64,000 nucleotides of DNA from Archaeoglobus veneficus SNP6 (GTDB lineage: Archaea > Halobacteriota > Archaeoglobi > Archaeoglobales > Archaeoglobaceae), in assembly GCF_000194625.1 (NCBI RefSeq), contig NC_015320.1:1658612-1722611 (forward strand), written 5' to 3'. Positions 1 through 64,000 of this stretch are shown piece after piece. Made by a program: the position numbers and the translations under genes. The notes below the pieces were generated by a model. The model did not search any database and had not been told where the DNA came from. It worked only from the letters and a program-made list of their open reading frames with translations. Position 1 is the stretch's first letter, and every line of letters begins with the position of its first letter.

Positions 1-98
1 CATGCCTTGCTTGTGCCAGCCACGCTCTGCCTGGTAGACTCGATGTTGAGGTAAGGGTTATCAGGGACGGCGAGGTCGTTAGTGTTCTGAGAGCTTAA
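1..98 (+). CDS. [NiFe] hydrogenase large subunit, C-terminal end (partial)
   Basis: The frame that opens at base 3 encodes Cys-Leu-Ala-Cys-Ala-Ser-His followed by 24 residues and a TAA at 96-98. The two preceding bases (CA) fit a Pro codon. This matches the DPCxxCxxH C-terminal signature of [NiFe] hydrogenase large subunits, whose two Cys bind the Ni-Fe site. In this family the tail after the His is removed by a dedicated endopeptidase once nickel is inserted, and such a protease gene follows directly. The tail begins Ala-Leu-Pro-Gly-Arg. The subtype (F420-nonreducing or methanophenazine-like) cannot be decided from 31 residues. A T-rich stretch at 106-112 may be a weak terminator. Confidence 0.85.
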   Translation, partial: CLACASHALPGRLDVEVRVIRDGEVVSVLRA

Positions 99-208
99 TC
101 AAATCTTTTTTACTTCATTCTGTGTTTTTTCAGGCTCAGGCTATAATTCCAAGCCTTGATAAACCTATGGAAAAGAGCCTGGACGACAAGACTGAACAAA
201 GTGGTAAA

Positions 209-628
209 ATGAAAAAGCTCGTGGTTGGAATAGGAAACGCTGTACTCGGAGACGATAGTATTGGAATCAGAGTTGCCAAGGAACTTGAAAATGAGTTCGA
301 AGTTAAAGTAACCACGCCTTCAGCCCTTCTCGAGGCAATTGCTGGTTACGATAGAGTGGTGATAGTAGACGCGATAAGTGGGGCAGGGGAGATAGGAGAC
401 GTATTCGAAGTAGAATTGCCTGAAAATCCCCGCTTCACTTCGTCGCACAGCCTCGGCATTATAGAGATGCTCAGCCTCGGAAAAGTCCTCTATCCAGAAA
501 AAATGCCAAAGGAAGTAAGAATCGTCGCAATAGAGGTCGGCAGAATGCAGATAGGAGAGGGGCTGAGCGAAGAAGTCGAAAGGGCTTTGGAGAAAGCTGT
601 TGCTTTTGTCAGGGAGATTCTTTCCTGA
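209..628 (+). CDS. Hydrogenase maturation protease (HycI/FrhD family)
   Basis: A 139-residue protein beginning MKKLVVGIGNAVLGDDSIG. The GIGNxxxGDDxxG signature includes the acidic residue that senses nickel in the hydrogenase large subunit. A second acidic residue in VIVDAISG and the SSHSLG histidine motif (about residues 80-85) complete the family metal site. The enzyme cleaves the C-terminal tail of the large subunit whose end lies just upstream, so substrate and protease are neighbours. The open frame extends upstream to an ATG at 122, but the core fold starts at 209 and the extra 29 residues look unstructured, so 209 is preferred. Confidence 0.9.
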   Translation: MKKLVVGIGNAVLGDDSIGIRVAKELENEFEVKVTTPSALLEAIAGYDRVVIVDAISGAGEIGDVFEVELPENPRFTSSHSLGIIEMLSLGKVLYPEKMPKEVRIVAIEVGRMQIGEGLSEEVERALEKAVAFVREILS

Positions 629-774
629 TTCTTCCTCATTATCAGTAGATATACTGTAGCTACTCGAAATGTCGGTATCTACTTTCGATTTTATCCAATG
701 TTAATTAAGATTAACAAATCGTAAAGTCTAAATAACCTTTTGTAAAAAGCCCTTTACAAGACGGAGTGGAGAGT

Positions 775-1173
775 ATGAACCGGAAAAAGTATCTGCTGTG
801 CATAACTATCGTGACAGTAGCCGTGGGCGCCATAATTGGATGGTCTGTTTGGGCTGGAAACAGTGTTATACCAGTAATTGCAGTGGTTGCTGGAATAGCG
901 CTGCTGAAGTTATGCAAGAGCAGGGTCGAAGAGGTGGTGGAGGACGAAAGGGTACACAGAATAGGTGAAAAAGCATCCAGAAGAACTCTACAGGTTTTTG
1001 GATTGACGATTGCCGTAACAGTGGCCATTTTAATAGCATTGAGTGAAAGCGGACATGCAGAGTTTGCGCAATCTGACTTTACACTGATACACGTCTGTGC
1101 TTTGCTGGCATTCTATCTGACATTGCTGTATTTAGTATTCTACGGATACTACAGCAAAAAATACGGAGGTTAG
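775..1173 (+). CDS. DUF2178-like membrane protein
   Basis: A 132-residue integral membrane protein with two hydrophobic segments near the N-terminus (about 8-25 and 30-48), a charged loop containing EEVVEDERVHRIGEKASR, and two more C-terminal helices ending in a basic tail. The loop and topology resemble the DUF2178 family, which commonly sits beside a small XRE-type regulator, as here. A purine-rich RBS (GGAGTGGAGAG) lies just before the ATG at 775; a GTG at 766 is in frame but overlaps that RBS. Function unknown. A TATA-like AAATAA lies around 730. It forms an operon with the HTH gene 6 bases downstream. Confidence 0.75.
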   Translation: MNRKKYLLCITIVTVAVGAIIGWSVWAGNSVIPVIAVVAGIALLKLCKSRVEEVVEDERVHRIGEKASRRTLQVFGLTIAVTVAILIALSESGHAEFAQSDFTLIHVCALLAFYLTLLYLVFYGYYSKKYGG

Positions 1174-1179
1174 CAGAAT

Positions 1180-1386
1180 ATGAAAAACAAACTCAAGGTT
1201 TACAGAGCCATTCACGATTTGACTCAGGAAGAACTTGCAAAGAAGCTTGGAGTGACGAGACAGACTATAATAGCCATAGAAAAGGGAAAGTATGACCCGT
1301 CTTTAGAGCTTGCCTTCAAAATAGCAAGATTCTTCAAGGTTAAAATCGAGGATATTTTCATTTATGAAGAAGACGAACAGGATTAG
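1180..1386 (+). CDS. Small XRE-type HTH transcriptional regulator
   Basis: A 68-residue protein that is almost entirely one Cro/C1-type helix-turn-helix: LTQEELAKKLGVTRQTI is the HTH core (about residues 14-31), followed by EKGKYDPSLELAFKIARFF and a short acidic tail. The RBS GGAGGT at 1165-1170 lies inside the end of the preceding membrane-protein gene, so the two are translationally linked. Pairs of this kind usually work with the HTH protein repressing its own operon and the membrane protein acting as sensor or partner; that role is inferred. Confidence 0.88.
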   Translation: MKNKLKVYRAIHDLTQEELAKKLGVTRQTIIAIEKGKYDPSLELAFKIARFFKVKIEDIFIYEEDEQD

Positions 1387-1418
1387 CGGGTTCTGACAAC
1401 TGCCACAAACTCGGCACT

Positions 1419-2147
1419 TCAGTATGTCTTTAAAGAGGTCCTCGTTACAATCTCCGCCTTGCCATCGCCAATAGACTCATACTGTCCGATGACTATCCTC
1501 CCGCCCTTCGAGCTTTCCCCAACCCACGCTCCAGCCACTTCAGCAACTATCTCCCCACCCTCCATTGCAAAGCCGAGGGCGTTGCCTGCATTGCTAACGA
1601 TTATCGTTCCACCCTTCATCTCCATACCTACCCAGTCTCCCGCCTTTCCCGCAACGATTCTCCCGCCTTTCATCCCCTTTCCGAGATAGTTGCCGGTTGA
1701 GGATGTGAAGATTTCCCCGTCTTCCATCTCCATACCAAGGTACGTCGTTCTGCCCTCGACGAAAATTCTGCCGCCTTTCAGCCTGAATCCGATTCCAGAA
1801 GCGGAGCGGACACTAAACCTGACGGTAAAGTCTTTCATAGCCCTCAGGAATCCTGAGATAAAGAATCCAACAATTCCTCCAAAACAGGCGAGGTAGTTGT
1901 TGAAAAGAACTTCTACTCTCTCCTGTGTTAGCCTGTACTGCGATGCAAGCTCTCTCCCAAACCTGAACGCCTCCTCAAAAACCTCGTACTTCCAGCCCTG
2001 TTTATCCCTCGCCCACTCGACGTATGCGTTGGCTATCTCCCTGAGCGGGTCAGAAGTTGTGAGTTTTAGGTATCTATTGAAGGTTTTTCTCTCTTCGGGA
2101 AGCTTCAGGTCTTTCGCAAGTCTGTGGACTATTCTACCCTTTTCCAT
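1419..2147 (-). CDS. GXGXG beta-helix protein with N-terminal helical domain (copy 2)
   Basis: The first ~110 residues are predicted helical. The C-terminal half is a run of about 19-residue units of the type YLGxxMxxGxIxVxxxxG (for example YLGKGMKGGRIVAGKAGDWVG). This is the GXGXG right-handed beta-helix repeat known from glutamate synthase and formylmethanofuran dehydrogenase subunit C. No enzyme active site is visible. The start at 2147 is chosen because GGAAGAGGAAGG directly precedes it; an in-frame ATG lies at 2162. The gene overlaps the end of its paralogue by 19 bases and is last in the radical SAM/MoxR/VWA operon. The role is unknown; a scaffold for the ATPase pair or for a metalloenzyme is possible. 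Confidence 0.8.
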   Translation of the reverse strand: MEKGRIVHRLAKDLKLPEERKTFNRYLKLTTSDPLREIANAYVEWARDKQGWKYEVFEEAFRFGRELASQYRLTQERVEVLFNNYLACFGGIVGFFISGFLRAMKDFTVRFSVRSASGIGFRLKGGRIFVEGRTTYLGMEMEDGEIFTSSTGNYLGKGMKGGRIVAGKAGDWVGMEMKGGTIIVSNAGNALGFAMEGGEIVAEVAGAWVGESSKGGRIVIGQYESIGDGKAEIVTRTSLKTY

Positions 2148-2902
2148 CCTTCCTCTTCCCAAACGAATATTTCTCCACCCTTCCTTGGGCCGAAGGATGT
2201 GACATCGCCCTTTATTTTTATCACTCCACCTTCCATATCTATTCCCACGAACTGACCCGCGTTTCCAAAAACGATTATCCTGCCACCTTTCATCGAGTCG
2301 CCGAGTCTCCAGCCGACGTTGCCCTTAATCAAAATCTCTCCGCCCCTCATTCCAAAACCAACTTTATCGCCGGTATAGCCTGTAACGATGATTTTTCCGT
2401 TTTCCATCTTCTCCCCGAGGTATCCGCCCGCATATCCAGAGATTATGAGATTTCCACCAGGATGCCGGTAACCAAACCCCCATCTCAAACCAACCCTACT
2501 GTGAGCGAGCAGTCTGGGTAGTTTTGGTGACAGGCTGAGAGTTTTGTCCCGTATGATGTCGTGATACAGCCCGGAGACAAAGTACCCGAGGTAGTTCTCG
2601 TAGAACTGATGGCAGAGCAGGTCTCTGATTTCTCCCGCCCTCTTCTCAAGGACATCGTATACAGTGCTGTTCACAAACTCCTCGACTTCCCTCAGAGTTA
2701 CAGAGTACTTTCTCCTCATCTTCCTACCAAAGTCGAAACACTTCTCAGGGTTTAGCTGAAAGGCGAGCTTTATTTCCATATCAAGGTACTCATTAGCAAC
2801 CTCCACGAGCTTCTGAATGTCACATTCCTCACTTATCTCAACGGGCTGCCCATCTGGAATTCTTAGCTCTGCCCTTTCCATCAACCGGTCTATGATCCTC
2901 AT
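2129..2902 (-). CDS. GXGXG beta-helix protein with N-terminal helical domain (copy 1)
   Basis: A 257-residue paralogue of the next gene, with the same layout: an N-terminal helical domain (about 1-125), then GXGXG repeats such as YLGEKMENGKIIVTGYTG and KVGFGMRGGEILIKG. The ATG at 2902 overlaps the VWA stop as ATGA, which decides the start; an in-frame ATG at 2917 lies inside the VWA gene. Two GXGXG proteins in tandem suggest a hetero-oligomer. The family fold is well known, but beta-helix repeats fused to this helical domain and encoded with MoxR and VWA genes are not something I recognise as characterised. Confidence 0.8.
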   Translation of the reverse strand: MRIIDRLMERAELRIPDGQPVEISEECDIQKLVEVANEYLDMEIKLAFQLNPEKCFDFGRKMRRKYSVTLREVEEFVNSTVYDVLEKRAGEIRDLLCHQFYENYLGYFVSGLYHDIIRDKTLSLSPKLPRLLAHSRVGLRWGFGYRHPGGNLIISGYAGGYLGEKMENGKIIVTGYTGDKVGFGMRGGEILIKGNVGWRLGDSMKGGRIIVFGNAGQFVGIDMEGGVIKIKGDVTSFGPRKGGEIFVWEEEGWKRVE

Positions 2903-4317
2903 TCTTCCTTCCTCCACCTTATGACTATCTTCGGAATGTCTCTCTCGTCCTCGACCTCTATGAAATTTGCAGCTATGCCCTTAAGCCTTCCGCTTCTTTT
3001 TCTGAAGTCCTCAACGTCCTTTGCGTACTCCCTTATCCAGATGACGGTCAAACTTCTAAGACTGGAGAGGTACGCCACCGCTTCCTCAATGTTTTCTATC
3101 CCGGCATCGGTTATGAGTATGAAGTCGCATTCAGCGCAGTCGTACTTCTCGACGTAACTCTTCAGCTTTTCCACATCAAGTCTCGTGCCTCCACCCTGAT
3201 AGACTGCAAGAGCCTCGTAAACATCGTTTCCCCTTGAAGGTGGAACCTCTATGCTTCTGCCAGAGAAGTTTATCACGCCAACTTTCCCGCCCATGTCCAT
3301 ATAGCTCCTCGCTATCGCGAAGGCTCCTAAAACAGCGTAAGAGCATTTCTGCGGATTTTTCATGCTTCCCGAAGAATCGATTATTATTACAGCATTTCTC
3401 GCTTCGCTACTCTGTCCTTCAAACTCCTCTGCTTCATACTTCTTTGCAATCCCGGGTATAATCTTTCCGTAGCTTTCAATTGGGCTGTAGAAGTCGATTG
3501 CATCATCGAGAGAGAAATCGACGAGTTCATTCGGGTACAGTGACCCCGTTCTGGCTGAAGATTCGATGTAGACAACGTACCGCGACGCTTTATGCCTATA
3601 CCACTCTACATCTGCCCTCCTCTGCTTCCCCTCTCCGCCAGAAATACCGAGGAATTTCGAAATCTCCTCGAACTCCTCTAAGTCAACATCCTTCGCTATT
3701 TCTGCCAGCGCTCTTTCTATTTCCTGTTTAGAAAAATCGTCGAGGCTTGGATTTTCGAACGGAAGAGATATGTCCAGGTCTGAAAAGAGTTCTGCGAAAA
3801 GCTGTATGTTCGACTTAAGCTTCCTCCTGTCGAGGAAGTCGATCTTAAGCAGAACACTCAGCCTTCTTTCAAGTTCATCGCTCAGCTCGAATTTGCCAAA
3901 GTCCAAACCGGTAATCTCGCTAAAATAAGCCCTTAGCAACGCATCTGCCTCGCCTTCAACTGGCAGCTCTCTGTACGTTTCCGCAATCGCATCAAGCCCT
4001 CTGTTTACGACAAGGTCGAGGTTAGCAACGACGTCGTCGAATAGCTCCCTTATCTCGTTGCCGTTCTCGTAGTTCCTGAGCCAAAAGGATTCGAGAATTA
4101 TCGTTTTTAGATCGTAGGGATGCTTCGCCCAGTGGTTCAGAGCGTGGTGGAATGCCCCAAGCAATCCTTTCTCGCTGAATTTCCTTGCAAAGTCCCTTCC
4201 GATAACGAGCCTGTGTTTCCTCGAGAACTCGAGCTTGCAAACGTCGCCATCGGTAATGGTGAGTCCGATAGGGGGATAAAGCATGTCCTTTCTCGCTTTC
4301 TCAAAAACGTCCTGCAT
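2899..4317 (-). CDS. VWA-domain protein, MoxR partner
   Basis: A 472-residue protein. The C-terminal half is a von Willebrand A domain with a complete-looking MIDAS: D314-S-S-G-S318, a later GGGTRLD threonine, and LITDAG. The N-terminal part contains FHHALNHWAKHPYDL at about 56-70, a metallopeptidase-like helix in which the expected HExxH is HxxxNH. VWA proteins encoded next to MoxR AAA ATPases act as adaptors or metal-dependent chaperone partners in assembly of metalloenzymes and large complexes. The start is 2 bases after the ATPase stop, with GAGGGG upstream. It is co-transcribed with the ATPase and the GXGXG proteins. Confidence 0.88.
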   Translation of the reverse strand: MQDVFEKARKDMLYPPIGLTITDGDVCKLEFSRKHRLVIGRDFARKFSEKGLLGAFHHALNHWAKHPYDLKTIILESFWLRNYENGNEIRELFDDVVANLDLVVNRGLDAIAETYRELPVEGEADALLRAYFSEITGLDFGKFELSDELERRLSVLLKIDFLDRRKLKSNIQLFAELFSDLDISLPFENPSLDDFSKQEIERALAEIAKDVDLEEFEEISKFLGISGGEGKQRRADVEWYRHKASRYVVYIESSARTGSLYPNELVDFSLDDAIDFYSPIESYGKIIPGIAKKYEAEEFEGQSSEARNAVIIIDSSGSMKNPQKCSYAVLGAFAIARSYMDMGGKVGVINFSGRSIEVPPSRGNDVYEALAVYQGGGTRLDVEKLKSYVEKYDCAECDFILITDAGIENIEEAVAYLSSLRSLTVIWIREYAKDVEDFRKRSGRLKGIAANFIEVEDERDIPKIVIRWRKEE

Positions 4318-4318
4318 A

Positions 4319-5674
4319 TCAGCCCCTCGTAAGGCTCGTGAAGAAGGGATGGCCTATCTTTTCGGCTATCTGCTCGAGCCTCTCCACGTCTCCCTCCCTC
4401 AGAGCCTTATACGCAGAAATCTGGTAGTTTCTATGCTCCTCCCACCTGCGCTTAGCCTTCAGCAAGGTATCTCTTACGGCGTAAAACTCGTCGCTCGTGT
4501 CCTTTTCCACGTCTCTCACTTCGGCAAGCTTCGCATCACTCACACCACAGCGGTGCCACAGCACATATGGAAGAGCGGCAATAACATGGGCCATCGTCAC
4601 CTCTCCTTCTCCTTCAAACCAGGCGAGGGCCTTTGAGTAGACGAAGAGACTTCTTTCAGCCCTGTTGGATATGCAGTAGATGTCAGAGCATACATAGTTC
4701 GCATAATGACAGCCATCACACTTAGCGAAGTCTTTTCTTCCAAGCTGACAGTAGGCTTCCTGCGAGAGATAGTCGAGGAACAGTTCCGCATCATCTGAAA
4801 CATCTATTTTCTCAATTTCATCTCTCATCTTCTCAATCTCTTCCAACGATGGAATATGCACATTGATCCCGTCTTTCTCAAGTCTCGCCATGATTTTTTC
4901 TCTGAATTGATCCGAGACTTCCTGAACGTACTTCTCCGCTTCCTTGCCATTCAGCTCCTGAACGTGGACGATCATCTCCTCCGCAAGCTTTGCATCCCTC
5001 AGAAAGCTGTCGTCGATACCTCTTCTCACGAGACGCTTTCGAACAGGGTGGATTCTGCCTGTCTCAACTGCAACGTCAAAGCGGTCGAGAAGGGGAGGAA
5101 TGAGTTTTGTAGTGCCTATATCCTGATAGTTTATCGTTGCAAAGAAGGCTCTGCTGCCGGTTATAAGCGTTGAGCCGCGGTAGCTCCATATGTTCCTGTC
5201 AACTTCGTTAAGCAGCATACTCTGCTTGCCTGCCGGCAATCTGTTTATCTCGTCTATGATTATCGCAGGACAGAAGGGAGTAATCTTCCACTTTACAACC
5301 TCCTTTCCCTCTCTTTCAAGGGATCCGAGGTCGAGTGTGGCTTTTATCTTCTCCTCCGTCTGCTCCGGATGACCGTGGACTGTAGCAGCCTGCACGAATT
5401 CCAGCGGTACAGCCTTTACAAGGCTTGCAATCCGCTCGCTTGATGTGGTCTTTCCGCTGCCGTAATCTCCGAAGATGAGTTCCTTTCCATCGAGAATGAG
5501 CGTGAGCAAGCCAAAGAGAGCTACAGGATCGTACCTGTTTTCTCCAATCTCGAACGTCTCGTCTCCGTAGTACAGCCTCGTGCAGACGAGCTCGTAGAGC
5601 TGCTTCATCCATGCGGGATTGTCAGAAATGTAGATATTTGTTACTATAGGTTGAACTGCTATTCTGACTGCCAC
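4319..5674 (-). CDS. MoxR-like AAA+ ATPase with internal Cys cluster
   Basis: A 451-residue AAA+ protein. The Walker A is GDYGSGKTT (69-77), the Walker B IIIDEINRLP (138-147), and sensor/arginine-finger regions follow (FFATINYQDIG, LLDRFDV), typical of the MoxR group. An atypical feature is a five-Cys cluster at residues 309, 319, 322, 329 and 334 (C-x9-C-x2-C-x6-C-x4-C), which could bind zinc or an iron-sulfur cluster. Translation starts at a GTG 11 bases after the radical SAM gene. The likely role is an ATP-driven remodelling partner of the following VWA protein; the client is unknown. Confidence 0.88.
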   Translation of the reverse strand: MAVRIAVQPIVTNIYISDNPAWMKQLYELVCTRLYYGDETFEIGENRYDPVALFGLLTLILDGKELIFGDYGSGKTTSSERIASLVKAVPLEFVQAATVHGHPEQTEEKIKATLDLGSLEREGKEVVKWKITPFCPAIIIDEINRLPAGKQSMLLNEVDRNIWSYRGSTLITGSRAFFATINYQDIGTTKLIPPLLDRFDVAVETGRIHPVRKRLVRRGIDDSFLRDAKLAEEMIVHVQELNGKEAEKYVQEVSDQFREKIMARLEKDGINVHIPSLEEIEKMRDEIEKIDVSDDAELFLDYLSQEAYCQLGRKDFAKCDGCHYANYVCSDIYCISNRAERSLFVYSKALAWFEGEGEVTMAHVIAALPYVLWHRCGVSDAKLAEVRDVEKDTSDEFYAVRDTLLKAKRRWEEHRNYQISAYKALREGDVERLEQIAEKIGHPFFTSLTRG

Positions 5675-5685
5675 CCTAAGTGGAC

Positions 5686-6597
5686 TTAAGATGGAGGTCG
5701 ATAGAGGTAGAACGTTTTCCCCATGAACTCTACCTTTTCAATTCCCTCTATTGACTCAAGAATACTTAAATCGGCATCGAATTTGCGGAGCAGTTCGACA
5801 AGCTGCTCCTCCCTCATCGGATGTCTTCTCAGAACCATCATAACGGCTTCTTCAGCGGATGAGAAGCACTCAACGAAGAACTCCCCTACCTCTGGCTGTA
5901 TGATTTTTGTTACGTCGCCTATTATCGCGTTTGCCCTGAGAAGACCCATCTCATCCGCAGGCTCAATTCTGCTTGCCGGAGGCCTGATAGGAGTGAGGAT
6001 GTAAACTCCGTCCGGCTTTATTCTATTTAGGGCATCTCTTATTGAGAGCAGAGATTCTTCTCCATCGTTGAAGTTCTTTACGAGCATGACCTCGACGTAG
6101 AGCTTACCTCTGTAGGATCTGCTAAATTCCACCTGTCCGTCGATTATTTCTTCTATCTTCAGATCTCTGTGCGGTCTGTTGATCCTCCTGAATGTTCTCG
6201 TATCTGCAGCATCGAGGGATGGTATAACCACGTCTGCTTCCATCAAATCCTCTCTGACATCTTCTCTGTAGAGAAGGGAACCGTTGGTAATTACAGCTAC
6301 TGGTATATCTGTAATTTCCTTTATTTTTCTTATCAGCCACCCTATGTCCCTGCAAAGAGTGGGTTCACCTTCGCCAGCAAAGGTAATGTGGTCAGCTTCA
6401 ACGTTCTTCAATGAAAGTTCGACTTCTCTCAGAATGTCCTCTTTCGGGAAGAAGCTCCTTCTTTCATTTATTTTGCTCGTCGTCTTTCCAAGCTGGCAGT
6501 AAACGCACGAATAGTTGCACGTTTTAAACGGAATAACGTTGACTCCCAGCGATCTTCCAAGCCTCCTCGATGAGACAGGGCCGTATACGTAGTCCAC
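5686..6597 (-). CDS. Radical SAM protein with C-terminal winged-helix-like region
   Basis: A 303-residue enzyme of the COG0731-like radical SAM group. The cluster motif CNYSCVYCQLG (C-x3-C-x2-C) lies at about 28-36, and FAGEGEPTL is the SAM-binding GGE-type motif. The last ~55 residues (EEAVMMVLRRHPMREEQLVELL) resemble a winged helix. The substrate is unknown. It is the first gene of a minus-strand operon that continues with MoxR, VWA and two GXGXG genes; the 11-base gap to MoxR suggests co-transcription. A TATA-like ATATATATTC lies just upstream of the ATG on the minus strand (6614-6625), consistent with a leaderless or short-leader transcript. Confidence 0.88.
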   Translation of the reverse strand: MDYVYGPVSSRRLGRSLGVNVIPFKTCNYSCVYCQLGKTTSKINERRSFFPKEDILREVELSLKNVEADHITFAGEGEPTLCRDIGWLIRKIKEITDIPVAVITNGSLLYREDVREDLMEADVVIPSLDAADTRTFRRINRPHRDLKIEEIIDGQVEFSRSYRGKLYVEVMLVKNFNDGEESLLSIRDALNRIKPDGVYILTPIRPPASRIEPADEMGLLRANAIIGDVTKIIQPEVGEFFVECFSSAEEAVMMVLRRHPMREEQLVELLRKFDADLSILESIEGIEKVEFMGKTFYLYRPPS

Positions 6598-6689
6598 TGA
6601 AGATAGTCAAGTTGCGAATATATATTCATTATGCACTTTTAAGCAGGCAGCGGAAAAAAGTTAAATCCGCGATAGCTGACTAAAGACAA

Positions 6690-6761
6690 GCCCCCGTGGG
6701 GTAGTGGATATCCTGAGGGTCTCCGGAACCCTCGACCCGGGTTCAATTCCCGGCGGGGGCG
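6690..6761 (+). tRNA. tRNA-Arg (anticodon CCG)
   Basis: A full cloverleaf can be folded. Acceptor arms are GCCCCCG (6690-6696) and CGGGGGC (6754-6760) with discriminator G6761. The anticodon stem is AGGGT/ACCCT around the loop CTCCGGA (6721-6727), giving anticodon CCG. The T stem is CCGGG/CCCGG around TTCAATT. No intron is visible and CCA is not encoded. A TATA-like TTAAAT lies near 6661, about 28 bases upstream. Confidence 0.95.
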
Positions 6762-6973
6762 CTTTTGATCCGGTTTCAAAGCCCTATGTGACTTCCATAG
6801 TGGTGATTACACCTAAAGTTTTTCTCTTTTAAGATTATCTTCTCTTTCAAGATTATCCATGCTGGGTTTAGATTTGGAAAGTTTGTACTGAATGAACGGT
6901 GTGTTCAGTTGGATTCGTGGCTCAAAGGACCGAGACTCGTTTCGCTACGAATTTTCTTTCTAAAATATATATG

Positions 6974-8269
6974 CTACTCAAGAATTTGTTCTAACTCCAA
7001 GATAAGTAAGCGTACTGTATTCTCTCGGTAAGCCAAAACATCCAGAGCTGCGGACAGGGCTTTAGGGTCCTTAAAGTATCCTTCTGCGTCTTTCATGTTT
7101 TTCTTAAAATAATCGGCAAGCTTCTCCAGATTACTCTTCATCCATGTAAGATTGCCACGAATGCCCTCAGCTTTTGCAGTATCTCCCGTTTCTATGGCCT
7201 GATCAACCTCCTCAAGTTCAGAGATTAATTCCGTAATTGTTTCCAGCCAGTCCTTGATACCCATTCCGCATCTTTTCCGAAATGTTCGAGTAACCCACAT
7301 TTTCCTGAACATGTCAAGTTCGTTGGTTTCTCTGTTTACATCTTCCAGTATCTTCTTGAGCTCTCTGGCAAGCTCAACCGCCGATTCACTCCTGGAAACC
7401 TTTTCAGATGTCTTAGACAAATCTACACTGCCGTCTTCAGATTTTTGCTGCGATGAAAAGCTCAGTAAGCCTGCTTTGGCAAGAGGCTGGAAGGGATCGG
7501 CAATTTGACCGTGATAATCTTGTGCATTTACGATACAGTAGGCAAAGCCAGCTGCACAGTCTTCAGCAGGCATGAGCCCGTCATAGCCGGGATTTACACT
7601 TTGATCAATGAACTCCTCGTACGTCATACCGTAACGTGGCGCCAGTTCACGGGCAGCATTCCTTATTCCAGGCGTGTCCACCATTCCGGGAGCAAAGACG
7701 AATACTGATATACCTGATTCGTTACCCAGCTCAGCAGCTAAAGAAAGACCAAGTGAGCTCAGAACAGCTTTAGAGGCAGAATATGGTGCTACATATGGCA
7801 TTCCCTCATCAGAAGTAATCGTAACTATGACTCCTTCTTCTCTTTCCAGCATGCCTGGCAAAAAAGCTTTTATGGTAAGAATCGCAGCCCGCACGTTAAT
7901 CGACCAGGTCTGATCCCATTCTTCCAGCGGTAATTCCAGTATTGAACCAGTCTTTACCACAGTGGCGTTATTGATCAGTATGTCTACTTTGCCAAACTCT
8001 TCGAACACTTTGTTTGCCAGTCTTTTAATACTCTCTTCATCTCCAACATCCGTCCTGACAAATAGTGCCATGCCGCCTTCTGAACGAATTAATGCCTCGA
8101 CTTCTGCTCCGGTATCTCTAATTTCGGCGATAACAACCTTGGCACCCAGCCATGCCAGTGCTCGTGCCAGTTCTTTACCGATGCCCCGTCCCGCTCCCGT
8201 AATGACGGCAACTTTCCCGGCGAGGGCAGAAGGGGATAGGCCCATTTTTTCCATCTTTTCAACTAACAT
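6974..8269 (-). CDS. Short-chain dehydrogenase/reductase with extra C-terminal helical domain
   Basis: 431 residues, well beyond the usual ~250 of SDR enzymes. The N-terminal Rossmann domain has TGAGRGIG (NAD(P) binding), NNATVV and the catalytic YSASK. After about residue 275 the sequence turns into a charged helical region of ~150 residues (EKVSRSESAVELARELKKI and onward) with no match I recognise. AGAGG upstream of the ATG at 8269 and a TATA-like TTTATATATTTA near 8297-8308 support the start. The substrate is unknown. The gene is alone, between the tRNA and a divergent phzF-like gene. Confidence 0.85.
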   Translation of the reverse strand: MLVEKMEKMGLSPSALAGKVAVITGAGRGIGKELARALAWLGAKVVIAEIRDTGAEVEALIRSEGGMALFVRTDVGDEESIKRLANKVFEEFGKVDILINNATVVKTGSILELPLEEWDQTWSINVRAAILTIKAFLPGMLEREEGVIVTITSDEGMPYVAPYSASKAVLSSLGLSLAAELGNESGISVFVFAPGMVDTPGIRNAARELAPRYGMTYEEFIDQSVNPGYDGLMPAEDCAAGFAYCIVNAQDYHGQIADPFQPLAKAGLLSFSSQQKSEDGSVDLSKTSEKVSRSESAVELARELKKILEDVNRETNELDMFRKMWVTRTFRKRCGMGIKDWLETITELISELEEVDQAIETGDTAKAEGIRGNLTWMKSNLEKLADYFKKNMKDAEGYFKDPKALSAALDVLAYRENTVRLLILELEQILE

Positions 8270-8488
8270 TGCTAATCCTCTTAATTTCGCTTGGCTAAAT
8301 ATATAAACTTCATGGTTTTACCAACATATCGCATTAATCCCTATTGTTTGCTGTCCTTAACAGAAATTCTATCCTCGTACTTTTTTAGGAATCACAGAAA
8401 TATGGGGCTGTGTCTTTCAACGCGCTCTACTTGGTGGGATTGAATGTTTAACCAGTAAATCTTTATAATTTTCCCGTTCCATGTATTT

Positions 8489-9276
8489 ATGGAGCTTGAG
8501 GTTTACAAGGTGGATGTTTTTACGAGTACTCCGTTGAAGGGTAACCCTGCAGCAGTTGTTCTTGGCATGCTCGATGAAGATACGATGCTCGCTCTTGCTT
8601 TTGAGCTGAATATTTCAGAGACAGTTTTTGTGGAGGAGGAAGCGAACGCGTATCGTTTGAGGTATTTCACTCCAACGTCCGAAATTCCGATGTGCGGGCA
8701 CGCAACGATTGCAGCCTCCATGTGCTCAGGCTTAAGGGGCTTGCAGAAGGTAGCTGCACGGCCATAACGAAGGCTGGAACCGTGGAAGTGCAAATCGGAG
8801 ATAATGTCTGGATAAAGATGCCAGAACCAAAATTCGTCGGCGAAGCAGTCATGGACTTTCCTTCACCGAGTTCTACTCTTGCTGTGGTGGATGTGGGGCT
8901 GAGAATAGGCATTGTGGAAGTTACAAGCTTTAAAGAGCTGACGAGGCTACAACCGACGTCAAATCTCGCAGATCTCTGCAAAAACACTGGCATTGATGGA
9001 GTATATGCATTCACTTTTGATTCCAAATACGATGCCGCGGCAAGGTTCTTCGCTCCAGCTCTCGGCGTGGCAGAGGATCCCGCTACTGGAACTGCCGGGG
9101 CGGCGCTTGCGTATTATCTGCACTATAGCGGCAGGCTTGTTAATGAAGAATACACTTTCGAACAGGGGCACGCGATGCTGAGAGAGGGCGTGATACACGC
9201 TAAGATCGAAGACGGAGCGCGGGTTTGGGTTGGTGGAAACGCAGTTTGTGTGCTTGAGGGGGAGCTTCGAGTTTGA
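8489..9276 (+). pseudogene. PhzF-family isomerase-like protein, frameshifted
   Basis: Two overlapping frames together make one PhzF (phenazine-biosynthesis-like epimerase) protein of about 262 residues. The first part, from the ATG at 8489, carries NPAAVV, the catalytic-Glu motif SETVFV and MCGHATIAA. The second part continues at HVLRLKGLAEG and contains ATGTAGAALAYYL (phosphate-type loop). The frame changes around 8720-8728, where one base appears to be missing. Everything else is family-like and no other damage is seen. This is either a recent mutation or a sequencing error. A TATA-like TTTATAATT (8462-8470) lies upstream. The substrate is unknown. Confidence 0.8.
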
Positions 9277-9331
9277 CTTGATTGCAAATGGTTCTGCTAA
9301 CTTTCGGGCTGTGGCCTATACTGCGGCGAAC

Positions 9332-9892
9332 TTAATCCGATGACCGCGAATTCCAGACCGAAACAACTATTTCCTCTTCTACATCTACCAGAGCTGAAAC
9401 AATCGTTTCTCCATGCCAAGTAACGCTGAAAAGCTCCTTTGGCTGATAGAATTTCGAGGCTGTTTCGGGGAGAACCCTTCTAACAGTAACCTCACCGGAA
9501 GGATTCTGGTTCCGCACGCGCTCATCGCTCATAGCGATGGCTATAGCTTTCTCCTTTAAGGATAGGGGAAGAGCTTCAAGGCAGTAGGATTTCAGTATGA
9601 GAGTGCCGTTGTCGTAAACGAATCTGTAGATGTCAGTGCCGTCGAGTTCCGGCGAAGTTGCCACGACATCGATTGTGCTGCCGTCGCACGTGATGTTTAC
9701 GGATTTGTAGGTAAAACCGTCGTAGGGTAGAAGAGAAGTCATTATTTTCTTCTCGATGACCTCCGATGTGTTCGCAACCTCGCTTGAACTACTCGTGTTG
9801 CCCACGCTGTCGCCGCTCCCCGGCTGGTTGCACCCCGCAATGGCGAGAGCGAAAATTAAAAGGAGTGCAAAAAATATACCTCTCGCAATCAC
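9332..9892 (-). CDS. Predicted secreted lipoprotein
   Basis: A 186-residue protein with a signal peptide ending in ALAIAGC, a lipobox whose Cys would be lipidated, followed by a Ser/Gly-rich linker and a ~130-residue soluble domain without recognisable family motifs. The GTG start overlaps the stop of the preceding NEW3-like gene (GTGA), showing translational coupling. It is last in the minus-strand envelope operon that begins near 11.1 kb. The role is unknown; a cell-surface anchored partner of the NEW3-like protein is plausible. Confidence 0.75.
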   Translation of the reverse strand: MIARGIFFALLLIFALAIAGCNQPGSGDSVGNTSSSSEVANTSEVIEKKIMTSLLPYDGFTYKSVNITCDGSTIDVVATSPELDGTDIYRFVYDNGTLILKSYCLEALPLSLKEKAIAIAMSDERVRNQNPSGEVTVRRVLPETASKFYQPKELFSVTWHGETIVSALVDVEEEIVVSVWNSRSSD

Positions 9893-11107
9893 TCTACCTC
9901 CACCCTAACCGAGAATTGGTCGCAGTTGGGCAGCACTTCAATTCTCCACACACCGTCTTCTGGATTTTCTATCGTGTAAACTTCCGTTTTCTCCACCTTC
10001 GTTATCCTGTATATTCCCTCGCTCTCGCTTTCCCAAGGCGGCAGGTATTTTGTAGAGAGCGTTACTCCAACAACTTCCACCTTCTTGCTTGGCTTAAGAC
10101 TTACGTAACCGCTCGGAGACTTTATCTTAACGTCGAAATCAACGTTTACGCTCCTGTACATCCTGTACATGTGGCTCGATGCGGAAACATCGAATCTCAG
10201 CTTACTGGCGTTCTCCACAACTACTTCCTTCACGTAAGCTTCGGTGGGCTTTTGCCAGACGTTGAGGTTTATGTCCACTCTCTGCATCCACTCATCCAAG
10301 CCTGGATCATCTATGTTCAGGTAAACAGTTCCCCTCAGTACGCCCTTAGCATCAAGCGGAACTCTAACCTTAATCTTCACTTCAGCCTTTGACTTTGGCG
10401 AAATTTGCTTCGGGCTCTCTATTTGAACCATGTCTTCCGTTAACTCGGTGGGAGAGTAGAAGTCGTAATAGACCCTTTCATCGGCCTTAAGCTTGGGATT
10501 CAGGCTTACAGTCCTGTCGCCCCCTGTTTTCAATCACAACCTTGTATTCATAGCTCTTTCCTGCCTCAACGGTATCCATTATGTAACGCTGCTTTATCAC
10601 AACCTGCGGAGGAATCCACACGTTTATGGATAACGACAAAGCATTCACGTACGAGTACGGCGTGGGATACGGCATGCTTACAGTATCGTTCGTAAGGGCA
10701 ATCATTGCGTTGTAAAAGCCCTTCTCCGCATCCCCGGGAACGGTCACTTCAACCTTTATCTTGCCCTCCTCTTTGGCCTTGAGCACCATTCTCTCCGGCT
10801 CGATTTTGATCCATTCCTCTTCTATGGCATTCGCCGGATACGGCATCTGAACAAGTTTCGGCTCAATTGTTACATCTTCGCTGCCAATATTCTTCACCTT
10901 CACTTCAAAACTCGTGCTCTCTCCCGGCTGAAGGCGGAGATGTTTGAAAGCCGGCGTTATTTTGAGCTTGGCGCTTGGAGTGTAAACCGCTCCCGAGACT
11001 TCTGTTTTGGATACCACTATAGGCTGTGGTACCGGCATCTGGGCCTGAACGGTGAAAACCGCCCCCAACAGCAGAATTAGAACCAATACTTTCAATATCT
11101 TCCCCAT
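9889..11107 (-). pseudogene. Secreted NEW3/COG1470-like beta-sandwich protein, frameshifted
   Basis: The N-terminal part has a signal peptide (KVLVLILLLGAVFTVQAQ) and an immunoglobulin-like domain with LRLQPGESTSFEVKVKNIG, typical of NEW3/NPCBM-associated domains. It runs out of frame at about 10519-10525. The remaining ~200 residues, again beta-rich (KSKAEVKIKVRVPLDAKG), continue in another frame to 9889. The switch lies at a five-C run (G on the coding strand); with four bases the reading frame would be continuous, reading ENRGDRTVSLNPKLK. The true product is probably one ~400-residue protein. The start ATG at 11107 has GAGGTGA upstream. A TATA-like TTTTTATTTAAATG lies about 75 bases further upstream. 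Confidence 0.72.
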
Positions 11108-11234
11108 TCCCGTCACCTCAAATCTCTAAAACATACTCTTTTTTAACACTTTTGTTTTTGTTAGTTAAAATATTAATGAACATTTAAATAAAAATTAATC
11201 CAAACGGTTGCAATTGCTCCAAGTATCTCGAGCA

Positions 11235-11501
11235 TCATCTCTGCTTTTCCCTTCTCCCCCTGACGAGCAGGTTCAGCAAGTAGATAGCTATGGCAAGCAC
11301 CGCAAGGTTAAGCAAAGCCCGATAGAGTGGCGCGTACTTGTAGCCAATCCATATTCGTATGAGATCGTTGAGAGATGTGTAAAGTCCCCATGTTGCAACT
11401 GCCAGCATTATTACGACGAAGGCTATGAGTACCTTCCTCAGTATGTCCTCAAAATCAAACTCTTTTACATTCCTTTCTACAGTCTTTTCTTCCTCATCCA
11501 T
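11235..11501 (-). CDS. Small two-TM membrane protein
   Basis: 88 residues: an acidic N-terminus (DEEEKTVERNVKEFDFED), hydrophobic segments at about 24-42 and 62-80, and a basic C-terminal tail (VRGRREKQR). No family recognised. The start has GGGGGTG upstream and overlaps the last 25 bases of the PGF-CTERM gene, so it belongs to the same transcript. It could assist export or anchoring of its upstream neighbour. Confidence 0.7.
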   Translation of the reverse strand: MDEEEKTVERNVKEFDFEDILRKVLIAFVVIMLAVATWGLYTSLNDLIRIWIGYKYAPLYRALLNLAVLAIAIYLLNLLVRGRREKQR

Positions 11502-12445
11502 AATACTGCACCCCCTGCAGCGATTGCTGCCAGAATCTCAAATCCTGGTGCCTGAGCCTTACGTTCGTACACTACGGGCGTAGTTGGAGCCGGAGTAGCC
11601 ACTGGGCGATAGCCCTTCACGAACTCTTCAATCTCGAATCTGACTTTCTCTTCGGTAATGTTCTCCGGCAGCGTTTTAGTTGGAGCGAGGTTTAAGGCCT
11701 TACTCCAGGTTTTCAGCATTGCACCGTTTCTCCATGCCTCTATCTTAACAAGGTAGTTGTAGTCCTTTGGAACGCTGAGAACGCTTTCAACGAGGAGTGT
11801 CTTACCCTTCTCAACTTTCTGCAGTTCAATCCAGCTCTCGTTTGCCAAAACACCGGACTCGTACTGCACAGCCTTTACATGGAATGTAACGTCATCGTAA
11901 TCTCTCATAGTTTCGATGTAGAACCTTGCCTTTACGATTGCTTTGTTCCCGTAAACGCCAGTGATTTCGAAATCAACATCCTTCAGAACGAGCTTTAGCT
12001 CTTTATCGGGAGGTACAAGGGTTTCCAGACCTCTTAACCCCATCTCCTTCCTCTGAATGGGCATGTTGTCCTTTCTAATCTCGAAAGCTATTCTGTAATC
12101 TCTATCCTTCTCAAAGGGCAGAGTTATGTTTAGTTCTGACAGCCCCTCATCTCCTTTCTCCGCAATATCCACAGCCTTTTTACCGAGCAACAGGTTTGTT
12201 TGCCTGTCGTAAACGCTAATGATAAGGGTTGCGTTTTTCACGAGTTCTGAGCGATAAATGCTTACGATGAAGGTTATTTCTGCATGGCTCTCATTTACTC
12301 TATCCACCTTCATTTCGATGTTCCTGATCTCGACGAACTCCCTTTCTGGCTTTCTTTCCTCTGCAAAAACGTTGGTAAAGAGTGGAAGCAGTGCCGCAAA
12401 AATGAAAATTGCCGCGATTATTGCTGCTACAATTTTACCGTTCAT
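11477..12445 (-). CDS. Secreted PGF-CTERM protein
   Basis: A 322-residue exported protein. It has an N-terminal signal peptide (about 1-28), a beta-rich extracellular part, a Pro/Thr linker (RPVATPAPTTPVV), then APGFEILAAIAAGG, a hydrophobic stretch and WMRKKRL. This tripartite C-terminus (PGF, TM helix, basic tail) is the PGF-CTERM sorting signal recognised by archaeosortase A, which replaces the tail with a lipid anchor. No archaeosortase lies in this window. The gene sits between a LolA-like lipoprotein and a small membrane protein in one operon. Function of the extracellular part unknown. Confidence 0.8.
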   Translation of the reverse strand: MNGKIVAAIIAAIFIFAALLPLFTNVFAEERKPEREFVEIRNIEMKVDRVNESHAEITFIVSIYRSELVKNATLIISVYDRQTNLLLGKKAVDIAEKGDEGLSELNITLPFEKDRDYRIAFEIRKDNMPIQRKEMGLRGLETLVPPDKELKLVLKDVDFEITGVYGNKAIVKARFYIETMRDYDDVTFHVKAVQYESGVLANESWIELQKVEKGKTLLVESVLSVPKDYNYLVKIEAWRNGAMLKTWSKALNLAPTKTLPENITEEKVRFEIEEFVKGYRPVATPAPTTPVVYERKAQAPGFEILAAIAAGGAVLWMRKKRL

Positions 12446-12453
12446 AGTTTCCC

Positions 12454-13452
12454 CTATTCCATTGATTCTGCAATCTTTATTAGCTCTTCCTTGTCAAGTT
12501 TTCCAGTTATTGTTACCACGATGTCCCCTTTCCTGAACGTCAGCATTCCACTACCGTAAAGTTCTATGTACGTCCCCTCTGTGTCTCCAACCTTAACTTT
12601 CTCGGCATTCTGCATTTCTGGCAGCTTGTCAGCCACCACCTCTCTGATGAACATTATGTCCTGTCCATTGACGTACTGCATCGAAACAGAATCTTTTATG
12701 ACTGTTACCGTCCTTAGCTCGTATCCAGCAGTGTATGATGGCTCAAGAATTTCAAAATCAACAGCCTGCTGCGCTTCCTCAACGCTGCTGAACTCCCTGA
12801 TTCCCAAATCCTCAGGAGTCTTGATTTTTGCCCCTTCAGGCGGTGTGAACTCAAAAACGTCATCACTCACGCCGGTGTTGAATTCTATTTCCGTGTATTC
12901 CATGGTCATACTCATGTCTTTGCCCTTCATTTCCGTCTTGAGGGGATACCAGTACTCCTTGTCAATCCACATTTTTTGCGTTGAAGCAAATTCGGCAAAC
13001 TCGCTTCCCTCCTTTGGCGTCAGCTTGAGGACATAGCAATCTCTGCCTAACACTTTCTCGCTGCCCAAAAGCTCCACATCGTAGTACTCCATCATGTTTT
13101 TGACGAGCTTTCCGTAATCCGGGCTAACTTCCGGCTGTTTCAGTTCCATCACAAACACTTCGTTATTCTTTTCATCATAGCTCCACATGGTCTTGCCGTT
13201 GGAAACAATGAGCAGTCCCTGCTCTTTATTGTACATTCTCACCTTGTTTGGTTTCTTGAAGGCAAATTCATATTCCTGCGTGTGCTTCACACCGTTGGTC
13301 TCCACAACGATGCGCTGAACTCCTCTGAAGTCCTCCAACTGGTTATACTTTTCCTCCACCTTCTTCGCTATCTCCTCAGCACTCATCTGTGTGCAGCCAA
13401 CAAGCAGGGTTGCAAGCAGTAAGACCGCCACCGCCCATTTTATTCTACCCAT
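12454..13452 (-). CDS. LolA/RseB-like lipoprotein
   Basis: 332 residues with a lipobox LLVGC at the signal peptide end. Residues ~25-210 follow the LolA/RseB-like pattern of archaeal outer-surface lipoproteins (YDEKNNEVFVMEL, DCYVLKLTP, LKTEMKGKDMSMTMEYTEI). The C-terminal ~100 residues resemble DUF4367 (GYELRTVTVIKDSVSMQYVNG). In bacteria LolA carries lipoproteins; in archaea the role of this fold is not established. It is first gene of the minus-strand operon. A TATA-like TTTTTATATATTGG at 13502-13515 lies about 50 bases upstream of the ATG. Confidence 0.82.
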   Translation of the reverse strand: MGRIKWAVAVLLLATLLVGCTQMSAEEIAKKVEEKYNQLEDFRGVQRIVVETNGVKHTQEYEFAFKKPNKVRMYNKEQGLLIVSNGKTMWSYDEKNNEVFVMELKQPEVSPDYGKLVKNMMEYYDVELLGSEKVLGRDCYVLKLTPKEGSEFAEFASTQKMWIDKEYWYPLKTEMKGKDMSMTMEYTEIEFNTGVSDDVFEFTPPEGAKIKTPEDLGIREFSSVEEAQQAVDFEILEPSYTAGYELRTVTVIKDSVSMQYVNGQDIMFIREVVADKLPEMQNAEKVKVGDTEGTYIELYGSGMLTFRKGDIVVTITGKLDKEELIKIAESME

Positions 13453-13532
13453 CTTATTCCCTCCAACGTAAGCAAAATACTGGCAGCGGATTCACTAATA
13501 ACCAATATATAAAAATTACCTTTTCAACTTTT

Positions 13533-13561
13533 ACCATGGGTATTTTTGTATACCCACGGGT
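13533..13561. promoter_or_regulatory. Inverted repeat upstream of the lipoprotein operon
   Basis: GGGTAT (13538-13543) and ATACCC (13550-13555) form a perfect 6-bp inverted repeat around TTTTGT; the outer bases extend it imperfectly (ACC...GGGT). It lies 20-50 bases upstream of the TATA box of the LolA-like lipoprotein gene and just beyond the stop of the FilR1-like regulator gene. It could be an activator site or the regulator gene's terminator hairpin. Confidence 0.4.
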
Positions 13562-13564
13562 GTT

Positions 13565-14329
13565 TCATCTTACCAACTTTTCCGAGTTGTTCAGAAAATG
13601 GTTAAACAATCTCAAACCCCACTCTATGCCGTCTTTGCTTCTGCAAATGAAGATGTTAAGAACATCGTAGTAGTCATCCTTGTAGAGACTTATAGCGAGC
13701 CCTTTCTCTGCCACTATAAATGCTATTTTTGCCTCTCTGCATACGTAGATTTCCCCATACTCCATAAATTTCGAGAGAAGCTCCGGATGTTCCGATTTAC
13801 ACCTTTCAAAGATTTCTTCTGTCAGAATAAGCTTTACATCTCTCCCTTCCTCAGCCAGCTCCACAAAGAGAGTAGGAAACTCTGGATGATATACTGGCGA
13901 GACGCCTTTTATCCAGTTAGAAGTTCTAAGAATTTCAAGCCACACTTCATGGAGCTCGTAAGGATTCTCTTTTCGAGCTACAAAACCACCGCAAAGGTAG
14001 TGGATATCCCCCATAAGCCCCTCAGGTATCGAAGACGTGTCATGACTTGTAAAGAAGTCTCCGACATCCTCGATTAGTGTAAGAAGTTTTTCGAGCTCCT
14101 CAGCCTTCTTAAGAGCTATGTATCCGAGATTCGTTAGTCTATATCCACTACTACCCCTCTCCACCAAACCCGCATCAAGGAAGCTTCTTATGTGTGGCTT
14201 AACCGTATCACGAGAAACACCCAATGCTGCTGCCAGCTTTGAGATACCTTTTGCTTCTTTTAGCTCTTCCATAATCCTTAATTTTAGGGGCGTAGTTGTC
14301 AGATTTCTCAGACACTTGAACTTACACAT
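13565..14329 (-). CDS. FilR1/COG4742-type transcriptional regulator
   Basis: 254 residues. The N-terminal winged helix (about 15-75) has ISKLAAALGVSRDTVKPHIRSF and LVERGSSGYRLTNLG. The C-terminal ~150 residues follow the FilR1 (DUF1724) sensor domain of archaeal COG4742 regulators (NWIKGVSPVYHPEF, ISLYKDDYYDVLNIFI). FilR1 is the methanogen quorum-signal regulator, but most paralogues have unknown ligands. It is divergent from a membrane protein at 14565, with a long inverted repeat between them, and directly downstream of it lie the lipoprotein operon's promoter elements. Confidence 0.85.
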   Translation of the reverse strand: MCKFKCLRNLTTTPLKLRIMEELKEAKGISKLAAALGVSRDTVKPHIRSFLDAGLVERGSSGYRLTNLGYIALKKAEELEKLLTLIEDVGDFFTSHDTSSIPEGLMGDIHYLCGGFVARKENPYELHEVWLEILRTSNWIKGVSPVYHPEFPTLFVELAEEGRDVKLILTEEIFERCKSEHPELLSKFMEYGEIYVCREAKIAFIVAEKGLAISLYKDDYYDVLNIFICRSKDGIEWGLRLFNHFLNNSEKLVR

Positions 14330-14434
14330 AGTCCTTTTTCCTCCCTGGCCACATCCAACTGTTGTGTCCTCTGGCGTTGCACTACAGGCCCTTATTCACG
14401 TGCTTTTTGATGTAGATTTATGGCGTATTTATCA

Positions 14435-14535
14435 TTTCTGACCATGGCTTGAGAATTATCAAAATCTGTTAATTAATTGTTTGAATTACATTTTTTAATA
14501 CAATTAAATATTAATTCTGAAAGTATGGTCAGAAA
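14435..14535. promoter_or_regulatory. Perfect 11-bp inverted repeat in divergent promoter region
   Basis: TTTCTGACCAT at 14435-14445 and ATGGTCAGAAA at 14525-14535 are exact reverse complements, 79 bases apart. They flank the divergent promoter region of the FilR1-like regulator (minus) and the repeat-containing membrane protein (plus). The right arm touches the TATA-like AAAATTTAAGTATT of the plus-strand gene, so a protein bound there would interfere with or assist initiation. Two half-sites at this distance suit looping between dimers. Confidence 0.5.
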
Positions 14536-14564
14536 ATTTAAGTATTCTCAGTTGAAGTTGCTAC

Positions 14565-15686
14565 ATGGCAATCAAAGAATACCTTGTGTTTTTGCTGTTA
14601 GGAGCCGTATCAGCCCCGCTCAGTTTTGCACTTGGAGGTATTCTGACTTCTGCAAATCTACTCAGACTGGAGGGGCCTTCAGAACTGCTATTTGCTTTAA
14701 TCGTTTGTTCCGTCCTTTTTGCTGCAGGACTTTACTTTCTCAAGCCAAATTATGCGCTTAAGGGCTTTGGTATTGCAATCGCCCTTTCTCTGGCAATATA
14801 CCTTGCTTTGCTTTTTGATCCCCGTTTGATTATTGTGCTGCTTGTGCTCTTGCTTCTGACAGCATCATTGCCAGTTAAAATCCCATCTTCACTGAGAGCC
14901 TTTGCCATTTCATGCCTCGCTTTGCTTCTCGCCTTCGGCGCCATATTCGCGTGGAGTGCCTACGAACACTACAGTGCGAAGTATATTGAGGTTAAAAAGT
15001 TAGACTATCCTGATAAATTTGTAAACCTGACGGAAAAGGAGATAGAAGGCTATCCAGCACTAAAAAAGGCGATAAGAGCGACAGATGAGCAAAGCTGGGC
15101 TGAAGTGATAGTTTCCCCGGACGAGTACTTCAAGCTGAAAGATGCGTTAAGTGATTTTAGGTACGTCAAGATTAATGGGGAATACTACCGAATATGGCTG
15201 ACGAAGTTCGTAAGCGTTCACAGGCTTGGTTATGAGCCCGCAAACTACGCAGAGGTTGCCGAGGAGGAGATGGGGCGTTATCCGTCCCTTGAAAAAGTTG
15301 TAAGCGTTGCAGTATCAGGGTCGGGAATACACAACATAAACACATCCAGGGAGGAATTTTACCAGATCATGGAATTCATAGACAGCATAGGCAACGTGAT
15401 TCTGTACAAAGGCGTTTACTTAGAAATCAGCACAGACTGCAGAATATACCTCAAAAAGTTACAGTATCCTCCTTCCGACTATGCAAGCGTGAGTAAAGAA
15501 GAGCTTGCGGAGTACGAGGTTATCAGGAAGGCTATAGAAGCTGCAAGGTCGAGCGAAGATGGGAAAGCGATAATGAAAGTAAAGCCGGAAGAATGGGATG
15601 CTGCTATGGATTTTCTGCATAGAAAGGGTTCTAACGTTATCGAATTTGAGGGAAAGTACTACGAGTTCAGTTTTATGACAGCTTAG
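14565..15686 (+). CDS. Membrane protein with three C-terminal repeats
   Basis: 373 residues. The first ~135 form four hydrophobic helices. The rest consists of three related units of about 80 residues (roughly 141-225, 226-305, 306-373). Each begins with a (L/Y)xYPxxYxxVxxEE(I/M/L)xxY motif (for example LGYEPANYAEVAEEEMGRY) and the first and third end near GxYYxxxx (INGEYYRIW, FEGKYYEFS). The repeats are charged, so they are probably a soluble binding domain outside or inside the membrane. No known family recognised. It is followed by a small membrane protein 11 bases downstream. Confidence 0.75.
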   Translation: MAIKEYLVFLLLGAVSAPLSFALGGILTSANLLRLEGPSELLFALIVCSVLFAAGLYFLKPNYALKGFGIAIALSLAIYLALLFDPRLIIVLLVLLLLTASLPVKIPSSLRAFAISCLALLLAFGAIFAWSAYEHYSAKYIEVKKLDYPDKFVNLTEKEIEGYPALKKAIRATDEQSWAEVIVSPDEYFKLKDALSDFRYVKINGEYYRIWLTKFVSVHRLGYEPANYAEVAEEEMGRYPSLEKVVSVAVSGSGIHNINTSREEFYQIMEFIDSIGNVILYKGVYLEISTDCRIYLKKLQYPPSDYASVSKEELAEYEVIRKAIEAARSSEDGKAIMKVKPEEWDAAMDFLHRKGSNVIEFEGKYYEFSFMTA

Positions 15687-15697
15687 GGTGAAAGAAA

Positions 15698-15991
15698 ATG
15701 GCTACAGAGTTTGTAGAAGTGTTGCCACTACTGTCCTTTTTTGCTGTAATGTTCCTTTTAGCAATATACATCACGAGGGGGCTTGCCAGTCCTGTAAAGG
15801 AGCGCAGCAGGGATTTAATGCTCATCGGGCTTATTATCTGGGCGGTCGGAGCGTACTACCAGCTTGAGGGATGCACATGCCTCAAAGCTCTCGGCATTTC
15901 CGGACAGCTCATAGCCGGTTACGGGCTGTTGATATGCCTCAGAGAAGAGTACAGGAGAGGTTTGAGAGAGGTCTTAGGTAGAATTAAATGA
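15698..15991 (+). CDS. Small membrane protein
   Basis: 97 residues with three hydrophobic stretches (about 8-28, 43-58 and 68-82) and a basic C-terminus (REEYRRGLREVLGRIK). Two Cys lie close together in EGCTCLKALG. AGGGTGAAAG just before the ATG is a good RBS. It is co-transcribed with the repeat protein upstream. No family recognised. Confidence 0.7.
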   Translation: MATEFVEVLPLLSFFAVMFLLAIYITRGLASPVKERSRDLMLIGLIIWAVGAYYQLEGCTCLKALGISGQLIAGYGLLICLREEYRRGLREVLGRIK

Positions 15992-16062
15992 GTAAGCTAA
16001 AGGATAGCAGTCTGGAGTTGTACAACGGAGAACACGTAGGTGAGTGGATTGAATCAGGATAA
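15988..16062 (+). CDS. Possible 24-residue micro-protein
   Basis: An ATG overlapping the previous gene's stop (ATGA at 15988-15991) opens a 24-codon frame ending in TAA at 16060-16062. The product would be polar and acidic. The ATGA coupling is the only support; the length is so short that chance is a real possibility. After it the sequence is A-rich with TTGTAAAAATC, the likely convergent end region with TFB. Confidence 0.25.
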   Translation: MSKLKDSSLELYNGEHVGEWIESG

Positions 16063-16115
16063 GATAAAAAGCCAGTATTTCCATTGTAAAAATCAAAATA
16101 AAAAAAGGTTGAAAA

Positions 16116-17105
16116 TCACAGAATTATCTCAATCCCGAGTCTCTCTGCAAGCTCTTTGTAGCGGTTTCGTATGGTTACTTCCGTAACGCCCGCAACTTCC
16201 GCTACTTCTCTCTGGGTCCTCCTTTCCCCACCAAGGATTGATGCGATGTATATCGCTGCAGCAGCAACTCCCGTTGGTCCTCTCCCGCTCGTGAGTTCCT
16301 TCTCCTCAGCTTTCTTTATTATCTCGATTGCCTTCTTCTGCACGTCTCCGCTCAGACCGAGGGCTGCACAGAACCTTGGCACGTAGTCTGCTGGGCTCGT
16401 TGGCATTAGCTTTAGACCAAGTTCTCTTGCAATGAACCTGTAAGTCCTGCCAATCTCCTTCCTGTCTACTCTCGAGTACGTTGCTATTTCATCGAGTGTC
16501 CTCGGTACTCCAGCCTGTCTGCAGGCAGCGTAGAGAGCTGCTGCAACGACTCCTTCGATGCTCCTTCCTCTGATCAGGTTCTTGTCCACAGCCTTCCTGT
16601 AAATGACCGCAGCGGTCTCCCTCACAGACTTGGGCAGACCGAGAGCCGAAGCCATTCTGTCCAGCTCGCTTAACGCAAACGCGAGGTTTCTTTCGGTAGC
16701 ATTGCTGATTCTTATCCTGCGCTGCCATTTCCTCAGTCTGAAGAGCTGGGCCCTGTTTCGCACAGATATTGCTTTGCCGTAGTAGTCTTTGTTGCTCCAG
16801 TCGATTATTGTCGAAAGACCTTTATCGTGAATCGTATAGGTCACGGGTGCACCAACTCTGCTCCTTTTCTCTTTCTGCTCGCTGTCGAAGGCTCTCCACT
16901 CAGGACCGGCATCGATATAAGTTTCCTCAATTACAAGACCGCAATCCTGGCAGATAAACTCTCCACGGCGATAATCCCTTATCAACCTTGGACTTCCGCA
17001 CTCAGGACAGACTTCAAGAGTGTCTTCCCTTTCTATTTCCTTTCTTTCTACTTCTTTTTCTCTTTCCTTCCTTTCTATTTCCCTTACCCTTTCTACTTCC
17101 GGCAT
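16116..17105 (-). CDS. tfb: Transcription initiation factor TFB
   Basis: About 329 residues. A zinc ribbon ([16 protein letters not shown]...CQDCG, residues ~33-55), the conserved B-reader region ([11 protein letters not shown]), and two cyclin-like repeats with [15 protein letters not shown] and [15 protein letters not shown]. It recruits RNA polymerase to TATA/BRE promoters. The ATG at 17105 is chosen because GGTGAG lies 5-10 bases upstream; a GTG at 17111 is in frame. The N-terminus is unusually extended by a Glu/Arg/Lys repeat region encoded by GA-rich DNA, which overlaps the end of the Gar1 gene in another frame. Confidence 0.96.
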
Positions 17106-17343
17106 GAGCACTCACCACAAATAATTCGTCAATTATTATTTTCTTAATCAAATCTCTGTTCTTCGGCCTCACAACTATAAACGGTGATTTCACCGGACCA
17201 ATGATGTCGTAAACAAAACCAACCTTTTCCATTTTTCTCGTGACAACTTCCATGCCGACCCCCGGAAGGTTTTTAGGGTCGGCAGCCACAATGATATTAC
17301 CAGTACGTGAAGGATAACCCCTACCTAGTTTGCGCAACATCAT
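17014..17343 (-). CDS. gar1: H/ACA ribonucleoprotein protein Gar1
   Basis: 109 residues. The beta-barrel core covers about residues 1-75 ([31 protein letters not shown]), giving the usual archaeal Gar1 size. The last ~30 residues form a Gly/Lys/Arg-rich tail ([18 protein letters not shown]) read from the same DNA that encodes the charged TFB N-terminus in another frame, an overlap of 92 bases. Gar1 supports pseudouridylation by H/ACA RNPs with Cbf5, Nop10 and L7Ae. Gar1-TFB adjacency is conserved in Euryarchaeota. The start has no obvious RBS and is probably leaderless. Confidence 0.9.
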
Positions 17344-17438
17344 GCTTTTCGCCCGTTAATACAGCATTGAAACATTTCGAAAGATATTTAAAGTAGTTGT
17401 AGCTTGTGATATTTAAATCTTTCGCTGAGGTTCATTGT

Positions 17439-17492
17439 TCGTCGAATGGTTACGGATTTAGATCGTTCAGCAGAATAATATAGATTCGACGA
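17439..17492. promoter_or_regulatory. 9-bp inverted repeat upstream of HD-domain gene
   Basis: TCGTCGAAT (17439-17447) and ATTCGACGA (17484-17492) are exact reverse complements separated by 36 bases, just upstream of the HD-domain gene start at 17506. A TATA-like ATTTAAATC lies at 17411-17419. The repeat would sit in the leader or at the transcription start and could be an operator or an RNA hairpin covering the RBS. Confidence 0.45.
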
Positions 17493-17505
17493 TCAGGGAT
17501 GTACA

Positions 17506-18690
17506 ATGCCGAAGGCTATTCAAGACCCGATCCACGGAAGCATTAAGGTTGAAGACTGGTGCATGGAGCTAATCGACACTCCACAGCTCCAGCGGCTCAG
17601 GAGGATAAATCAGATAGGTTTTGCCAACCTCGTTTATCCGGGAGCGAATCACACGCGCTTCGAGCACAGCATAGGTGTGATGCATATAGCTGCGAGACTT
17701 GCAGACAAAATGACGTGCGACGAGAGGAGCAAAATGGAAGTTGTCGCTGCGGCCCTTCTCCATGACATTGGCCATGCCCCATTCTCCCATTCGAGCGAGA
17801 TAATTGTGAAAAAGTACCTCAGGATGGAGCATGAAGACGTGCTGCCACTCATAAAGGGCACGGAACTCGAAGACGTGTTGAACGATGCAGGATTGAGGCC
17901 AAGAAAGATAGCGGAGCTTGTAAAAGGGCCAAGTATCGTAAGCGGGGACATAGATGCGGACAGAATGGACTACCTCGTGAGAGATTCATACTATACAGGC
18001 GTCGCCTACGGCGTTTTCGACCTGATGAGACTTGTTGACAAGATATATTTCGACGGAGAGACGCCTATCATTGACGGCAGCGCCCTCAGAGCAGCAGAAT
18101 CACTGCTTATATCGAGGTTTATGATGTACCCGACGGTGTACTACCACCACGTCTGCAGGATAGCCAGGAAGATGTACGAAAAAGCCGTAGAATACTGCAT
18201 TGAGGAGGGAGAGCTTGAAGCAAAACTCCTGCTGAAAATGGACGACTATGATATGGTTGCATTTCTGAGAAGCAGGAATGGCTACGCGGGAGAAGTCATG
18301 GAGTTGATAGATTCGAGAAGACTCTTCAAGAGAGCGATATACGTGAACAGAAGCAGAGTGGGAATTGAGAAAATAAACGCAAGACGGGCGGAGGTGGAAA
18401 TCGCTGCTGAGGTAGGAATTGACGAGAAGTATGTAATCGTCGATGCTCCACAGGTTGAAGAAGCAAAGGAGCTCAAGGCGGTTGTTGACGTGGATGGACA
18501 GCGCATGAAGCTTGAGGATGTTTCTCCTCTCGTCAGAGCTTTAAAAGAGGCAGAAAAGGACATCCTGAAGCTCGGAGTCTACACAAAGAAGGAGTTCGTC
18601 GAAGAAGTTGCAAGAGTTGCTGTGAAGTACTTCAACATCGAGAGGATTCCGAAGCAGAAGAAGCTCGACGAGGTTCTACCCATCTGGTGA
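17506..18690 (+). CDS. HD-domain phosphohydrolase (dNTPase/SAMHD1-like group)
   Basis: 394 residues. The HD metal site is complete: FEHSIG (H), AALLHDIGHAPFSHSSE (HD), and DADRMDYLVRD (D). The opening IQDPIHGSIKVEDW and RLRRINQIG are typical of the COG1078 family. Members hydrolyse dNTPs or related phosphates. The C-terminal ~150 residues are a charged accessory region. The ATG at 17506 follows CAGGGATG. Single gene, with an inverted repeat in its leader. Confidence 0.92.
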   Translation: MPKAIQDPIHGSIKVEDWCMELIDTPQLQRLRRINQIGFANLVYPGANHTRFEHSIGVMHIAARLADKMTCDERSKMEVVAAALLHDIGHAPFSHSSEIIVKKYLRMEHEDVLPLIKGTELEDVLNDAGLRPRKIAELVKGPSIVSGDIDADRMDYLVRDSYYTGVAYGVFDLMRLVDKIYFDGETPIIDGSALRAAESLLISRFMMYPTVYYHHVCRIARKMYEKAVEYCIEEGELEAKLLLKMDDYDMVAFLRSRNGYAGEVMELIDSRRLFKRAIYVNRSRVGIEKINARRAEVEIAAEVGIDEKYVIVDAPQVEEAKELKAVVDVDGQRMKLEDVSPLVRALKEAEKDILKLGVYTKKEFVEEVARVAVKYFNIERIPKQKKLDEVLPIW

Positions 18691-18700
18691 ACGTGAGATC

Positions 18701-18719
18701 AACTTAACCTGGCTAAGTT
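18701..18719. promoter_or_regulatory. Short inverted repeat between HD gene and wHTH gene
   Basis: AACTTA (18701-18706) and TAAGTT (18714-18719) form a 6-bp inverted repeat with a 7-base spacer, 47 bases before the wHTH gene start. It may be an autoregulatory operator or part of the HD gene's 3' end. Short arms make chance possible. Confidence 0.3.
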
Positions 18720-18765
18720 ATCCAAGGGAAACGTTCTTATTAAAGCTTAACTGAACTCATTAAAG

Positions 18766-19416
18766 ATGTATCAGCGAAGCGTCTTTGAAGAGAACAGAAG
18801 GAGGATACTCAAAGCCCTGCTGGAGCAGCCCATGGACTTCACATCTCTCAGAGACAGAACAGCTCTATCCGAGCCCACCCTCTCAAGACACCTCCAGCAC
18901 CTGCTTCAGGCCGGCTTCGTAGAGGTAAAGAGGGAGGGAAAGAGGAAGATATACAGTATTGCGGAGAAGGGTCTCGAGGAGTTGTTTCCCCACCTACTTG
19001 GCGTAAGCTCTGCGCTAAGGGCAATGAAGGGCAGAGACTTTGCGAAAAGCGTGGGAGAAGAACTGATGTATGTGATCCACATTCGCGACGCCCTCGAATC
19101 ATTTGCTGCGTGCATTTCTCGCTTTACCCCCACTATAAATCCTGATGGCAGCGGGAGACTGCTGTTCGGCAGTATCGTCGAGGAGATGAGAGCAGACTTC
19201 GAGGAGCTGAAGCGCCTGAGGGACACAATTGCAGCCATTGAAGAGCGAGGAGGCGACGCTGAAGGTCTGAGAGAGGAACTCGGAAAGAAGCTCGAAAAAC
19301 TAAACTCGATTTACCTCGCTCTCGGGCCACCCTTCAGCTACATGTGGCGAAAGATGATAGAAGGGGAAGACTTCCAAGCCGTTTTGGTCACACCAAAATC
19401 TGAAAAAAGCTTTTAA
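18766..19416 (+). CDS. Winged-helix (ArsR-like) transcriptional regulator
   Basis: 216 residues. The N-terminal wHTH (about 8-70) has FTSLRDRTALSEPTLSRHLQHL as the HTH and VKREGKRKIYSI as the wing. The C-terminal ~140 residues are helical with a coiled-coil-like section (EELKRLRDTIAAIEERGG). The effector is unknown. A TATA-like TTCTTATTAAAGC lies about 30 bases upstream. Only 21 bases separate it from the downstream peptidase, so they may be linked. Confidence 0.85.
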   Translation: MYQRSVFEENRRRILKALLEQPMDFTSLRDRTALSEPTLSRHLQHLLQAGFVEVKREGKRKIYSIAEKGLEELFPHLLGVSSALRAMKGRDFAKSVGEELMYVIHIRDALESFAACISRFTPTINPDGSGRLLFGSIVEEMRADFEELKRLRDTIAAIEERGGDAEGLREELGKKLEKLNSIYLALGPPFSYMWRKMIEGEDFQAVLVTPKSEKSF

Positions 19417-19437
19417 AAAGCCTGACGTAGGGAGGGC

Positions 19438-20502
19438 ATGCTCCCCGGGCTATTCATTCACCACTCCGGTACGGCAAACTTCTACTACGCAACTCGCATA
19501 AAAGTTGAATCGGCTCTCCATCTTTATGGAAACGATATCAACATGCTCATAGTTCCGGACATGGAGAAAGAGAGAGCCATAAAGGAAAGTTGCGTTAAAG
19601 AAGTCGTCTCGTACTCTGAAATCGGCTACCACGAGAGGCTTAAGGAGTTCAGAGACTCAAAAAAAGCCCTTGTTGAAAGCCTTAAATGTTATCTCAAACA
19701 GCTAAAGACAGATAAAATTCTCATTCCTCATAACTTCCCCGCCTACCTTGCCTTTGGACTCAGCAAAGCGTTCGAAGTTGAGATTGTTGAGAACCCATTT
19801 TCCAAGCTCCGCGCCGTGAAGAGAAAAGAAGAAATCGCAAAAATAAGAGAAACGTGTAGTGCCATACTCGAGGCATTCGAGTTTTTAAAGGGAATAGTGA
19901 GGAAGGGAAAGAAGTGCGAAGAGCTCAGAAATGCTGTAGAGCTTTTCCTCTTCGAGCGTGGATTTCTTGCTGAGGACACCATACTCGCCTCGGGAAAACT
20001 CACGGCCTTTCCCCACTTTAAGGGCGAAGGTGATGTGGAGGAACATGTCGTTGTGGACATATTTCCGAAGAGCAGAACTCACGGCTACTATGGGGACTTC
20101 ACCCGCACAATTCTGATTGAACCAGAGAAAGAAATCGAAGAAATGCTCGAAGCGGTTATAGAAGCAAAGCAGAAGGGGATTGAAGTCATAAGGGAAGGGG
20201 TAAAAGCGAGAGACGTGCACGGCACAGTCTGCGATGTTTTGGAGAGCTACGGCTACAAGACGCTGAGAAGCAAGTCCTCTGAGGGTTTTATCCACTCAAC
20301 CGGCCATGGTGTGGGGCTTGAAGTCCACGAGGAGCCGAGGATATTCGAGAACGATGACGTCTTAAAGGCCGGAATGGTTTTCACAGTCGAACCGGGTCTC
20401 TACTATCTGAAGTGGGGCGGCGTGAGGGTTGAAGACACAGTAGTCGTTACAAAAAGAGGATGTGAAGTTCTAACACCGTATCCCGATCGGGTGAGATTAT
20501 GA
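19438..20502 (+). CDS. M24 family Xaa-Pro aminopeptidase/dipeptidase
   Basis: 354 residues. The C-terminal pita-bread domain carries the metal ligands: VVVDIFPKSRTHGYYGDFTR (two Asp), HSTGHGVGLEVHEEPR (His, Glu) and FTVEPGLYY (Glu). The N-terminal ~125 residues are the creatinase-like domain. It removes N-terminal residues before proline. GGGAGGGC precedes the ATG. The stop overlaps the next gene as ATGA, so the two M24 peptidases are co-translated. Confidence 0.92.
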   Translation: MLPGLFIHHSGTANFYYATRIKVESALHLYGNDINMLIVPDMEKERAIKESCVKEVVSYSEIGYHERLKEFRDSKKALVESLKCYLKQLKTDKILIPHNFPAYLAFGLSKAFEVEIVENPFSKLRAVKRKEEIAKIRETCSAILEAFEFLKGIVRKGKKCEELRNAVELFLFERGFLAEDTILASGKLTAFPHFKGEGDVEEHVVVDIFPKSRTHGYYGDFTRTILIEPEKEIEEMLEAVIEAKQKGIEVIREGVKARDVHGTVCDVLESYGYKTLRSKSSEGFIHSTGHGVGLEVHEEPRIFENDDVLKAGMVFTVEPGLYYLKWGGVRVEDTVVVTKRGCEVLTPYPDRVRL

Positions 20503-21374
20503 GTGATGAGAACGAAAGGATCGAGAAAACTCTGAAAGCAGGGGAAATCCTGAGGCAGGTCAGGGCTGAAGCTGTAAAGCTGATAAAGCCTGGAGTCAGG
20601 CTTCTCGAAGTTGCAGAATTCGTGGAGAACAGAATAGTAGAACTCGGAGGTAAACCGGCTTTTCCGTGCAATATATCCATAAATAGTGATGCTGCCCACT
20701 TCACGCCAAAGAGGGACGACGAAAGGACTTTTGCTGAAGGAGACCTCGTAAAGCTCGACATTGGAGCGCACGTTGATGGTTACATCGCCGACACGGCAAT
20801 TTCGATTGACCTCGGTGATAACTCTGAACTCGTAGGGGCTGCAGAAGAAGCTTTGAAAAACGCAATCAATGCGATCCACGCGGGAATAGACACAGCAGAG
20901 CTTGGCAGGATAATCGAGGCGACGATAAAGGAGTTTGGTTTTAAGCCAATCATCAACCTGACGGGACACGGGCTGCAACGCTGGATTGCGCACGCTCCTC
21001 CAACAATCTACAACTTCGCCACGCAGCGAGGCGTCAGGCTCGAGGAAGGCATGATCGTAGCTATAGAACCCTTTGCAACCAACGGCGCTGGGAAGGTTAC
21101 CGAGAGGAGCGAGGTTGAGATCTTCTCCCTGATAAACCTAAAGCCCGTGAGGATGAAGCAGGCGAGGGAACTCCTCGAGGAGATCAAGCCGTACCAGACA
21201 CTCCCCTTTGCGAAACGCTGGCTGAGCAAAGCACCGGATCTGATTATAAACAGACTCGTCAGAGAGGGGGTTCTAAGGGCTTACCCCGTCCTGACCGAGG
21301 TAGGAAAAGGTCTGGTCTCACAGGCGGAACACACTGTCATTGTGGAAGAAGATGGAGCAAGGATTGTAACGTAG
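20499..21374 (+). CDS. map: Methionine aminopeptidase, type II
   Basis: 291 residues, the normal length for archaeal type II MAP. Ligands: KLDIGAHVDGYIADTAI (two Asp), NLTGHGLQRWIAHA (His), IEPFATNGAGKV (Glu) and the late SQAEHTVIV (Glu). The helical insertion of type II enzymes lies between the last two. It removes the initiator Met from nascent proteins. Translationally coupled (4-base ATGA overlap) to the preceding M24 peptidase. Confidence 0.95.
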   Translation: MSDENERIEKTLKAGEILRQVRAEAVKLIKPGVRLLEVAEFVENRIVELGGKPAFPCNISINSDAAHFTPKRDDERTFAEGDLVKLDIGAHVDGYIADTAISIDLGDNSELVGAAEEALKNAINAIHAGIDTAELGRIIEATIKEFGFKPIINLTGHGLQRWIAHAPPTIYNFATQRGVRLEEGMIVAIEPFATNGAGKVTERSEVEIFSLINLKPVRMKQARELLEEIKPYQTLPFAKRWLSKAPDLIINRLVREGVLRAYPVLTEVGKGLVSQAEHTVIVEEDGARIVT

Positions 21375-21398
21375 GCCATAGCAGCGACCCATGGCCTA
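21372..21398. terminator. Hairpin shared by two convergent stop codons
   Basis: TAGGCCAT (21372-21379) and ATGGCCTA (21391-21398) form a perfect 8-bp stem with an 11-base loop. The left arm begins with the TAG of map and the right arm holds the TAG of the convergent FtsZ-like gene. One palindrome therefore ends both genes and could act as a bidirectional 3'-end hairpin. There is no long T-run beside it. Confidence 0.5.
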
Positions 21399-22328
21399 AA
21401 ACTTGAGCTTCGTAACGCCCGAGTAGAGGAGCACAAGGGACAGGTCTCTCGACTTGCATGGGTAGTCTCCGTACCTCACTTCAGCCTCGGGCGACATCTC
21501 CTCTATAAGGGATATACAGGAGAAAATTCCATCCATCGTTATTTCCTCCGGATCTCCGGAAAACACTATCAGCGCGCTCTTTGCCGACTCAACGTCTATC
21601 CCGATGCTGAGGTTTTCGTATGCTTCTTTGAGCATGTCAACCATTCTCTGAGACCTTATACCCTTTATCTCGTACTCCTTCCGCATGAACAGCTTTCTGA
21701 ACCACGAGAAAGGTAGTCTTCTGCTCGAACTCCCTATGGCCGAAACTCCTTCCTTCATAAGGGCGTTAAAAACGTCGGATGTGTCAACGACAACCTCTCC
21801 CGCCTTCCTCTTCCTGAGGTCTATCTCCCCAACGAGGGAGAGAAGGTTTAGAGAATCCACAATGCTCTTCTCAACCCCCTCCTTTTCGCTAAAGAGAATC
21901 AGGACATCAACAGCTCTCCTGAACTCTTTGATTCTCCTCCTCATCTCTGCAAGCTGCTCGGATTCAACGGGGAGAGTGACGAGTCCGAGAATTGGTTCTT
22001 CTATGGACTCTTTCAGCTTTTCCGCGAACTCTATACCAAGAACGTAGCCGAAATCGTCTTCAAGAGATGTTATGACGAGTGCACCCTCAAAAAGCTCGTA
22101 CCTCTCGAGAATTGAGTTAACAACACCACCAATATCCTTCTGCTTGTGAAGGGCAAGGTGATACCTGTCCCTCTCCGGAACGCCTCTAAGGGACTTCAGC
22201 ACCTCTATGTCGTTTGCGATGGCGTAGCATTTGAACAACTTGGCTCTGTTAACTTTCGCCCCGTGTTTTGCCATCAGGTCTGAAAGGGCACAGCCCCTTG
22301 CCCCGGTGCCTATTGTAAGGAGTTTCAC
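21396..22328 (-). CDS. Divergent FtsZ/tubulin-like protein
   Basis: 310 residues that follow the FtsZ layout in a diverged form. T1-like IGTGARGCALSD (6-17); YAIANDIEVLKSL corresponds to the NTD..L segment; GLVTLPVESEQ corresponds to VTxPFxxEG; VVVDTSDV (179-186) followed by SAIGSSS corresponds to the T7 synergy loop and following strand. The T4 glycine-rich GGGTGTG loop is absent, replaced by TSLEDDFG (87-94). GTP binding is therefore doubtful although the T7 acidic residues remain. The role could be a scaffold or regulator rather than a ring-forming GTPase. Confidence 0.7.
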   Translation of the reverse strand: MKLLTIGTGARGCALSDLMAKHGAKVNRAKLFKCYAIANDIEVLKSLRGVPERDRYHLALHKQKDIGGVVNSILERYELFEGALVITSLEDDFGYVLGIEFAEKLKESIEEPILGLVTLPVESEQLAEMRRRIKEFRRAVDVLILFSEKEGVEKSIVDSLNLLSLVGEIDLRKRKAGEVVVDTSDVFNALMKEGVSAIGSSSRRLPFSWFRKLFMRKEYEIKGIRSQRMVDMLKEAYENLSIGIDVESAKSALIVFSGDPEEITMDGIFSCISLIEEMSPEAEVRYGDYPCKSRDLSLVLLYSGVTKLKF

Positions 22329-22429
22329 GGGAAGAATTTCAGGTTAAGGAGTTAAAAACGTTTGGCCTTTCGGCCTGTGATTCATGTCTATCTCAGAACT
22401 CCAACACCACTCCTACATTCCCCCTAACA

Positions 22430-23398
22430 CTACCCCCTCTTCTTACCTACAGTCGAAAGGTACGCAAGGTATGCATCGAGCTGAATTCTCTCGTGGGCTC
22501 CTTCCGTCAACCTGAAGTCGATTTCTCCAAGCTTGTCTATAAGCAAAACCTTCATCTTCTCGTCCATTCCGGACGAAAGTATCTCCCTGAAGAGCTGAGA
22601 AACTACATCCTCGCCAGACATACCATACTCGATCATCAGCTTGTCAAGAATGCTCCTCGCCTCCATGAATTTGCCTTCGAGAGCCGTTTCGAGGAGGTTT
22701 GCAAGTTCTTCGGGACGGGCAGTAGCGGTAATCTGGTATATCGCCTCAGCATCAACCACCTTGCCAAGCGCCGCAGCACCCTGAAGGGCGTTTATTGCCT
22801 TTCTGAAGTCGCCGTTTGACACATATATGAGTGCTTCGAGGCCGTCCTCGGTTATCTTCACACCCTCATTCTCGCATATTTCGAGCAGTCGCTTCCTCAT
22901 AGCTTCAGGCGGAACAGGGCGGAACTTGAAAACGGCACACCTCGACTGGATTGGCTCGATTATACGGCTGACGTAGTTGCAGCTCAGAATGAAGCGGCAT
23001 ATCTTCGAATACATCTCCATAGTTCTTCTAAGTGCTGCCTGTGCATCGGGAGTTAGCGCATCTGCCTCATCGAGGAAAATTATCTTAAAGGGTGCATCGC
23101 CTATAGGAGCTGTTCTCGCGAACTCCTTAATCTTGTGCCTCACAACGTCGATGCCGCGCTCATCGCTGGCGTTCATCTCGATAAAGTTGTCCCTCCAGTT
23201 CTCTCCGAACAGATCCCTCGCAAGAGCAATGGCGCTCGCAGTCTTACCTGTTCCTGGAGGGCCTGCAAAAAGGAGGTGAGGAATGTTTTTACGCTCAACA
23301 TAACCCATGAGCCTCTGAATGACCTCCTCCTGACCTACAACCTCTTTGAGGGTTCTCGGCCTGTACTTCTCAACCCAGATTTCCGCTTCAACAGTCAT
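22430..23398 (-). CDS. rfcS: Replication factor C small subunit
   Basis: About 322 residues. AAA+ motifs: FAGPPGTGKTASAIAL (Walker A), IIFLDEADALTPDAQ (Walker B), and the SRC motif IQSRCAVFKF. IWVEKYRPRTLKEVVGQ is the usual N-terminus. It loads the PCNA clamp at primer ends. The ATG at 23398 is chosen because a TATA box (TTTTTTATA on the coding strand, 23421-23429) lies ~23-30 bases upstream, giving a leaderless transcript. An in-frame ATG further upstream (23437) would overlap that promoter. Confidence 0.95.
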   Translation of the reverse strand: MTVEAEIWVEKYRPRTLKEVVGQEEVIQRLMGYVERKNIPHLLFAGPPGTGKTASAIALARDLFGENWRDNFIEMNASDERGIDVVRHKIKEFARTAPIGDAPFKIIFLDEADALTPDAQAALRRTMEMYSKICRFILSCNYVSRIIEPIQSRCAVFKFRPVPPEAMRKRLLEICENEGVKITEDGLEALIYVSNGDFRKAINALQGAAALGKVVDAEAIYQITATARPEELANLLETALEGKFMEARSILDKLMIEYGMSGEDVVSQLFREILSSGMDEKMKVLLIDKLGEIDFRLTEGAHERIQLDAYLAYLSTVGKKRG

Positions 23399-23420
23399 TG
23401 AAAAAAATGAGGCTGAGGGG

Positions 23421-23430
23421 TATAAAAAAC
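23421..23430 (-). promoter_or_regulatory. TATA box of rfcS
   Basis: GTTTTTTATA on the minus strand, 23-32 bases ahead of the rfcS ATG at 23398, places the transcription start at or next to the ATG. This both supports a leaderless mRNA and decides the start codon. Confidence 0.55.
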
Positions 23431-23440
23431 TACTCAAAGG

Positions 23441-23842
23441 CTAAAAGTGAACCGGACGCATCGGTACGTGACCGTAGGGCGGAGGAGCGAAGCTGAACAG
23501 ATATATTCCTGCTACGAAGGTTATGAGCATCACGACAGCAAGAAAGGCTATCGACGCCACAAGCGAGACTATAAGGGCCTCGAACATACTTATCCTCAGC
23601 AGTGCTTTGAGACCGTAGAGGTACGCTACAAAGCCTGCAAGTGGGGCGAATATGCCGAAAAAGGGTATCACGACGAAAGCTGCAAAGACGGCGATGGCAA
23701 ATATGCCGGCAGCAAAGTTCGCCAAGCCAGACTCGATAATCCCCCTACTTCTCCCGATAACCTTCAGTCCTATCCAGAGGAAGAAGCCAGAAACGACGAT
23801 GGACACGAGAAAAGATATCCCAAAGCCTATTGGTTCGAACAT
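23441..23842 (-). CDS. Small multi-pass membrane protein
   Basis: 133 residues, four hydrophobic segments (about 5-27, 40-62, 63-85 and 95-118) with short loops, ending in a Pro-rich tail (SFAPPPYGHVPMRPVHF). No family recognised. It sits directly upstream of rfcS in the same direction, but the TATA box between them suggests rfcS also has its own promoter. Confidence 0.7.
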   Translation of the reverse strand: MFEPIGFGISFLVSIVVSGFFLWIGLKVIGRSRGIIESGLANFAAGIFAIAVFAAFVVIPFFGIFAPLAGFVAYLYGLKALLRISMFEALIVSLVASIAFLAVVMLITFVAGIYLFSFAPPPYGHVPMRPVHF

Positions 23843-23924
23843 GTTATTTAACTATGCCTGGCAAAGATTTAAACCTATTGGAAGGGGAATAATCTGGTAA
23901 AAAGATGCTGAAAAAAGAAGCAAA

Positions 23925-24336
23925 CTACCCGCCAAGGCTCTTCCTGAGTTCTTCAATCCTTCTGTTTATCTCTTCAAGCTCTGCCTCAAGCTCCTTCTTT
24001 TCCTCTTCAAGGGCCTTAAGCTCGTCTTCTGGTGTTGGATAGGCGTATCCTTGTGCCGGAACGGATACGGGTACGCAACCCATCCCGGTAGCCATCTCCA
24101 CCACCATCTCCAGCCCCAGCCTCTACCCCAGCCTGGCCCCCACCAGGGCATCGTCACCACCTCCTGTATGGTCTACCAAATCTCCTCCACCTAAACCTGC
24201 CAAACCATTTACCACCGAATGGAGGCCAGACAAAACGGTTTGCAAAGCCGGGCATGCGGTAGCCGGCGCATAATCCTGCTGCCCTGCCAGTCCTCGGCCC
24301 AAGGCCCCATGGCCCGGTTCCATCACCGCCTGGCAT
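23925..24336 (-). pseudogene. DUF5320-like protein, broken into three frames
   Basis: The ATG at 24336 opens MPGGDGTGPWGLGPRTGR, the hallmark N-terminus of DUF5320 proteins, which bind metal clusters or partner with NifX/NifB-type proteins. That frame stops at 24154. The Gly/Trp-rich middle (WWGPGWGRGWGWRWWW, LPGWVAYPYP) continues in a second frame, and the C-terminal coiled coil (PEDELKALEEEKKELEAE) in a third. Two shifts are needed, near 24155-24170 and 24050-24075. The order and content otherwise match a complete family member. GGTGAT lies 8 bases before the ATG. GC-rich low-complexity sequence makes assembly error plausible. Confidence 0.75.
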
Positions 24337-24380
24337 TTGGCATCACCAAATGAATATGTATTCACAAGTAGCTTAAATTT

Positions 24381-24398
24381 TTTTCGGTTTACCGAAAA
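24381..24398. promoter_or_regulatory. Perfect palindrome over the BRE/TATA of the DUF5320 gene
   Basis: TTTTCGGT (24381-24388), TT, ACCGAAAA (24391-24398): an exact 8-bp inverted repeat. Read on the minus strand it overlaps a BRE/TATA-like ACCGAAAAAAATTTAAG, about 45 bases upstream of the DUF5320 start. A repressor bound here would block TFB/TBP. Confidence 0.55.
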
Positions 24399-24479
24399 TT
24401 GAGTACAATTACAACTTGCTCTATTCACAGACAAAATAAAAACCGAAACTTCGCTGAAAAAAGAAAGAGACAAAAGAGA

Positions 24480-25355
24480 TCAGTAACCGAGCTCAGCAAG
24501 TCTCCCTCTCAGAATCTTCGCCGAGTTGTGTAACGCCTCTATTTCGTCTTTTGTCAGATCGTACTCCACTATCCTCTCCACACCATCTCTACCAAGAATG
24601 ACCGGAACTCCAACGGAAACGTCGCTAATCCCGTACTCACCCTGCAGAACGACGCTCGCAGGTATTTCCTCCTTCGTATCCTCGATAACGGCCTTTACCA
24701 TCCTGTAGATGCAAACCGCTGGCCCAAAAATCGTTGCCCCCTTCCTCTTTATGACCTCCGCCGCGATGTTCCTCGTCTCCTGCAGCACTTCACTCCAGTC
24801 CACGTCAACGCCTGCGATGCTCTTCGCAACAAACATGCTATCGCCGTGCTCTCCGAGAATAAACAGCTTGTCTGCTCTGATTCCCCTCGCGTTGAGACTA
24901 ACCTTAAGCCTCGATGTGTCCAGCAGGCCACCCATACCAAATACCTCGTTCCTCGGCTTTCCACTTTCCTTCCACATTACGTATGTCATGACGTCCATAG
25001 GGTTCGTTACGACGAGTATCTTGCTCTCCGGAGAGTGCTCGACGATCTTCTTCGCTATGTCCTTTATTATCCCCGCGTTCTTTGTGGCAAGATCGAGCCT
25101 CGTCATTCCCGGCTTTCTTGCAAGACCGGCAGAAACGACGATGATGTCGCTCCCCTTCAGCAGCGAGTAATCGGAGCCTCCCTTTACTTCCGGGAATTTA
25201 TCGAAGGCTGCTGCAGCATGAGTTAAGTCCATTGCTTCTCCAACAGCAATGTCTTCGGCAATGTCAACGAGGGTAATGTCAACATCCATGTTAAGTAGGC
25301 ACGTAAAGGCTGCGGTAGATCCTATTCTACCGGCTCCAACAAATCCGATCTTCAT
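24480..25355 (-). CDS. mdh: Malate dehydrogenase (LDH-like type)
   Basis: 291 residues. NAD site GFVGAGRIGSTAA at the N-terminus; substrate loop ARKPGMTRLDL; VVTNPMDVMTYVM; catalytic LGEHGDSMF (His of the relay). The shortened C-terminus and Arg pattern fit archaeal LDH-like malate dehydrogenases. It interconverts malate and oxaloacetate. AGGTGAG precedes the ATG, 12 bases after the stop of the NADH oxidase gene, so both are probably co-transcribed. Confidence 0.95.
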   Translation of the reverse strand: MKIGFVGAGRIGSTAAFTCLLNMDVDITLVDIAEDIAVGEAMDLTHAAAAFDKFPEVKGGSDYSLLKGSDIIVVSAGLARKPGMTRLDLATKNAGIIKDIAKKIVEHSPESKILVVTNPMDVMTYVMWKESGKPRNEVFGMGGLLDTSRLKVSLNARGIRADKLFILGEHGDSMFVAKSIAGVDVDWSEVLQETRNIAAEVIKRKGATIFGPAVCIYRMVKAVIEDTKEEIPASVVLQGEYGISDVSVGVPVILGRDGVERIVEYDLTKDEIEALHNSAKILRGRLAELGY

Positions 25356-25367
25356 TTTCTCACCTGA

Positions 25368-27038
25368 TTACCTGCTTACAAGGACTCCGAGTATCGCCAT
25401 GCCTCCTTCGACCATCTTGGCTCTGAACCCCTTCTGAATGAGAAATCTCGCCGCTTCGTACCCCCTCGCTCCCACCTGGCAGACGGTGAATATCTCTCTG
25501 TCCTTTGGCAGCTTATCCACGGACTCTCTGAGTCTGTCAAGGGGGATGTGAATAACTCTCCTATCCTCAAGCGGGTTCTTCTCAGCCTCTTCATCAGTCC
25601 TCACATCGAGAATGATGAAGTCTTCGTCGCTTTCAATCTTCTTTCTTAACTCCTCAGCAGAAATACTTTCTATCAGACCGTCTCTCTTGTTCCTCGCTAT
25701 GTTTGCAGCAACTATGACTGTATCCAGAGCCATGGAGAAGGGCGGGGCGTAGGCAAGGTCGAGGTTTGCCACGTCATCGATCGTTGCCCCCATCTGTATT
25801 GCTGTTGCAAGGACGTCTATCCTCTTGTCAACCACTCCAAGGCCAACAGCCTGCGCACCCAGCAGCTTTCCGGATTTATCGGCTATTATCTTGACCCTTA
25901 TGGGCTTCTGCCCAGGGTAGTGGTGGAACCTGTCAGGAGATGGAGCTATGGCTGTAATCACATCGTATCCAAGCTGTCTCGCCTCCTTTTCAGTAAGGCC
26001 AGTTCTCGCAACCGTAAAGTCGAAGACCTTGAAGATCGTAGTTCCAATCACGCCCGGAAAAGTTGACTTCCCGCCGGTTACGTTGTCCCCCATTACTCTG
26101 CCGTGCTTGTTCGCAGTCGAACCGAGAGGAGCGTAGATGGGTTTACCTGTGAGGATGTGAATGTTTTCCACGCAGTCACCGCCAGCGTAAATGCTGGGGT
26201 CGCTCGTCTGCAGGTACTTGTTTACCTTAATAGCCCCCGTCTCACCAATCTCAAGGCCTGCACTCTTCGCAAGCTCGACGTTTGGTCTTACGCCTGTTGC
26301 AATGAGAACAAGCTGGGCAGGCATGACCTTCTCGCCGATTTTGACTCCCGAAACTGCTTCGCCATCCGTGACTATCTCCTCAACCCTGTAGCCCGTTAGA
26401 ACCTCAACGCCGTTTTCTTTCAGATGTGCCTTAACAAGAGCGGCCATTTCAGCATCGAGGAGTGTGGGAAGGATGTGATCCATTATTTCGACCATCGTAA
26501 CCTTCATGTCGAGCCTCGAAAGTGCTTCTGCACACTCCATTCCTATGAGACCGCCACCTATTATCACTGCCTCTTCTGCCCCATCTTCCCACGCTTCCAC
26601 GATTTTCTCAGCATCTTCGGCTGAGTGAAGGTGAACGACACCCTCGGCATCAATTCCTGGAATTTGCGGCCTTGCAGGCTTGGAGCCTGTGGCGATTACC
26701 AAGTAGTCGTAGGGAAGTTCGTCGCTGCTGCCGTTTCTTTCAATCTCGACAACTTTCTTCTCGCGGTCTATTCGCTTTGCCTTCGTTTTCGTTAGCACAT
26801 CGATGTTTTTGACCCGCTTAAAGAATTCCGGCGTTCTTACAGCTCCGTAGGTGGTCTGCAGAAGGTTTTCAATTTCGTGAACAAGGCCTTCGATGTAGTA
26901 GGGCAAACCGCATCGGGACATGGAAGGATATTCTCCCGCTTCTATGACCGTTATTTCGGCTTCTTCATCCCGTCTTCTTGCCCTCGCCGCAGCTTTGAGA
27001 CCCGCAGCACCCCCACCAATAACAACGATTTTCGTCAA
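25368..27038 (-). CDS. noxA: NADH oxidase / CoA-disulfide reductase-like flavoprotein with rhodanese domain
   Basis: About 556 residues. FAD site KIVVIGGGAAGLKAA; active-site Cys in SRCGLPYYIEG; NAD site EAVIIGGGLIGMECA; second FAD motif IYAGGDCVE. The last ~100 residues are a rhodanese domain (IILDVRTDEEAEKNP) with the persulfide Cys in TVCQVGARGYEAA. Such fusions occur in CoA-disulfide/polysulfide reductases, so a sulfur substrate is likely in addition to or instead of oxygen. The start is taken as TTG 27038, preceded by GAGGTGAT; an in-frame ATG lies at 27056. Confidence 0.9.
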   Translation of the reverse strand: MTKIVVIGGGAAGLKAAARARRRDEEAEITVIEAGEYPSMSRCGLPYYIEGLVHEIENLLQTTYGAVRTPEFFKRVKNIDVLTKTKAKRIDREKKVVEIERNGSSDELPYDYLVIATGSKPARPQIPGIDAEGVVHLHSAEDAEKIVEAWEDGAEEAVIIGGGLIGMECAEALSRLDMKVTMVEIMDHILPTLLDAEMAALVKAHLKENGVEVLTGYRVEEIVTDGEAVSGVKIGEKVMPAQLVLIATGVRPNVELAKSAGLEIGETGAIKVNKYLQTSDPSIYAGGDCVENIHILTGKPIYAPLGSTANKHGRVMGDNVTGGKSTFPGVIGTTIFKVFDFTVARTGLTEKEARQLGYDVITAIAPSPDRFHHYPGQKPIRVKIIADKSGKLLGAQAVGLGVVDKRIDVLATAIQMGATIDDVANLDLAYAPPFSMALDTVIVAANIARNKRDGLIESISAEELRKKIESDEDFIILDVRTDEEAEKNPLEDRRVIHIPLDRLRESVDKLPKDREIFTVCQVGARGYEAARFLIQKGFRAKMVEGGMAILGVLVSR

Positions 27039-27283
27039 AATATCACCTCTCATCATGTTTTTGCCGGAGACACATAAAGCTTACTGGACGGAAATGGCAG
27101 CCTCAGCATGAATTTACACTTTCGGAGTACCGTCAAAAATTATCAAATCAAATGGTTGAGATCTGAGGGTTCTGATGTGGATGCTGCCAGTGGGGAAAGT
27201 GAGAGGATCAATAAGAGAATATCTTGAAAAAACGTAAGTAAGGGAAAAGTTTATGGGTCAATATGTTTTAAATGGTGATTGAG

Positions 27284-28249
27284 ATGGCACTTAATGAAAA
27301 CATTATTATAAGCACTTTAAGATATTTAAAATCGAAAATAGAGGGATTGCACAGAGAGGGAACCATAAGATATAGTACTTACGTCAACCTCGATAGATGC
27401 TGTGATGAGTTGTTGAGTACACTCTATCTAACTAAGCACTCAATGGAGGGGGAGCCGAGTAAAATAGCTCGCTTGAAAAAACTCATAGATAAAATGTTTG
27501 AACTGAAGACGATAGTTGAATGCATATCTTCCGGAGTGGTGGATAGGAGTTATGATGGGTACTTACGTGAGCTGTTGACACGACTCAGAGATGTTGAAGA
27601 GTTAGATCTGTGGACAATAAAGTATGGAAGGAACTTCTCACCATTTTGTTACCCATCTTATGAAAGTGGAGAGTTGTCGTTTATACTTGTAACACCTGAA
27701 AAACCAAATTTTTTGTCATCAGACCTTGTAGGTCTTTTAGCTCATGAAGTAGCCCATATACACGATATAGTAGACAATTACAAGAATCAAGTTAATAAGA
27801 TAAAGATAGGTGAAGCTTTGGCAGATATATTGGGGCACATTCTGGTGGAATTCGCATTTGTACATTCTTTGGGGTATTATATTGAGAAAGTTGTTGGATT
27901 GAATAACGCTAATCAGACGAAAACCTGTCATCCTTCGTGGGTCGCAAGAATTTGGGTACTTAGAGCGCTTACAGGAGAAATCTGGCAAGAACAGAAGATT
28001 ATAAAAAGGAACGAAGATTACTTGCAAAGTTTACTAACTCGAGTTCCCGAATTGGATAATTTGGAGGAGCATCTTGTTAAAGATTGTGTACGAGAATACC
28101 GGAATAATGCGAGAAACTTCGTTAGATTTAAATTTAATGAGGCCATCTTAGCGAAACTCGAGGACCTGTCAGATCCAGAGGTTGAAAATTTGGGAGAAGT
28201 CGAGAAGATAATTCGGGAGGCGGTGTTAAAGAATGTACAAGCTGTTTAG
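27284..28249 (+). CDS. Putative zinc metallopeptidase-like protein of an accessory cassette
   Basis: 321 residues, AT-rich coding unlike its core neighbours. LLAHEVAHIHDIV holds an HExxH zinc motif (H154, E155, H158) followed 18 residues later by GEALADILGH, giving a third ligand candidate E177 as in gluzincin-like folds. A later CHPSWVAR resembles the HPxxxR motif of some metallopeptidases. The first ~110 residues are helical. The ATG at 27284 has GGTGAT upstream. The 3' end overlaps the next gene by 17 bases. No specific family recognised; a defence or stress-regulatory peptidase is possible. Confidence 0.65.
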   Translation: MALNENIIISTLRYLKSKIEGLHREGTIRYSTYVNLDRCCDELLSTLYLTKHSMEGEPSKIARLKKLIDKMFELKTIVECISSGVVDRSYDGYLRELLTRLRDVEELDLWTIKYGRNFSPFCYPSYESGELSFILVTPEKPNFLSSDLVGLLAHEVAHIHDIVDNYKNQVNKIKIGEALADILGHILVEFAFVHSLGYYIEKVVGLNNANQTKTCHPSWVARIWVLRALTGEIWQEQKIIKRNEDYLQSLLTRVPELDNLEEHLVKDCVREYRNNARNFVRFKFNEAILAKLEDLSDPEVENLGEVEKIIREAVLKNVQAV

Positions 28250-29225
28250 CAATGTTATGAAGGCTAATGTTTACTTGACTAAATTAGAGTCTATTGAACG
28301 AGCTGTTTTGAGGCTGTTAAGAAAAAGGTATTGTAATGAGGATTTTGAGGAGTTAAACCAGCTGATTAACATTCTTGAATTCTGTGATAAACCGATATCT
28401 GAAATAGAACTGGCAAGTGTTGTATTGGAAGGGTTGATGAGAGATCCTGAAAGCGTTGAAGAGGAGGACGTACAGTCTTTGTTGCAATTAATTCATGAAT
28501 GTAAATTAGATTTAGAATTGTTCATTGAGCATCATACTCATACAGATTTTGTTTCAAGTGTCGTACCTCGTGAGGAATATGAGAAATATCTTGCAGGATT
28601 AGAGAGTTTTTTGGGCATTAGTACAGAACGAGTTAACTTAAGGGACAGAATTTTGGAGATTATCTATGAGTACCCAGGAAATTACATTAAGAGCATACAT
28701 AATTTCATCTCGAAGAGAGTCATCGAGGTTTCTTATACTACGGTTTGGAAATACGTCAATGAGCTTGAGGAACTCGGCAAAATTTTGACGATTGGTGGGC
28801 CGCAAGGAAATCTGAGATATTGTTTTCCGAATCCCAAAGAAGTTAGAAATAGAAAAGAGTATTATGGAAAATACTTTGGGATTCAAGGCGTCATAAAAGA
28901 GAGAATTACGGATTATTTCACGACTTCGTACAAATCTCAATCGTTTTACGATTTCTACATAGTTAACTCAGACGTAGTTCCAGAAATAATTCTAACAGTT
29001 GGATATGGTACACGAATAAAACTTGGGTCAAAAGTTGAGATCAAGGCTTATGGGTTAATACAGTCAATTGAGTACTTAAAAGAATCAGAAGGGTACATAC
29101 CAAAAACTGATTTTGATGACCTGGATGTTTTATTAGGGTGGCGAGTAACGCTGGCAGAAAACGAGAGAGAAGTTTTGTGGGCAGATGTGTACAATGAGGA
29201 GTTGAAGCAGACTCTTCCTACTTAG
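28233..29225 (+). CDS. Winged-helix-containing protein, cassette partner of the peptidase
   Basis: 330 residues. N-terminal ~130 are helical and acidic; the middle (about 135-190: ILEIIYEYPGNYIKSIHNFI, YTTVWKYVNELEELGKI) is a winged helix; the C-terminal ~130 have no recognised domain. GGGAGGCGGTG precedes the ATG and the gene overlaps its upstream partner, so the two proteins are made together. A peptidase paired with a DNA-binding protein recalls ImmA/ImmR-like switching, but this is only an analogy. It converges with the PCNA-like gene and overlaps it by 8 bases. Confidence 0.6.
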   Translation: MYKLFSNVMKANVYLTKLESIERAVLRLLRKRYCNEDFEELNQLINILEFCDKPISEIELASVVLEGLMRDPESVEEEDVQSLLQLIHECKLDLELFIEHHTHTDFVSSVVPREEYEKYLAGLESFLGISTERVNLRDRILEIIYEYPGNYIKSIHNFISKRVIEVSYTTVWKYVNELEELGKILTIGGPQGNLRYCFPNPKEVRNRKEYYGKYFGIQGVIKERITDYFTTSYKSQSFYDFYIVNSDVVPEIILTVGYGTRIKLGSKVEIKAYGLIQSIEYLKESEGYIPKTDFDDLDVLLGWRVTLAENEREVLWADVYNEELKQTLPT

Positions 29226-30015
29226 TCGGCATTGTTGTTTTCGATACCAAGTACTCAAGAGTTCCGAAATCGAAAGAATATTTTATAATTATATTTCCTT
29301 TGTCTTTGACATAAATTTGTGCTTTAGTCGCTTTGTCGGAAATTTTAGCGATAACCTTGAAGCTATGAGAGGTAATATATGTCCTTGCTTCACCTGTACC
29401 TTGTCCTGAAATCGTATCGGTAGGTTTAGTTTCGGTTTTTAGTGCGAACTCTATTTTGCCCTCTTTTAGAGTGATTGCGATAGGAGTTATGTCTCCCCTT
29501 CCCAGAACATGAGTAAAGTGCTCAAATATAACCCTAAGGTCTTTTGGAGAATCAATTTCACAATGGGGAAATGTTTCAAAATTGATATTTGTGAAATACG
29601 GCGGTTCCTCGCGAATTCCATCGCTTGCCTCTCGTATAGACTCTCTCAATGTGGAATGTGCACCAGCCACCGTTAGATCTAAAGTTGGAGGATTAATAGA
29701 AAACTCGATACTTCTAAGTTCGGTTAACTTCTCACTTAAAGCAGAGAGCAGGAGCCTTTTCAAATCAGATGTGAGTACGCTAATTTTAATTGGAGCAGAT
29801 ATATCTGGGTACTCCTGGAAATGACTCCTTTTAATTTTTAGTTCATAATAGATTGAACTAATCTTGTTTATTCCGAAAATCTTGAAAATTGTCGGTTCTA
29901 ACTTTACACAAACTGTTTCGAATTCATCAGGCAAAAGGCTGTCTCTAATAACTCTAATTATCTCCTGCATTAGTTTATTCCGTGTAGTCAATAAAACTTT
30001 AGTCAAGACCTTCAC
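29218..30015 (-). CDS. Divergent PCNA/sliding-clamp-like protein
   Basis: 265 residues with no strong catalytic motif, but the order of segments follows archaeal PCNA. IYYELKIKRSHFQEYP matches the V-L-L-x-F-x-x-Y strand of domain 1; KISVLTSDLKRLLLSALSE the clamp helix; CEIDSPKDLRVIFEHFTHV the domain-2 helix; SFKVIAKISDKATKAQIYVKD then NIIIKYSFD, GTLEYLVS the C-terminal strands that in PCNA end in YYLAP. Assigned by eye, so tentative. A start at GTG 30015, TTG 30006 or ATG 29970 is possible; GGGGGTG lies upstream of the second. It is coupled to the wHTH gene (17-base overlap). Confidence 0.5.
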   Translation of the reverse strand: MKVLTKVLLTTRNKLMQEIIRVIRDSLLPDEFETVCVKLEPTIFKIFGINKISSIYYELKIKRSHFQEYPDISAPIKISVLTSDLKRLLLSALSEKLTELRSIEFSINPPTLDLTVAGAHSTLRESIREASDGIREEPPYFTNINFETFPHCEIDSPKDLRVIFEHFTHVLGRGDITPIAITLKEGKIEFALKTETKPTDTISGQGTGEARTYITSHSFKVIAKISDKATKAQIYVKDKGNIIIKYSFDFGTLEYLVSKTTMPTK

Positions 30016-30352
30016 CCCCTATCACTTCTCCAATAAACTTCTCCGGATCTTTAGGTGGAGTCTGAGAATGGTACTCCCCGAACTCCTTTTCTATCTCCTC
30101 TATGTGCTGAACAATTTTTTTGCCAAGAGGGGTGAGCTGGTAGGCTTTTGAGCCTGTTGGGGTGTCATGGGTAATTACAACTTCAATAAGGCCAAGATTC
30201 AGGAGTTCCTTTAATCCTTGGTAAACGTATTTTTTATTGAGTAGTTTCTCTAAATCGCTCCATTTTTTGCTTCCGGATTTTAGGGCGAGCAATATTGTGA
30301 GATTAGGTTTTTTTGATATTTTACGAACGAGGTAGTCAGTTGGCTCTTTCAC
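29999..30352 (-). CDS. Winged-helix regulator (PadR/HxlR-like)
   Basis: 117 residues. NLTILLALKSGSKKWSDLEKLL and YVYQGLKELLNLGLIEVV form the wHTH; TGSKAYQLTPLGKKI is the wing and linker helix. The GTG start has no RBS; TGCTTAAAAGA about 20 bases upstream is TATA-like, suggesting a leaderless transcript. It is first in a two-gene unit with the PCNA-like protein, and divergent from a small RHH-like gene, with an inverted repeat between them. Confidence 0.75.
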   Translation of the reverse strand: MKEPTDYLVRKISKKPNLTILLALKSGSKKWSDLEKLLNKKYVYQGLKELLNLGLIEVVITHDTPTGSKAYQLTPLGKKIVQHIEEIEKEFGEYHSQTPPKDPEKFIGEVIGGEGLD

Positions 30353-30418
30353 AAACTAACTTTTCTTTTAAGCATATTTGATTAATTGTGTGCAGAATTG
30401 TAAAGGAACTATGCAAAA

Positions 30419-30455
30419 AAGTAACTTTTAGATACTGGTTGCCTAAAGGTAACTT
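30419..30455. promoter_or_regulatory. Imperfect 13-bp inverted repeat before the RHH-like gene
   Basis: AAGTAACTTTTAG (30419-30431) and CTAAAGGTAACTT (30443-30455) pair at 11 of 13 positions around an 11-base spacer. It lies 25 bases before the RHH-like gene and ~70 bases from the divergent wHTH gene. A TAACTTTT copy also occurs at 30358-30365. It is a likely operator for one of the two flanking regulators. Confidence 0.45.
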
Positions 30456-30480
30456 AGTTGTTTGAGAGGTAGGTAATAGC

Positions 30481-30669
30481 ATGCGGGTCTATACTTCTGT
30501 GCCAAACGGGTGGAAAGACCTCATTGAGGACGCAAAAGAGATTGAGGGCTGGGAAGAAACTTCTGACTACCTCAGAGAGCTAATCAAGAAAGACCTCGTT
30601 TCTAAGGGGCTTCTCGGCGTAAAGAACGGCGAGATGGAAGAAAAAGAAGCTGTTCTGGTGGAGGGCTGA
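30481..30669 (+). CDS. Small ribbon-helix-helix-like protein
   Basis: 62 residues: a short strand (RVYTSVP), a helix (WKDLIEDAKEI) and a second helix (ETSDYLRELIKKDLVSKGL), the pattern of ribbon-helix-helix regulators. GAGAGGTAGGT lies upstream of the ATG. The next gene begins 3 bases after its stop. Such proteins are often antitoxins or autoregulators, consistent with the palindrome in front. Confidence 0.6.
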   Translation: MRVYTSVPNGWKDLIEDAKEIEGWEETSDYLRELIKKDLVSKGLLGVKNGEMEEKEAVLVEG

Positions 30670-30672
30670 GTA

Positions 30673-30998
30673 ATGGAGCAAAGAGCTCCTCCTTTCAGGA
30701 CTGAAGACGTCACAGAAGCGGGGCTGAACGGGCTTGAAAGGCGGGTAACCGAGCTCGAAAGGGAAGTTGAGGAGCTGAAAGCCCATGTTCTGCTTGGAAC
30801 AGATGAGGAAAATCAACCCCAGCGAATGCATAAAGTGGAGTTGCCGGCATTACGTTGCTAACGGTGGTTCTTGCTTTGGTTGCAATGATGGTCAGCTGGA
30901 ACATAGAGTTAGAAAAAAATGAATACGCTTTCTACGATAAGAGAGATTTTCACAGGATGCAACTAAAGAGAAAAGTTAATCATGCTGGCAATGTATGA
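30673..30998 (+). pseudogene. Coiled-coil single-TM protein, frameshifted
   Basis: The ATG at 30673 gives a coiled coil (GLERRVTELEREVEELKAH) and then a frame that ends at 30861. In another frame, from about 30837, the sequence SGVAGITLLTVVLALVAMMV is a clear TM helix followed by a charged tail to the TGA at 30998. The change lies at an A-run (30832-30834); one extra A would join the two as HKSGVAG. The intact product would be ~109 residues. Function unknown; it is coupled to the RHH-like gene. Confidence 0.55.
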
Positions 30999-31106
30999 TA
31001 CTATCTTATAGAGGTTCAGACGTTTACGTGTGAGAAATTGGGGAGTTTAAGATGGGTCATCATTACTCGTCGGAAATTTTTTATTACCGCCCGTTTTCCT
31101 ACTTTT

Positions 31107-31415
31107 ATGGGTGACAACGCCGTAACACTGATTGGCGTAGTAATCGGCTTTCTTTTCGGAATGAGCGGGATAGCAACGCTCTTCAGCATCATGAACGCCG
31201 CAATAAGCGAGGCAGCGATGCAGCTCTCTCAGATAAACGCTGCATCGACCCTTGTACTGCTCATAGCTGCAATAATTTTGATAATCAAGATTAGAGTTAT
31301 TTCGGCACTCATAGTCGGCGCCATAATAGGGGCCGTGCTGAATCTAATTCTTGAGCTAAATGGCATACACCTCACCAACGAGATATATTCGGTGATTCTG
31401 AACGCTTTGAGCTGA
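31107..31415 (+). CDS. Small membrane protein
   Basis: 102 residues from the ATG at 31107, with three hydrophobic helices (about 6-26, 45-66, 68-90). No family recognised. An in-frame ATG at 31038 would add 23 polar residues, but the TATA-like TTTTTTATT near 31078 supports the downstream, leaderless start. It precedes coaD by 32 bases. Confidence 0.65.
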   Translation: MGDNAVTLIGVVIGFLFGMSGIATLFSIMNAAISEAAMQLSQINAASTLVLLIAAIILIIKIRVISALIVGAIIGAVLNLILELNGIHLTNEIYSVILNALS

Positions 31416-31447
31416 ACAGAGCAAACGGGCCATAGATGGGGGACGAC

Positions 31448-31897
31448 ATGAGAAAAAAAGTCGCTCTCGGTGGAACCTTTGAACCACTTCACGAAGGGCA
31501 CAAAAAACTGATAGACGTTGCGATAAACCTTGGAGAAGTAACGATAGGTATAACCTGCGATGAACTCGCGAGGAAGAGACTGCGCTCGGTTCTGCCGTAC
31601 GAAATACGGGCCGAAAACCTGAGACAGTACGTCCTGAGGCGTTACGGCTTCGAACCAGAGATTGTCAAGATTGAGGACATATACGGTAAAACACTCGAGG
31701 TTGATTTTGACTATATCGTAGTTTCCCCAGAAACATACGGAGTTGCAGAGCTTATCAACGAAAAAAGAAAAGAGATGGGCAAGAAAGAGATGGAAATCGT
31801 AAAGGTTGACTGGGTCATAGCGGAGGACGGCAATCCAATATCGGCCACGAGGATTAAGAAAGGTGAAATTGACCGCTATGGAAAGCCGATAAGGTGA
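31448..31897 (+). CDS. coaD: Phosphopantetheine adenylyltransferase, archaeal type
   Basis: 149 residues. ALGGTFEPLHEGHKKLI is the nucleotidyltransferase motif with HxGH; ISATRIKKGEID is the C-terminal KMSKS-like ISSTxI motif. It transfers AMP to 4'-phosphopantetheine in CoA synthesis. The ATG at 31448 follows GGGGGA at a normal distance; an in-frame ATG at 31436 lies before this RBS. The next gene starts 4 bases after its stop. Confidence 0.93.
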   Translation: MRKKVALGGTFEPLHEGHKKLIDVAINLGEVTIGITCDELARKRLRSVLPYEIRAENLRQYVLRRYGFEPEIVKIEDIYGKTLEVDFDYIVVSPETYGVAELINEKRKEMGKKEMEIVKVDWVIAEDGNPISATRIKKGEIDRYGKPIR

Positions 31898-31901
31898 AGA
31901 T

Positions 31902-32423
31902 ATGAAGGTTGTCGTTGGTTCCAGAAATCCCGCGAAGATTGAAGGTGTCAAACTCGCATTTTCCCGCTTCTTTTACGACGTAGAGGTTGTGGGAAAGCAC
32001 GTGAGCTCCGGCGTTGCAGACCAGCCCTTCGATGGAGAAACTGTAAAGGGGGCAATCAACAGGGCAATAAATGCATACAGCGGGGAGTTTGACTTCAGCG
32101 TTGGAATTGAAGCCGGGCTTTTCAGGCTGAAGAACACCGCTACCGGCTACCTCGATTTTCAGGTTGCGGCAGTATACAACGGCTCCCGCGTAACAATTGG
32201 CTTCGGCCCTGGCTTCGAGTACCCGCCAGCAGTCGTCAGCGAGGTATTGAAGGGCAGGGAGGTGGGTGACGTGATGGACGAAATAACGGGCATTGAAAGG
32301 CTCGGAGAGAAACAGGGAGCGATAGGCTACCTCACTAAAGGAGCCGTAACGAGGAGCGAACTTACGAGGATTGCAGTTACAATGGCTCTCATCCCGTGGA
32401 TAAATCCAGACCTATACTTTTAG
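31902..32423 (+). CDS. Inosine/xanthosine triphosphatase (YjjX family)
   Basis: 173 residues. VVGSRNPAKIEGVKLAF is the family N-terminus, FSVGIEAGLFRL and QVAAVYNG the nucleotide-binding core, and ITGIERLGEKQGAIGYLT the C-terminal signature. It hydrolyses non-canonical purine nucleotides (ITP, XTP) to keep them out of nucleic acids. Closely packed with coaD upstream and a radical SAM gene downstream. Confidence 0.9.
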   Translation: MKVVVGSRNPAKIEGVKLAFSRFFYDVEVVGKHVSSGVADQPFDGETVKGAINRAINAYSGEFDFSVGIEAGLFRLKNTATGYLDFQVAAVYNGSRVTIGFGPGFEYPPAVVSEVLKGREVGDVMDEITGIERLGEKQGAIGYLTKGAVTRSELTRIAVTMALIPWINPDLYF

Positions 32424-32425
32424 CC

Positions 32426-33265
32426 ATGACCGACGTGGTCAGGCCGTTCGACCCCTGGAAATCGAAACTCTGCACATGCGGAGAGAAGTACTCCTTCAAC
32501 CCATACACCGGCTGCATGCACGGCTGCCTTTACTGCTACGCGACATACATCCCCCGCTTTGGGAGCGTACGCCTTAAGGAAAGACTGCTTGCAAGGCTTG
32601 AAAAAGATTTGAGAAGGATTGACATAGAAAAGCCCATATCAATGTCAAACAGCTCCGACCCTTACCCGCCGATTGAGAAAGAACACAGAATAACGAGGAA
32701 CTGTATCAAGCTGATGAAAGAGTACGATGTCAAGCTTCTCGTTGTAACCAAGAGCGACATCGTTGCGAGGGATGTGGATATCCTTTCGGAAATGAATTCC
32801 TGCGTCAGCGTTACGGTTACTGGCTTCAAGTTTGCGAAGATACTGGAACCGAACGCTCCTGAACCGGAGAAGAGAATTGAAGCTATGAAAAGACTGAAAG
32901 ATGCAGGAATTCCCGTTGTTCTTCGGCTCGATCCAGTTCTGCCCTTCGTTAATGAGGAAGAGGTTGAGGAAGTTCTGAGGAAGTGCGACTTCGTTGATCA
33001 CGTCGTTACTTCAACGCTGAAGCTAAGGGGCGATTCTTTCAAAAGGATCGTTTCGGCATTTCCACGGTTCGAGAAAATCTATAAGGAACTTTACTTCAAA
33101 AGAGGCGAGAAGATACAGAACTCGTGGTACATGCCAGAATCAATGCGTTTAGAAATTATAGGGAGGGTAGAGAAGATTTGCGACGAGATGGGAATAAGCT
33201 GCGCTTTCTGTAGGGAGGGTTTTCTGTTTAAAGCTGAGAGCTGTGATGGCCAGCATCTGCTGTGA
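32426..33265 (+). CDS. Radical SAM protein (SplB-like)
   Basis: 279 residues. FNPYTGCMHGCLYCYA contains the C-x3-C-x2-C cluster motif of the COG1533-like group; ISMSNSSDPYPPIE follows. Two further Cys pairs (CTCG near the N-terminus, CAFCREGF at the C-terminus) are also present. The substrate is unknown; DNA photoproduct lyase activity is not implied. The ATG at 32426 lies 3 bases after the previous stop; no strong RBS. Confidence 0.88.
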   Translation: MTDVVRPFDPWKSKLCTCGEKYSFNPYTGCMHGCLYCYATYIPRFGSVRLKERLLARLEKDLRRIDIEKPISMSNSSDPYPPIEKEHRITRNCIKLMKEYDVKLLVVTKSDIVARDVDILSEMNSCVSVTVTGFKFAKILEPNAPEPEKRIEAMKRLKDAGIPVVLRLDPVLPFVNEEEVEEVLRKCDFVDHVVTSTLKLRGDSFKRIVSAFPRFEKIYKELYFKRGEKIQNSWYMPESMRLEIIGRVEKICDEMGISCAFCREGFLFKAESCDGQHLL

Positions 33266-33291
33266 TCCTTGGACGCTGGAAAACAGCTGAG

Positions 33292-33948
33292 TTACCTCAA
33301 ATTTCTCAAAACCCTCCAAATCTCGTTTCTTTCCACAATAACCCAGTACTTCTTCAAATCCTGTTCAGCCTTCTTGTATTCTGGATAATAAAAACCAACC
33401 AGCTCCCAGAAGGCTTTTGAATGTGTTGGCTCTATTAGATGGATGAGCTCGTGAACGACGATATATTCTCTAAGCTTCTCTGGAAGCGCAAGCATTGCAA
33501 GGTTGAAGCTGAGGTTTGCTTTTGACGAGCAGCTTGCCCACTTCGTTTTTTGCATTCTTATGAATACCTTTCCATACTTTATACCCAAAAGCCTTGAGTA
33601 GAAAGCTGTTGTCTCCTTCAGCTCTTTTCTAAGCATTTCTGTTAATTTTCTCTTCAGACTTTTCAGGCTGTAGTATTTGACTACCCCATCGTCGCCCTCT
33701 TTAATCTCAAATTTCTTGTCTTTCACGAGATGGTAGAACTTACCGTTTAGAATGAGCATTCTTTCCTTTCCCTTCACATCTTTCGCAAGTTCCTCAATCT
33801 CGGCTCTCTTTTTCTTTATCCATTCATAATGCTGGTTTATGAAAGAATTAACATCGAAGCCTTCTGGAGCAACTACTCTAACCTTCCCATCTGCCAAAAC
33901 CTGGATTCGAACATGTTTAACAGGCTTTCTCTCTACCAGCACGTCCAT
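33292..33948 (-). CDS. DUF45/YgjP-like zinc metallopeptidase of the restriction operon
   Basis: 218 residues. VVHELIHLIEPTHSKAFWELV provides HExxH plus a third His, as in the WLM/SprT-like DUF45 family; KTKWASCSSKANLSFN is the other family signature. The ATG at 33948 is chosen because GAGTGAT, which includes the hsdR stop, is its RBS; an earlier ATG is at 33978. DUF45 genes are often found just behind hsdR, and a role in turnover or control of the restriction complex is suspected. Confidence 0.85.
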   Translation of the reverse strand: MDVLVERKPVKHVRIQVLADGKVRVVAPEGFDVNSFINQHYEWIKKKRAEIEELAKDVKGKERMLILNGKFYHLVKDKKFEIKEGDDGVVKYYSLKSLKRKLTEMLRKELKETTAFYSRLLGIKYGKVFIRMQKTKWASCSSKANLSFNLAMLALPEKLREYIVVHELIHLIEPTHSKAFWELVGFYYPEYKKAEQDLKKYWVIVERNEIWRVLRNLR

Positions 33949-33952
33949 GGTA

Positions 33953-36841
33953 TCACTCAGCGAGTTCTCTTTCAGCATACAGCTTTAAAAACCTAACAAT
34001 ATCATCTCTCGTCTTTGTGGGACTATCAACCTTGCCCTTAAAGTTCTTTATTAGGAAGAGCAATACTCTTCTGGAAATCTCACCAACAACTTCACTCTTC
34101 TCGTACCATCTCGGAAAAGTTACACTTTCAACTTCTTTCAGCATCTCTTTCAGGCAATCAACGAGTTCATCGTCCTCAATCTTCTCACTTAAATGGCTCC
34201 TTAGAAGTTTCAGAACTCGGTATTCTTTCTCGTTTAGCCCAAGCTTTTCCTTCTCTTTTCTTTCTTCGTTTATAATCTCGGCTATCGTTTTCAGCTCTTC
34301 GTAGAGTTCATCCATTTCTCTCTTTCTTTCGTTCCAGTCCCTGACTATCCTATCGACCTTCTCAACAATCGTTTCATCGTTCATCTCCCTCGTGTAGTTT
34401 TTGACTGCGAAAAGCAAATCGTAGAAGTTTCTTCTCTCCTTGCCCTCTCTGATCCTTTTCAGGAATTCATCATCGATTACAACAACCGGGTAATCCTTCT
34501 TTATCCTCTCAATATCAATCGTTTCGTGGATGAATTTCAAAGCCTCGCGATAAAACTGATCCCTCTTCTGCTCAATCTCAGCATCAAGCCTGTTTTGTCT
34601 CTGCAAATAAGTGTGGTAGAGCTCAGAAAGCAGATCGAACTTATCTTTGAATTCAAGTCTCTCCTCAAGCAGTAACCTGTATAGATTTCTGATCTCGAAG
34701 TACAGCTTTCTGAAGTCCTCTATTTTCTCTTCAAGGACGAGGACTGCCCTATCCATTACATCTCTATCGTAAGAAAGCTCGAAATCGAAGAGACTGAAAG
34801 CTTCATCTATCTTTTTCCTTAGCTCCTCTTTAATCTCCTCAATGTTGTAAGCCGCTCCTCTGATGTCCTCTTCTTCATACATTTCAAATGCCTTCTTGAG
34901 GAACTTGAAGATGCCGACATAATCTATGATTAAACCTGCTCCCTTGAGGTTCTGACCATCTTTTATGAATGGCCTGTTTGTTCTTGCTATGGCTTGAAGC
35001 AATCGATGTTCTTTCAAAGGCTTATCGAGGTACATCGTTTGCAAAATGGGAGCATCGAAGCCGGTAAGCAGCATATCTGTAACAATGAGGATCTTGGGAT
35101 TCTCCTTCTTCTTAAATCTCGTAACTATCTCCTCGTGAACAAGCTTTAAATCGTCCTTACCATACTTTTTCATCTGCCAGTTCATGTACTCGAGCATCTC
35201 TCTGGAGTCGTTTTGTGAAAAGGTCATCACGATTTCAGTTTCCTCCGGCTTCAGGAACTTATCCAGGGCTTTCTTGTAGGATAAACAGGCTTTTCTGCTC
35301 ACCGCAACAACCATCGCCTTGAAGGGCTTAACGTTCTTGATGTAGTGGCTCGCAATGTCTCTCGCAATCCTCTCAATCCTTCTTTCATCCTCAAGAATTA
35401 CCTTTACTCTGTTCAGTCTTCTCTTCAGGTCTTCCTCAACCCGCTCCCGGTACTCCTCAGGAATCTCCTCAAGTCTGGATGACAGAAAAACCTCGAGGTT
35501 CTCTCTATCAAGGTGAACGTCATCGAGCCTCGATTGATACGCTATTTTGACCGTGAAGCCATCGCTGATTGAGTCGGTTATAAAGTACCTGTCAAGGTAC
35601 GGTTCGTCTGGATAACCAAAGCTGGCATAGGTATCTCTGCCCTTCTTCGCTACTGGTGTGCCCGTGAATGCGAAGAAGCTTGCATTCTTCAGGATACTTC
35701 GCATGCTTGCAGCGAGCTCCCCATACTGTGTTCGATGCCCTTCATCTATCAGGCAAACAACGTCTTTTCTTGCCATTATGCTCCATTCCTGGCTTTTTAT
35801 CTGCTCTCTTAACTCGGCAAGGTCTTCCTCTCTGAATTTGTGAATGAGAGTAATGAAAAATCCCCTCTTGCCATCGGCATGGCTTAAAACTCGCTTTAGA
35901 TGACCAATACTCTCTATAACCTCACAGTGAATCTTTAGATTCTTGAGTTCGTCGGAAATCTGCTTTTGAAGCTCAACCCTATCGACGATGAAAAAGATTG
36001 TAGGGTTGCCAAGCAAATCTCTAATCTTCTCAGCGGCAAAAACCATCGTCAGTGTTTTGCCCGTTCCCTGCCAGTGCCATACCAGCCCTTTATTTCTGTC
36101 TTCTATTCCTCTGGCATATTTTACGGCTCTGTCTGCTATTGCATTCGCCGCTCTGTACTGCATGTACCTCGGCAGAACCTTTGTGATCTCTCCTCCCTGC
36201 TCCCTGTAGTACGTGAAATATTTGACTACGTCAAGCAGAATCTCAGGTTTTAGAATATCAAATTCGGGCTTCCATTCGTAAACAGCAACATTCTCAGCCC
36301 ACCTCACAATGGGGAAGTAAACAAGCCTGTCTGCAAAGCTCATCCCTATCTGAGCGTACTTGAAAAGCTCAGGCACCTGCTTTTCGTACCTTTTGATTTG
36401 TTCATACCCTTCCTTCCAGTCTTTAGCCATCTTTTTACATTCTATAACAGCGAGAGGGATGCCATTCACGAAGAGGACGATGTCAGGTATGATGACGTTC
36501 CTAAAACTAACCTGCCTCGAGTATATGAGGCTGTTAGCCTTCAAATCTACAAAATCAACGAGTTTTACAGTTTTGAGATTGCCATCCTTGTCTTTTATAG
36601 TTACTCCCCTCTTTATCGCTTCAAGGATCTGAATGCAGCCTTCAGCATCGAATGAGCGTGTAGTGAGATAATTTATCACTTCGTCAATTTCCTCATCGCT
36701 AACGTCATTAATCCTTTTTAAAGAGCTCCTGAATTCTTCTATTGCCAGAACATCGTCTGGTTTTAGAGATCTATACTCCCAGCCAAACGACCCCAGAATT
36801 TCCGAAAGATAGTCTTCAGATTGAATTTTCTCCTTTCTCAC
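33953..36841 (-). CDS. hsdR: Type I restriction enzyme R subunit
   Basis: 962 residues. The nuclease domain has IPDIVLFVNGIPLAVIECKK (PD-ExK). The translocase has HWQGTGKTLTMVFA (Walker A), CLIDEGHRTQYG (DEAH-box) and AIARTNRP (motif VI). The C-terminal ~300 residues are helical and bind the methylase core. It cuts unmodified DNA after ATP-driven translocation. It is separated from hsdS and hsdM by about 3.5 kb of accessory genes, all on the same strand. Confidence 0.95.
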   Translation of the reverse strand: MRKEKIQSEDYLSEILGSFGWEYRSLKPDDVLAIEEFRSSLKRINDVSDEEIDEVINYLTTRSFDAEGCIQILEAIKRGVTIKDKDGNLKTVKLVDFVDLKANSLIYSRQVSFRNVIIPDIVLFVNGIPLAVIECKKMAKDWKEGYEQIKRYEKQVPELFKYAQIGMSFADRLVYFPIVRWAENVAVYEWKPEFDILKPEILLDVVKYFTYYREQGGEITKVLPRYMQYRAANAIADRAVKYARGIEDRNKGLVWHWQGTGKTLTMVFAAEKIRDLLGNPTIFFIVDRVELQKQISDELKNLKIHCEVIESIGHLKRVLSHADGKRGFFITLIHKFREEDLAELREQIKSQEWSIMARKDVVCLIDEGHRTQYGELAASMRSILKNASFFAFTGTPVAKKGRDTYASFGYPDEPYLDRYFITDSISDGFTVKIAYQSRLDDVHLDRENLEVFLSSRLEEIPEEYRERVEEDLKRRLNRVKVILEDERRIERIARDIASHYIKNVKPFKAMVVAVSRKACLSYKKALDKFLKPEETEIVMTFSQNDSREMLEYMNWQMKKYGKDDLKLVHEEIVTRFKKKENPKILIVTDMLLTGFDAPILQTMYLDKPLKEHRLLQAIARTNRPFIKDGQNLKGAGLIIDYVGIFKFLKKAFEMYEEEDIRGAAYNIEEIKEELRKKIDEAFSLFDFELSYDRDVMDRAVLVLEEKIEDFRKLYFEIRNLYRLLLEERLEFKDKFDLLSELYHTYLQRQNRLDAEIEQKRDQFYREALKFIHETIDIERIKKDYPVVVIDDEFLKRIREGKERRNFYDLLFAVKNYTREMNDETIVEKVDRIVRDWNERKREMDELYEELKTIAEIINEERKEKEKLGLNEKEYRVLKLLRSHLSEKIEDDELVDCLKEMLKEVESVTFPRWYEKSEVVGEISRRVLLFLIKNFKGKVDSPTKTRDDIVRFLKLYAERELAE

Positions 36842-36896
36842 TGCTTGGATTTAGAGATTAAATAGTTAAAATGATTTCGCTTTAAAGATTTTTATT

Positions 36897-37319
36897 CTAA
36901 TTCCCGAGAATCTTGGTTATTGCTTTAGAAATACTCCAGACTTCTATTAAACCTGTCTCTTTAATTTTATCAAAGTGCCTATCGTTTGTTATCAAAACTG
37001 CCTTTGCTTTCAGGCAGGTTGCGGCATGGACAATATCAGCAGCCTCATTTTCTGGAAAATAAGGCTCACACTTTTCTATCTCATCCTCTGAAGGATTTAA
37101 TATAACAATCCTCAGTTTTATAAACTCAAGAAATTCTTCAGCATTTAGTCCTTTGGCATATTTCTCATACTCTGCAATCAGAACATCATTTGCTACGATC
37201 TCAAAGTCTGGATTAGCAAGAAGGTGAAGAACTAAATCAGTTGTTTTAGTCCATCCTTTTTTAACGGCTGCAATAAAGACGTTAGTATCAATCAAGAACC
37301 TTGTACTTTTTCCTTGCAA
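36897..37319 (-). CDS. PIN-domain toxin (VapC-like)
   Basis: 140 residues. The acidic metal ligands appear in order: FLIDTNVFIAA, LIAEYEKY, DIVHAATCLKAK and LITNDRHF, the standard PIN nuclease pattern. VapC toxins cleave RNA. It overlaps the AbrB-type antitoxin by 32 bases, which is usual for such pairs. Confidence 0.9.
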   Translation of the reverse strand: MQGKSTRFLIDTNVFIAAVKKGWTKTTDLVLHLLANPDFEIVANDVLIAEYEKYAKGLNAEEFLEFIKLRIVILNPSEDEIEKCEPYFPENEAADIVHAATCLKAKAVLITNDRHFDKIKETGLIEVWSISKAITKILGN

Positions 37320-37548
37320 TTCTATTACCTTCCTCTTCTACCTCTTGTTCAAGCTTTTCCAGATCAACACCTTTGGCTTTCTCAATTAAGTCTTCGAGCA
37401 TCTTTTTAACGTCTATCCTCTTTAATATGACTGCATCTCTGTCTACATCAGCAACTAAGAATTCTTCCCCCGGCTTGATATTCATCCTGTCTCTTATTTC
37501 CTTTGGCAGCAGAATTCTACCCTTTTCATCAACCTTTGTCACTGGCAT
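37288..37548 (-). CDS. AbrB-type antitoxin
   Basis: 86 residues. PVTKVDEKGRILLPKEIRDR is the SpoVT/AbrB swapped-hairpin DNA-binding domain; the rest is an acidic helical tail that would neutralise the PIN toxin. The ATG at 37548 is the natural start of the domain, although the frame is open to 37719. ACCTTTATAACC at about 37574-37585 (minus) is TATA-like, so the TA pair has its own promoter inside the restriction operon. Confidence 0.88.
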   Translation of the reverse strand: MPVTKVDEKGRILLPKEIRDRMNIKPGEEFLVADVDRDAVILKRIDVKKMLEDLIEKAKGVDLEKLEQEVEEEGNRIARKKYKVLD

Positions 37549-37861
37549 TTTCCCACATTTCCCATTGGTTTGAGAGGTTATAAAGGTTTTGCAGGAGTTT
37601 TTCCCAGTTGTCTGAAAATCTGAAATTAGGATGTATAACTGATTATGGCAATCTCTATATTGGGGGCTTGCAGCGGCGCTTATCGCCTCAAATATGCTCT
37701 CTTTCTTGAGTTTGGGCAATTTTCTAGGATTTCTATTGTAACTCTATTGGCAATAAACTCAAGTATTAACCTAATTTTAATTACTGGTTTGCCAACGCTG
37801 ATTTCTGGGTTAATTTCTATTGGCACAATATTTACTTACTCTTAATTCGGAAGTGGAAAAT
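37549..37861. other. Gene-free stretch within the restriction island
   Basis: About 313 bases between the NTase stop and the AbrB start. It holds the antitoxin's TATA-like element near 37580. Open frames exist on both strands (one plus-strand frame at 37645-37845 is hydrophobic), but none has an RBS, so I call no gene here. Confidence 0.5.
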
Positions 37862-39010
37862 CTAATGCCACCCATGAATTCTTCCGATTAAATCCAATTT
37901 GCGGAGGTACATACTATTTGCAGGAAACTCCTTTGCAAGCTCTTTTAAGTCTAAATAGATGTTCTTGAGTTCAAGATTTTCAATTGCCGCTTGAACATCT
38001 GTTCTCCAGTAACCATCACGTTTTAACTTGCCGTGCAACACATCTACCAATTTTTTCTTTGGGTTGGAATCTAAAAGAGCGTTCAACAGCTTATATAACT
38101 CAAGGTATCGTATGCTGTAATAGAGATTGCCATACAATGCAAATCGCTTAAGTCCTTGTCTTAGTATGGTAATAGATTCTGGAATGTCCTTCTTAACTGC
38201 AAAGTCTAGAGACTCTTTTAGTACATTCACCGCCAGCACTGACAGGGCTTTACGGGTGTTAGCAAATTTCCCGTCCGAATCCTCAAGCATACGGATGGTT
38301 TGATTGTATATGTCCGGCACTTCTTTGCTTAGCGCGATTACTTTCTCAAATATTTCTAAAAGTGCCAGACGTTCTTTTTTGAAGAATTCAAATATTTCAT
38401 CCTCATCTGGCAATCTCCAGCCACCATTTATTGTCCAAATAGTTAAGAAAGGTACTTTAATGTCCCATCCGTAAATATGCCCTTCGGGATCAATAATCGT
38501 TGAGTGGATCTCAATTCTTTTTCCCCGCCAATCCTTTTTTAGGTATCTCTCAAGCAATTTTTCGACATCAAGAAGCACCATATGGATTATTGACTCCATA
38601 CCCCTACGTATATCAGAAACTCTCACCCAAGGTAACCAGTTTTCGATCCAATCTTCTTTAAAGCCTTTTTCAGCCAAGTCATCACGAATTAGTTCAATCA
38701 AATCGAAAATGTTGGACTTGCCTTTTTCTTCAGTTAATTCGAGCACAGCATTTGCGAATATGTGAAACGACTCCATTGTTTTCGTCCTGAAATCAAAAAA
38801 TTCTTTCCAGATGCTATTTATTGCTCTGGCTTTTACAAATACGTCTATATCCTTGGGTTTGTCAATTCTGATGCTGCTACCACCGATTCCTATCTCTTCT
38901 ATTTTTACCGGAAAATATTCGTTGTTAAACTGTTCAGCCCTTTGAACTACGTGTTTGATTGCTTTTATTGCTACGTTTGATCTGATTATCTGATTTAGAT
39001 TTTCTTCCAT
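37862..39010 (-). CDS. Pol-beta-superfamily nucleotidyltransferase of the defence island
   Basis: 382 residues. GIGGSSIRIDKPKDIDVFV (41-59) is the nucleotidyltransferase signature hG[GS]...DxD with D54 and D56 as metal ligands. A third acidic residue is likely in the STIIDPEGHIYGWDIKV region. The pattern is related to class I CCA-adding enzymes and CD-NTases, but a normal GT is missing after the GS. The helical C-terminal half (200-380) has no recognised domain. It lies downstream of a two-TM protein and a HEPN protein in one direction, suggesting a three-component system. Confidence 0.7.
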   Translation of the reverse strand: MEENLNQIIRSNVAIKAIKHVVQRAEQFNNEYFPVKIEEIGIGGSSIRIDKPKDIDVFVKARAINSIWKEFFDFRTKTMESFHIFANAVLELTEEKGKSNIFDLIELIRDDLAEKGFKEDWIENWLPWVRVSDIRRGMESIIHMVLLDVEKLLERYLKKDWRGKRIEIHSTIIDPEGHIYGWDIKVPFLTIWTINGGWRLPDEDEIFEFFKKERLALLEIFEKVIALSKEVPDIYNQTIRMLEDSDGKFANTRKALSVLAVNVLKESLDFAVKKDIPESITILRQGLKRFALYGNLYYSIRYLELYKLLNALLDSNPKKKLVDVLHGKLKRDGYWRTDVQAAIENLELKNIYLDLKELAKEFPANSMYLRKLDLIGRIHGWH

Positions 39011-39129
39011 TGCTTAGATTCTTACCTCAGAAAATTTTTAACTCTTTTTATCATCGGAAGTTACTAATCACTAATATATCGGTCTGGCTACTCCATTCAG
39101 AAAATTGTTCATCTTTCTTTGGGTAATGC

Positions 39130-39633
39130 CTACTTCTTTTGTCTGAACACAATTCTCAGCCTGTTTATGATCCTCATGTTAAGGCTTGTATTAAACAACG
39201 CCAAATTAATCAAATCTAAGGCTATGTAAGCGGCCAGAACGACATTAAGGATTACTGAGAACTTAAAGACATAAAAGTAGGTGTTGTAGGCCGTTATGAA
39301 ATTGTTGTTAACGATATCGAATTTCTGGTTGAGTAAATTGATCTGTGTTTGTGTAGTGTTGAAATAATGCTTCATTTCCTCGATGTCTTCTTTTGTTATG
39401 GTCTCATTTTTTAATTGCTCGTATCTCTGTTTGTATTCTTCAAGCTGCTGATTTAGCTGAGCTACTTGTTGTTTTAAAGCACTAATTTCAGCGTCTTTTT
39501 GTTGTATTTGCTGGATGTATGGTTGGCATTGATATTCAGTCAAATTGGCAACGAGCAAAAAGATTACAGGGATAAATACAATTAAGAATATGAGCGCAAT
39601 TATAAACCCGATTACATCGCTGAGGTCATTCAT
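39130..39633 (-). CDS. Coiled-coil protein with TM segments at both ends
   Basis: 167 residues. A TM helix at about 8-30, a Gln-rich coiled coil from ~38 to ~80 (KDAEISALKQQVAQLNQQLE), a linker, then a long hydrophobic segment at ~120-148 and a basic tail. The gene lies between HEPN and NTase genes, 20 bases after the HEPN stop. Membrane proteins of this kind serve as effectors in some anti-phage systems; that role is inferred. Confidence 0.65.
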   Translation of the reverse strand: MNDLSDVIGFIIALIFLIVFIPVIFLLVANLTEYQCQPYIQQIQQKDAEISALKQQVAQLNQQLEEYKQRYEQLKNETITKEDIEEMKHYFNTTQTQINLLNQKFDIVNNNFITAYNTYFYVFKFSVILNVVLAAYIALDLINLALFNTSLNMRIINRLRIVFRQKK

Positions 39634-39652
39634 TTATTCACCCCAGACATCT

Positions 39653-40516
39653 TCATTGTTCATTAAGACTTTTCATAATTCCTTCAATTCTCTTTAAGGT
39701 TTTGTTAACTATTTCGAAACATTCTTCGAATAACTGAACCAAAGGGTGCTCCTTATTGTAAATTTCAAGGGGATTAAGTTCCACTTCGGGATATCTAGTA
39801 TTCACTGCGTGTGGAAAGGTAATTATTGAAAAATAAAATAAAGAAAAATGTATATATATGACATCTGAAAGCACCAGAATCAATTTTCTAAGTGCGTCCT
39901 CAATTAATTTTGGATTTAATACTTGTTCTAAATCCTCCTTTACTTTCTCAATTTTTTCAGAATCATAGATGTACAGGGTATTAAAAAATTCTAGCAAATC
40001 GCTTTTTAGCTTGCTGATTTCACTCTCAGAAATGGTGAGAGCATGGATATTTCTTTTTAGCTCTTGTATTTCCATCTCAAAATCTTCTAACTCTTCAATG
40101 ATTTGTTCAATTTCATCTTTAGAAATAGAAACTGGCTTTTCTTTAGTAATGGTTTCGTAGAACATTATAAACTTCTCTAAAGTCTTATGCATCTCCTCAA
40201 TGTTAATCGTTCTGATTAATTCAGTCTTTTTTAACTCTGGAAGTATCTCAAATCCATCTTTGAGCTTCCCTATTTGTTCCAACTGTTTATCTGCAACCTT
40301 TTTATGAATTTTAAGCGGGTTATGTCCAATGCCTTTTCTCCCTTTTAATTCATTCTCACTTATAATTCCCATTAATAAACCAAAAGCCTTCGCTGCTTTC
40401 TCCACACTCTGCTGGAGATAGAATACTGCCTGAGAGTATAATTCATTTTCATACAAACATTTTGCAGCTGCTAAATCTTGCTTAGAGATATCCAAAAGAA
40501 TTTTGGCTAATTTCAT
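39653..40516 (-). CDS. HEPN-domain protein
   Basis: 287 residues. The first ~125 form a HEPN domain: DLAAAKCLYENELYSQAVF followed by YLQQSVEKAAKAFGLL is the characteristic double-helix signature. The middle is a coiled coil (EQIIEELEDFEMEIQELKR) and the C-terminal third is helical. HEPN domains act as RNases or bind nucleotidyltransferases in HEPN/MNT toxin-antitoxin pairs. Its ATG overlaps the hsdS stop by 4 bases, so it is co-translated with the specificity subunit. Confidence 0.75.
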   Translation of the reverse strand: MKLAKILLDISKQDLAAAKCLYENELYSQAVFYLQQSVEKAAKAFGLLMGIISENELKGRKGIGHNPLKIHKKVADKQLEQIGKLKDGFEILPELKKTELIRTINIEEMHKTLEKFIMFYETITKEKPVSISKDEIEQIIEELEDFEMEIQELKRNIHALTISESEISKLKSDLLEFFNTLYIYDSEKIEKVKEDLEQVLNPKLIEDALRKLILVLSDVIYIHFSLFYFSIITFPHAVNTRYPEVELNPLEIYNKEHPLVQLFEECFEIVNKTLKRIEGIMKSLNEQ

Positions 40517-41775
40517 ACCTTAACTCTCCTTCTCCCAGTCAACAAATCATTCATCAAGCCCTTCTTAATTCTTTCAAGCTTCTCCTTTCTTTTCCTTTCG
40601 AGTTCGAGTTTTTTATCCACAGTTGAAAGAATTTCGGCGATTTTTTGCTGTTCTGGGAGTGGTGGGAGTGGAATTAGTAGCTTTTTAATGTAATCTTGTG
40701 GAATACCCTTTATTGTTGTCCCTCTTGAGAATGATTCAAGTAAGCTAACGATTTTGGGAGAATTGAGATACCATACAAGAAAGAAGGGTTCAGCTTTCGA
40801 TTTGTTGAGCATAATTCCTGTTAAATCTTGATTAATTGCTACATCTATTAAGTTAACAGCAGATTTTCCAATCCCCACTCTTGTTGCAATTATTAGGTTA
40901 TTTTTAGGAATAATTTTTGCTGCACTGTTTTCTAAACCCTCTTTTGTTATATATTGCCCAATGGAGCGTTCATCAATATAGAATTTGGTGATATGAACAC
41001 TTCTAATCCATGGAATGTCTCCATTCCAGTATTTTGCCACTTTGGTAGAGGGGGTACCACCACTTATGAATTCGTATGCAACATCTCCAAGCCTAACAAC
41101 CTCCCACTCCTTCGGAATCCTGCCAATCTCCGTATCCTTAAACTCCGTGTGCCCTATGCCCTTCGTCAAAAGCTCCTGCATCAGACCTTTCTTCAGCCTT
41201 TCAGTCTTCACTATCGCTTCGTCGACTTTCTGGATTGCTTCATCAACTGTGCTTAAAATTTCGGCGATTTTGCGTTGTTCTGGGAGTGGTGGGAGTGGGA
41301 TTTTTAGCTGCTCAACATGAGATTGATTCAAAGCAGGATATTGTCCACCAACCATTAATCTGTTACATTGTTCAATTGTTCTGTCCATAAAGAGATTGTA
41401 AAGCAAGTACTTGGGTTCTATTAACTCATTTTTACATCGTAATACTGCAAAACCTGTAGAACAAATTTGTCCATCATACTTTTTAGGTACTATCACAAAT
41501 GCTTTCAAATAAGGTCTTACAGTTGACATGATGACGTCATTCTCACGTACTACTCTTCTCGCTCTTGAAGGGGCGTTTTTTCCAATAATTTTTTTAACTG
41601 ATTTAATTTTGCTATTTTGAATCGAATCTATTTCGATGTAATAAAATTCTTCGTCAGGAGCCTCTTTAGCAGGGTTTATAGATTCAGGATTAACTTTAGT
41701 AACATCCCCAAGCCTTACAACCTCCCAATCCTCTGGAATCTTGCCGATTGGTGTTTCTTTGAATCCCAATAGCAT
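40513..41775 (-). CDS. hsdS: Type I restriction enzyme S subunit
   Basis: 420 residues with two target recognition domains. Each is introduced by a matching motif (IPEDWEVVRLGDVT and IPKEWEVVRLGDVA) and closed by the same spacer element (LPPLPEQRKIAEILSTVD and LPPLPEQQKIAEILSTVD). The internal symmetry is the hallmark of HsdS, whose two TRDs read the two halves of the bipartite target. It ends in a basic tail and is coupled to the HEPN gene. Confidence 0.95.
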   Translation of the reverse strand: MLLGFKETPIGKIPEDWEVVRLGDVTKVNPESINPAKEAPDEEFYYIEIDSIQNSKIKSVKKIIGKNAPSRARRVVRENDVIMSTVRPYLKAFVIVPKKYDGQICSTGFAVLRCKNELIEPKYLLYNLFMDRTIEQCNRLMVGGQYPALNQSHVEQLKIPLPPLPEQRKIAEILSTVDEAIQKVDEAIVKTERLKKGLMQELLTKGIGHTEFKDTEIGRIPKEWEVVRLGDVAYEFISGGTPSTKVAKYWNGDIPWIRSVHITKFYIDERSIGQYITKEGLENSAAKIIPKNNLIIATRVGIGKSAVNLIDVAINQDLTGIMLNKSKAEPFFLVWYLNSPKIVSLLESFSRGTTIKGIPQDYIKKLLIPLPPLPEQQKIAEILSTVDKKLELERKRKEKLERIKKGLMNDLLTGRRRVKV

Positions 41776-41779
41776 AATC

Positions 41780-42385
41780 TCACCTTACAGCCCTTAGGAA
41801 GTTCTGGGGCAAATCAGGGACTATTCCAAAGATTTTGGAGAACTTAGTCTTTCTTTTACCTCTGTTTAATTCGACGATCTCTCTATCGTTGGTTATAAAC
41901 CACGAGCACTCATTAAAAATTGCTGTAGTTAATAAAATTGCATCATGTGTTCTTAGCTTGTATTCTAGAATAAGCTTGGGATAAATTTCATCGTCAATGG
42001 TGTCGTTAACGACTCTTACCTTACTTTTTAACTCTCCAAGGTATTTTGCGATAGTTTCTTTGACGAGAAATTTCTCTTCTTTTGTTAAATCATGTTTTCC
42101 CCGCAACTTTGACCATAACGTCAGTGGAATACCCAGACGATACATCTTGAGAGACAGTATTTCATTGTATAAAACGTGAGAAACTTCTGCCAGCGTTAAA
42201 TTGGAAACTTTAGCCTGATAGTCGTCTGTTTCCAGCAAGGCCTCAACCAAAGTGTAGGAATAACTAATATTCTCTAATCTTTGATTTAGTATTTTGTCAT
42301 CCTTTAACTCCTCAAATTTTTGGGCGAAGTCCTTTATTAGAATCCAGTTTGCAATAACATTGGAATCCAAAAAAATTGCTTCCAT
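41780..42385 (-). CDS. PIN-like domain protein
   Basis: 201 residues. Acidic residues in FLDSNVIANW, LAEVSHVLY, RTHDAILLTTA and FITNDREIV follow the PIN order, but the protein is longer than usual VapC toxins, with a helical insertion at ~80-130. It starts 1 base before a small basic gene and ends 4 bases before hsdS, embedded in the restriction operon. Its partner is probably the small basic protein upstream. Confidence 0.8.
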   Translation of the reverse strand: MEAIFLDSNVIANWILIKDFAQKFEELKDDKILNQRLENISYSYTLVEALLETDDYQAKVSNLTLAEVSHVLYNEILSLKMYRLGIPLTLWSKLRGKHDLTKEEKFLVKETIAKYLGELKSKVRVVNDTIDDEIYPKLILEYKLRTHDAILLTTAIFNECSWFITNDREIVELNRGKRKTKFSKIFGIVPDLPQNFLRAVR

Positions 42386-42386
42386 A

Positions 42387-42563
42387 CTATTTTTCGAAAA
42401 TTATATCCAGCAGCGATTTTTTCCTCCTCTTTTTCGGTGGTCGCCAGAGTCCCTTTATTTGCCCCTTCCTTCCTGATTCCGTAGTTCTTTGCCTGAGTTC
42501 ATAATACCTCCCGGTTACTGGGTTGTAGATTCTCTTTCTTGTTTTCTTTTTTGCTTCTGCCAT
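42387..42563 (-). CDS. Small basic protein of the restriction operon
   Basis: 58 residues, strongly basic, with the motif IYNPVTGRYYELRQRTT and then GQIKGLWRPPKK. The ATG at 42563 starts at the Lys-rich head; an earlier in-frame start lies at 42575. It sits between hsdM and the PIN-like gene, abutting the latter, so it is a candidate antitoxin or assembly factor. No family function known to me. Confidence 0.65.
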   Translation of the reverse strand: MAEAKKKTRKRIYNPVTGRYYELRQRTTESGRKGQIKGLWRPPKKRRKKSLLDIIFEK

Positions 42564-42625
42564 ATTGCTACACACTCCTATAGAGTTTATTGGTTAACCA
42601 CCCTTAAAATATTTGCTAAATCCTT

Positions 42626-44155
42626 CTATGATACTCTATAATTAAGTTCAGCCAGAAACTCCTCAATCTTCCCCTCAACCCCCCTTATCTCCTCCTCAAT
42701 GGCCTTCAGCTCCTCCCACTCCCTCGCAACATCGATCTCCTCAACTTCCTCTTTCGGAAATACGTAAAGCGTAACATTCAGGTTGTAATCATTCTCCTTT
42801 ATCTCATCAAGCGAGACAACTCTGCAGAAACCCTCTACATCCTTAAACTCCCTGTAAGCATTCACTATTTTCTCAATATGTTCATCCCCAAGCCTGTTCA
42901 GCTTTCTGACCTCAGGATGCTTTTCATATTCATTGCTTGCGTTGATAAACAGAACCTTGCTCTTTCTCTCTTCAGGCTTCTGCTTGTTGAAAATCAGAAT
43001 GGCTCCCGGCGCTCCAGTGTTGTAAAACAATTTCTCAGGCAGCAAAATAACACATTCGAGCAAATCATCCATCAAAATAGCTTTCCTTATTGTCTTCTCC
43101 TTGCCACCTCTGAACAGGCAGCCATTATCGATTACCACTCCAACACATCTCTTTGCAGATGCAAGCATGTGCTGAATCCATGCCCAGTCTGCTGAATTAT
43201 TGGGAGGATAGCCGTATTTAAACCTCTCCTCATAGAATTCAGCTTTTTTAAGCTCAACCTCACCATATCCGTCCTGATTCCACGGAGGGTTGGCTATAAC
43301 AACGTCAAACCTGCGAAAGCTCTCCCCATCTTTAAACCTCGGGTTCTTCAGTGTATCGCCGACAACGAGATTTATATCCTTGATTCCATGGACAATCGCG
43401 TTCATCTTCGCTATCGCATAGGTTGTAGGGTTTACTTCTTGGCCATATAGAAAGAGCTTCTTTGCCTCCTCCTCACCATACTTCTCCTTGACGTAATCGT
43501 AAGCCCTTATCAGCATCCTCGCATAGCCTGCTGCAGGATCATAAACGCTTTCGAGCGGTTTAGGAGCCACGATTTTAACGATCAGTTCCACAACTTCCGA
43601 GGGAGTGAAAACCTCACCCTCCTTAGCCTTCTGAGGAGCAAAGTAACCGACTATCCACTCGTAAGCATCACCAAGTATACTGTCGCTTGTCCTTCCCAAA
43701 TTAAGCCCGCTAAAAAGCTCGAAAAGCTGGACGAGAATGTCAAAGTTGTCTCTGTGTCTTGTGAATTCGAGGAAGTCGAGTCTATCAACAACTCCCTGCA
43801 ATTCAGGATTCTTCTCAGCCAAAAGCTTCAGCGCCTCAGAAAGCTTAACAGGCAACTCATTAACGTTCTTCCTGAGCTCCTCCCAAGTGTATTTCTCAGG
43901 ATACATGAAGCGGTGGAACGATATATCTTTTGCAAGTTCCTCAGCCTCTTCTCTGCTCAAACCTTCCTTTTCAATCAGGTATTTGAGAGCCTCATTGTAC
44001 TCTCTCTTCCATTCATCGCTCAGTCTTTTAAGGAAAAGCAGCACGAGTATATACTTGTAATCAACTCTGGTTCTGATAAGATCAGCAGCCTGCTTGCATG
44101 CCCTAATGAGCTCATCTCTTGTGGTTTCAATATCAATGTAGTTGGCAAGAGTCAT
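42626..44155 (-). CDS. hsdM: Type I restriction enzyme M subunit
   Basis: 509 residues. SAM-binding VYDPAAGYARMLI (motif I, with G-Y-A in place of the common G-S-G) and the catalytic FDVVIANPPWNQDG (NPPW, N6-adenine methyltransferase). The N-terminal ~150 residues are the helical HsdM_N domain. It methylates the site recognised by HsdS and forms the core of the restriction complex. First gene of the minus-strand island, 78 bases from tRNA-Val. Confidence 0.95.
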   Translation of the reverse strand: MTLANYIDIETTRDELIRACKQAADLIRTRVDYKYILVLLFLKRLSDEWKREYNEALKYLIEKEGLSREEAEELAKDISFHRFMYPEKYTWEELRKNVNELPVKLSEALKLLAEKNPELQGVVDRLDFLEFTRHRDNFDILVQLFELFSGLNLGRTSDSILGDAYEWIVGYFAPQKAKEGEVFTPSEVVELIVKIVAPKPLESVYDPAAGYARMLIRAYDYVKEKYGEEEAKKLFLYGQEVNPTTYAIAKMNAIVHGIKDINLVVGDTLKNPRFKDGESFRRFDVVIANPPWNQDGYGEVELKKAEFYEERFKYGYPPNNSADWAWIQHMLASAKRCVGVVIDNGCLFRGGKEKTIRKAILMDDLLECVILLPEKLFYNTGAPGAILIFNKQKPEERKSKVLFINASNEYEKHPEVRKLNRLGDEHIEKIVNAYREFKDVEGFCRVVSLDEIKENDYNLNVTLYVFPKEEVEEIDVAREWEELKAIEEEIRGVEGKIEEFLAELNYRVS

Positions 44156-44232
44156 TAAATTAGGAAAATCTTGAAACGATTTATTCTTTATGATTTTAGC
44201 TCTCGGAGAATCAAGCCTTTAAGAAGTAAAAG

Positions 44233-44305
44233 TGGGCTCGCCCGGATTCGAACCGGGGACCTTCGCCTCGTCAAGGCGACGTCATAACCGCTAGACTACG
44301 AGCCC
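44233..44305 (-). tRNA. tRNA-Val (anticodon GAC)
   Basis: On the minus strand, acceptor GGGCTCG (44305-44299) pairs with CGAGCCC (44240-44234), and the discriminator is A at 44233. The anticodon stem is TCGCC/GGCGA around the loop TTGACGA, giving GAC (Val). The T arm is CCCGG TTCGAAT CCGGG. Length 73, no intron, no encoded CCA. The 3' end faces the restriction island. Confidence 0.94.
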
Positions 44306-44414
44306 CTTCCTTCCAACTTCACCCTCTTCTTAGAAAATCGGGATATAAGGTTTGCGGTAAATTCCTGCCATCCATGGCAGAAAAGCTAATATCGACATAA
44401 AAGAGAAGTTTTCC

Positions 44415-45698
44415 ATGGCCCGAATGCTACCCGTCTCACTCGTCATGTTCCTTTTGTTATCTTTGTTATCCGCAGAAGCCGTAGAAGCTGCCAAGGTTGT
44501 TGAGGTGGACATCAAAGGAGACATCAACGAGGGTACGGCCATCCAGGTCAGTAACGCCTTCAAACTCGCAGAAGAAGTTAACGCAGATGCAGTTCTGATA
44601 GTAATAGACACGCCCGGCGGTCTCGTTACCTCAATGAAAAGCATAGTCACAGAGATTCTCCAGAGCGACATTCCAGTAATAACCTACGTCCATCCTCCCG
44701 GAGCCTTTTCCGCATCAGCCGGATCATTCATCCTAATCTCCGGCCATATCGCTGCGATGTCCAATGGAACATCCGTTGGAGCTGCAACCCCCATCACCCC
44801 CATTGGCGCTGCTGAGAACAAAACGATTAACTATCTCGCAAATTACGCGAAAAGCATTGCCGAAGTCAGAGGCAGGCCAGTTGACATCGCAGAGCGATTC
44901 GTCACGGAGGGACTGAGCCTTACCGCAAGAGAGGCGTACGAGAAGGGAGTAGTTGATGTTATTGCAGACTCAAAGGGCGAGCTGTTTTCCAAAATAAACG
45001 GGAAGGAAGTGGATGTAAACGGCAGGAAGATCGTACTACACTTTGAAACCGTCGAGATAGTTAAGGCAGAAAAACCTCTCAAAGCAAGCATTTTCGAGAT
45101 TCTTTCAAACCCGCAGACGGCATCGATACTGTTCCTTATCGGCCTTTATGGTCTCATATTCGGTCTTACATCTCCGGGAGTGCTACCAGAAACGATTGGA
45201 GCGATATGCCTGATCCTCTCTCTTATAGGGCTTGGTGTGCTCAGCGTCAACCTCCTGGGCATCGTTCTGATTCTCCTCGGCATCCTCTTCCTGATAGCCG
45301 AGCTAATGACTCCGACATATGGAATACTCGGTATAGCTTCGATTCTCTGCGTTACTCTCGGTGCGATCACACTCTTCAATGAGCCCCTGATGCCTAAGGA
45401 TTTCTATACAACCTTCCCGACACTCATCGCTGGAATAGTGCTCGGTCTTGCAGGAATAGTTACGTTCTTCCTGATTAAGATAGCTCAGCTCAGGAAGGTG
45501 AGGAAAAAGGTAGGCGGAGAAGCCCTCGTGGGGGAAAGAGGCGAAGTTATATCCTTCCAAAACGGAAAGGGTTTTGCAAAGGTCAGGGGAGAAATATGGA
45601 CGTTTGAGAGTGAAGACGAGCTAAAGCCAGGCGACAAAATCGTCGTGGTCGGAAGGGACGGATTAATACTCAGAGTGAAGAGGTTCGAGAAGAAATGA
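44415..45698 (+). CDS. NfeD/ClpP-class membrane serine protease
   Basis: 427 residues. A signal peptide leads into a ClpP-like domain with DTPGGLVTSMKSI, the nucleophile Ser in SASAGSFILISG, and Lys-bearing GVVDVIADSKGE. Then 4-5 TM helices (about 225-355) and a C-terminal soluble OB-fold NfeD domain (GEALVGERGEVISF). Related archaeal enzymes cleave stomatin-like proteins. The ATG overlap with DUF357 suggests an operon with the primase genes. Confidence 0.92.
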   Translation: MARMLPVSLVMFLLLSLLSAEAVEAAKVVEVDIKGDINEGTAIQVSNAFKLAEEVNADAVLIVIDTPGGLVTSMKSIVTEILQSDIPVITYVHPPGAFSASAGSFILISGHIAAMSNGTSVGAATPITPIGAAENKTINYLANYAKSIAEVRGRPVDIAERFVTEGLSLTAREAYEKGVVDVIADSKGELFSKINGKEVDVNGRKIVLHFETVEIVKAEKPLKASIFEILSNPQTASILFLIGLYGLIFGLTSPGVLPETIGAICLILSLIGLGVLSVNLLGIVLILLGILFLIAELMTPTYGILGIASILCVTLGAITLFNEPLMPKDFYTTFPTLIAGIVLGLAGIVTFFLIKIAQLRKVRKKVGGEALVGERGEVISFQNGKGFAKVRGEIWTFESEDELKPGDKIVVVGRDGLILRVKRFEKK

Positions 45699-45949
45699 GG
45701 GACGTGGCTCTGGAGCTCGAATCTGAGACGAAGAAGTGGTTTGAGAGACTAAAAACAAAAATGAAAGACGTCAGGGCAAGAAACGACAAGGGAGATGAGT
45801 TCATAAGGAACATAGAGGCATATATCTCAGATACAATGCACTTTCTCAGCACTGGAGATCTCGTAAGGGCCTTTGAGTGTGTTGTCTGGGCGTGGGCGTG
45901 GCTCGAAATAGGCCTTGAACTCGGTTTACTCGAATACCGCGGGCAGTAG
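45695..45949 (+). CDS. DUF357 family protein
   Basis: 84 residues, two to three helices, with FIRNIEAYISDTMHFLSTGD and FECVVWAWAWLEIGLELG matching the archaeal DUF357 family. It overlaps the preceding protease gene (ATGA) and abuts the priS start. Function unknown; in several Euryarchaeota it travels with replication genes. Confidence 0.88.
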   Translation: MRDVALELESETKKWFERLKTKMKDVRARNDKGDEFIRNIEAYISDTMHFLSTGDLVRAFECVVWAWAWLEIGLELGLLEYRGQ

Positions 45950-47050
45950 ATGTCGGCGGAGAAGATAGCCATGGAGAGAACGAAGATATATCTCACGAGA
46001 AAGTTCTCCGAATATTACGCCAGAGCTACGCTGAAATTACCGAGAGAATTCAAAAGGAGGGAGTGGGCTTTCGTTCCCCTTGATGCTCTTCCAGCTTTCG
46101 TAATGCACCGCCACATAGCCTTTGAGAGCGAGGAGCAGCTTAAGACCTACATCCTCAACACGATTCCCGCCCACATTTACTACTCATCCGCTTATTATCT
46201 CCAACCCGATGCGGAAAAAATGGAGGACAAGGGCTGGATGAAAGCTGATCTAATCTTCGACATAGATGCCGACCACCTTCCCATAAAAGTGAAATCTATG
46301 GAAGCAGCTTTGAAAGTTGCAAAGAAGGAAATAATCCGCCTCGTGAAAATACTCGAAGAGGATTTTGGTATAGATGAGAAGGACATGAAAATAGTTTTTT
46401 CTGGTGGAAGAGGCTACCACCTCCACGTTTACAGTGACGAATTCACCGGCTTGGGCTCTGCAGAGAGAAGAGAAATCGTTGACTACCTCCTGCTCAACCA
46501 GCCCGCAAGATGTACCTCGACCCAGTGGCTGAGGATAGCAAGGTGCGTGGCGAAAAGGCTTGCCATTGAAGTCAAGAAAGGCAACCTGCCGAAGTACGGA
46601 ATATCAGGAAAACAGCTGGAGCGTTTTCAGGCAGCGTTTAACAGAGAGACTCTCGAGAGAATAGCCGAAGGAGACTTCAGCGTGTTTAAGGGTAAGAGAG
46701 CTGAAAGAATGCTCGAAACATTCGTGGAGGAGTGCATAAACAGGCTTGCTGTACATGTGGATGCGCCGGTTACTGCGGACACAAGGAGGTTGATAAGGTT
46801 CCCGGGTTCTTTACACGGGAAAACGGGGCTGAAGGTAACGCCAGTTAGCATCGACGACATAGAGGATTTCGATCCTCTCGTAGATGCGCTTGCCTTCGGA
46901 GATGAAAAGGTTAAAATCAGAAGTCTGACGAAAGTGAGGTTGAAGATGGCAGGAGAGGAGATAAAGCTCGCTGCAGGCGAAAAAGCGGTTGTGCCGGAGT
47001 ACGCTGCAGTCTTCCTTCTCTGCAGGGGGATGGCCCTCTATGGACATTGA
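45950..47050 (+). CDS. priS: DNA primase small subunit PriS
   Basis: 366 residues. LIFDIDADHLP carries the two catalytic Asp; FSGGRGYHLHVYSDE is the second conserved motif; RRLIRFPGSLHGKTGL holds the third. It is the polymerising subunit of the archaeal/eukaryotic primase; priL is not in this window. The first in-frame ATG, directly after the DUF357 stop, is used; an ATG at 45971 with GGAG upstream is an alternative. It overlaps the GINS gene by 11 bases. Confidence 0.95.
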   Translation: MSAEKIAMERTKIYLTRKFSEYYARATLKLPREFKRREWAFVPLDALPAFVMHRHIAFESEEQLKTYILNTIPAHIYYSSAYYLQPDAEKMEDKGWMKADLIFDIDADHLPIKVKSMEAALKVAKKEIIRLVKILEEDFGIDEKDMKIVFSGGRGYHLHVYSDEFTGLGSAERREIVDYLLLNQPARCTSTQWLRIARCVAKRLAIEVKKGNLPKYGISGKQLERFQAAFNRETLERIAEGDFSVFKGKRAERMLETFVEECINRLAVHVDAPVTADTRRLIRFPGSLHGKTGLKVTPVSIDDIEDFDPLVDALAFGDEKVKIRSLTKVRLKMAGEEIKLAAGEKAVVPEYAAVFLLCRGMALYGH

Positions 47051-47591
47051 AGAACTCCTCATAATACTCGAGAAGAGTAAAAGCAAGATTCAGCCCATAG
47101 ACGAGACTCTCTACGACGAGCTGAAGAACAGAATAAGGGAGCTCGAGGAGGAGAAAAAGAGGGCTGGAGATGATGAAATCCTGAGAATTGACGACGAGCT
47201 CAGAACTCTGAGAAGAATTCAGAGAAGGCTTTTCGAAGTTAGAACGAGCAAGATAGTGAGAGCAGCATGGGCAGAGGTATGCGGGACAGCCAGCGGAATA
47301 GAGGGCTTCGAGAACCTCACAGATAAAGAGAAGAAGTTTTTCAGGAGACTCGTAGAGCTAATAAAAGAGTTTAAGCAGGAGGTACTGGAAATCCTGAGCG
47401 TAAAAGAGGAAGAGGAGAAAAAAGATAGTGGCTACATTTTGGTGAGAGTTAAGAGCGATATACCGGAATTTGAAGGTGTCGATGGAAAAACATATAAATT
47501 GAGGAAGGAAGATGTTGTCACGCTTCCGGCCCTTAACGCTAAAGCTCTCATAAAAGGAGATGCGGTCGAGATAATCGAGGTGAAAAGATGA
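47040..47591 (+). CDS. GINS complex protein (Gins51-type)
   Basis: 183 residues. The N-terminal half is the helical A domain ([38 protein letters not shown]) and the C-terminal ~50 residues are the small beta B domain ([31 protein letters not shown]). In Gins51 the order is A then B. It is a component of the CMG-like replicative helicase with MCM and GAN/RecJ. The ATG at 47040 lies in the priS tail, which is the typical archaeal arrangement. Confidence 0.9.
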
Positions 47592-47869
47592 AGTATCCGA
47601 AGAAGGTCAAAACTTACTGCAAACACTGTGGAAAGCATACGATTCACGAAGTAGAGAAAGTCAGCAAAGGCAGACAGAGCTCTCTGAGATGGATCAACAG
47701 GCAGAAGAGGAGAAGAGGTAAGGTTGGTAACCTCGGCAAGTTCAGCAAGGTACCTGGTGGAGACAAGCCGACAAAAAGAGTGAACATAAGGTTCCGCTGC
47801 ACGGAGTGTAAGAAAGCTCACCACAGGCCTACATGGAGGGCGAAGAAGTTTGAACTCGTTGAGCAGTAA
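47588..47869 (+). CDS. rpl44e: Ribosomal protein L44e
   Basis: 93 residues. [13 protein letters not shown] and [12 protein letters not shown] are the two zinc-binding CxxC pairs. The basic middle ([17 protein letters not shown]) contacts rRNA. Normal length for the archaeal protein. ATGA overlap with GINS; followed by S27e. Confidence 0.97.
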
Positions 47870-47882
47870 GGGGGTGGTTGTT

Positions 47883-48059
47883 GTGGGGATCAAGAAGAGC
47901 AAGTTCGTTCGCGTCAAGTGTCCCGACTGCGAGAGCGTTCAGACGATCTTTGACCACCCCTCAACCGTAGTTAAATGCCTCGTCTGCGGCAGGACGCTTG
48001 CAGAACCAACAGGCGGAAGAGGAAAGATAAAGGCGGAAGTTGTTGAGGTTCTTGAGTAA
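47883..48059 (+). CDS. rps27e: Ribosomal protein S27e
   Basis: 58 residues. VRVKCPDCESVQTIF and VKCLVCGRTLAEPTGG form the zinc ribbon. The GTG at 47883 is chosen because GGGGGTGG lies at 47870-47877, five bases before it; the frame is open further upstream but would overlap L44e. Co-transcribed with L44e. T-rich sequence after 48060 (TTTTTTATG) may terminate the operon. Confidence 0.95.
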   Translation: MGIKKSKFVRVKCPDCESVQTIFDHPSTVVKCLVCGRTLAEPTGGRGKIKAEVVEVLE

Positions 48060-48114
48060 CTTTGTTAAGATTTTAAACTTTTTTATGAACTTAAATTTTA
48101 AAGCCTATATACCG

Positions 48115-48126
48115 CCGACAGCACAA
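48115..48126. repeat. 12-bp repeat CCGACAGCACAA, copy 1
   Basis: The same 12 bases occur at 49244-49255. This copy lies between the convergent ends of rps27e and the MBL hydrolase gene. Its role is unknown; a 12-mer shared within 1.1 kb of low-complexity-free DNA is more than expected but not strong evidence. Confidence 0.35.
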
Positions 48127-48163
48127 GTTTAGTTGAGATAATCGATAAAGCACTCTTTAAAAA

Positions 48164-48790
48164 TCAGGAAAGAAGAAGTTTCAATATTACAGCCCCCTCG
48201 ACTTTAAACTCCTCTGGATTTGCCTCAGTTCCCGGAATTGCTCCATAGTGCATGGGAATGTAATAACTCGCCTGTATATCTCCGGCTGCTTCAACAGCCT
48301 CTTTTACATCCATGGTGTATGTACCCCCTATCGGCAGCAGGGCTATGTCAACCCTTATGTTCTTCATCTCCGGGATTCTGTCAGTATCGCCTGCGTGGTA
48401 AATTCTAACCTTATCCACTTCCACTATGTATCCGACGCCACCCTCCTTGTGGTAGGGTTTGTTTATGTTATAGGCCGGAACTGTCTCGATTTTAACGCCT
48501 TTAACCTCCAATTTCTCTCCCGCGGAAACCTCACAGCTCTTGTACCCCTCCACAATGCAACCCTTAGGATAAACGACAACAGTCTCCTCGTCAGCGATGT
48601 TCATTATAGACTTGACGTCCTTATGGTCAAAATGATCGTGAGTCACCAGAATTAGGTCCGCTTTCTCCATACCTTTTGGCACTTCGAAGGGGTCGATGTA
48701 AACAGTCACACTCCCCTTTATTCTAAAACCGGCATGCTTGAGGTATGTCACCTCAACACCTTTATACACAAATGTGCTTTCATCCTTCAT
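48164..48790 (-). CDS. UPF0173 metallo-beta-lactamase-fold hydrolase
   Basis: 208 residues. LVTHDHFDHKD is the HxHxDH motif; VYHAGDTDRIPEM and IPMHYGAIPGTEANP supply the later ligands. This matches the UPF0173 family of predicted metal-dependent hydrolases; substrate unknown. A BRE/TATA-like CGAAAAAATTATATAG lies ~20-40 bases upstream of the ATG. Confidence 0.92.
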   Translation of the reverse strand: MKDESTFVYKGVEVTYLKHAGFRIKGSVTVYIDPFEVPKGMEKADLILVTHDHFDHKDVKSIMNIADEETVVVYPKGCIVEGYKSCEVSAGEKLEVKGVKIETVPAYNINKPYHKEGGVGYIVEVDKVRIYHAGDTDRIPEMKNIRVDIALLPIGGTYTMDVKEAVEAAGDIQASYYIPMHYGAIPGTEANPEEFKVEGAVILKLLLS

Positions 48791-48867
48791 AAAACATAAT
48801 AGATTTCAAAACTATATAATTTTTTCGAGTTTTCCGAAAATATTACCAGATATAGACGCAGTGAGGC

Positions 48868-49143
48868 TTATCCTCCCGCAATGGGCGGAAAAATTGCTAT
48901 AACATCTCCATCTCTAATTTCGACATTATCTCCAATGTCTTTTATGTTCCTCCCGTTTACAGTGATTATCCTGTCCTGCCTTATTTTTCCATTTTCATCA
49001 AAAACATCTTCAAGAAACTCCTTTCCAAGGATTTCGGCTGCCGACCTGAATGCACTCTCCAAGTTGCCGTCGCACTCCACTTCCAGGGCCTTAGTCCCGT
49101 ATTTATCTCTAAATGTTGCAAACAATTCGATTTTGACTTTCAT
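48868..49143 (-). CDS. MoaD/ThiS-like sulfur carrier
   Basis: 91 residues. A ubiquitin-like beta-grasp protein ending in IFPPIAGG, the C-terminal Gly-Gly that is adenylated and loaded with sulfur. VEIRDGDVIAIF is the family signature. Its position 151 bases downstream of the aldehyde ferredoxin oxidoreductase gene suggests it serves the tungstopterin cofactor of that enzyme. Confidence 0.9.
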   Translation of the reverse strand: MKVKIELFATFRDKYGTKALEVECDGNLESAFRSAAEILGKEFLEDVFDENGKIRQDRIITVNGRNIKDIGDNVEIRDGDVIAIFPPIAGG

Positions 49144-49243
49144 TAATCTATCATCCTCCTAAAGGCTATTTAATTCCTTCTGCTGATTCTACCCGGGCTA
49201 CAATTTTTGGAGCTAAAAACCGGCACAATATACAACCACATTA

Positions 49244-49255
49244 CCGACAGCACAA
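49244..49255. repeat. 12-bp repeat CCGACAGCACAA, copy 2
   Basis: Identical to 48115-48126. It lies between the AOR stop and the MoaD-like start. A shorter GCACAATAT occurs twice here (49223-49231 and 49250-49258), 27 bases apart. Confidence 0.35.
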
Positions 49256-49294
49256 TATGGCTTATCACAAAAGAAATTAAAAATTAAAAGAGAT

Positions 49295-51139
49295 TTACAG
49301 CTCAATTTCAAGCTCCTTGAGCTTCTCCTCAGTGGGCACTCCGTTAACCCAGCCCCTGAGTTTGTAGTACTCTTCCTTCATCTTTTCGAGGTCAACGACC
49401 TGTCCCTGTGCTGCTCCTTCCGGCATGGGTTCTGCAAGCAGCCTCTTTGGCAGTGTGTCGTCCTTTCCGTCGAAGCCATACTTGTTTATTATAACTCTCT
49501 CGAGGTTGTAGATTCTCTCTCCAATTTTCATTATGTCTTCGCTGCTCATATCCCAGCCTGTGACCGCTGAAAGGAGAGTCGCGTAGTCCTCCGCACCCAG
49601 TGCGAATGTTGCGAAGAGGCAATTCACCGCAGAATTTACGACGCACGTGAAGTCCTGGAAAGCCTTGACCCATTGGGCCTTGCCCTCTGTGGTAAGTGGG
49701 TCAATTTTCTCTGGCAGTCCGAGAATCTCTGGCGAGATTGTGTATCCCGTTACGTGGCAACCTCCTCTGTTTGCAGTTGCGTAGTTCAATCCAATACCCT
49801 TGGCACCCCTTGGGTCGTATGCTGGCAGCTCAAGACCCTTTACGCTCATTGAGAGCTCGGGGTTGCCGTATATTTCGGCAAGCCTCTTTGAACCGAGAGC
49901 AAGATACTTACCAAATCCGCTCTTGTACGCTGTTCTCCAGACCATTTCAACCATTGCCGCAGCATTTCCAAATCTCAGATCGACGCCCTCAAGGTCCTCG
50001 TCCGGAATGTATCCCTTCTCCCTGAGCTCCATCGCTGCCGCGATTGTTGAACCCATGGAGATTGTATCCATACCGAGTTCATCACAGAGGTGGTTTGCCT
50101 TGATTATCGCCGCAAGATCAGTTACGTTTGTTGATCCACCAAGAGACCAGATTGACTCGTACTCCGGCCCTTCAGAGTACAGTATCTGGAACGGGCCGGT
50201 CTCGACCTTGGTGATTCTCGCACATCCAATCTGGCATCCCCAGCAGGCGCCGTTTCTGATCAGGTATTCCTTAGCCAGCGTCTCACCGCTGATGTCGTCG
50301 GCCTTCTCGTTTACACCCGTCTGCCAGTTCTTGGTGGGGAATATGCCAGCATTGTTTATAACGTTCACAAGAACGGCCGTACCGTATGTTGGCAGCCCTT
50401 CGCCGGTAACGGGGTTCTTTCTCATCTTCTCGAGTGCCGTTTTTGCGAGTTCCTTGAACTCATCGGGCTTGGCAACTTCAACCTTCTGATCTCCAGCAAC
50501 AACTATTGCCTTGAGGTTCTTTGAACCCATTATGGCTCCAACACCCGTTCTACCAGCAGCTCTGTGATCATCATTCATGATGCTGGCAAAGAGAACCTGG
50601 TTCTCTCCGGCAGGCCCGATGCACGCAACACTGCACCTCTTCCCAACCCTCCCGCTCAGAATCTTTGTGGTGTCAAAGGTCGTTCTGCCCCACAGATCCG
50701 CTGCACACTTGAGTTCTGCGGTTCCATCAACTACTTCTAAATAAACAGGTTCCTCAGCCTTACCTTTGATAATAATGGCATCAAATCCGGCAAATTTCAG
50801 ATAGGGGCCCCACTTACCTCCAGAATTTGCACTTGCAACAGAGCCGGTGAGTGGGCTGCGTAATGCCATCACGTGGTATCTACCAGGAGTGGGAAACCTT
50901 ACGACACCCGTCGCGGGGCCCGTGGCGAATATCAGCACGTTTTCCTCGCCAAGCGGATTGATGTCCTTAGGGGCGATTCCCTTCTTCTCATATTCCTTCA
51001 AAATTTTGTACAGGAGATACGTCGCGTAGCCCTTTCCACCGAGGTATTTCTTCGCAATCTCCATGTCGGTGGGCACTGTTTTGATTGTTCCGTCGCTAAG
51101 ATTCACTTCTAGAACCTTACCCGTATATCCATTGCTCAT
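49295..51139 (-). CDS. aor: Tungsten-containing aldehyde ferredoxin oxidoreductase
   Basis: 614 residues, the full family length. N-terminal GKVLEVNLSDGTIK; pterin-binding AAGRTGVGAIMGSKNLKAIV; the [4Fe-4S] motif RNGACWGCQIGCARI (C-x2-C-x3-C) with the fourth Cys in VNSAVNCLFATF; second pterin contact DPRGAKGIGLNYATANRGG. It oxidises aldehydes to acids with reduction of ferredoxin. It is followed on the same strand by the MoaD-like gene. Confidence 0.95.
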   Translation of the reverse strand: MSNGYTGKVLEVNLSDGTIKTVPTDMEIAKKYLGGKGYATYLLYKILKEYEKKGIAPKDINPLGEENVLIFATGPATGVVRFPTPGRYHVMALRSPLTGSVASANSGGKWGPYLKFAGFDAIIIKGKAEEPVYLEVVDGTAELKCAADLWGRTTFDTTKILSGRVGKRCSVACIGPAGENQVLFASIMNDDHRAAGRTGVGAIMGSKNLKAIVVAGDQKVEVAKPDEFKELAKTALEKMRKNPVTGEGLPTYGTAVLVNVINNAGIFPTKNWQTGVNEKADDISGETLAKEYLIRNGACWGCQIGCARITKVETGPFQILYSEGPEYESIWSLGGSTNVTDLAAIIKANHLCDELGMDTISMGSTIAAAMELREKGYIPDEDLEGVDLRFGNAAAMVEMVWRTAYKSGFGKYLALGSKRLAEIYGNPELSMSVKGLELPAYDPRGAKGIGLNYATANRGGCHVTGYTISPEILGLPEKIDPLTTEGKAQWVKAFQDFTCVVNSAVNCLFATFALGAEDYATLLSAVTGWDMSSEDIMKIGERIYNLERVIINKYGFDGKDDTLPKRLLAEPMPEGAAQGQVVDLEKMKEEYYKLRGWVNGVPTEEKLKELEIEL

Positions 51140-51180
51140 GATGGTATTGATAACTTCAAGATATAAATATCTCGTTAAGA

Positions 51181-51852
51181 ATGGCTAAACATAACGGTAC
51201 AGCGGTGAATTTTTTAGCTTGGCGAAAATCTACCGGCGTGGAACTGATCGAAAAAGTGGAGGAGCTAAAGCACAGAATAAGCGACGTCGTTGATAGAAGA
51301 ATAGCCGAATTCATGGAGCTTCACAGGAAAGGAAACAGAGAGTGGTTTTTAGAGCTGTGCTTCTGCATTTTAACGGCAAATTCATCGGCTGAACTCGGAA
51401 TAAAAATTCAGAATGAGATTGGGGAAGGCTTTCTGACCTTGAGCGAGGAAGAACTCGCAGCAAAGCTTAAACTGCTTGGCCATCGATTTTACAACGTAAG
51501 AGCAAAGTACATAGTCAGTGCAAGAAAGTTCGAAAGAATCAAGGAAATCGTAACCATCATGGATCCTTTCGAGGCGAGAGAGTGGCTTGTGGACACTATA
51601 AAAGGAATTGGTTATAAGGAAGCAAGCCATTTCTTGCGAAACGTTGGATATCTCGACTTCGCCATCCTCGACAGGCACATTCTGCGAATTATGAGCGAAT
51701 ATGGGCTGATAGAGATACCGAAGAGTCTCAGCAGAAAAAGATACATAGAAATCGAAGAAGTATTCAAAGAACTCGCCAGAAAAGTCTCTTTGAGGCCGGG
51801 AGAACTCGATTTATATCTGTGGTACATGAAAACGGGGAAGGTTTTGAAGTAA
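51181..51852 (+). CDS. 8-oxoguanine DNA glycosylase/lyase, OGG2-like
   Basis: 223 residues. WLVDTIKGIGYKEASHFLRN is the helix-hairpin-helix with the catalytic Lys (K in GYKEAS), and GYLDFAILDRHILR supplies the catalytic Asp. The compact size and C-terminal ELDLYLWYMKTGKVLK match archaeal OGG2, which removes 8-oxoguanine. The first ~18 residues may not be translated; an internal GTG at 51238 is an alternative start. Confidence 0.9.
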   Translation: MAKHNGTAVNFLAWRKSTGVELIEKVEELKHRISDVVDRRIAEFMELHRKGNREWFLELCFCILTANSSAELGIKIQNEIGEGFLTLSEEELAAKLKLLGHRFYNVRAKYIVSARKFERIKEIVTIMDPFEAREWLVDTIKGIGYKEASHFLRNVGYLDFAILDRHILRIMSEYGLIEIPKSLSRKRYIEIEEVFKELARKVSLRPGELDLYLWYMKTGKVLK

Positions 51853-51982
51853 TTCAATTGCTAATTCTACGCAGCTTTATGGGTTGTACCTGGACACTGT
51901 CCGTGTATATGCCTTCGAATTTTTCAGCAACTTAGCCCCAATCAGCTTACCTCCTAAAACCACACACAGGCATCCACATTAT

Positions 51983-52651
51983 CTAAAAGAACCATGCAAT
52001 AATCCCCGCAAACAGAAGGGCAGGCAACATATTCCCCACTCTAAGTTTTCTTATCTCAAGAAGGTTCATTCCTATGGCAACGATTAGCAGACCACCAGTT
52101 GCAGAAATTTCGTTCACCACGTGCTCGGTCATGTAAGGGGAGATGAAAGAGGCAATTACACTGAAGAAACCCTGATAAGCAAGAACGCTAAGGCTTGAGA
52201 AGGCCACACCAACGCCGAGGGTTGATGCAAGTGCAATAGATGCGATGCCGTCGAGCATGGACTTCGCGAGAAGCACTGACATGTCTCCCGTCAGCCCCTC
52301 CTGTATGGGGCCAATTATTGCCATTGGGCCAACGCAGTAGAGGAGTGTTGAAGCAACGAATCCTTCAGCAAACTTCGAGCCTTTGAATTTCTCCTCTACG
52401 CGTCTTCCAAAAGCCTCGAGCCTTGCCTCTATTCCCATTGCCTCTCCAGCAGCCGTACCGAGAAGCATGCTCGCTGTAATTACGAGGAAGTTTTCCATTT
52501 TCAAAGCAAGACTTAAGCCGATAAGCATGACTGGAAGGCCAAGGGCATTCATCAAAGACTCCCGCATCCTTTCCGGCATCCTTGAGCCTATGAGTATTCC
52601 TGCAGCACTCGCTGCAAGAACCGTCGCTGCGTTAATCAGCGTACCGAGCAT
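51983..52651 (-). CDS. DUF554 membrane protein (YqgA-like)
   Basis: 222 residues, 6-7 TM helices. GTLINAATVLAASAAGILIGSR (N-terminus), LYCVGPMAIIGPIQEGLTGD and the late MNLLEIRKLRVGNMLPAL are DUF554 signatures. Transport role suspected, substrate unknown. The gene starts ~180 bases from the IS630-type element. Confidence 0.9.
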   Translation of the reverse strand: MLGTLINAATVLAASAAGILIGSRMPERMRESLMNALGLPVMLIGLSLALKMENFLVITASMLLGTAAGEAMGIEARLEAFGRRVEEKFKGSKFAEGFVASTLLYCVGPMAIIGPIQEGLTGDMSVLLAKSMLDGIASIALASTLGVGVAFSSLSVLAYQGFFSVIASFISPYMTEHVVNEISATGGLLIVAIGMNLLEIRKLRVGNMLPALLFAGIIAWFF

Positions 52652-52828
52652 TCATCTACCAAGGCAGGAAGTATTTAAAATGGCTTCCATTTAAATGTAA
52701 ATTAAAGATACGCGTCTCAAAATTTCTGATGAAGATAGATGTTGTTAGCGGTGTTAGTAATGGCAAGGTACGATTTGAAAAAGACGATCCTTGAAACAAT
52801 CTAATGACAAAAAAATTCCAATAAAGTT

Positions 52829-52852
52829 CTAAGTTATGGTCTTGAGCAAAAC
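52829..52852 (+). repeat. Left terminal inverted repeat of IS630-type element
   Basis: Reads CTAAGTTATGGTCTTGAGCA then AAAC. Compared with the reverse complement of 53893-53917, it shares CTAA, TTATGGT and GCAAAAC with a few mismatches and one gap. The element proper starts after the TA at 52830-52831. Confidence 0.7.
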
Positions 52853-53914
52853 TATTTATACTAAAAATAACAACCAAAACCATGGGTAGAAAACGCGTCT
52901 ACGAAGTAGTGAAGCATCTGCCAGCAGAAGAACTCGATAGAAGAATCAAAAGGCTTGAAAAAGACACGAGAGTTCTTAAGAGACTTTACTTCATAAGATA
53001 CCTCTATAAAGGAATGAACGTTGAAGAAGCCGCCGAACTCGTAGGAATTACCAAAGCAACAGGCTACGCATGGCTAAAAAGGTGGAACTCAAAAGGCTAC
53101 GAAGGCTTAATTCCGGAATTTGGAGGAGGAAGGCCAGCAAAACTCACGAAGGAGCAGAAAGAGAAACTCAGAGAGATGCTAAAAGAAGGGGATTCGTGGA
53201 CGACGAAAGAAGTTCAGGAGCTAATTGAAGCTGAGTTTGGAGTTAAGTATTCTTCGTGGCAGGTCAGGAGAATTCTCAGATCTTTTGGCATGAAATACGC
53301 TAAACCTTATCAGAAGGATTACAGAAAGCCCGATAACGCTGAGGACACTTTAAAAAAACCTGGATGAAGCTGAGATTGATCAAGACATCCTAGGATTCAT
53401 TGATGAGATGGCAGTCGAAGCGAATGCAAATACTGCAAGGCTGTGGAGTTTCGGAAAGCCGGTTAAAAGAGTTGCCACGTACGTCAAAGCTAAGGTTTCA
53501 GGATTCTATAGCTTGAACGGAGAGAGCGTAATAGAGTTTCCAGAAAGAAACAGGACTGAAGAATTCATAGCATTTCTAAAAAAGATTAGAGAAGCAAATC
53601 CTGGGAAAAGAATCGTGATCGTTCTCGATAATTTCAGGACGCATCATGCAAAGAAAGTGAGAGAGGAAGCTGAAAAGCTTGATATTGCACTGGTTTATCT
53701 CCCTCCCTACTCTCCCGACTTGAATCCGATTGAGAACGTTTGGAAGAGCGTTAAAAGGTTTGTTTCTGAAGTATCTCCGCTGAATATAGAGGAGCTGAAG
53801 GAAACGATTTCCAAGGCTTTCAGAAAGTTAACTGAATCAATCTCCTTTGCAACGGCTTGGATTGAGAAGTTCTTGGGAGATAAGTTTAAGATGTTTTGCA
53901 CCTAACCATAATTT
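52832..53914 (+). mobile_element. IS630-family insertion sequence
   Basis: About 1.08 kb. Imperfect ~22-base inverted ends (AGTTATGGT...GCAAAAC on the left; AAATTATGGT...GCAAAAC on the right) lie inside a TA at 52830-52831 and a TA at 53915-53916, the target duplication of the IS630/Tc1 group. The single transposase gene fills the interior. It has inserted close to a decayed copy of the Yip1/SpoIIM module. Confidence 0.8.
52882..53905 (+). CDS. IS630-family transposase in two frames
   Basis: Frame 1 (52882-53367) encodes the N-terminal DNA-binding half: HTH NVEEAAELVGITKATGYAWL and a second HTH TTKEVQELIEAEFGVKYSSW. Frame 2, from about 53360, encodes the DDE half: DILGFIDEMAVEAN (first Asp), IVIVLDNFRTHHAKK (second Asp) and LPPYSPDLNPIENVW (Glu). 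The frames meet at TTAAAAAAACC (A7 at 53352-53358). Loss of one A or a +1 shift joins them as TLKNLDEAEIDQ. IS630 elements are known to use A-runs for programmed recoding, so this may be functional rather than broken. Confidence 0.85.
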
Positions 53915-53917
53915 TAG
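53893..53917 (-). repeat. Right terminal inverted repeat of IS630-type element
   Basis: Reads GTTTTGCACCTAACCATAAT then TTTAG. The transposase stop codon TAA (53903-53905) lies inside it. It pairs with the left end as described there. Confidence 0.7.
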
Positions 53918-53961
53918 CCCTTGAAGGGTTTGACGAGGCTATGGAAAAGACCAAGGAACCG

Positions 53962-54066
53962 CTACAATAGTCTTACAACCGAATATACTTGGTACAGCCC
54001 GAAAACTACCGTGGGGATCTACGCAGATATGAATGCTTTCCTCGTCGTCAAATTGCGATGTCTTGG
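53962..54066 (-). pseudogene. Remnant of a Yip1-like gene (C-terminal end)
   Basis: The minus strand reads RNLTTRKAFISA, a stop (TAG), then IPTVVFGLYQVYS up to a TAG at 53962-53964. This closely parallels the C-terminus of the intact Yip1-like protein at 55848-56495 (RNLTTKNAFVSA, L, IPTVAFGLYQVYS). The N-terminal ~180 residues are absent. It lies just behind the IS element. The stretch 54067-54218 holds only the promoter of the next gene (GTTAAATTTTAAATG near 54157-54171). Confidence 0.75.
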
Positions 54067-54218
54067 ATCTATATTTAACTTTTTTGATTTTGTAGCTATA
54101 TAATTTGCTATTCTAACAATTTTAAGTTTCATCATGCCTTGATAATAACAAAAAAGAGTTAAATTTTAAATGAGAGAATGTAGAGAATTAAGTCGGAGCA
54201 CAACATAGAGGTGGTTAA

Positions 54219-54641
54219 ATGTACAGGTTTGCGGTGGAAGATGAGAAGGTACTGATGTGGTTGAGTTTAACTCTGCTATCATTGAGTATTCTTGCAGGTA
54301 TTATAATATTGACGAATTACCGACCTAAAGATATTATGAATGTTGTTTATTTCGTAAGTATATTGTCTTTTGGAGTGGTTGGCATGGCTTTAGTTTATAG
54401 TTCTACACAGGGCAAGATAGCTACCAAATATAAAAATAAACACATTAGATATCTATTAGCTTGTGCCGGGTTTGTTATATACGCTATATCGATTATAGTT
54501 GCATCAAATTTTGTGATCGAGTCCAGTGATCCAATTTCACTGTTTCTTTCTGGGCTAATTATTTTATTTTTCATTGGATTGATTACAACTTATAATAAAT
54601 TAAAGAAGATTTCAAGGGAAGAACGCCATGAATGTGTCTAA
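54219..54641 (+). CDS. Membrane protein with bacteriocin-like leader start
   Basis: 140 residues, four hydrophobic helices. It begins MYRFAVEDEKVLMWLSL, closely similar to the start of the small peptide at 56778 (MYGFARVEDERVVKVLAL). GAGGTGGT precedes the ATG. The stop overlaps the damaged spoIIM copy, as in the intact cluster where a membrane gene overlaps spoIIM. It could be an immunity or maturation protein, or a diverged precursor-like protein; function not known. Confidence 0.65.
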   Translation: MYRFAVEDEKVLMWLSLTLLSLSILAGIIILTNYRPKDIMNVVYFVSILSFGVVGMALVYSSTQGKIATKYKNKHIRYLLACAGFVIYAISIIVASNFVIESSDPISLFLSGLIILFFIGLITTYNKLKKISREERHECV

Positions 54642-55195
54642 AGTGTGCTTGTTAATTTCTTGCTTAATTTATATAATTTCTTTTTTTGTCGGAGTATTCA
54701 TCACCGCCAAGATGAACTCCAATGCTATAGTTTATCTAAGCAGTTAATAAACACAGAACGAGAAAAATAAGTCTCCAGATTTGTTTATGATATTTCTTAA
54801 AAATAATCTTCGTTTAATTTGTTTGATAGTAACTGGGGGATTCGTCTTTGGTTTTCTGACATTTTTAAACCTCTACATTAACGGAATGTATCTTGGAACT
54901 ATGGTAAATAGTGCCGTAGACAAAATAGGCCTCAAAACCATATACCTAATCTTACCCCACGGCATATTCGAAATTCCAGCTATAATCATAGCGGGAGCTG
55001 CTGGCTTCAAGATACCCTACGAAATCATCCGATATTTAGCTGGCAAGAAGGAAAAAATCCTGACAAAACAAGATATCAAGGAATATCTAATCTTTAGCTT
55101 TAATCTCCATCGTATTAATAATCATAGCAGCATGGATTGAGGCAAATGTAACGTTGAAGATTGCTCAAGCGATGCTGAAGACGAAAGGTATTTGA
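54628..55195 (+). pseudogene. SpoIIM/DUF95-like gene, decayed copy
   Basis: An ATG at 54628 opens MNVSKVCLLISCLIYIISFF, a first TM helix, then two TAA stops (54745-54750). The same frame resumes from about 54751 and covers the family core (LPHGIFEIPAIIIAGAAGFK). After EYL at ~55088 the frame slips by one base; the correct continuation SLALISIVLIIIAAWIEANV runs to a TGA at 55193-55195. Compared with the intact copy at 57360-57950 it has two nonsense codons and a frameshift, so it is probably inactive. Confidence 0.78.
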
Positions 55196-55218
55196 AGATT
55201 TGAGGTGATTTAAAAAGC

Positions 55219-55422
55219 ATGACAAAAGTAATTGAGGTGATATATGAAAAAGGGGTTCTCAAACCCCTTGAAAAGATCGATCTGAAAGAAGGAGAGAAAA
55301 TAAAAATAGAAATAAAAAGGAACATAAATCACCTGAGAGGAAAGTACGGAAAAGTCAAGAAGACCGAATTATTAAAATTAAAGGACGAAATTTATGACAG
55401 AAGAAGCCATATTTGTAGATAG
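55219..55422 (+). CDS. DUF104-type antitoxin
   Basis: 67 residues. [20 protein letters not shown] and [13 protein letters not shown] are the beta-barrel signature of the archaeal DUF104 (AF2212-like) antitoxin family. GAGGTGATTT lies upstream. The end overlaps the PIN toxin start by 29 bases. Confidence 0.88.
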
Positions 55423-55843
55423 CTCTGTATTTCTAGCGTTTTTTGTAGATGGTGTGGATATTTTTGAAAAACTTAAAGGTAGGTTTGTTACCTCGATAAA
55501 TGTTGTTGAGGAGGTAGCATACGTCCTGATAAAGGAGAAAGCAAAAGAAGTAACGGGAATCGAAAAACACTATGATCTGCTAACGTATTTAAGGGAGAAT
55601 CCAAAAATTACGGCAGAAATTGCAAAAGAAGTTATTTCTGATATCTCAAGCGTCCTTGATTTCCTAGAAATTACAGTCTTACCTCCTGCAAAACATACAG
55701 ATATGTTTGATGTTATCGAAGCCTATGGCATGCTTCCAAACGATGCTTTAATTGCTGCTACATGCAAATATCACGGAATAAAGAGGATAGCAACCTTCGA
55801 TGGTGATTTCAAGAGAGTCGATTTCCTTGAAGTTATTGATTAA
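55394..55843 (+). CDS. PIN-domain toxin (VapC-like)
   Basis: 149 residues. [36 protein letters not shown] and [11 protein letters not shown] give the PIN acidic pattern. Paired with the DUF104 antitoxin upstream. The pair sits between the decayed and the intact Yip1/SpoIIM modules. Confidence 0.9.
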
Positions 55844-55847
55844 AGAA

Positions 55848-56495
55848 TCATAGAAGTATAGTAATCGAGTAAACTTGGTAAAGTCCGAACGCAACTGTGG
55901 GAATAAGTGCCGAGACAAAAGCATTCTTAGTCGTCAGATTTCGGGCATGCTTTATTGCAAATGTCCACAGTGTTAAAGACCATACGGTTATTGCCAGATT
56001 TATGATTAGGTTGGAGTAAATTAAATCCTGCGGGAGGATAGATAGCAAAATGGACTTCATAATTTCCGGGTTCTGCTGTAACTGTTCCATGCTAATCTTC
56101 GGAACTTCTGCATTTGATATGTAGTAGGCTGACATGGGAATAGTCACAAGAGAGCCGACAAGCGAAGGTAGGAAGCCGTAACCAGTAAACTCGAAGGTTC
56201 TTCTGAATGAGCCTTTGCCGTCAAATAATGCTGACAGTCCGTGCATAATTACCGCTAATATCAACCAGACCGCAAAGATGCCGATAAAAGAGCTGACTAT
56301 GCCGATGTACGCTCCTACTGTGAAAAATTTAGCTATTTCAGTAGGAAAAGCCTGAGAAATCTTAGTTACAAGCAAATACTGATACGCTGAAACCAGAATT
56401 GCCAAAACAATTACGATTATCATCGGTTTCCTTATTCTAACTTCTCCCTCCTTCAGATCTTCAAAAAACCTGTCAGGGTTCGTTATCAGCTTCAT
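55848..56495 (-). CDS. Yip1-domain membrane protein
   Basis: 215 residues, five TM helices, beginning MKLITNPDRFFEDLK, the archaeal Yip1-type N-terminus, and containing FRRTFEFTGYGFLPSLVGS. An in-frame ATG at 56528 overlaps a TATA box (TTTAAATAT on the minus strand, 56515-56525), so the start is put at 56495, leaderless. It is divergent from the peptide gene at 56778 with paired direct repeats between them. The remnant at 53962 shows that the same gene once stood before the decayed module too. Confidence 0.82.
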   Translation of the reverse strand: MKLITNPDRFFEDLKEGEVRIRKPMIIVIVLAILVSAYQYLLVTKISQAFPTEIAKFFTVGAYIGIVSSFIGIFAVWLILAVIMHGLSALFDGKGSFRRTFEFTGYGFLPSLVGSLVTIPMSAYYISNAEVPKISMEQLQQNPEIMKSILLSILPQDLIYSNLIINLAITVWSLTLWTFAIKHARNLTTKNAFVSALIPTVAFGLYQVYSITILL

Positions 56496-56572
56496 GGCAA
56501 ACCGGAATACTAACGGATATTTAAACATTTAGGTTAATTAAATGAAAAATAAAAATTTGTAAGTTTCATACT

Positions 56573-56610
56573 TTTGGATAATTCTCACAGGTTTGGAAAA
56601 TTCTCACGGG
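56573..56610. promoter_or_regulatory. Two tandem 19-bp direct repeats between divergent genes
   Basis: TTTGGATAATTCTCACAGG (56573-56591) and TTTGGAAAATTCTCACGGG (56592-56610) match at 17 of 19 positions with no gap. They lie between the Yip1-like gene (minus) and the bacteriocin-like peptide gene (plus), ~110 bases upstream of the peptide gene's TATA box. They look like adjacent operator sites for a regulator of the cluster. Confidence 0.6.
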
Positions 56611-56719
56611 TTGAAACACACATTAATTACGTTATGAGCATAAAATTAATTTTTAAATTTTTTAAACTTTGAGTAAAGTTTCATAGTATGGAAAATGTAA
56701 AAAAGTATTGTTGGATAAA

Positions 56720-56730
56720 TTTTTATATAT
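56720..56730 (+). promoter_or_regulatory. TATA box of the peptide gene
   Basis: TTTTTATATAT at 56720-56730, preceded by a purine-containing BRE-like GGATAAA, would start transcription near 56753. That leaves a ~25-base leader containing the strong RBS GGAGGT (56766-56771) before the ATG at 56778. Confidence 0.6.
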
Positions 56731-56777
56731 CAGAAGTTAACAAGATATGCCGAAGCATGGCGTAAGGAGGTATGGAA

Positions 56778-57047
56778 ATGTACGGGTTTGCGAGGGTTGA
56801 GGACGAGAGGGTTGTGAAAGTGCTTGCTTTGATGGGGTTGCTGGCGATGGTTGGGATGGCAGTGATGCCTGTAGTCGTCGGGGATGTCGGAGCCGCATTA
56901 GCCGGTGCATATGCAGGCTATACAGCTCCGGACCAGATAAGCGCAATACTTGGCGGTGCAACCAGTGGCTGGTTCGTTGGCGTAGCAGCAGCGGGATTGT
57001 TTTGGGCTGGTGTGCCCTTCGCCGTAGCTTTAGCACTTGGCCTCTAA
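56778..57047 (+). CDS. Putative circular-bacteriocin-like precursor peptide
   Basis: 89 residues: a short charged head MYGFARVEDERVVK, then only hydrophobic, Ala/Gly-rich sequence to the C-terminus (ISAILGGATSGWFVGVAAAG, VPFAVALALGL). After K14 there is no Lys, Arg, His or Cys. Leader plus amphipathic/hydrophobic helical core, and the GVPFAVA segment near the end, resemble class II circular bacteriocins such as gassericin A (GVTLPAW). The ATG at 56778 has GGAGGT 6 bases upstream; an ATG at 56772 directly abuts the RBS. The next genes (small membrane protein, SpoIIM/DUF95, ABC exporter) match such clusters. It could instead be an unrelated small membrane protein. Confidence 0.6.
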   Translation: MYGFARVEDERVVKVLALMGLLAMVGMAVMPVVVGDVGAALAGAYAGYTAPDQISAILGGATSGWFVGVAAAGLFWAGVPFAVALALGL

Positions 57048-57084
57048 TCATAATTTTTTTATTAGCCAAAAAAGGTGAAAGACA

Positions 57085-57378
57085 ATGATTAAACCAATAA
57101 TAAACATACTCTTTTTCCCAGAGGCGTGGATATACAACCTATCTAAAAGACAAAAAAATGTAAATAGTGATTTGTCCAATAGACTACTAGCTTTATCAGT
57201 CCTCTGGCTGTTATTTAAGATAGGTATTATTGTAGTCGCAGTATTGAAGGTCGTTTTCGAAGTTAAATTACTGACAAGAACTACAGATGTATTTATCTAC
57301 CTCGGAGCGTTAGTAGTTCTTTTAACTGTTACTTCAATAAGCTTGCGCAAGGAGCAACCATGGAAAGTAGAAAACTGA
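57085..57378 (+). CDS. Small membrane protein of the peptide cluster
   Basis: 97 residues with hydrophobic segments at about 35-58 and 68-84. AAGGTGA precedes the ATG. It overlaps spoIIM by 19 bases. In circular bacteriocin loci a small hydrophobic protein in this position commonly gives immunity; whether that holds here is inference. No family recognised. Confidence 0.65.
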   Translation: MIKPIINILFFPEAWIYNLSKRQKNVNSDLSNRLLALSVLWLLFKIGIIVVAVLKVVFEVKLLTRTTDVFIYLGALVVLLTVTSISLRKEQPWKVEN

Positions 57379-57950
57379 ACCGCATTAAAAGCAATGGTAT
57401 TGTAATCTTACTTTCGGCTATATGTTATTTTTCTGGGTTTTTTGCAATAATTACTCACATCCACCCGCCAGCCCATATGAGTTCTGCAAATATCCAAACG
57501 TTTTCAAATGACATAAAAGATATATCCGATACGAATTTTAATAAAATAGTTAAGACTAATACTTCTCTTATAGCATTATTGTTATTAGGTTCACTTTCAA
57601 TGGGTTTGACAACTTTACTAAATTTAACTATAAATGGCGCTTCTCTTGGTATTCTCATCGCAACAAGTATTCAAAATGGTGCAACAGCTGGTGAGATTAT
57701 CCTTTTAACAACCCCACACGGCATATTCGAAATCCCCGCCATAATCATAGCAGGAGCAGCAGGTTTCAAAATTCCCTATGAAATCATAAGATATTTAGCG
57801 GGTAGAAAAGAGCAAATTCTGACAAAAGAAGACATCAAAGAATACTCCACAATGGCTTTAATCTCCATCATTTTAATAGTAATAGCAGCATGGATAGAGG
57901 CAAATGTAACTCTAAAAATCGCCGAAGAGATGATTAAATCCAGTAGGTAG
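57360..57950 (+). CDS. SpoIIM/DUF95 membrane protein
   Basis: 196 residues, 4-5 TM helices. LNLTINGASLGILIATS and TPHGIFEIPAIIIAGAAGFK are the DUF95 signature, followed by AAWIEANVTLKIAEEM. DUF95 proteins occur in all well-studied circular bacteriocin clusters (for example AS-48C) and contribute to maturation/secretion. They also occur elsewhere in archaea with ABC exporters. Intact paralogue of the damaged gene at 54628. Confidence 0.85.
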   Translation: MESRKLNRIKSNGIVILLSAICYFSGFFAIITHIHPPAHMSSANIQTFSNDIKDISDTNFNKIVKTNTSLIALLLLGSLSMGLTTLLNLTINGASLGILIATSIQNGATAGEIILLTTPHGIFEIPAIIIAGAAGFKIPYEIIRYLAGRKEQILTKEDIKEYSTMALISIILIVIAAWIEANVTLKIAEEMIKSSR

Positions 57951-58035
57951 TGAGGATGAAATGCTGGTGGAAAACTCAAAAAGTCAAAATCAGACCAGAA
58001 GAAAAACTTTTAACCAGCTAAAGAGGTGCAGGAGT

Positions 58036-59373
58036 ATGAAAAGACTTTTGCTGGCCTTACTAACGCTACTTGTACTCCTAACCCTCACCACACCGGCTTC
58101 AGCCCACATAGTCGCAAGCGTAGAACTCAGACCAAGTGTTCTGCTGCCGGGCGACACCGCATACGGCACCCTCACACTCACGAACAAGGGAACGACAAGC
58201 ATCAAGGTAACGGGTGTCACGTTCTTCTCCGATCTAAAGGTTGAGCCAAAGAGCATCTCCTCGATAGGTTACATCCCACCAGCAGGAAGCTACGAGTTGC
58301 CATTCAGGATTAATGCCGAGAAGGTGGGCCTGTACACTGTTGAAGCTCACATATACACCACCAACGGTACGCTAAAGCAGATAATCCTGATCGACGTCAG
58401 AGATCTGATGCCCGAGATTGTATTAACATCAGCCATAACGCTAAACGAGGTTAATACAGTCCAATTCACTCTTTCCGACCCTATAGGTGTTAGCAACGTC
58501 AAAATAGAGCCCCTCTTCGATGCTGAGCCGAAGGTTATCTATCTGAGTGATTCGGAAGGAGTGTTTACGTACTATGCCTCCGAGAAGAAGGAACTAAGCT
58601 TCAAGATAAGTTTCTACAACGGTGAAAATTACCACGAAATAGTCCAGACTATCACGCCGGAATACAGGGAAAGCAAGGGTGTCCTCCTAAACGTGTCGCT
58701 GCCATACAACGTGGTTCCACTAAAGGATGTCGTTCCGGTCAAAGTTGAGATAACGAACCTCAGAAACGACGCAATTTACTCAATTCAGGTTACTGTAAAG
58801 ACTGATAACTTCACAAAAACGACCCAAATAGCGTCGCTGAACAGCATGGGCAGCAGCCAGATCAGTTTTCTCTGTCCTGCTGAAAAACCTGGCGAACAGA
58901 CCATACTAATCTGCGTCAGTTACAGAGATTGCCTCAACAACGAATACAGCACAGAAAAGCACGTTTCAGTTCAGATACTCAACGAGAAGGCTGTTGTCGT
59001 CAGCAACATAGATGTGGAGTGGGACAACGGCCTCAAAATTTCGGGAGATGTGAGCAACAGCGGGAAGAGTAAAGTCTACAACGTCATGCTCGCACTGCTG
59101 GCCGACAGGGCTGTAAAGACCTACTACCTCGGTACGATAGATCCATCGGACTTTGACACATTTGAGTTCACCGCCGAGAACGTGACATCTGCAAAATTAC
59201 TCGTTACATGGAATAACGAGCTGGGAGAAAAGGTTGAGGAAGTTCTACCCCTTGAAATTCCCTCCAAACCCGAATTCAGGACACAGTCCAGTCCGGCTGT
59301 TATTGTGGTGAGTGTCGTTGTCCTTGTAATCGTTGTTGCCATCGTAGCCATCGCATGGGTAAGGCGAAGATGA
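58036..59373 (+). CDS. Secreted membrane-anchored CARDB/COG1361-like protein
   Basis: 445 residues from the ATG at 58036 (GGAGT upstream; the frame is open to 57961). Signal peptide LLLALLTLLVLLTLTTPASA; several Ig-like beta-sandwich repeats with VELRPSVLLPGDTAYGTLTL and PVKVEITNLRNDAIYSI; a C-terminal TM (VIVVSVVVLVIVVAIVAIAW) and RRR tail. It overlaps the ATPase start by ATGA. It fills the place of the membrane-fusion-like component of ABC exporters such as As-48F. Confidence 0.8.
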   Translation: MKRLLLALLTLLVLLTLTTPASAHIVASVELRPSVLLPGDTAYGTLTLTNKGTTSIKVTGVTFFSDLKVEPKSISSIGYIPPAGSYELPFRINAEKVGLYTVEAHIYTTNGTLKQIILIDVRDLMPEIVLTSAITLNEVNTVQFTLSDPIGVSNVKIEPLFDAEPKVIYLSDSEGVFTYYASEKKELSFKISFYNGENYHEIVQTITPEYRESKGVLLNVSLPYNVVPLKDVVPVKVEITNLRNDAIYSIQVTVKTDNFTKTTQIASLNSMGSSQISFLCPAEKPGEQTILICVSYRDCLNNEYSTEKHVSVQILNEKAVVVSNIDVEWDNGLKISGDVSNSGKSKVYNVMLALLADRAVKTYYLGTIDPSDFDTFEFTAENVTSAKLLVTWNNELGEKVEEVLPLEIPSKPEFRTQSSPAVIVVSVVVLVIVVAIVAIAWVRRR

Positions 59374-60059
59374 AAGACGTGGTTATCGAGCTCCAGAACG
59401 TAAAAAAAGTCTACAAAACCGGAGCCGCAGAGGTTTACGCCCTCAACGGAGTGAGCATGAGCGTGGAACGAGGAGACTTCATAGCCATCATGGGCCCATC
59501 AGGAAGCGGGAAGTCGACGCTCCTCAACCTCATCGGCTGCCTGGACAAACCTACAGAGGGTAGAGTAATCATAAACGGCGTTGATACATCGAACCTAACA
59601 GACAAGCAGCTTACGGAACTCAGGAGAGACACGATAGGCTTTATCTTCCAGCACTACAACCTGATTCCAACGCTTACGGCATTTGAGAACGTTGAGCTGC
59701 CGATGATATTCAAAGGTGTACCCAAAGCAGAGCGAGAGGAGCGAGCAAGAGAACTTCTGAAGCTCGTAGGACTCGAAAGAGAAATGCACAGAAAACCAAA
59801 AGAACTAAGCGGTGGGCAGCAGCAGAGAGTTGCCATAGCAAGAGCATTAGCCAACAAACCCTCAATCCTGTTGTGTGACGAGCCGACAGGCAACCTCGAC
59901 ACGAAAAGCGGAAGGGCAATCATGGAGATTATTAAAGGGCTGAACGAGGAAGGCGTTACAGTCGTGCTCGTAACCCACGACCCTGCAGTTGCTGGATTTG
60001 CTGAAAGGGTCGTTAGAATCGTTGATGGTGTGCTTGTCGAGAGTGTGCAGCAGGTGTGA
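59370..60059 (+). CDS. ABC transporter ATPase (MacB/LolD type)
   Basis: 229 residues. GPSGSGKSTLLNLIG (Walker A), LSGGQQQRVAIARAL (signature), ILLCDEPTGNLDTK (Walker B), VTHDP (H-loop). The PTGNLD motif is typical of the LolD/MacB group that works with FtsX-like permeases. The ATG at 59370 overlaps the preceding stop (ATGA). The permease starts 5 bases after its stop. Confidence 0.95.
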   Translation: MKDVVIELQNVKKVYKTGAAEVYALNGVSMSVERGDFIAIMGPSGSGKSTLLNLIGCLDKPTEGRVIINGVDTSNLTDKQLTELRRDTIGFIFQHYNLIPTLTAFENVELPMIFKGVPKAEREERARELLKLVGLEREMHRKPKELSGGQQQRVAIARALANKPSILLCDEPTGNLDTKSGRAIMEIIKGLNEEGVTVVLVTHDPAVAGFAERVVRIVDGVLVESVQQV

Positions 60060-60063
60060 CAGC

Positions 60064-61188
60064 ATGTACTTCCAGCTCGCAAGGCGAAACCTGATGCGAA
60101 ATAAGGCGAGGAGTCTGCTGGCCATCGTTGGTATAATCATAGGAGTCATGGCTGTAGCTTCGATAGGTGTCTTCGGCGAGAGTCTGAAAGCAACTGTCCT
60201 CGAGAATTTCCAAAACGTCGCCAATGAGGTAATCATAACCCCAGCGTACTCCACGGGGCACTTCGAGATAGACGAGAAGATTGCCAGAAAGATAGAGAAG
60301 ATGTCTTATGTCAAAGAGACAATTGCTGTAAAGAGTGGGTGGGCGACGCTTGAAGTCAAAGGAAAGAGTGGAGCGGCAAACGTATACGGTATGGATGAAA
60401 AAGCCGTCAAAGACCTGTTCGAGGCTGAAGATGGAAGTATAAAGCTGAAAGGCTACTGCATCGTTGGAAAAAGTCTTGCAGAGAGATTCAAGCTCAGAGC
60501 AGGAAGTAAAATCATTGTGGAAGGCAGAGAATACAGGGTTTCAGCCGTTCTTAAAGAGGAGGGGGCGAGGTTCGATATAAACCCGAACAGAGCCCTTATC
60601 CTGTCGGTCAGTGACTTCGATAAAATCTTCGATGCAAAGTATTCCATGATCATCGTGAAAGTCAGGGACATAAACGAGATCGAAGCTTTCAAAAGCGCCA
60701 TTGAGAAGACAATCAACTCAAGAGAAAAGAAGGTCTCGGTTTTTGAGCTGAAAATGATACTCGAAAAGATAGACGAGACATTCAAGCAGGTAACTGTGTT
60801 CCTGATGGCAATTGCAGGTGTTTCACTCCTCGTCGCCGGTGTGAGCATCCTGAACATAATGCTGATGTCCACACTGGAGAGGACGAAGGAAATTGGCGTA
60901 ATGAGGGCGATAGGAGCGTACAGAGAGTCCATTCTGCGAATATTTCTCTTAGAGGCATTAATTCTCGGACTGATAGGGAGTATTATTGGAGGTTTGCTGA
61001 GTATTGCGGGCGGATATGCAATAGACATGCTCGTTCTCGGCTCCGCGAAGTATGTCCTGACACCATCGACAGCGTTCTACATGCTCGAGGGCATAACTTT
61101 CGGGATAATTACTGCCCTTATCAGCGGCCTCTACCCAGCGTGGAAGGCGAGCAGACTTGAACCCATTGAAGCGCTGCGCTACGAGTAA
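60064..61188 (+). CDS. ABC transporter permease (MacB/FtsX type)
   Basis: 374 residues. N-terminal TM with LARRNLMRNKARSLLAIVG, an extracytoplasmic MacB-PCD-like domain (about 45-240), and three C-terminal TM helices with TKEIGVMRAIGA and SGLYPAWKASRLEPIEALRYE, the FtsX signature. With the ATPase it forms a tripartite-type exporter or mechanotransmitter. The ATG at 60064 follows the ATPase stop. It is the last gene of the peptide cluster. Confidence 0.95.
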   Translation: MYFQLARRNLMRNKARSLLAIVGIIIGVMAVASIGVFGESLKATVLENFQNVANEVIITPAYSTGHFEIDEKIARKIEKMSYVKETIAVKSGWATLEVKGKSGAANVYGMDEKAVKDLFEAEDGSIKLKGYCIVGKSLAERFKLRAGSKIIVEGREYRVSAVLKEEGARFDINPNRALILSVSDFDKIFDAKYSMIIVKVRDINEIEAFKSAIEKTINSREKKVSVFELKMILEKIDETFKQVTVFLMAIAGVSLLVAGVSILNIMLMSTLERTKEIGVMRAIGAYRESILRIFLLEALILGLIGSIIGGLLSIAGGYAIDMLVLGSAKYVLTPSTAFYMLEGITFGIITALISGLYPAWKASRLEPIEALRYE

Positions 61189-61200
61189 TTCTAAAATCTG

Positions 61201-62058
61201 CTAAACGAGTCCGGAAAACTCCAGAAACATGTGGTCTGGAACTTTCACGTTCTCAGCCGGTCTTTCTGATAGTCTTGTCCTGATAACCCTGCCGTACTTG
61301 TCCCAGACATTTTCAAGCTCGTCTATATCCTCGGAACTACCAAACGCCACGTACGTTGGCCCGTTACCGGAAAGTCCAGCACAAACACCCAGCTTAATAG
61401 CCTCCTCTACGGGCTCCGTGGGATACCCTATTGCACTGCAGTAATGCGTGGAGTTGCTCAGCATAGCTCTGCAGTACTTTCCGTCTATCGCCTCACGTAT
61501 CGCCTGGCCGATAAGGGTGACGTCGCTCCTTATCCTCTCCAAGGAGATTTCACCCCTGTTCCAGGGTGGTATCAGAATGAGCACATCTCCTGAAATCTTT
61601 TCCCACCGTATCAGCTTCATTCGGGTGTTGTTGGAGATTACAAGCCCACCAAGGAGAGATGCTGAAGCGTCGTCAAACGCTCCGGTATAGCTTATCCCGC
61701 ATTCGAGAGACGTTCTTGCATTAGCCGTCAGAATCTTGTAGGCGTCGAGTTCCTGGTTGAAGGCTTTGAACGCTGCAGTGATAAGGGCATTCATGAAGGC
61801 GCTGCTGCTTCCGAGGCCGCTCCTCCTCGGAATTTCGCTTTCAACCTCAACCACAGCCTTCCCAAAGTGTCTGAGAGCTTTCTCTACAACCGATGCGTCA
61901 ATCTCTACTCCATTTAAGTAGAGAACAGAGTGCTTCAAGTCCTCCTCAAAGCTGACACTCACCCTCGTTTCCAGTTCTATGCCAAAGGCAGAGCCTATTC
62001 CGGTTGCGAGGGCGTTGATCACAGTTCCCGCTGCGTAGGCCCTTGCAGAAGCTTTCAC
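61201..62058 (-). CDS. aroK: Shikimate kinase, archaeal GHMP type
   Basis: 285 residues. SARAYAAGTVINALATGIGS at the N-terminus and EIPRRSGLGSSSAFMNAL (GHMP ATP-binding motif) identify the archaeal shikimate kinase family, unrelated to bacterial AroK. GLSGNGPTYVAFG is the C-terminal GHMP motif. It phosphorylates shikimate in aromatic amino-acid synthesis. Convergent with the ABC permease gene. Confidence 0.93.
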   Translation of the reverse strand: MKASARAYAAGTVINALATGIGSAFGIELETRVSVSFEEDLKHSVLYLNGVEIDASVVEKALRHFGKAVVEVESEIPRRSGLGSSSAFMNALITAAFKAFNQELDAYKILTANARTSLECGISYTGAFDDASASLLGGLVISNNTRMKLIRWEKISGDVLILIPPWNRGEISLERIRSDVTLIGQAIREAIDGKYCRAMLSNSTHYCSAIGYPTEPVEEAIKLGVCAGLSGNGPTYVAFGSSEDIDELENVWDKYGRVIRTRLSERPAENVKVPDHMFLEFSGLV

Positions 62059-62080
62059 AATTATTGTTTAACTGCGGGTT

Positions 62081-62479
62081 TTAAATCCTTTTCCTGCCCA
62101 GCTCATCCCTAACTCGGAAGTAGTAGGCAGAAAGGTTCTCAATAGACGTGATTTCCTTGCTTATCAGGGCGAAAAGCCTCTTTCTAATTCTAACGTCGGG
62201 AGTAATCCCCCAAGAAGAGAACTTTCTGACGAGGTCTTTCTCCAAAATCTCGCCTCGCCTGTCCCAGTCCGTGAGGATTATGACTTCCCTCGCACCAACT
62301 TCGTCAACTATCAGCGGAGTGGGGAGGGCCGAAGCTTTAAGAATCTCTCCCTGTACACCAAGCTCTCTCAACGCCTCAACGTCCTTCGAGCCTTCAACGA
62401 TTATAACAGCTCCCTCTTCTGCCCTGACCCTGAGCTCGTCTATAATCTCCACGAATTCGAAGAACTCTTCAAGATTCAT
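62081..62479 (-). CDS. Toprim-domain protein (UPF0292)
   Basis: 132 residues. AVIIVEGSKDVEALRELG (catalytic Glu) and VIILTDWDRRGEIL (DxD) are the Toprim motifs, as in the archaeal UPF0292 group. Nucleic-acid cleavage or nucleotidyl transfer is the expected chemistry; target unknown. Its ATG overlaps the DUF167 stop. Confidence 0.9.
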   Translation of the reverse strand: MNLEEFFEFVEIIDELRVRAEEGAVIIVEGSKDVEALRELGVQGEILKASALPTPLIVDEVGAREVIILTDWDRRGEILEKDLVRKFSSWGITPDVRIRKRLFALISKEITSIENLSAYYFRVRDELGRKRI

Positions 62480-62781
62480 TTCTCCAGCGATTTTACAAGC
62501 AATGATTCAACTTCTTGTGGCGAGGCGCTATGCACAAATATAACCTTCTGGCTCGAGGTGTGACCTTTCACAATCTCCACTTTTTTCCTGAAAATTTTGC
62601 TGAAAAGTTCCACAATCTCTGCATTCGCCTTTCCACCCTTTGGTGGAGCTTTCACTCTAACAGCAATACTCTTTCTCCACTCGTTATATCCGTAAACACA
62701 GCTCTGCTTGGAGTTCGGCGTTACCTCTATGCTGATGTACACGCCATTGCTCGCAGCCTTAATGGCATCGCGTATCTTCAT
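62476..62781 (-). CDS. DUF167 (UPF0235) protein
   Basis: 101 residues. SIEVTPNSKQSCVYGYNEW and VRVKAPPKGGKANAEIVELF are the family signature. Its ATG at 62781 overlaps the dapB stop (ATGA) and its stop overlaps the Toprim gene. Function unknown. Confidence 0.92.
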   Translation of the reverse strand: MKIRDAIKAASNGVYISIEVTPNSKQSCVYGYNEWRKSIAVRVKAPPKGGKANAEIVELFSKIFRKKVEIVKGHTSSQKVIFVHSASPQEVESLLVKSLEK

Positions 62782-63557
62782 AGACCAAGAACATCGGCCA
62801 TTCCGTAGATTCCGGGTTTGTTGATGCCGGCTATCCACTTAACGGCCTTTATCGCTCCTCCAGCAAACGCCTGCCTGCTCCACGCTCTATGAGTGATCTC
62901 AACCCTTTCACCCATGCCTATAAAGAATACCGTGTGCTCTCCGACCACATCGCCACCTCTGACTGCAAAGACACCTATCTCGTCGCTACGTGGACACTCG
63001 CCGCTCCTTCCAGTAACGACTTCCCTTTCGCCGATGACACTTTTTATTACTTCTGCAGCCTTTACTGCAGTCCCGCTGGGAGCATCGCGCTTGAAGCGGT
63101 GGTGGATTTCGACTATTTCAACATCGTAGTTCGAAAGATACGATGCTGCAGCTTCGAGGAGTTTCCAGAAAACGTTCACACCCACGCTGAAGTTCGGCGA
63201 AACTACTGCAGGCACGGCCTTGCAGTACTCTTCGATCTGCTTCTTCTGCTCCTCGGTGAATCCAGTAGTACCAACTACGAGCTTTACACCCTTCTGAGAT
63301 GCAATTCTTATGTTCTCCACTGCAGCGCTTGCAGTTGTGAAGTCAACGAGCACATCTGCGTCAAGCTTTTCCTCCATTTCAGATGCGTGGATTACGGAAA
63401 CGCCTGTCTTCCCAACTCCTGCAAGCTCGCCAGCATCTTTTCCTACTTCGCGCACGTCGAAGGCTTGAGCCAGCTCAAGCTCCTTGTCTTCAACAACGTT
63501 CTTAATTATCAGCCTGCCCATCCTGCCGGCAGCCCCGGCAACTGCAACCCGTATCAT
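62778..63557 (-). CDS. dapB: 4-hydroxy-tetrahydrodipicolinate reductase
   Basis: 259 residues. NAD(P) site VAVAGAAGRMGRLI; VGTTGFTEEQKK; substrate/catalytic EIHHRFKRDAPSGTA. It carries out the second committed step of lysine/diaminopimelate synthesis. It overlaps dapA by 4 bases. Confidence 0.95.
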   Translation of the reverse strand: MIRVAVAGAAGRMGRLIIKNVVEDKELELAQAFDVREVGKDAGELAGVGKTGVSVIHASEMEEKLDADVLVDFTTASAAVENIRIASQKGVKLVVGTTGFTEEQKKQIEEYCKAVPAVVSPNFSVGVNVFWKLLEAAASYLSNYDVEIVEIHHRFKRDAPSGTAVKAAEVIKSVIGEREVVTGRSGECPRSDEIGVFAVRGGDVVGEHTVFFIGMGERVEITHRAWSRQAFAGGAIKAVKWIAGINKPGIYGMADVLGL

Positions 63558-64000
63558 AGCAACCCAAGGGAAACGAGAACGTCCTTAAGCTTTGCTGTTT
63601 TCTCTTCATTCAGTTCCACTAAGGGCAGCCTCGGCTTTCCGGCAGCAAGCCCCATGAGTTCCATGGCCTTCTTTACGGGTATAGGATTGGTATCGATGAA
63701 TAGAGCGCTGAAAAGGGGCATGAGCTTGTAATGAAGCTCCCTCGCCTTCGCAACATCTCCGTTCTTAAAAGCGAGGTACATCTCCTTCATTAGCTGAGGA
63801 GCAACGTTTGCGGCAACACTTATCACGCCCTTCCCGCCAAGAAGCAGTACGGGTAGCGTCAGAAAATCGTCTCCTGAGAGTAAAACAAAATCATCCGGCG
63901 TTCGCCTTATTATTTCCGCTATCTGCTTGAGGTTTCCACTCGCCTCTTTTATCCCAATTATGTTCTCAATCTGCGAGAGCTTTTCCGCCACTTCAGGCGT
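63554..64000 (-). CDS. dapA: 4-hydroxy-tetrahydrodipicolinate synthase, C-terminal part
   Basis: The frame is open to the window edge; ~148 residues are visible. IIGIKEASGNLKQI contains the Schiff-base Lys (K in IKEASG), followed by LLSGDDFLTLPVLLLGGKG and NPIPVKKAMELMG. It condenses pyruvate with aspartate semialdehyde. Start lies outside. Operon dapA-dapB-DUF167-Toprim-aroK is suggested by 4-base overlaps up to the Toprim gene. Confidence 0.93.
   Translation of the reverse strand, partial: TPEVAEKLSQIENIIGIKEASGNLKQIAEIIRRTPDDFVLLSGDDFLTLPVLLLGGKGVISVAANVAPQLMKEMYLAFKNGDVAKARELHYKLMPLFSALFIDTNPIPVKKAMELMGLAAGKPRLPLVELNEEKTAKLKDVLVSLGLL

Follow-up and report, generated by a model that had tools for sequence, protein, structure and literature searches.

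A distant PCNA homologue in a rare accessory module of archaea

A protein encoded in Archaeoglobus veneficus SNP6, here called P0001, is on the evidence of sequence profiles a distant homologue of the sliding clamp PCNA from end to end. Its gene lies in an accessory insert, and in all three orthologous loci it is accompanied by genes for a winged-helix protein (P0003) and a zinc-metallopeptidase-like protein (P0004). Our tentative reading makes P0001 the central component of a three-gene module that is accessory and probably antiviral, in which a DNA-bound core would be combined with an effector or trigger encoded by the third gene. Few replication proteins are as conserved as the sliding clamps, and it is mainly in eukaryotes that other clamps are known to have a signalling role (9-1-1). 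If our reading is true, prokaryotes would have taken up a mobile and repeatedly retained clamp for a task other than replication, together with a DNA-binding protein and a protease in the defence islands of archaea, and a prokaryotic clamp would serve immunity instead of replication. The features discussed are collected in Table 1; the window is the whole stretch of 64,000 nucleotides that was analysed.

Table 1. Positions of the features described in the text, in the window unless a locus is named.
Feature	Position	Strand	Remarks
Left copy of imperfect 15-bp direct repeat, TTACTGGACGGAAAT	27081-27095	plus	homology with congeners ends about here
Accessory insert, ~3.97 kb	27096-31062		GC 0.387; empty site in two congeners
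P0004, zinc-metallopeptidase-like, 325 aa	27272-28249	plus	HExxH 158-162, GExLAD 180-185, HPSWxxR 220-226
P0003, winged-helix protein, 330 aa	28233-29225	plus	weak HTH matches at 137-197
P0001, divergent PCNA-fold clamp (predicted)	29218-30015	minus	265 aa, GTG start
P0002, HxlR-type wHTH regulator, 117 aa	29999-30352	minus	Pfam HxlR 2.8e-8
Three spaced repeats, AACTAACTT / AGTAACTT / GGTAACTT	30353-30455	upstream of P0002	operator-like; putative function
62-aa ORF inside insert, divergent from P0002	30481-30669	plus	ribbon-helix-helix-like by eye
Right copy of flanking repeat, TTACTCGTCGGAAAT	31063-31077	plus	13/15 identical to left copy
178-182-aa protein, 5' of lineage-B wHTH	L028:6575-7111, L029:3691-4239, L030:5471-6007, L031:8474-9010

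Homology of P0001 to PCNA

The host genome is a single contig of 1,901,943 bases, and its housekeeping PCNA is encoded by a separate gene (L001, at G000:C1:1232049). We searched 394 genomes of the phylum in six frames for relatives of P0001. Two true orthologues were recovered, at 29% and 27% identity, in Archaeoglobales archaeon B5_G16 (locus L008) and Methanocellaceae archaeon UBA148 (locus L009), and the clamp is present in only 3 of these 394 genomes. We regard P0001 as a real gene because its frame and place are kept in these two other archaea at such low identity. Both genomes were also recovered by a pattern scan of genome contigs with the P0003 alignment; the same scan with P0001 alone gave no match. 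Matches in genomes G130, G127 and G377, and Orc1/Cdc6-like ATPases at loci L032 and L033, were dismissed as chance or as a shared winged helix-turn-helix (wHTH).

A profile built from the three orthologues was compared with PCNA profiles using hhalign. It matched 20 cellular PCNAs with P = 2.1e-6 over 219 collinear columns, viral PCNAs with P = 1.1e-9, and all PCNAs together with P = 5.6e-9. Reversed-profile controls of the PCNA comparison gave 0.044-0.12, and hhalign controls that used reversed profiles and unrelated module proteins gave 0.03 or worse. When single sequences, 111 decoys and 20 PCNAs, were ranked by their score, the best 12 non-self scores all belonged to PCNAs. Against the PDB, the three-row profile gave seven weak matches, four of them to sliding clamps, including the three best (E = 0.011, 0.043 for a full-length match, and 0.079). 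With the single sequence as query, no clamp was matched in Pfam, NCBIfam, PADLOC, PHROGs or the PDB (phmmer), and the gathering score of PF00705 was not reached; this is expected because identity to PCNAs is ~10-17%. Together, the profile P values, the controls and the decoy ranking establish PCNA homology at the level of sequence.

Structure prediction was carried out using AlphaFold. From the three-row family on its own, the model was poor (pLDDT 36), and its five top PDB matches were chains of PCNA or 9-1-1 (best 4.5e-3, with a TM of only 0.17). With 18 PCNAs from viral contigs added (alignment A10), the model reached pLDDT 88 and pTM 0.87 and showed the two clamp domains complete in their strands and helices, and all 50 PDB matches listed by Foldseek were PCNA. 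The second model is partly circular, with PCNA rows in its alignment. A first mixed alignment (A9) put a domain-2 strand wrongly, and the model is not independent proof because A10 is a subset picked where that strand fit. The predicted fold has the two-domain clamp topology in this PCNA-aided form.

The family departs from archaeal PCNAs (PF00705/PF02747 type) in several respects, although strand and helix order are shared along the whole length of the profile match. In a tree with all 20 cellular and 23 viral PCNAs, the three P0001 orthologues formed one clade (100/100) outside every other sequence, on a branch of ~2 changes per site. Of the elements that bind a PIP box in canonical PCNA, alignment A10 shows the interdomain-loop motif GI(R/K)xEPP in two of the three orthologues, which have I(R/K)xEP there in common with archaeal PCNAs; the C-terminal APR(I/L)E, the tail motif of the PIP pocket, is missing from all three. 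The domain-2 interface region, mostly 25-27 residues in PCNAs, is shortened to ~20 in the P0001 family and is strongly polar. From these sequence features, formation of a normal P0001 self-trimer appears doubtful. P0001 also differs in being an accessory gene with its own partners.

An earlier note on this DNA had described a 265-residue protein with PCNA-like segment order, far from a housekeeping clamp and overlapped by a 117-residue wHTH gene. Both ORFs exist at the coordinates given there, and the description of P0001 is borne out by the whole-length profile match, by the behaviour of the reversed controls, by the normal PCNA elsewhere in the genome and, within the circularity noted above, by the monomer prediction and structural search that it had proposed. 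Its suggestion of a spare clamp has fared less well. A spare housekeeping clamp would replace PCNA in some condition, like PCNA2 of Thermococcus kodakarensis; some euryarchaea do have a second PCNA, and the one of T. kodakarensis, TK0582, is dispensable (PMC3984812). We nevertheless consider this reading very unlikely for P0001, given its ~10-17% identity, the lack of a Pfam match, the lost APR(I/L)E tail, the short and polar interface strand, the very long branch and the rare, patchy occurrence.

An insert with conserved partner genes

GC content is 0.387 in the insert, against 0.50 and 0.48 in its flanks. In the two congeners (L103 in G297, L104 in G224), the genes matching 25368-27056 and 31038-31415 adjoin, ~50-120 bp apart. 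Besides the two copies of the flanking repeat, no site in the window has three or fewer mismatches to it. The module is accessory: it is inserted, rare and patchy. It has also been lost elsewhere, as indicated by a 63-aa remnant of P0003 in another member of the family, G024 (L034:5572-5760; 56% identity), which represents a decayed copy of the module. Elsewhere in the window, a transposase-like gene at 52882-53905, broken into ORFs 52882-53367 and 53408-53905, is probably a broken IS630-type copy, as judged by eye, and two membrane-protein ORFs (54781-55140 and 57360-57950) both carry HGIFEIPAIIIAGAAGFKIPYEIIRYLAG, a local duplication.

An inserted cassette could be the relic of a virus or mobile element, with a clamp that was once a factor in that element's own replication, and viral contigs do carry PCNA genes. 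This explanation appears improbable to us: the insert contains no integrase, transposase, polymerase, helicase, or capsid or other structural gene, the P0001 family lies outside the 23 viral as well as the 20 cellular PCNAs, and the searches used found no relative in IMG/VR or in phage and plasmid collections.

To identify the lasting companions of the clamp, the three loci can be compared directly. In all three, the clamp gene is found with P0003 and P0004, which span 27272-29225 in the window, 11411-13338 at L008 and 11698-13733 at L009. Gene order and contacts are kept in all of them at 27-38% identity. In the window, the P0003 start overlaps the P0004 end by 17 nt. In all three loci P0001 meets P0003 tail to tail, with an 8-nt overlap in the window and a 4-nt overlap and a 5-nt gap at the other loci. 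Because P0003 and P0001 are convergent, they do not form one operon in these three loci (lineage A). The conserved partners of the clamp are thus P0003 and P0004, and they sit outside the region on which the earlier note had focused.

That note had instead coupled the clamp to the wHTH gene P0002, a claim that does not hold at the other two loci, from which any P0002 counterpart is absent. In the window itself, P0002 and P0001 overlap by 17 nt, both on the minus strand, and P0002 is probably on the same transcript as P0001. This HxlR-type protein would control expression of the clamp there.

The three P0004 orthologues share invariant HExxH, GExLAD and HPSWxxR motifs, and this trio and its order resemble those of M48 gluzincins. 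P0004 carries the M48-like set of HExxH, ExxAD and HP...R; against Pfam, its family gave no significant profile match (best, M48 at 0.77 for one orthologue). P0003 has orthologues at 38% and 30% identity, and its winged-helix matches are followed by a conserved wing, GGPQGxxRYCFPN (GGPxG...PN). Comparison of P0003 with family profiles gave matches of winged-helix type only, none to an XRE-type repressor. A search of the partner proteins for a PIP box gave none.

The P0003 profile also reached four further genomes of one family (f7), which we refer to as lineage B. Here an operon encodes a 178-182-aa protein, then a wHTH protein, then a 251-aa protein, whose ORF begins at the stop codon of the wHTH gene or close to it, overlapping that gene, in the four genomes. 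The wHTH families of the two lineages are homologous (hhalign, 5e-14). The 251-aa proteins share a short stretch resembling FKIFGINKxSS and come first or nearly first in the decoy ranking, and their comparisons with PCNA profiles were not significant (0.06-0.55; best 0.0018); as a lead only, they may be another clamp. Lineage B keeps the wHTH and 251-aa proteins together without the protease, and its third gene differs. That gene product, the 178-182-aa protein, has no Pfam match; its conserved GxGYDY...K...E pattern recalls restriction-endonuclease-like folds. In G274, a stretch with the lineage-B wHTH gene, the 251-aa gene and neighbouring genes is present as two identical tandem copies (L029:4199-8929 and 9031-14805), either a real duplication or an assembly error.

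Defence neighbourhood and possible function of the module

We examined the genomic context of these loci for defence genes. The window includes type I restriction-modification genes (HsdR, HsdS and HsdM) at 33953-44155, at least 2.9 kb from the insert and with core genes between. In B5_G16 (L008), the P0004 orthologue directly follows a truncated PglX and the C-terminal part of BrxC (BREX), and on the other side are OLD, Cas4, Cas2 and Cas10 (type III CRISPR). The UBA148 locus (L009) has genes for a TIR protein and a type II restriction enzyme as neighbours. In lineage B, neighbours include a type IIG restriction-modification gene at L031 and AbiEii at L028. Restriction or other defence genes thus occur near three of three lineage-A loci and in two of four lineage-B genomes, which are raw counts without a background rate. 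Such a neighbourhood is an association and not a proof, and P0001, P0003 and P0004 matched none of the PADLOC models. With the low GC content, the empty site and the defence neighbours, the earlier description of an AT-rich accessory cassette in a mobile or defence context stands.

Two of these neighbourhoods have features of their own. The PglX-like methylase at L008:13338-15257 is just 639 aa long, and its match covers the first half of PglX models of greater length; for this reason the BREX locus there may be degraded. In the window, the type I genes belong to a low-GC block (33292-44155) that ends beside tRNA-Val (44232-44305) and that, by eye, also holds PIN-like, AbrB-like, nucleotidyltransferase-like and HEPN-like genes. 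This block looks like a defence island, and in L104 it is not beside the core genes within the contig stretch examined.

Across the two lineages, two parts are constant, the clamp or clamp candidate and the wHTH protein, and one part changes. This pattern suggests an effector or trigger that can be exchanged around a fixed core. P0001 and P0003 would form the DNA-bound core, clamp plus winged helix, and by analogy with the marking of damage by the 9-1-1 clamp this core might recognise DNA that is foreign or that replicates abnormally. P0004, or in lineage B the 178-aa protein, would be the exchangeable effector or trigger and would act once the core engages DNA. Any antiviral role of the module is something we infer. 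The more specific proposal of a defence system of archaea not described before, with a diverged clamp and a wHTH protein that sense DNA when it invades or replicates abnormally and then activate the exchangeable partner, is possible, and we hold it more loosely than the general outline.

The same genes could be arranged the other way around, with P0001 as the effector: a poison or decoy clamp that halts replication by binding the PCNA of host or virus, or clients of that PCNA, with P0003 as the repressor and P0004 as the activating protease that releases it under stress, as in ImmR/ImmA and DdrO/IrrE. Protease-repressor switches are known in bacteria, the P0004 and P0003 genes overlap as an operon, and P0001 keeps the fold and, in two of three orthologues, the GI(R/K)xEPP loop, and it has lost both the APR(I/L)E tail and a normal interface strand. 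However, P0003 has a wHTH and not an XRE domain, the P0004 motifs are M48-like and not ImmA-like, and the wHTH and 251-aa proteins stay paired in lineage B without a protease. Moreover, the P0003 wing is conserved across very divergent proteins, which would be unusual for a local repressor with drifting operators. We judge this arrangement, which would include the decoy clamp suggested in the earlier note, possible but somewhat unlikely.

A module for DNA repair or stress response, similar to 9-1-1 and placed among accessory genes only by chance, would have no antiviral role. A clamp fold, a DNA-binding partner and a protease also suit a damage response, and 9-1-1 chains were among the structure matches; the rare, patchy and inserted occurrence and the defence genes counted above in both lineages make this reading, in our view, unlikely. 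We retain, tentatively, the clamp-centred module with a changing third gene.

Comparison with known systems

In the literature searched, which took in only a minority of subscription papers, there was no relevant description of clamps in defence islands. T. kodakarensis PCNA2 is, like P0001, a second clamp gene in a euryarchaeon; however, this second, dispensable clamp can be recognised as a PCNA, forms a ring and stimulates PolB, whereas P0001 has diverged much further and is accompanied by module partners. Methanococcus maripaludis MMP1126 is, like P0001, a low-similarity PCNA homologue, and it is thought to serve another function; its differences are a SAM-methyltransferase domain and an apparently essential role (PMC3984812). 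The ImmA/ImmR and IrrE/DdrO pairs resemble the module in placing a metallopeptidase gene beside the gene of a DNA-binding protein, but here that protein is the wHTH protein P0003 and not an XRE partner, the P0004 motifs are M48-like, and a clamp gene is present. The 9-1-1 complex (Rad9-Rad1-Hus1) offers the likeness of another clamp of the PCNA fold whose role lies in signalling and not in processivity, and it differs in being a eukaryotic heterotrimer; its likeness to P0001 in this analysis is one of fold.
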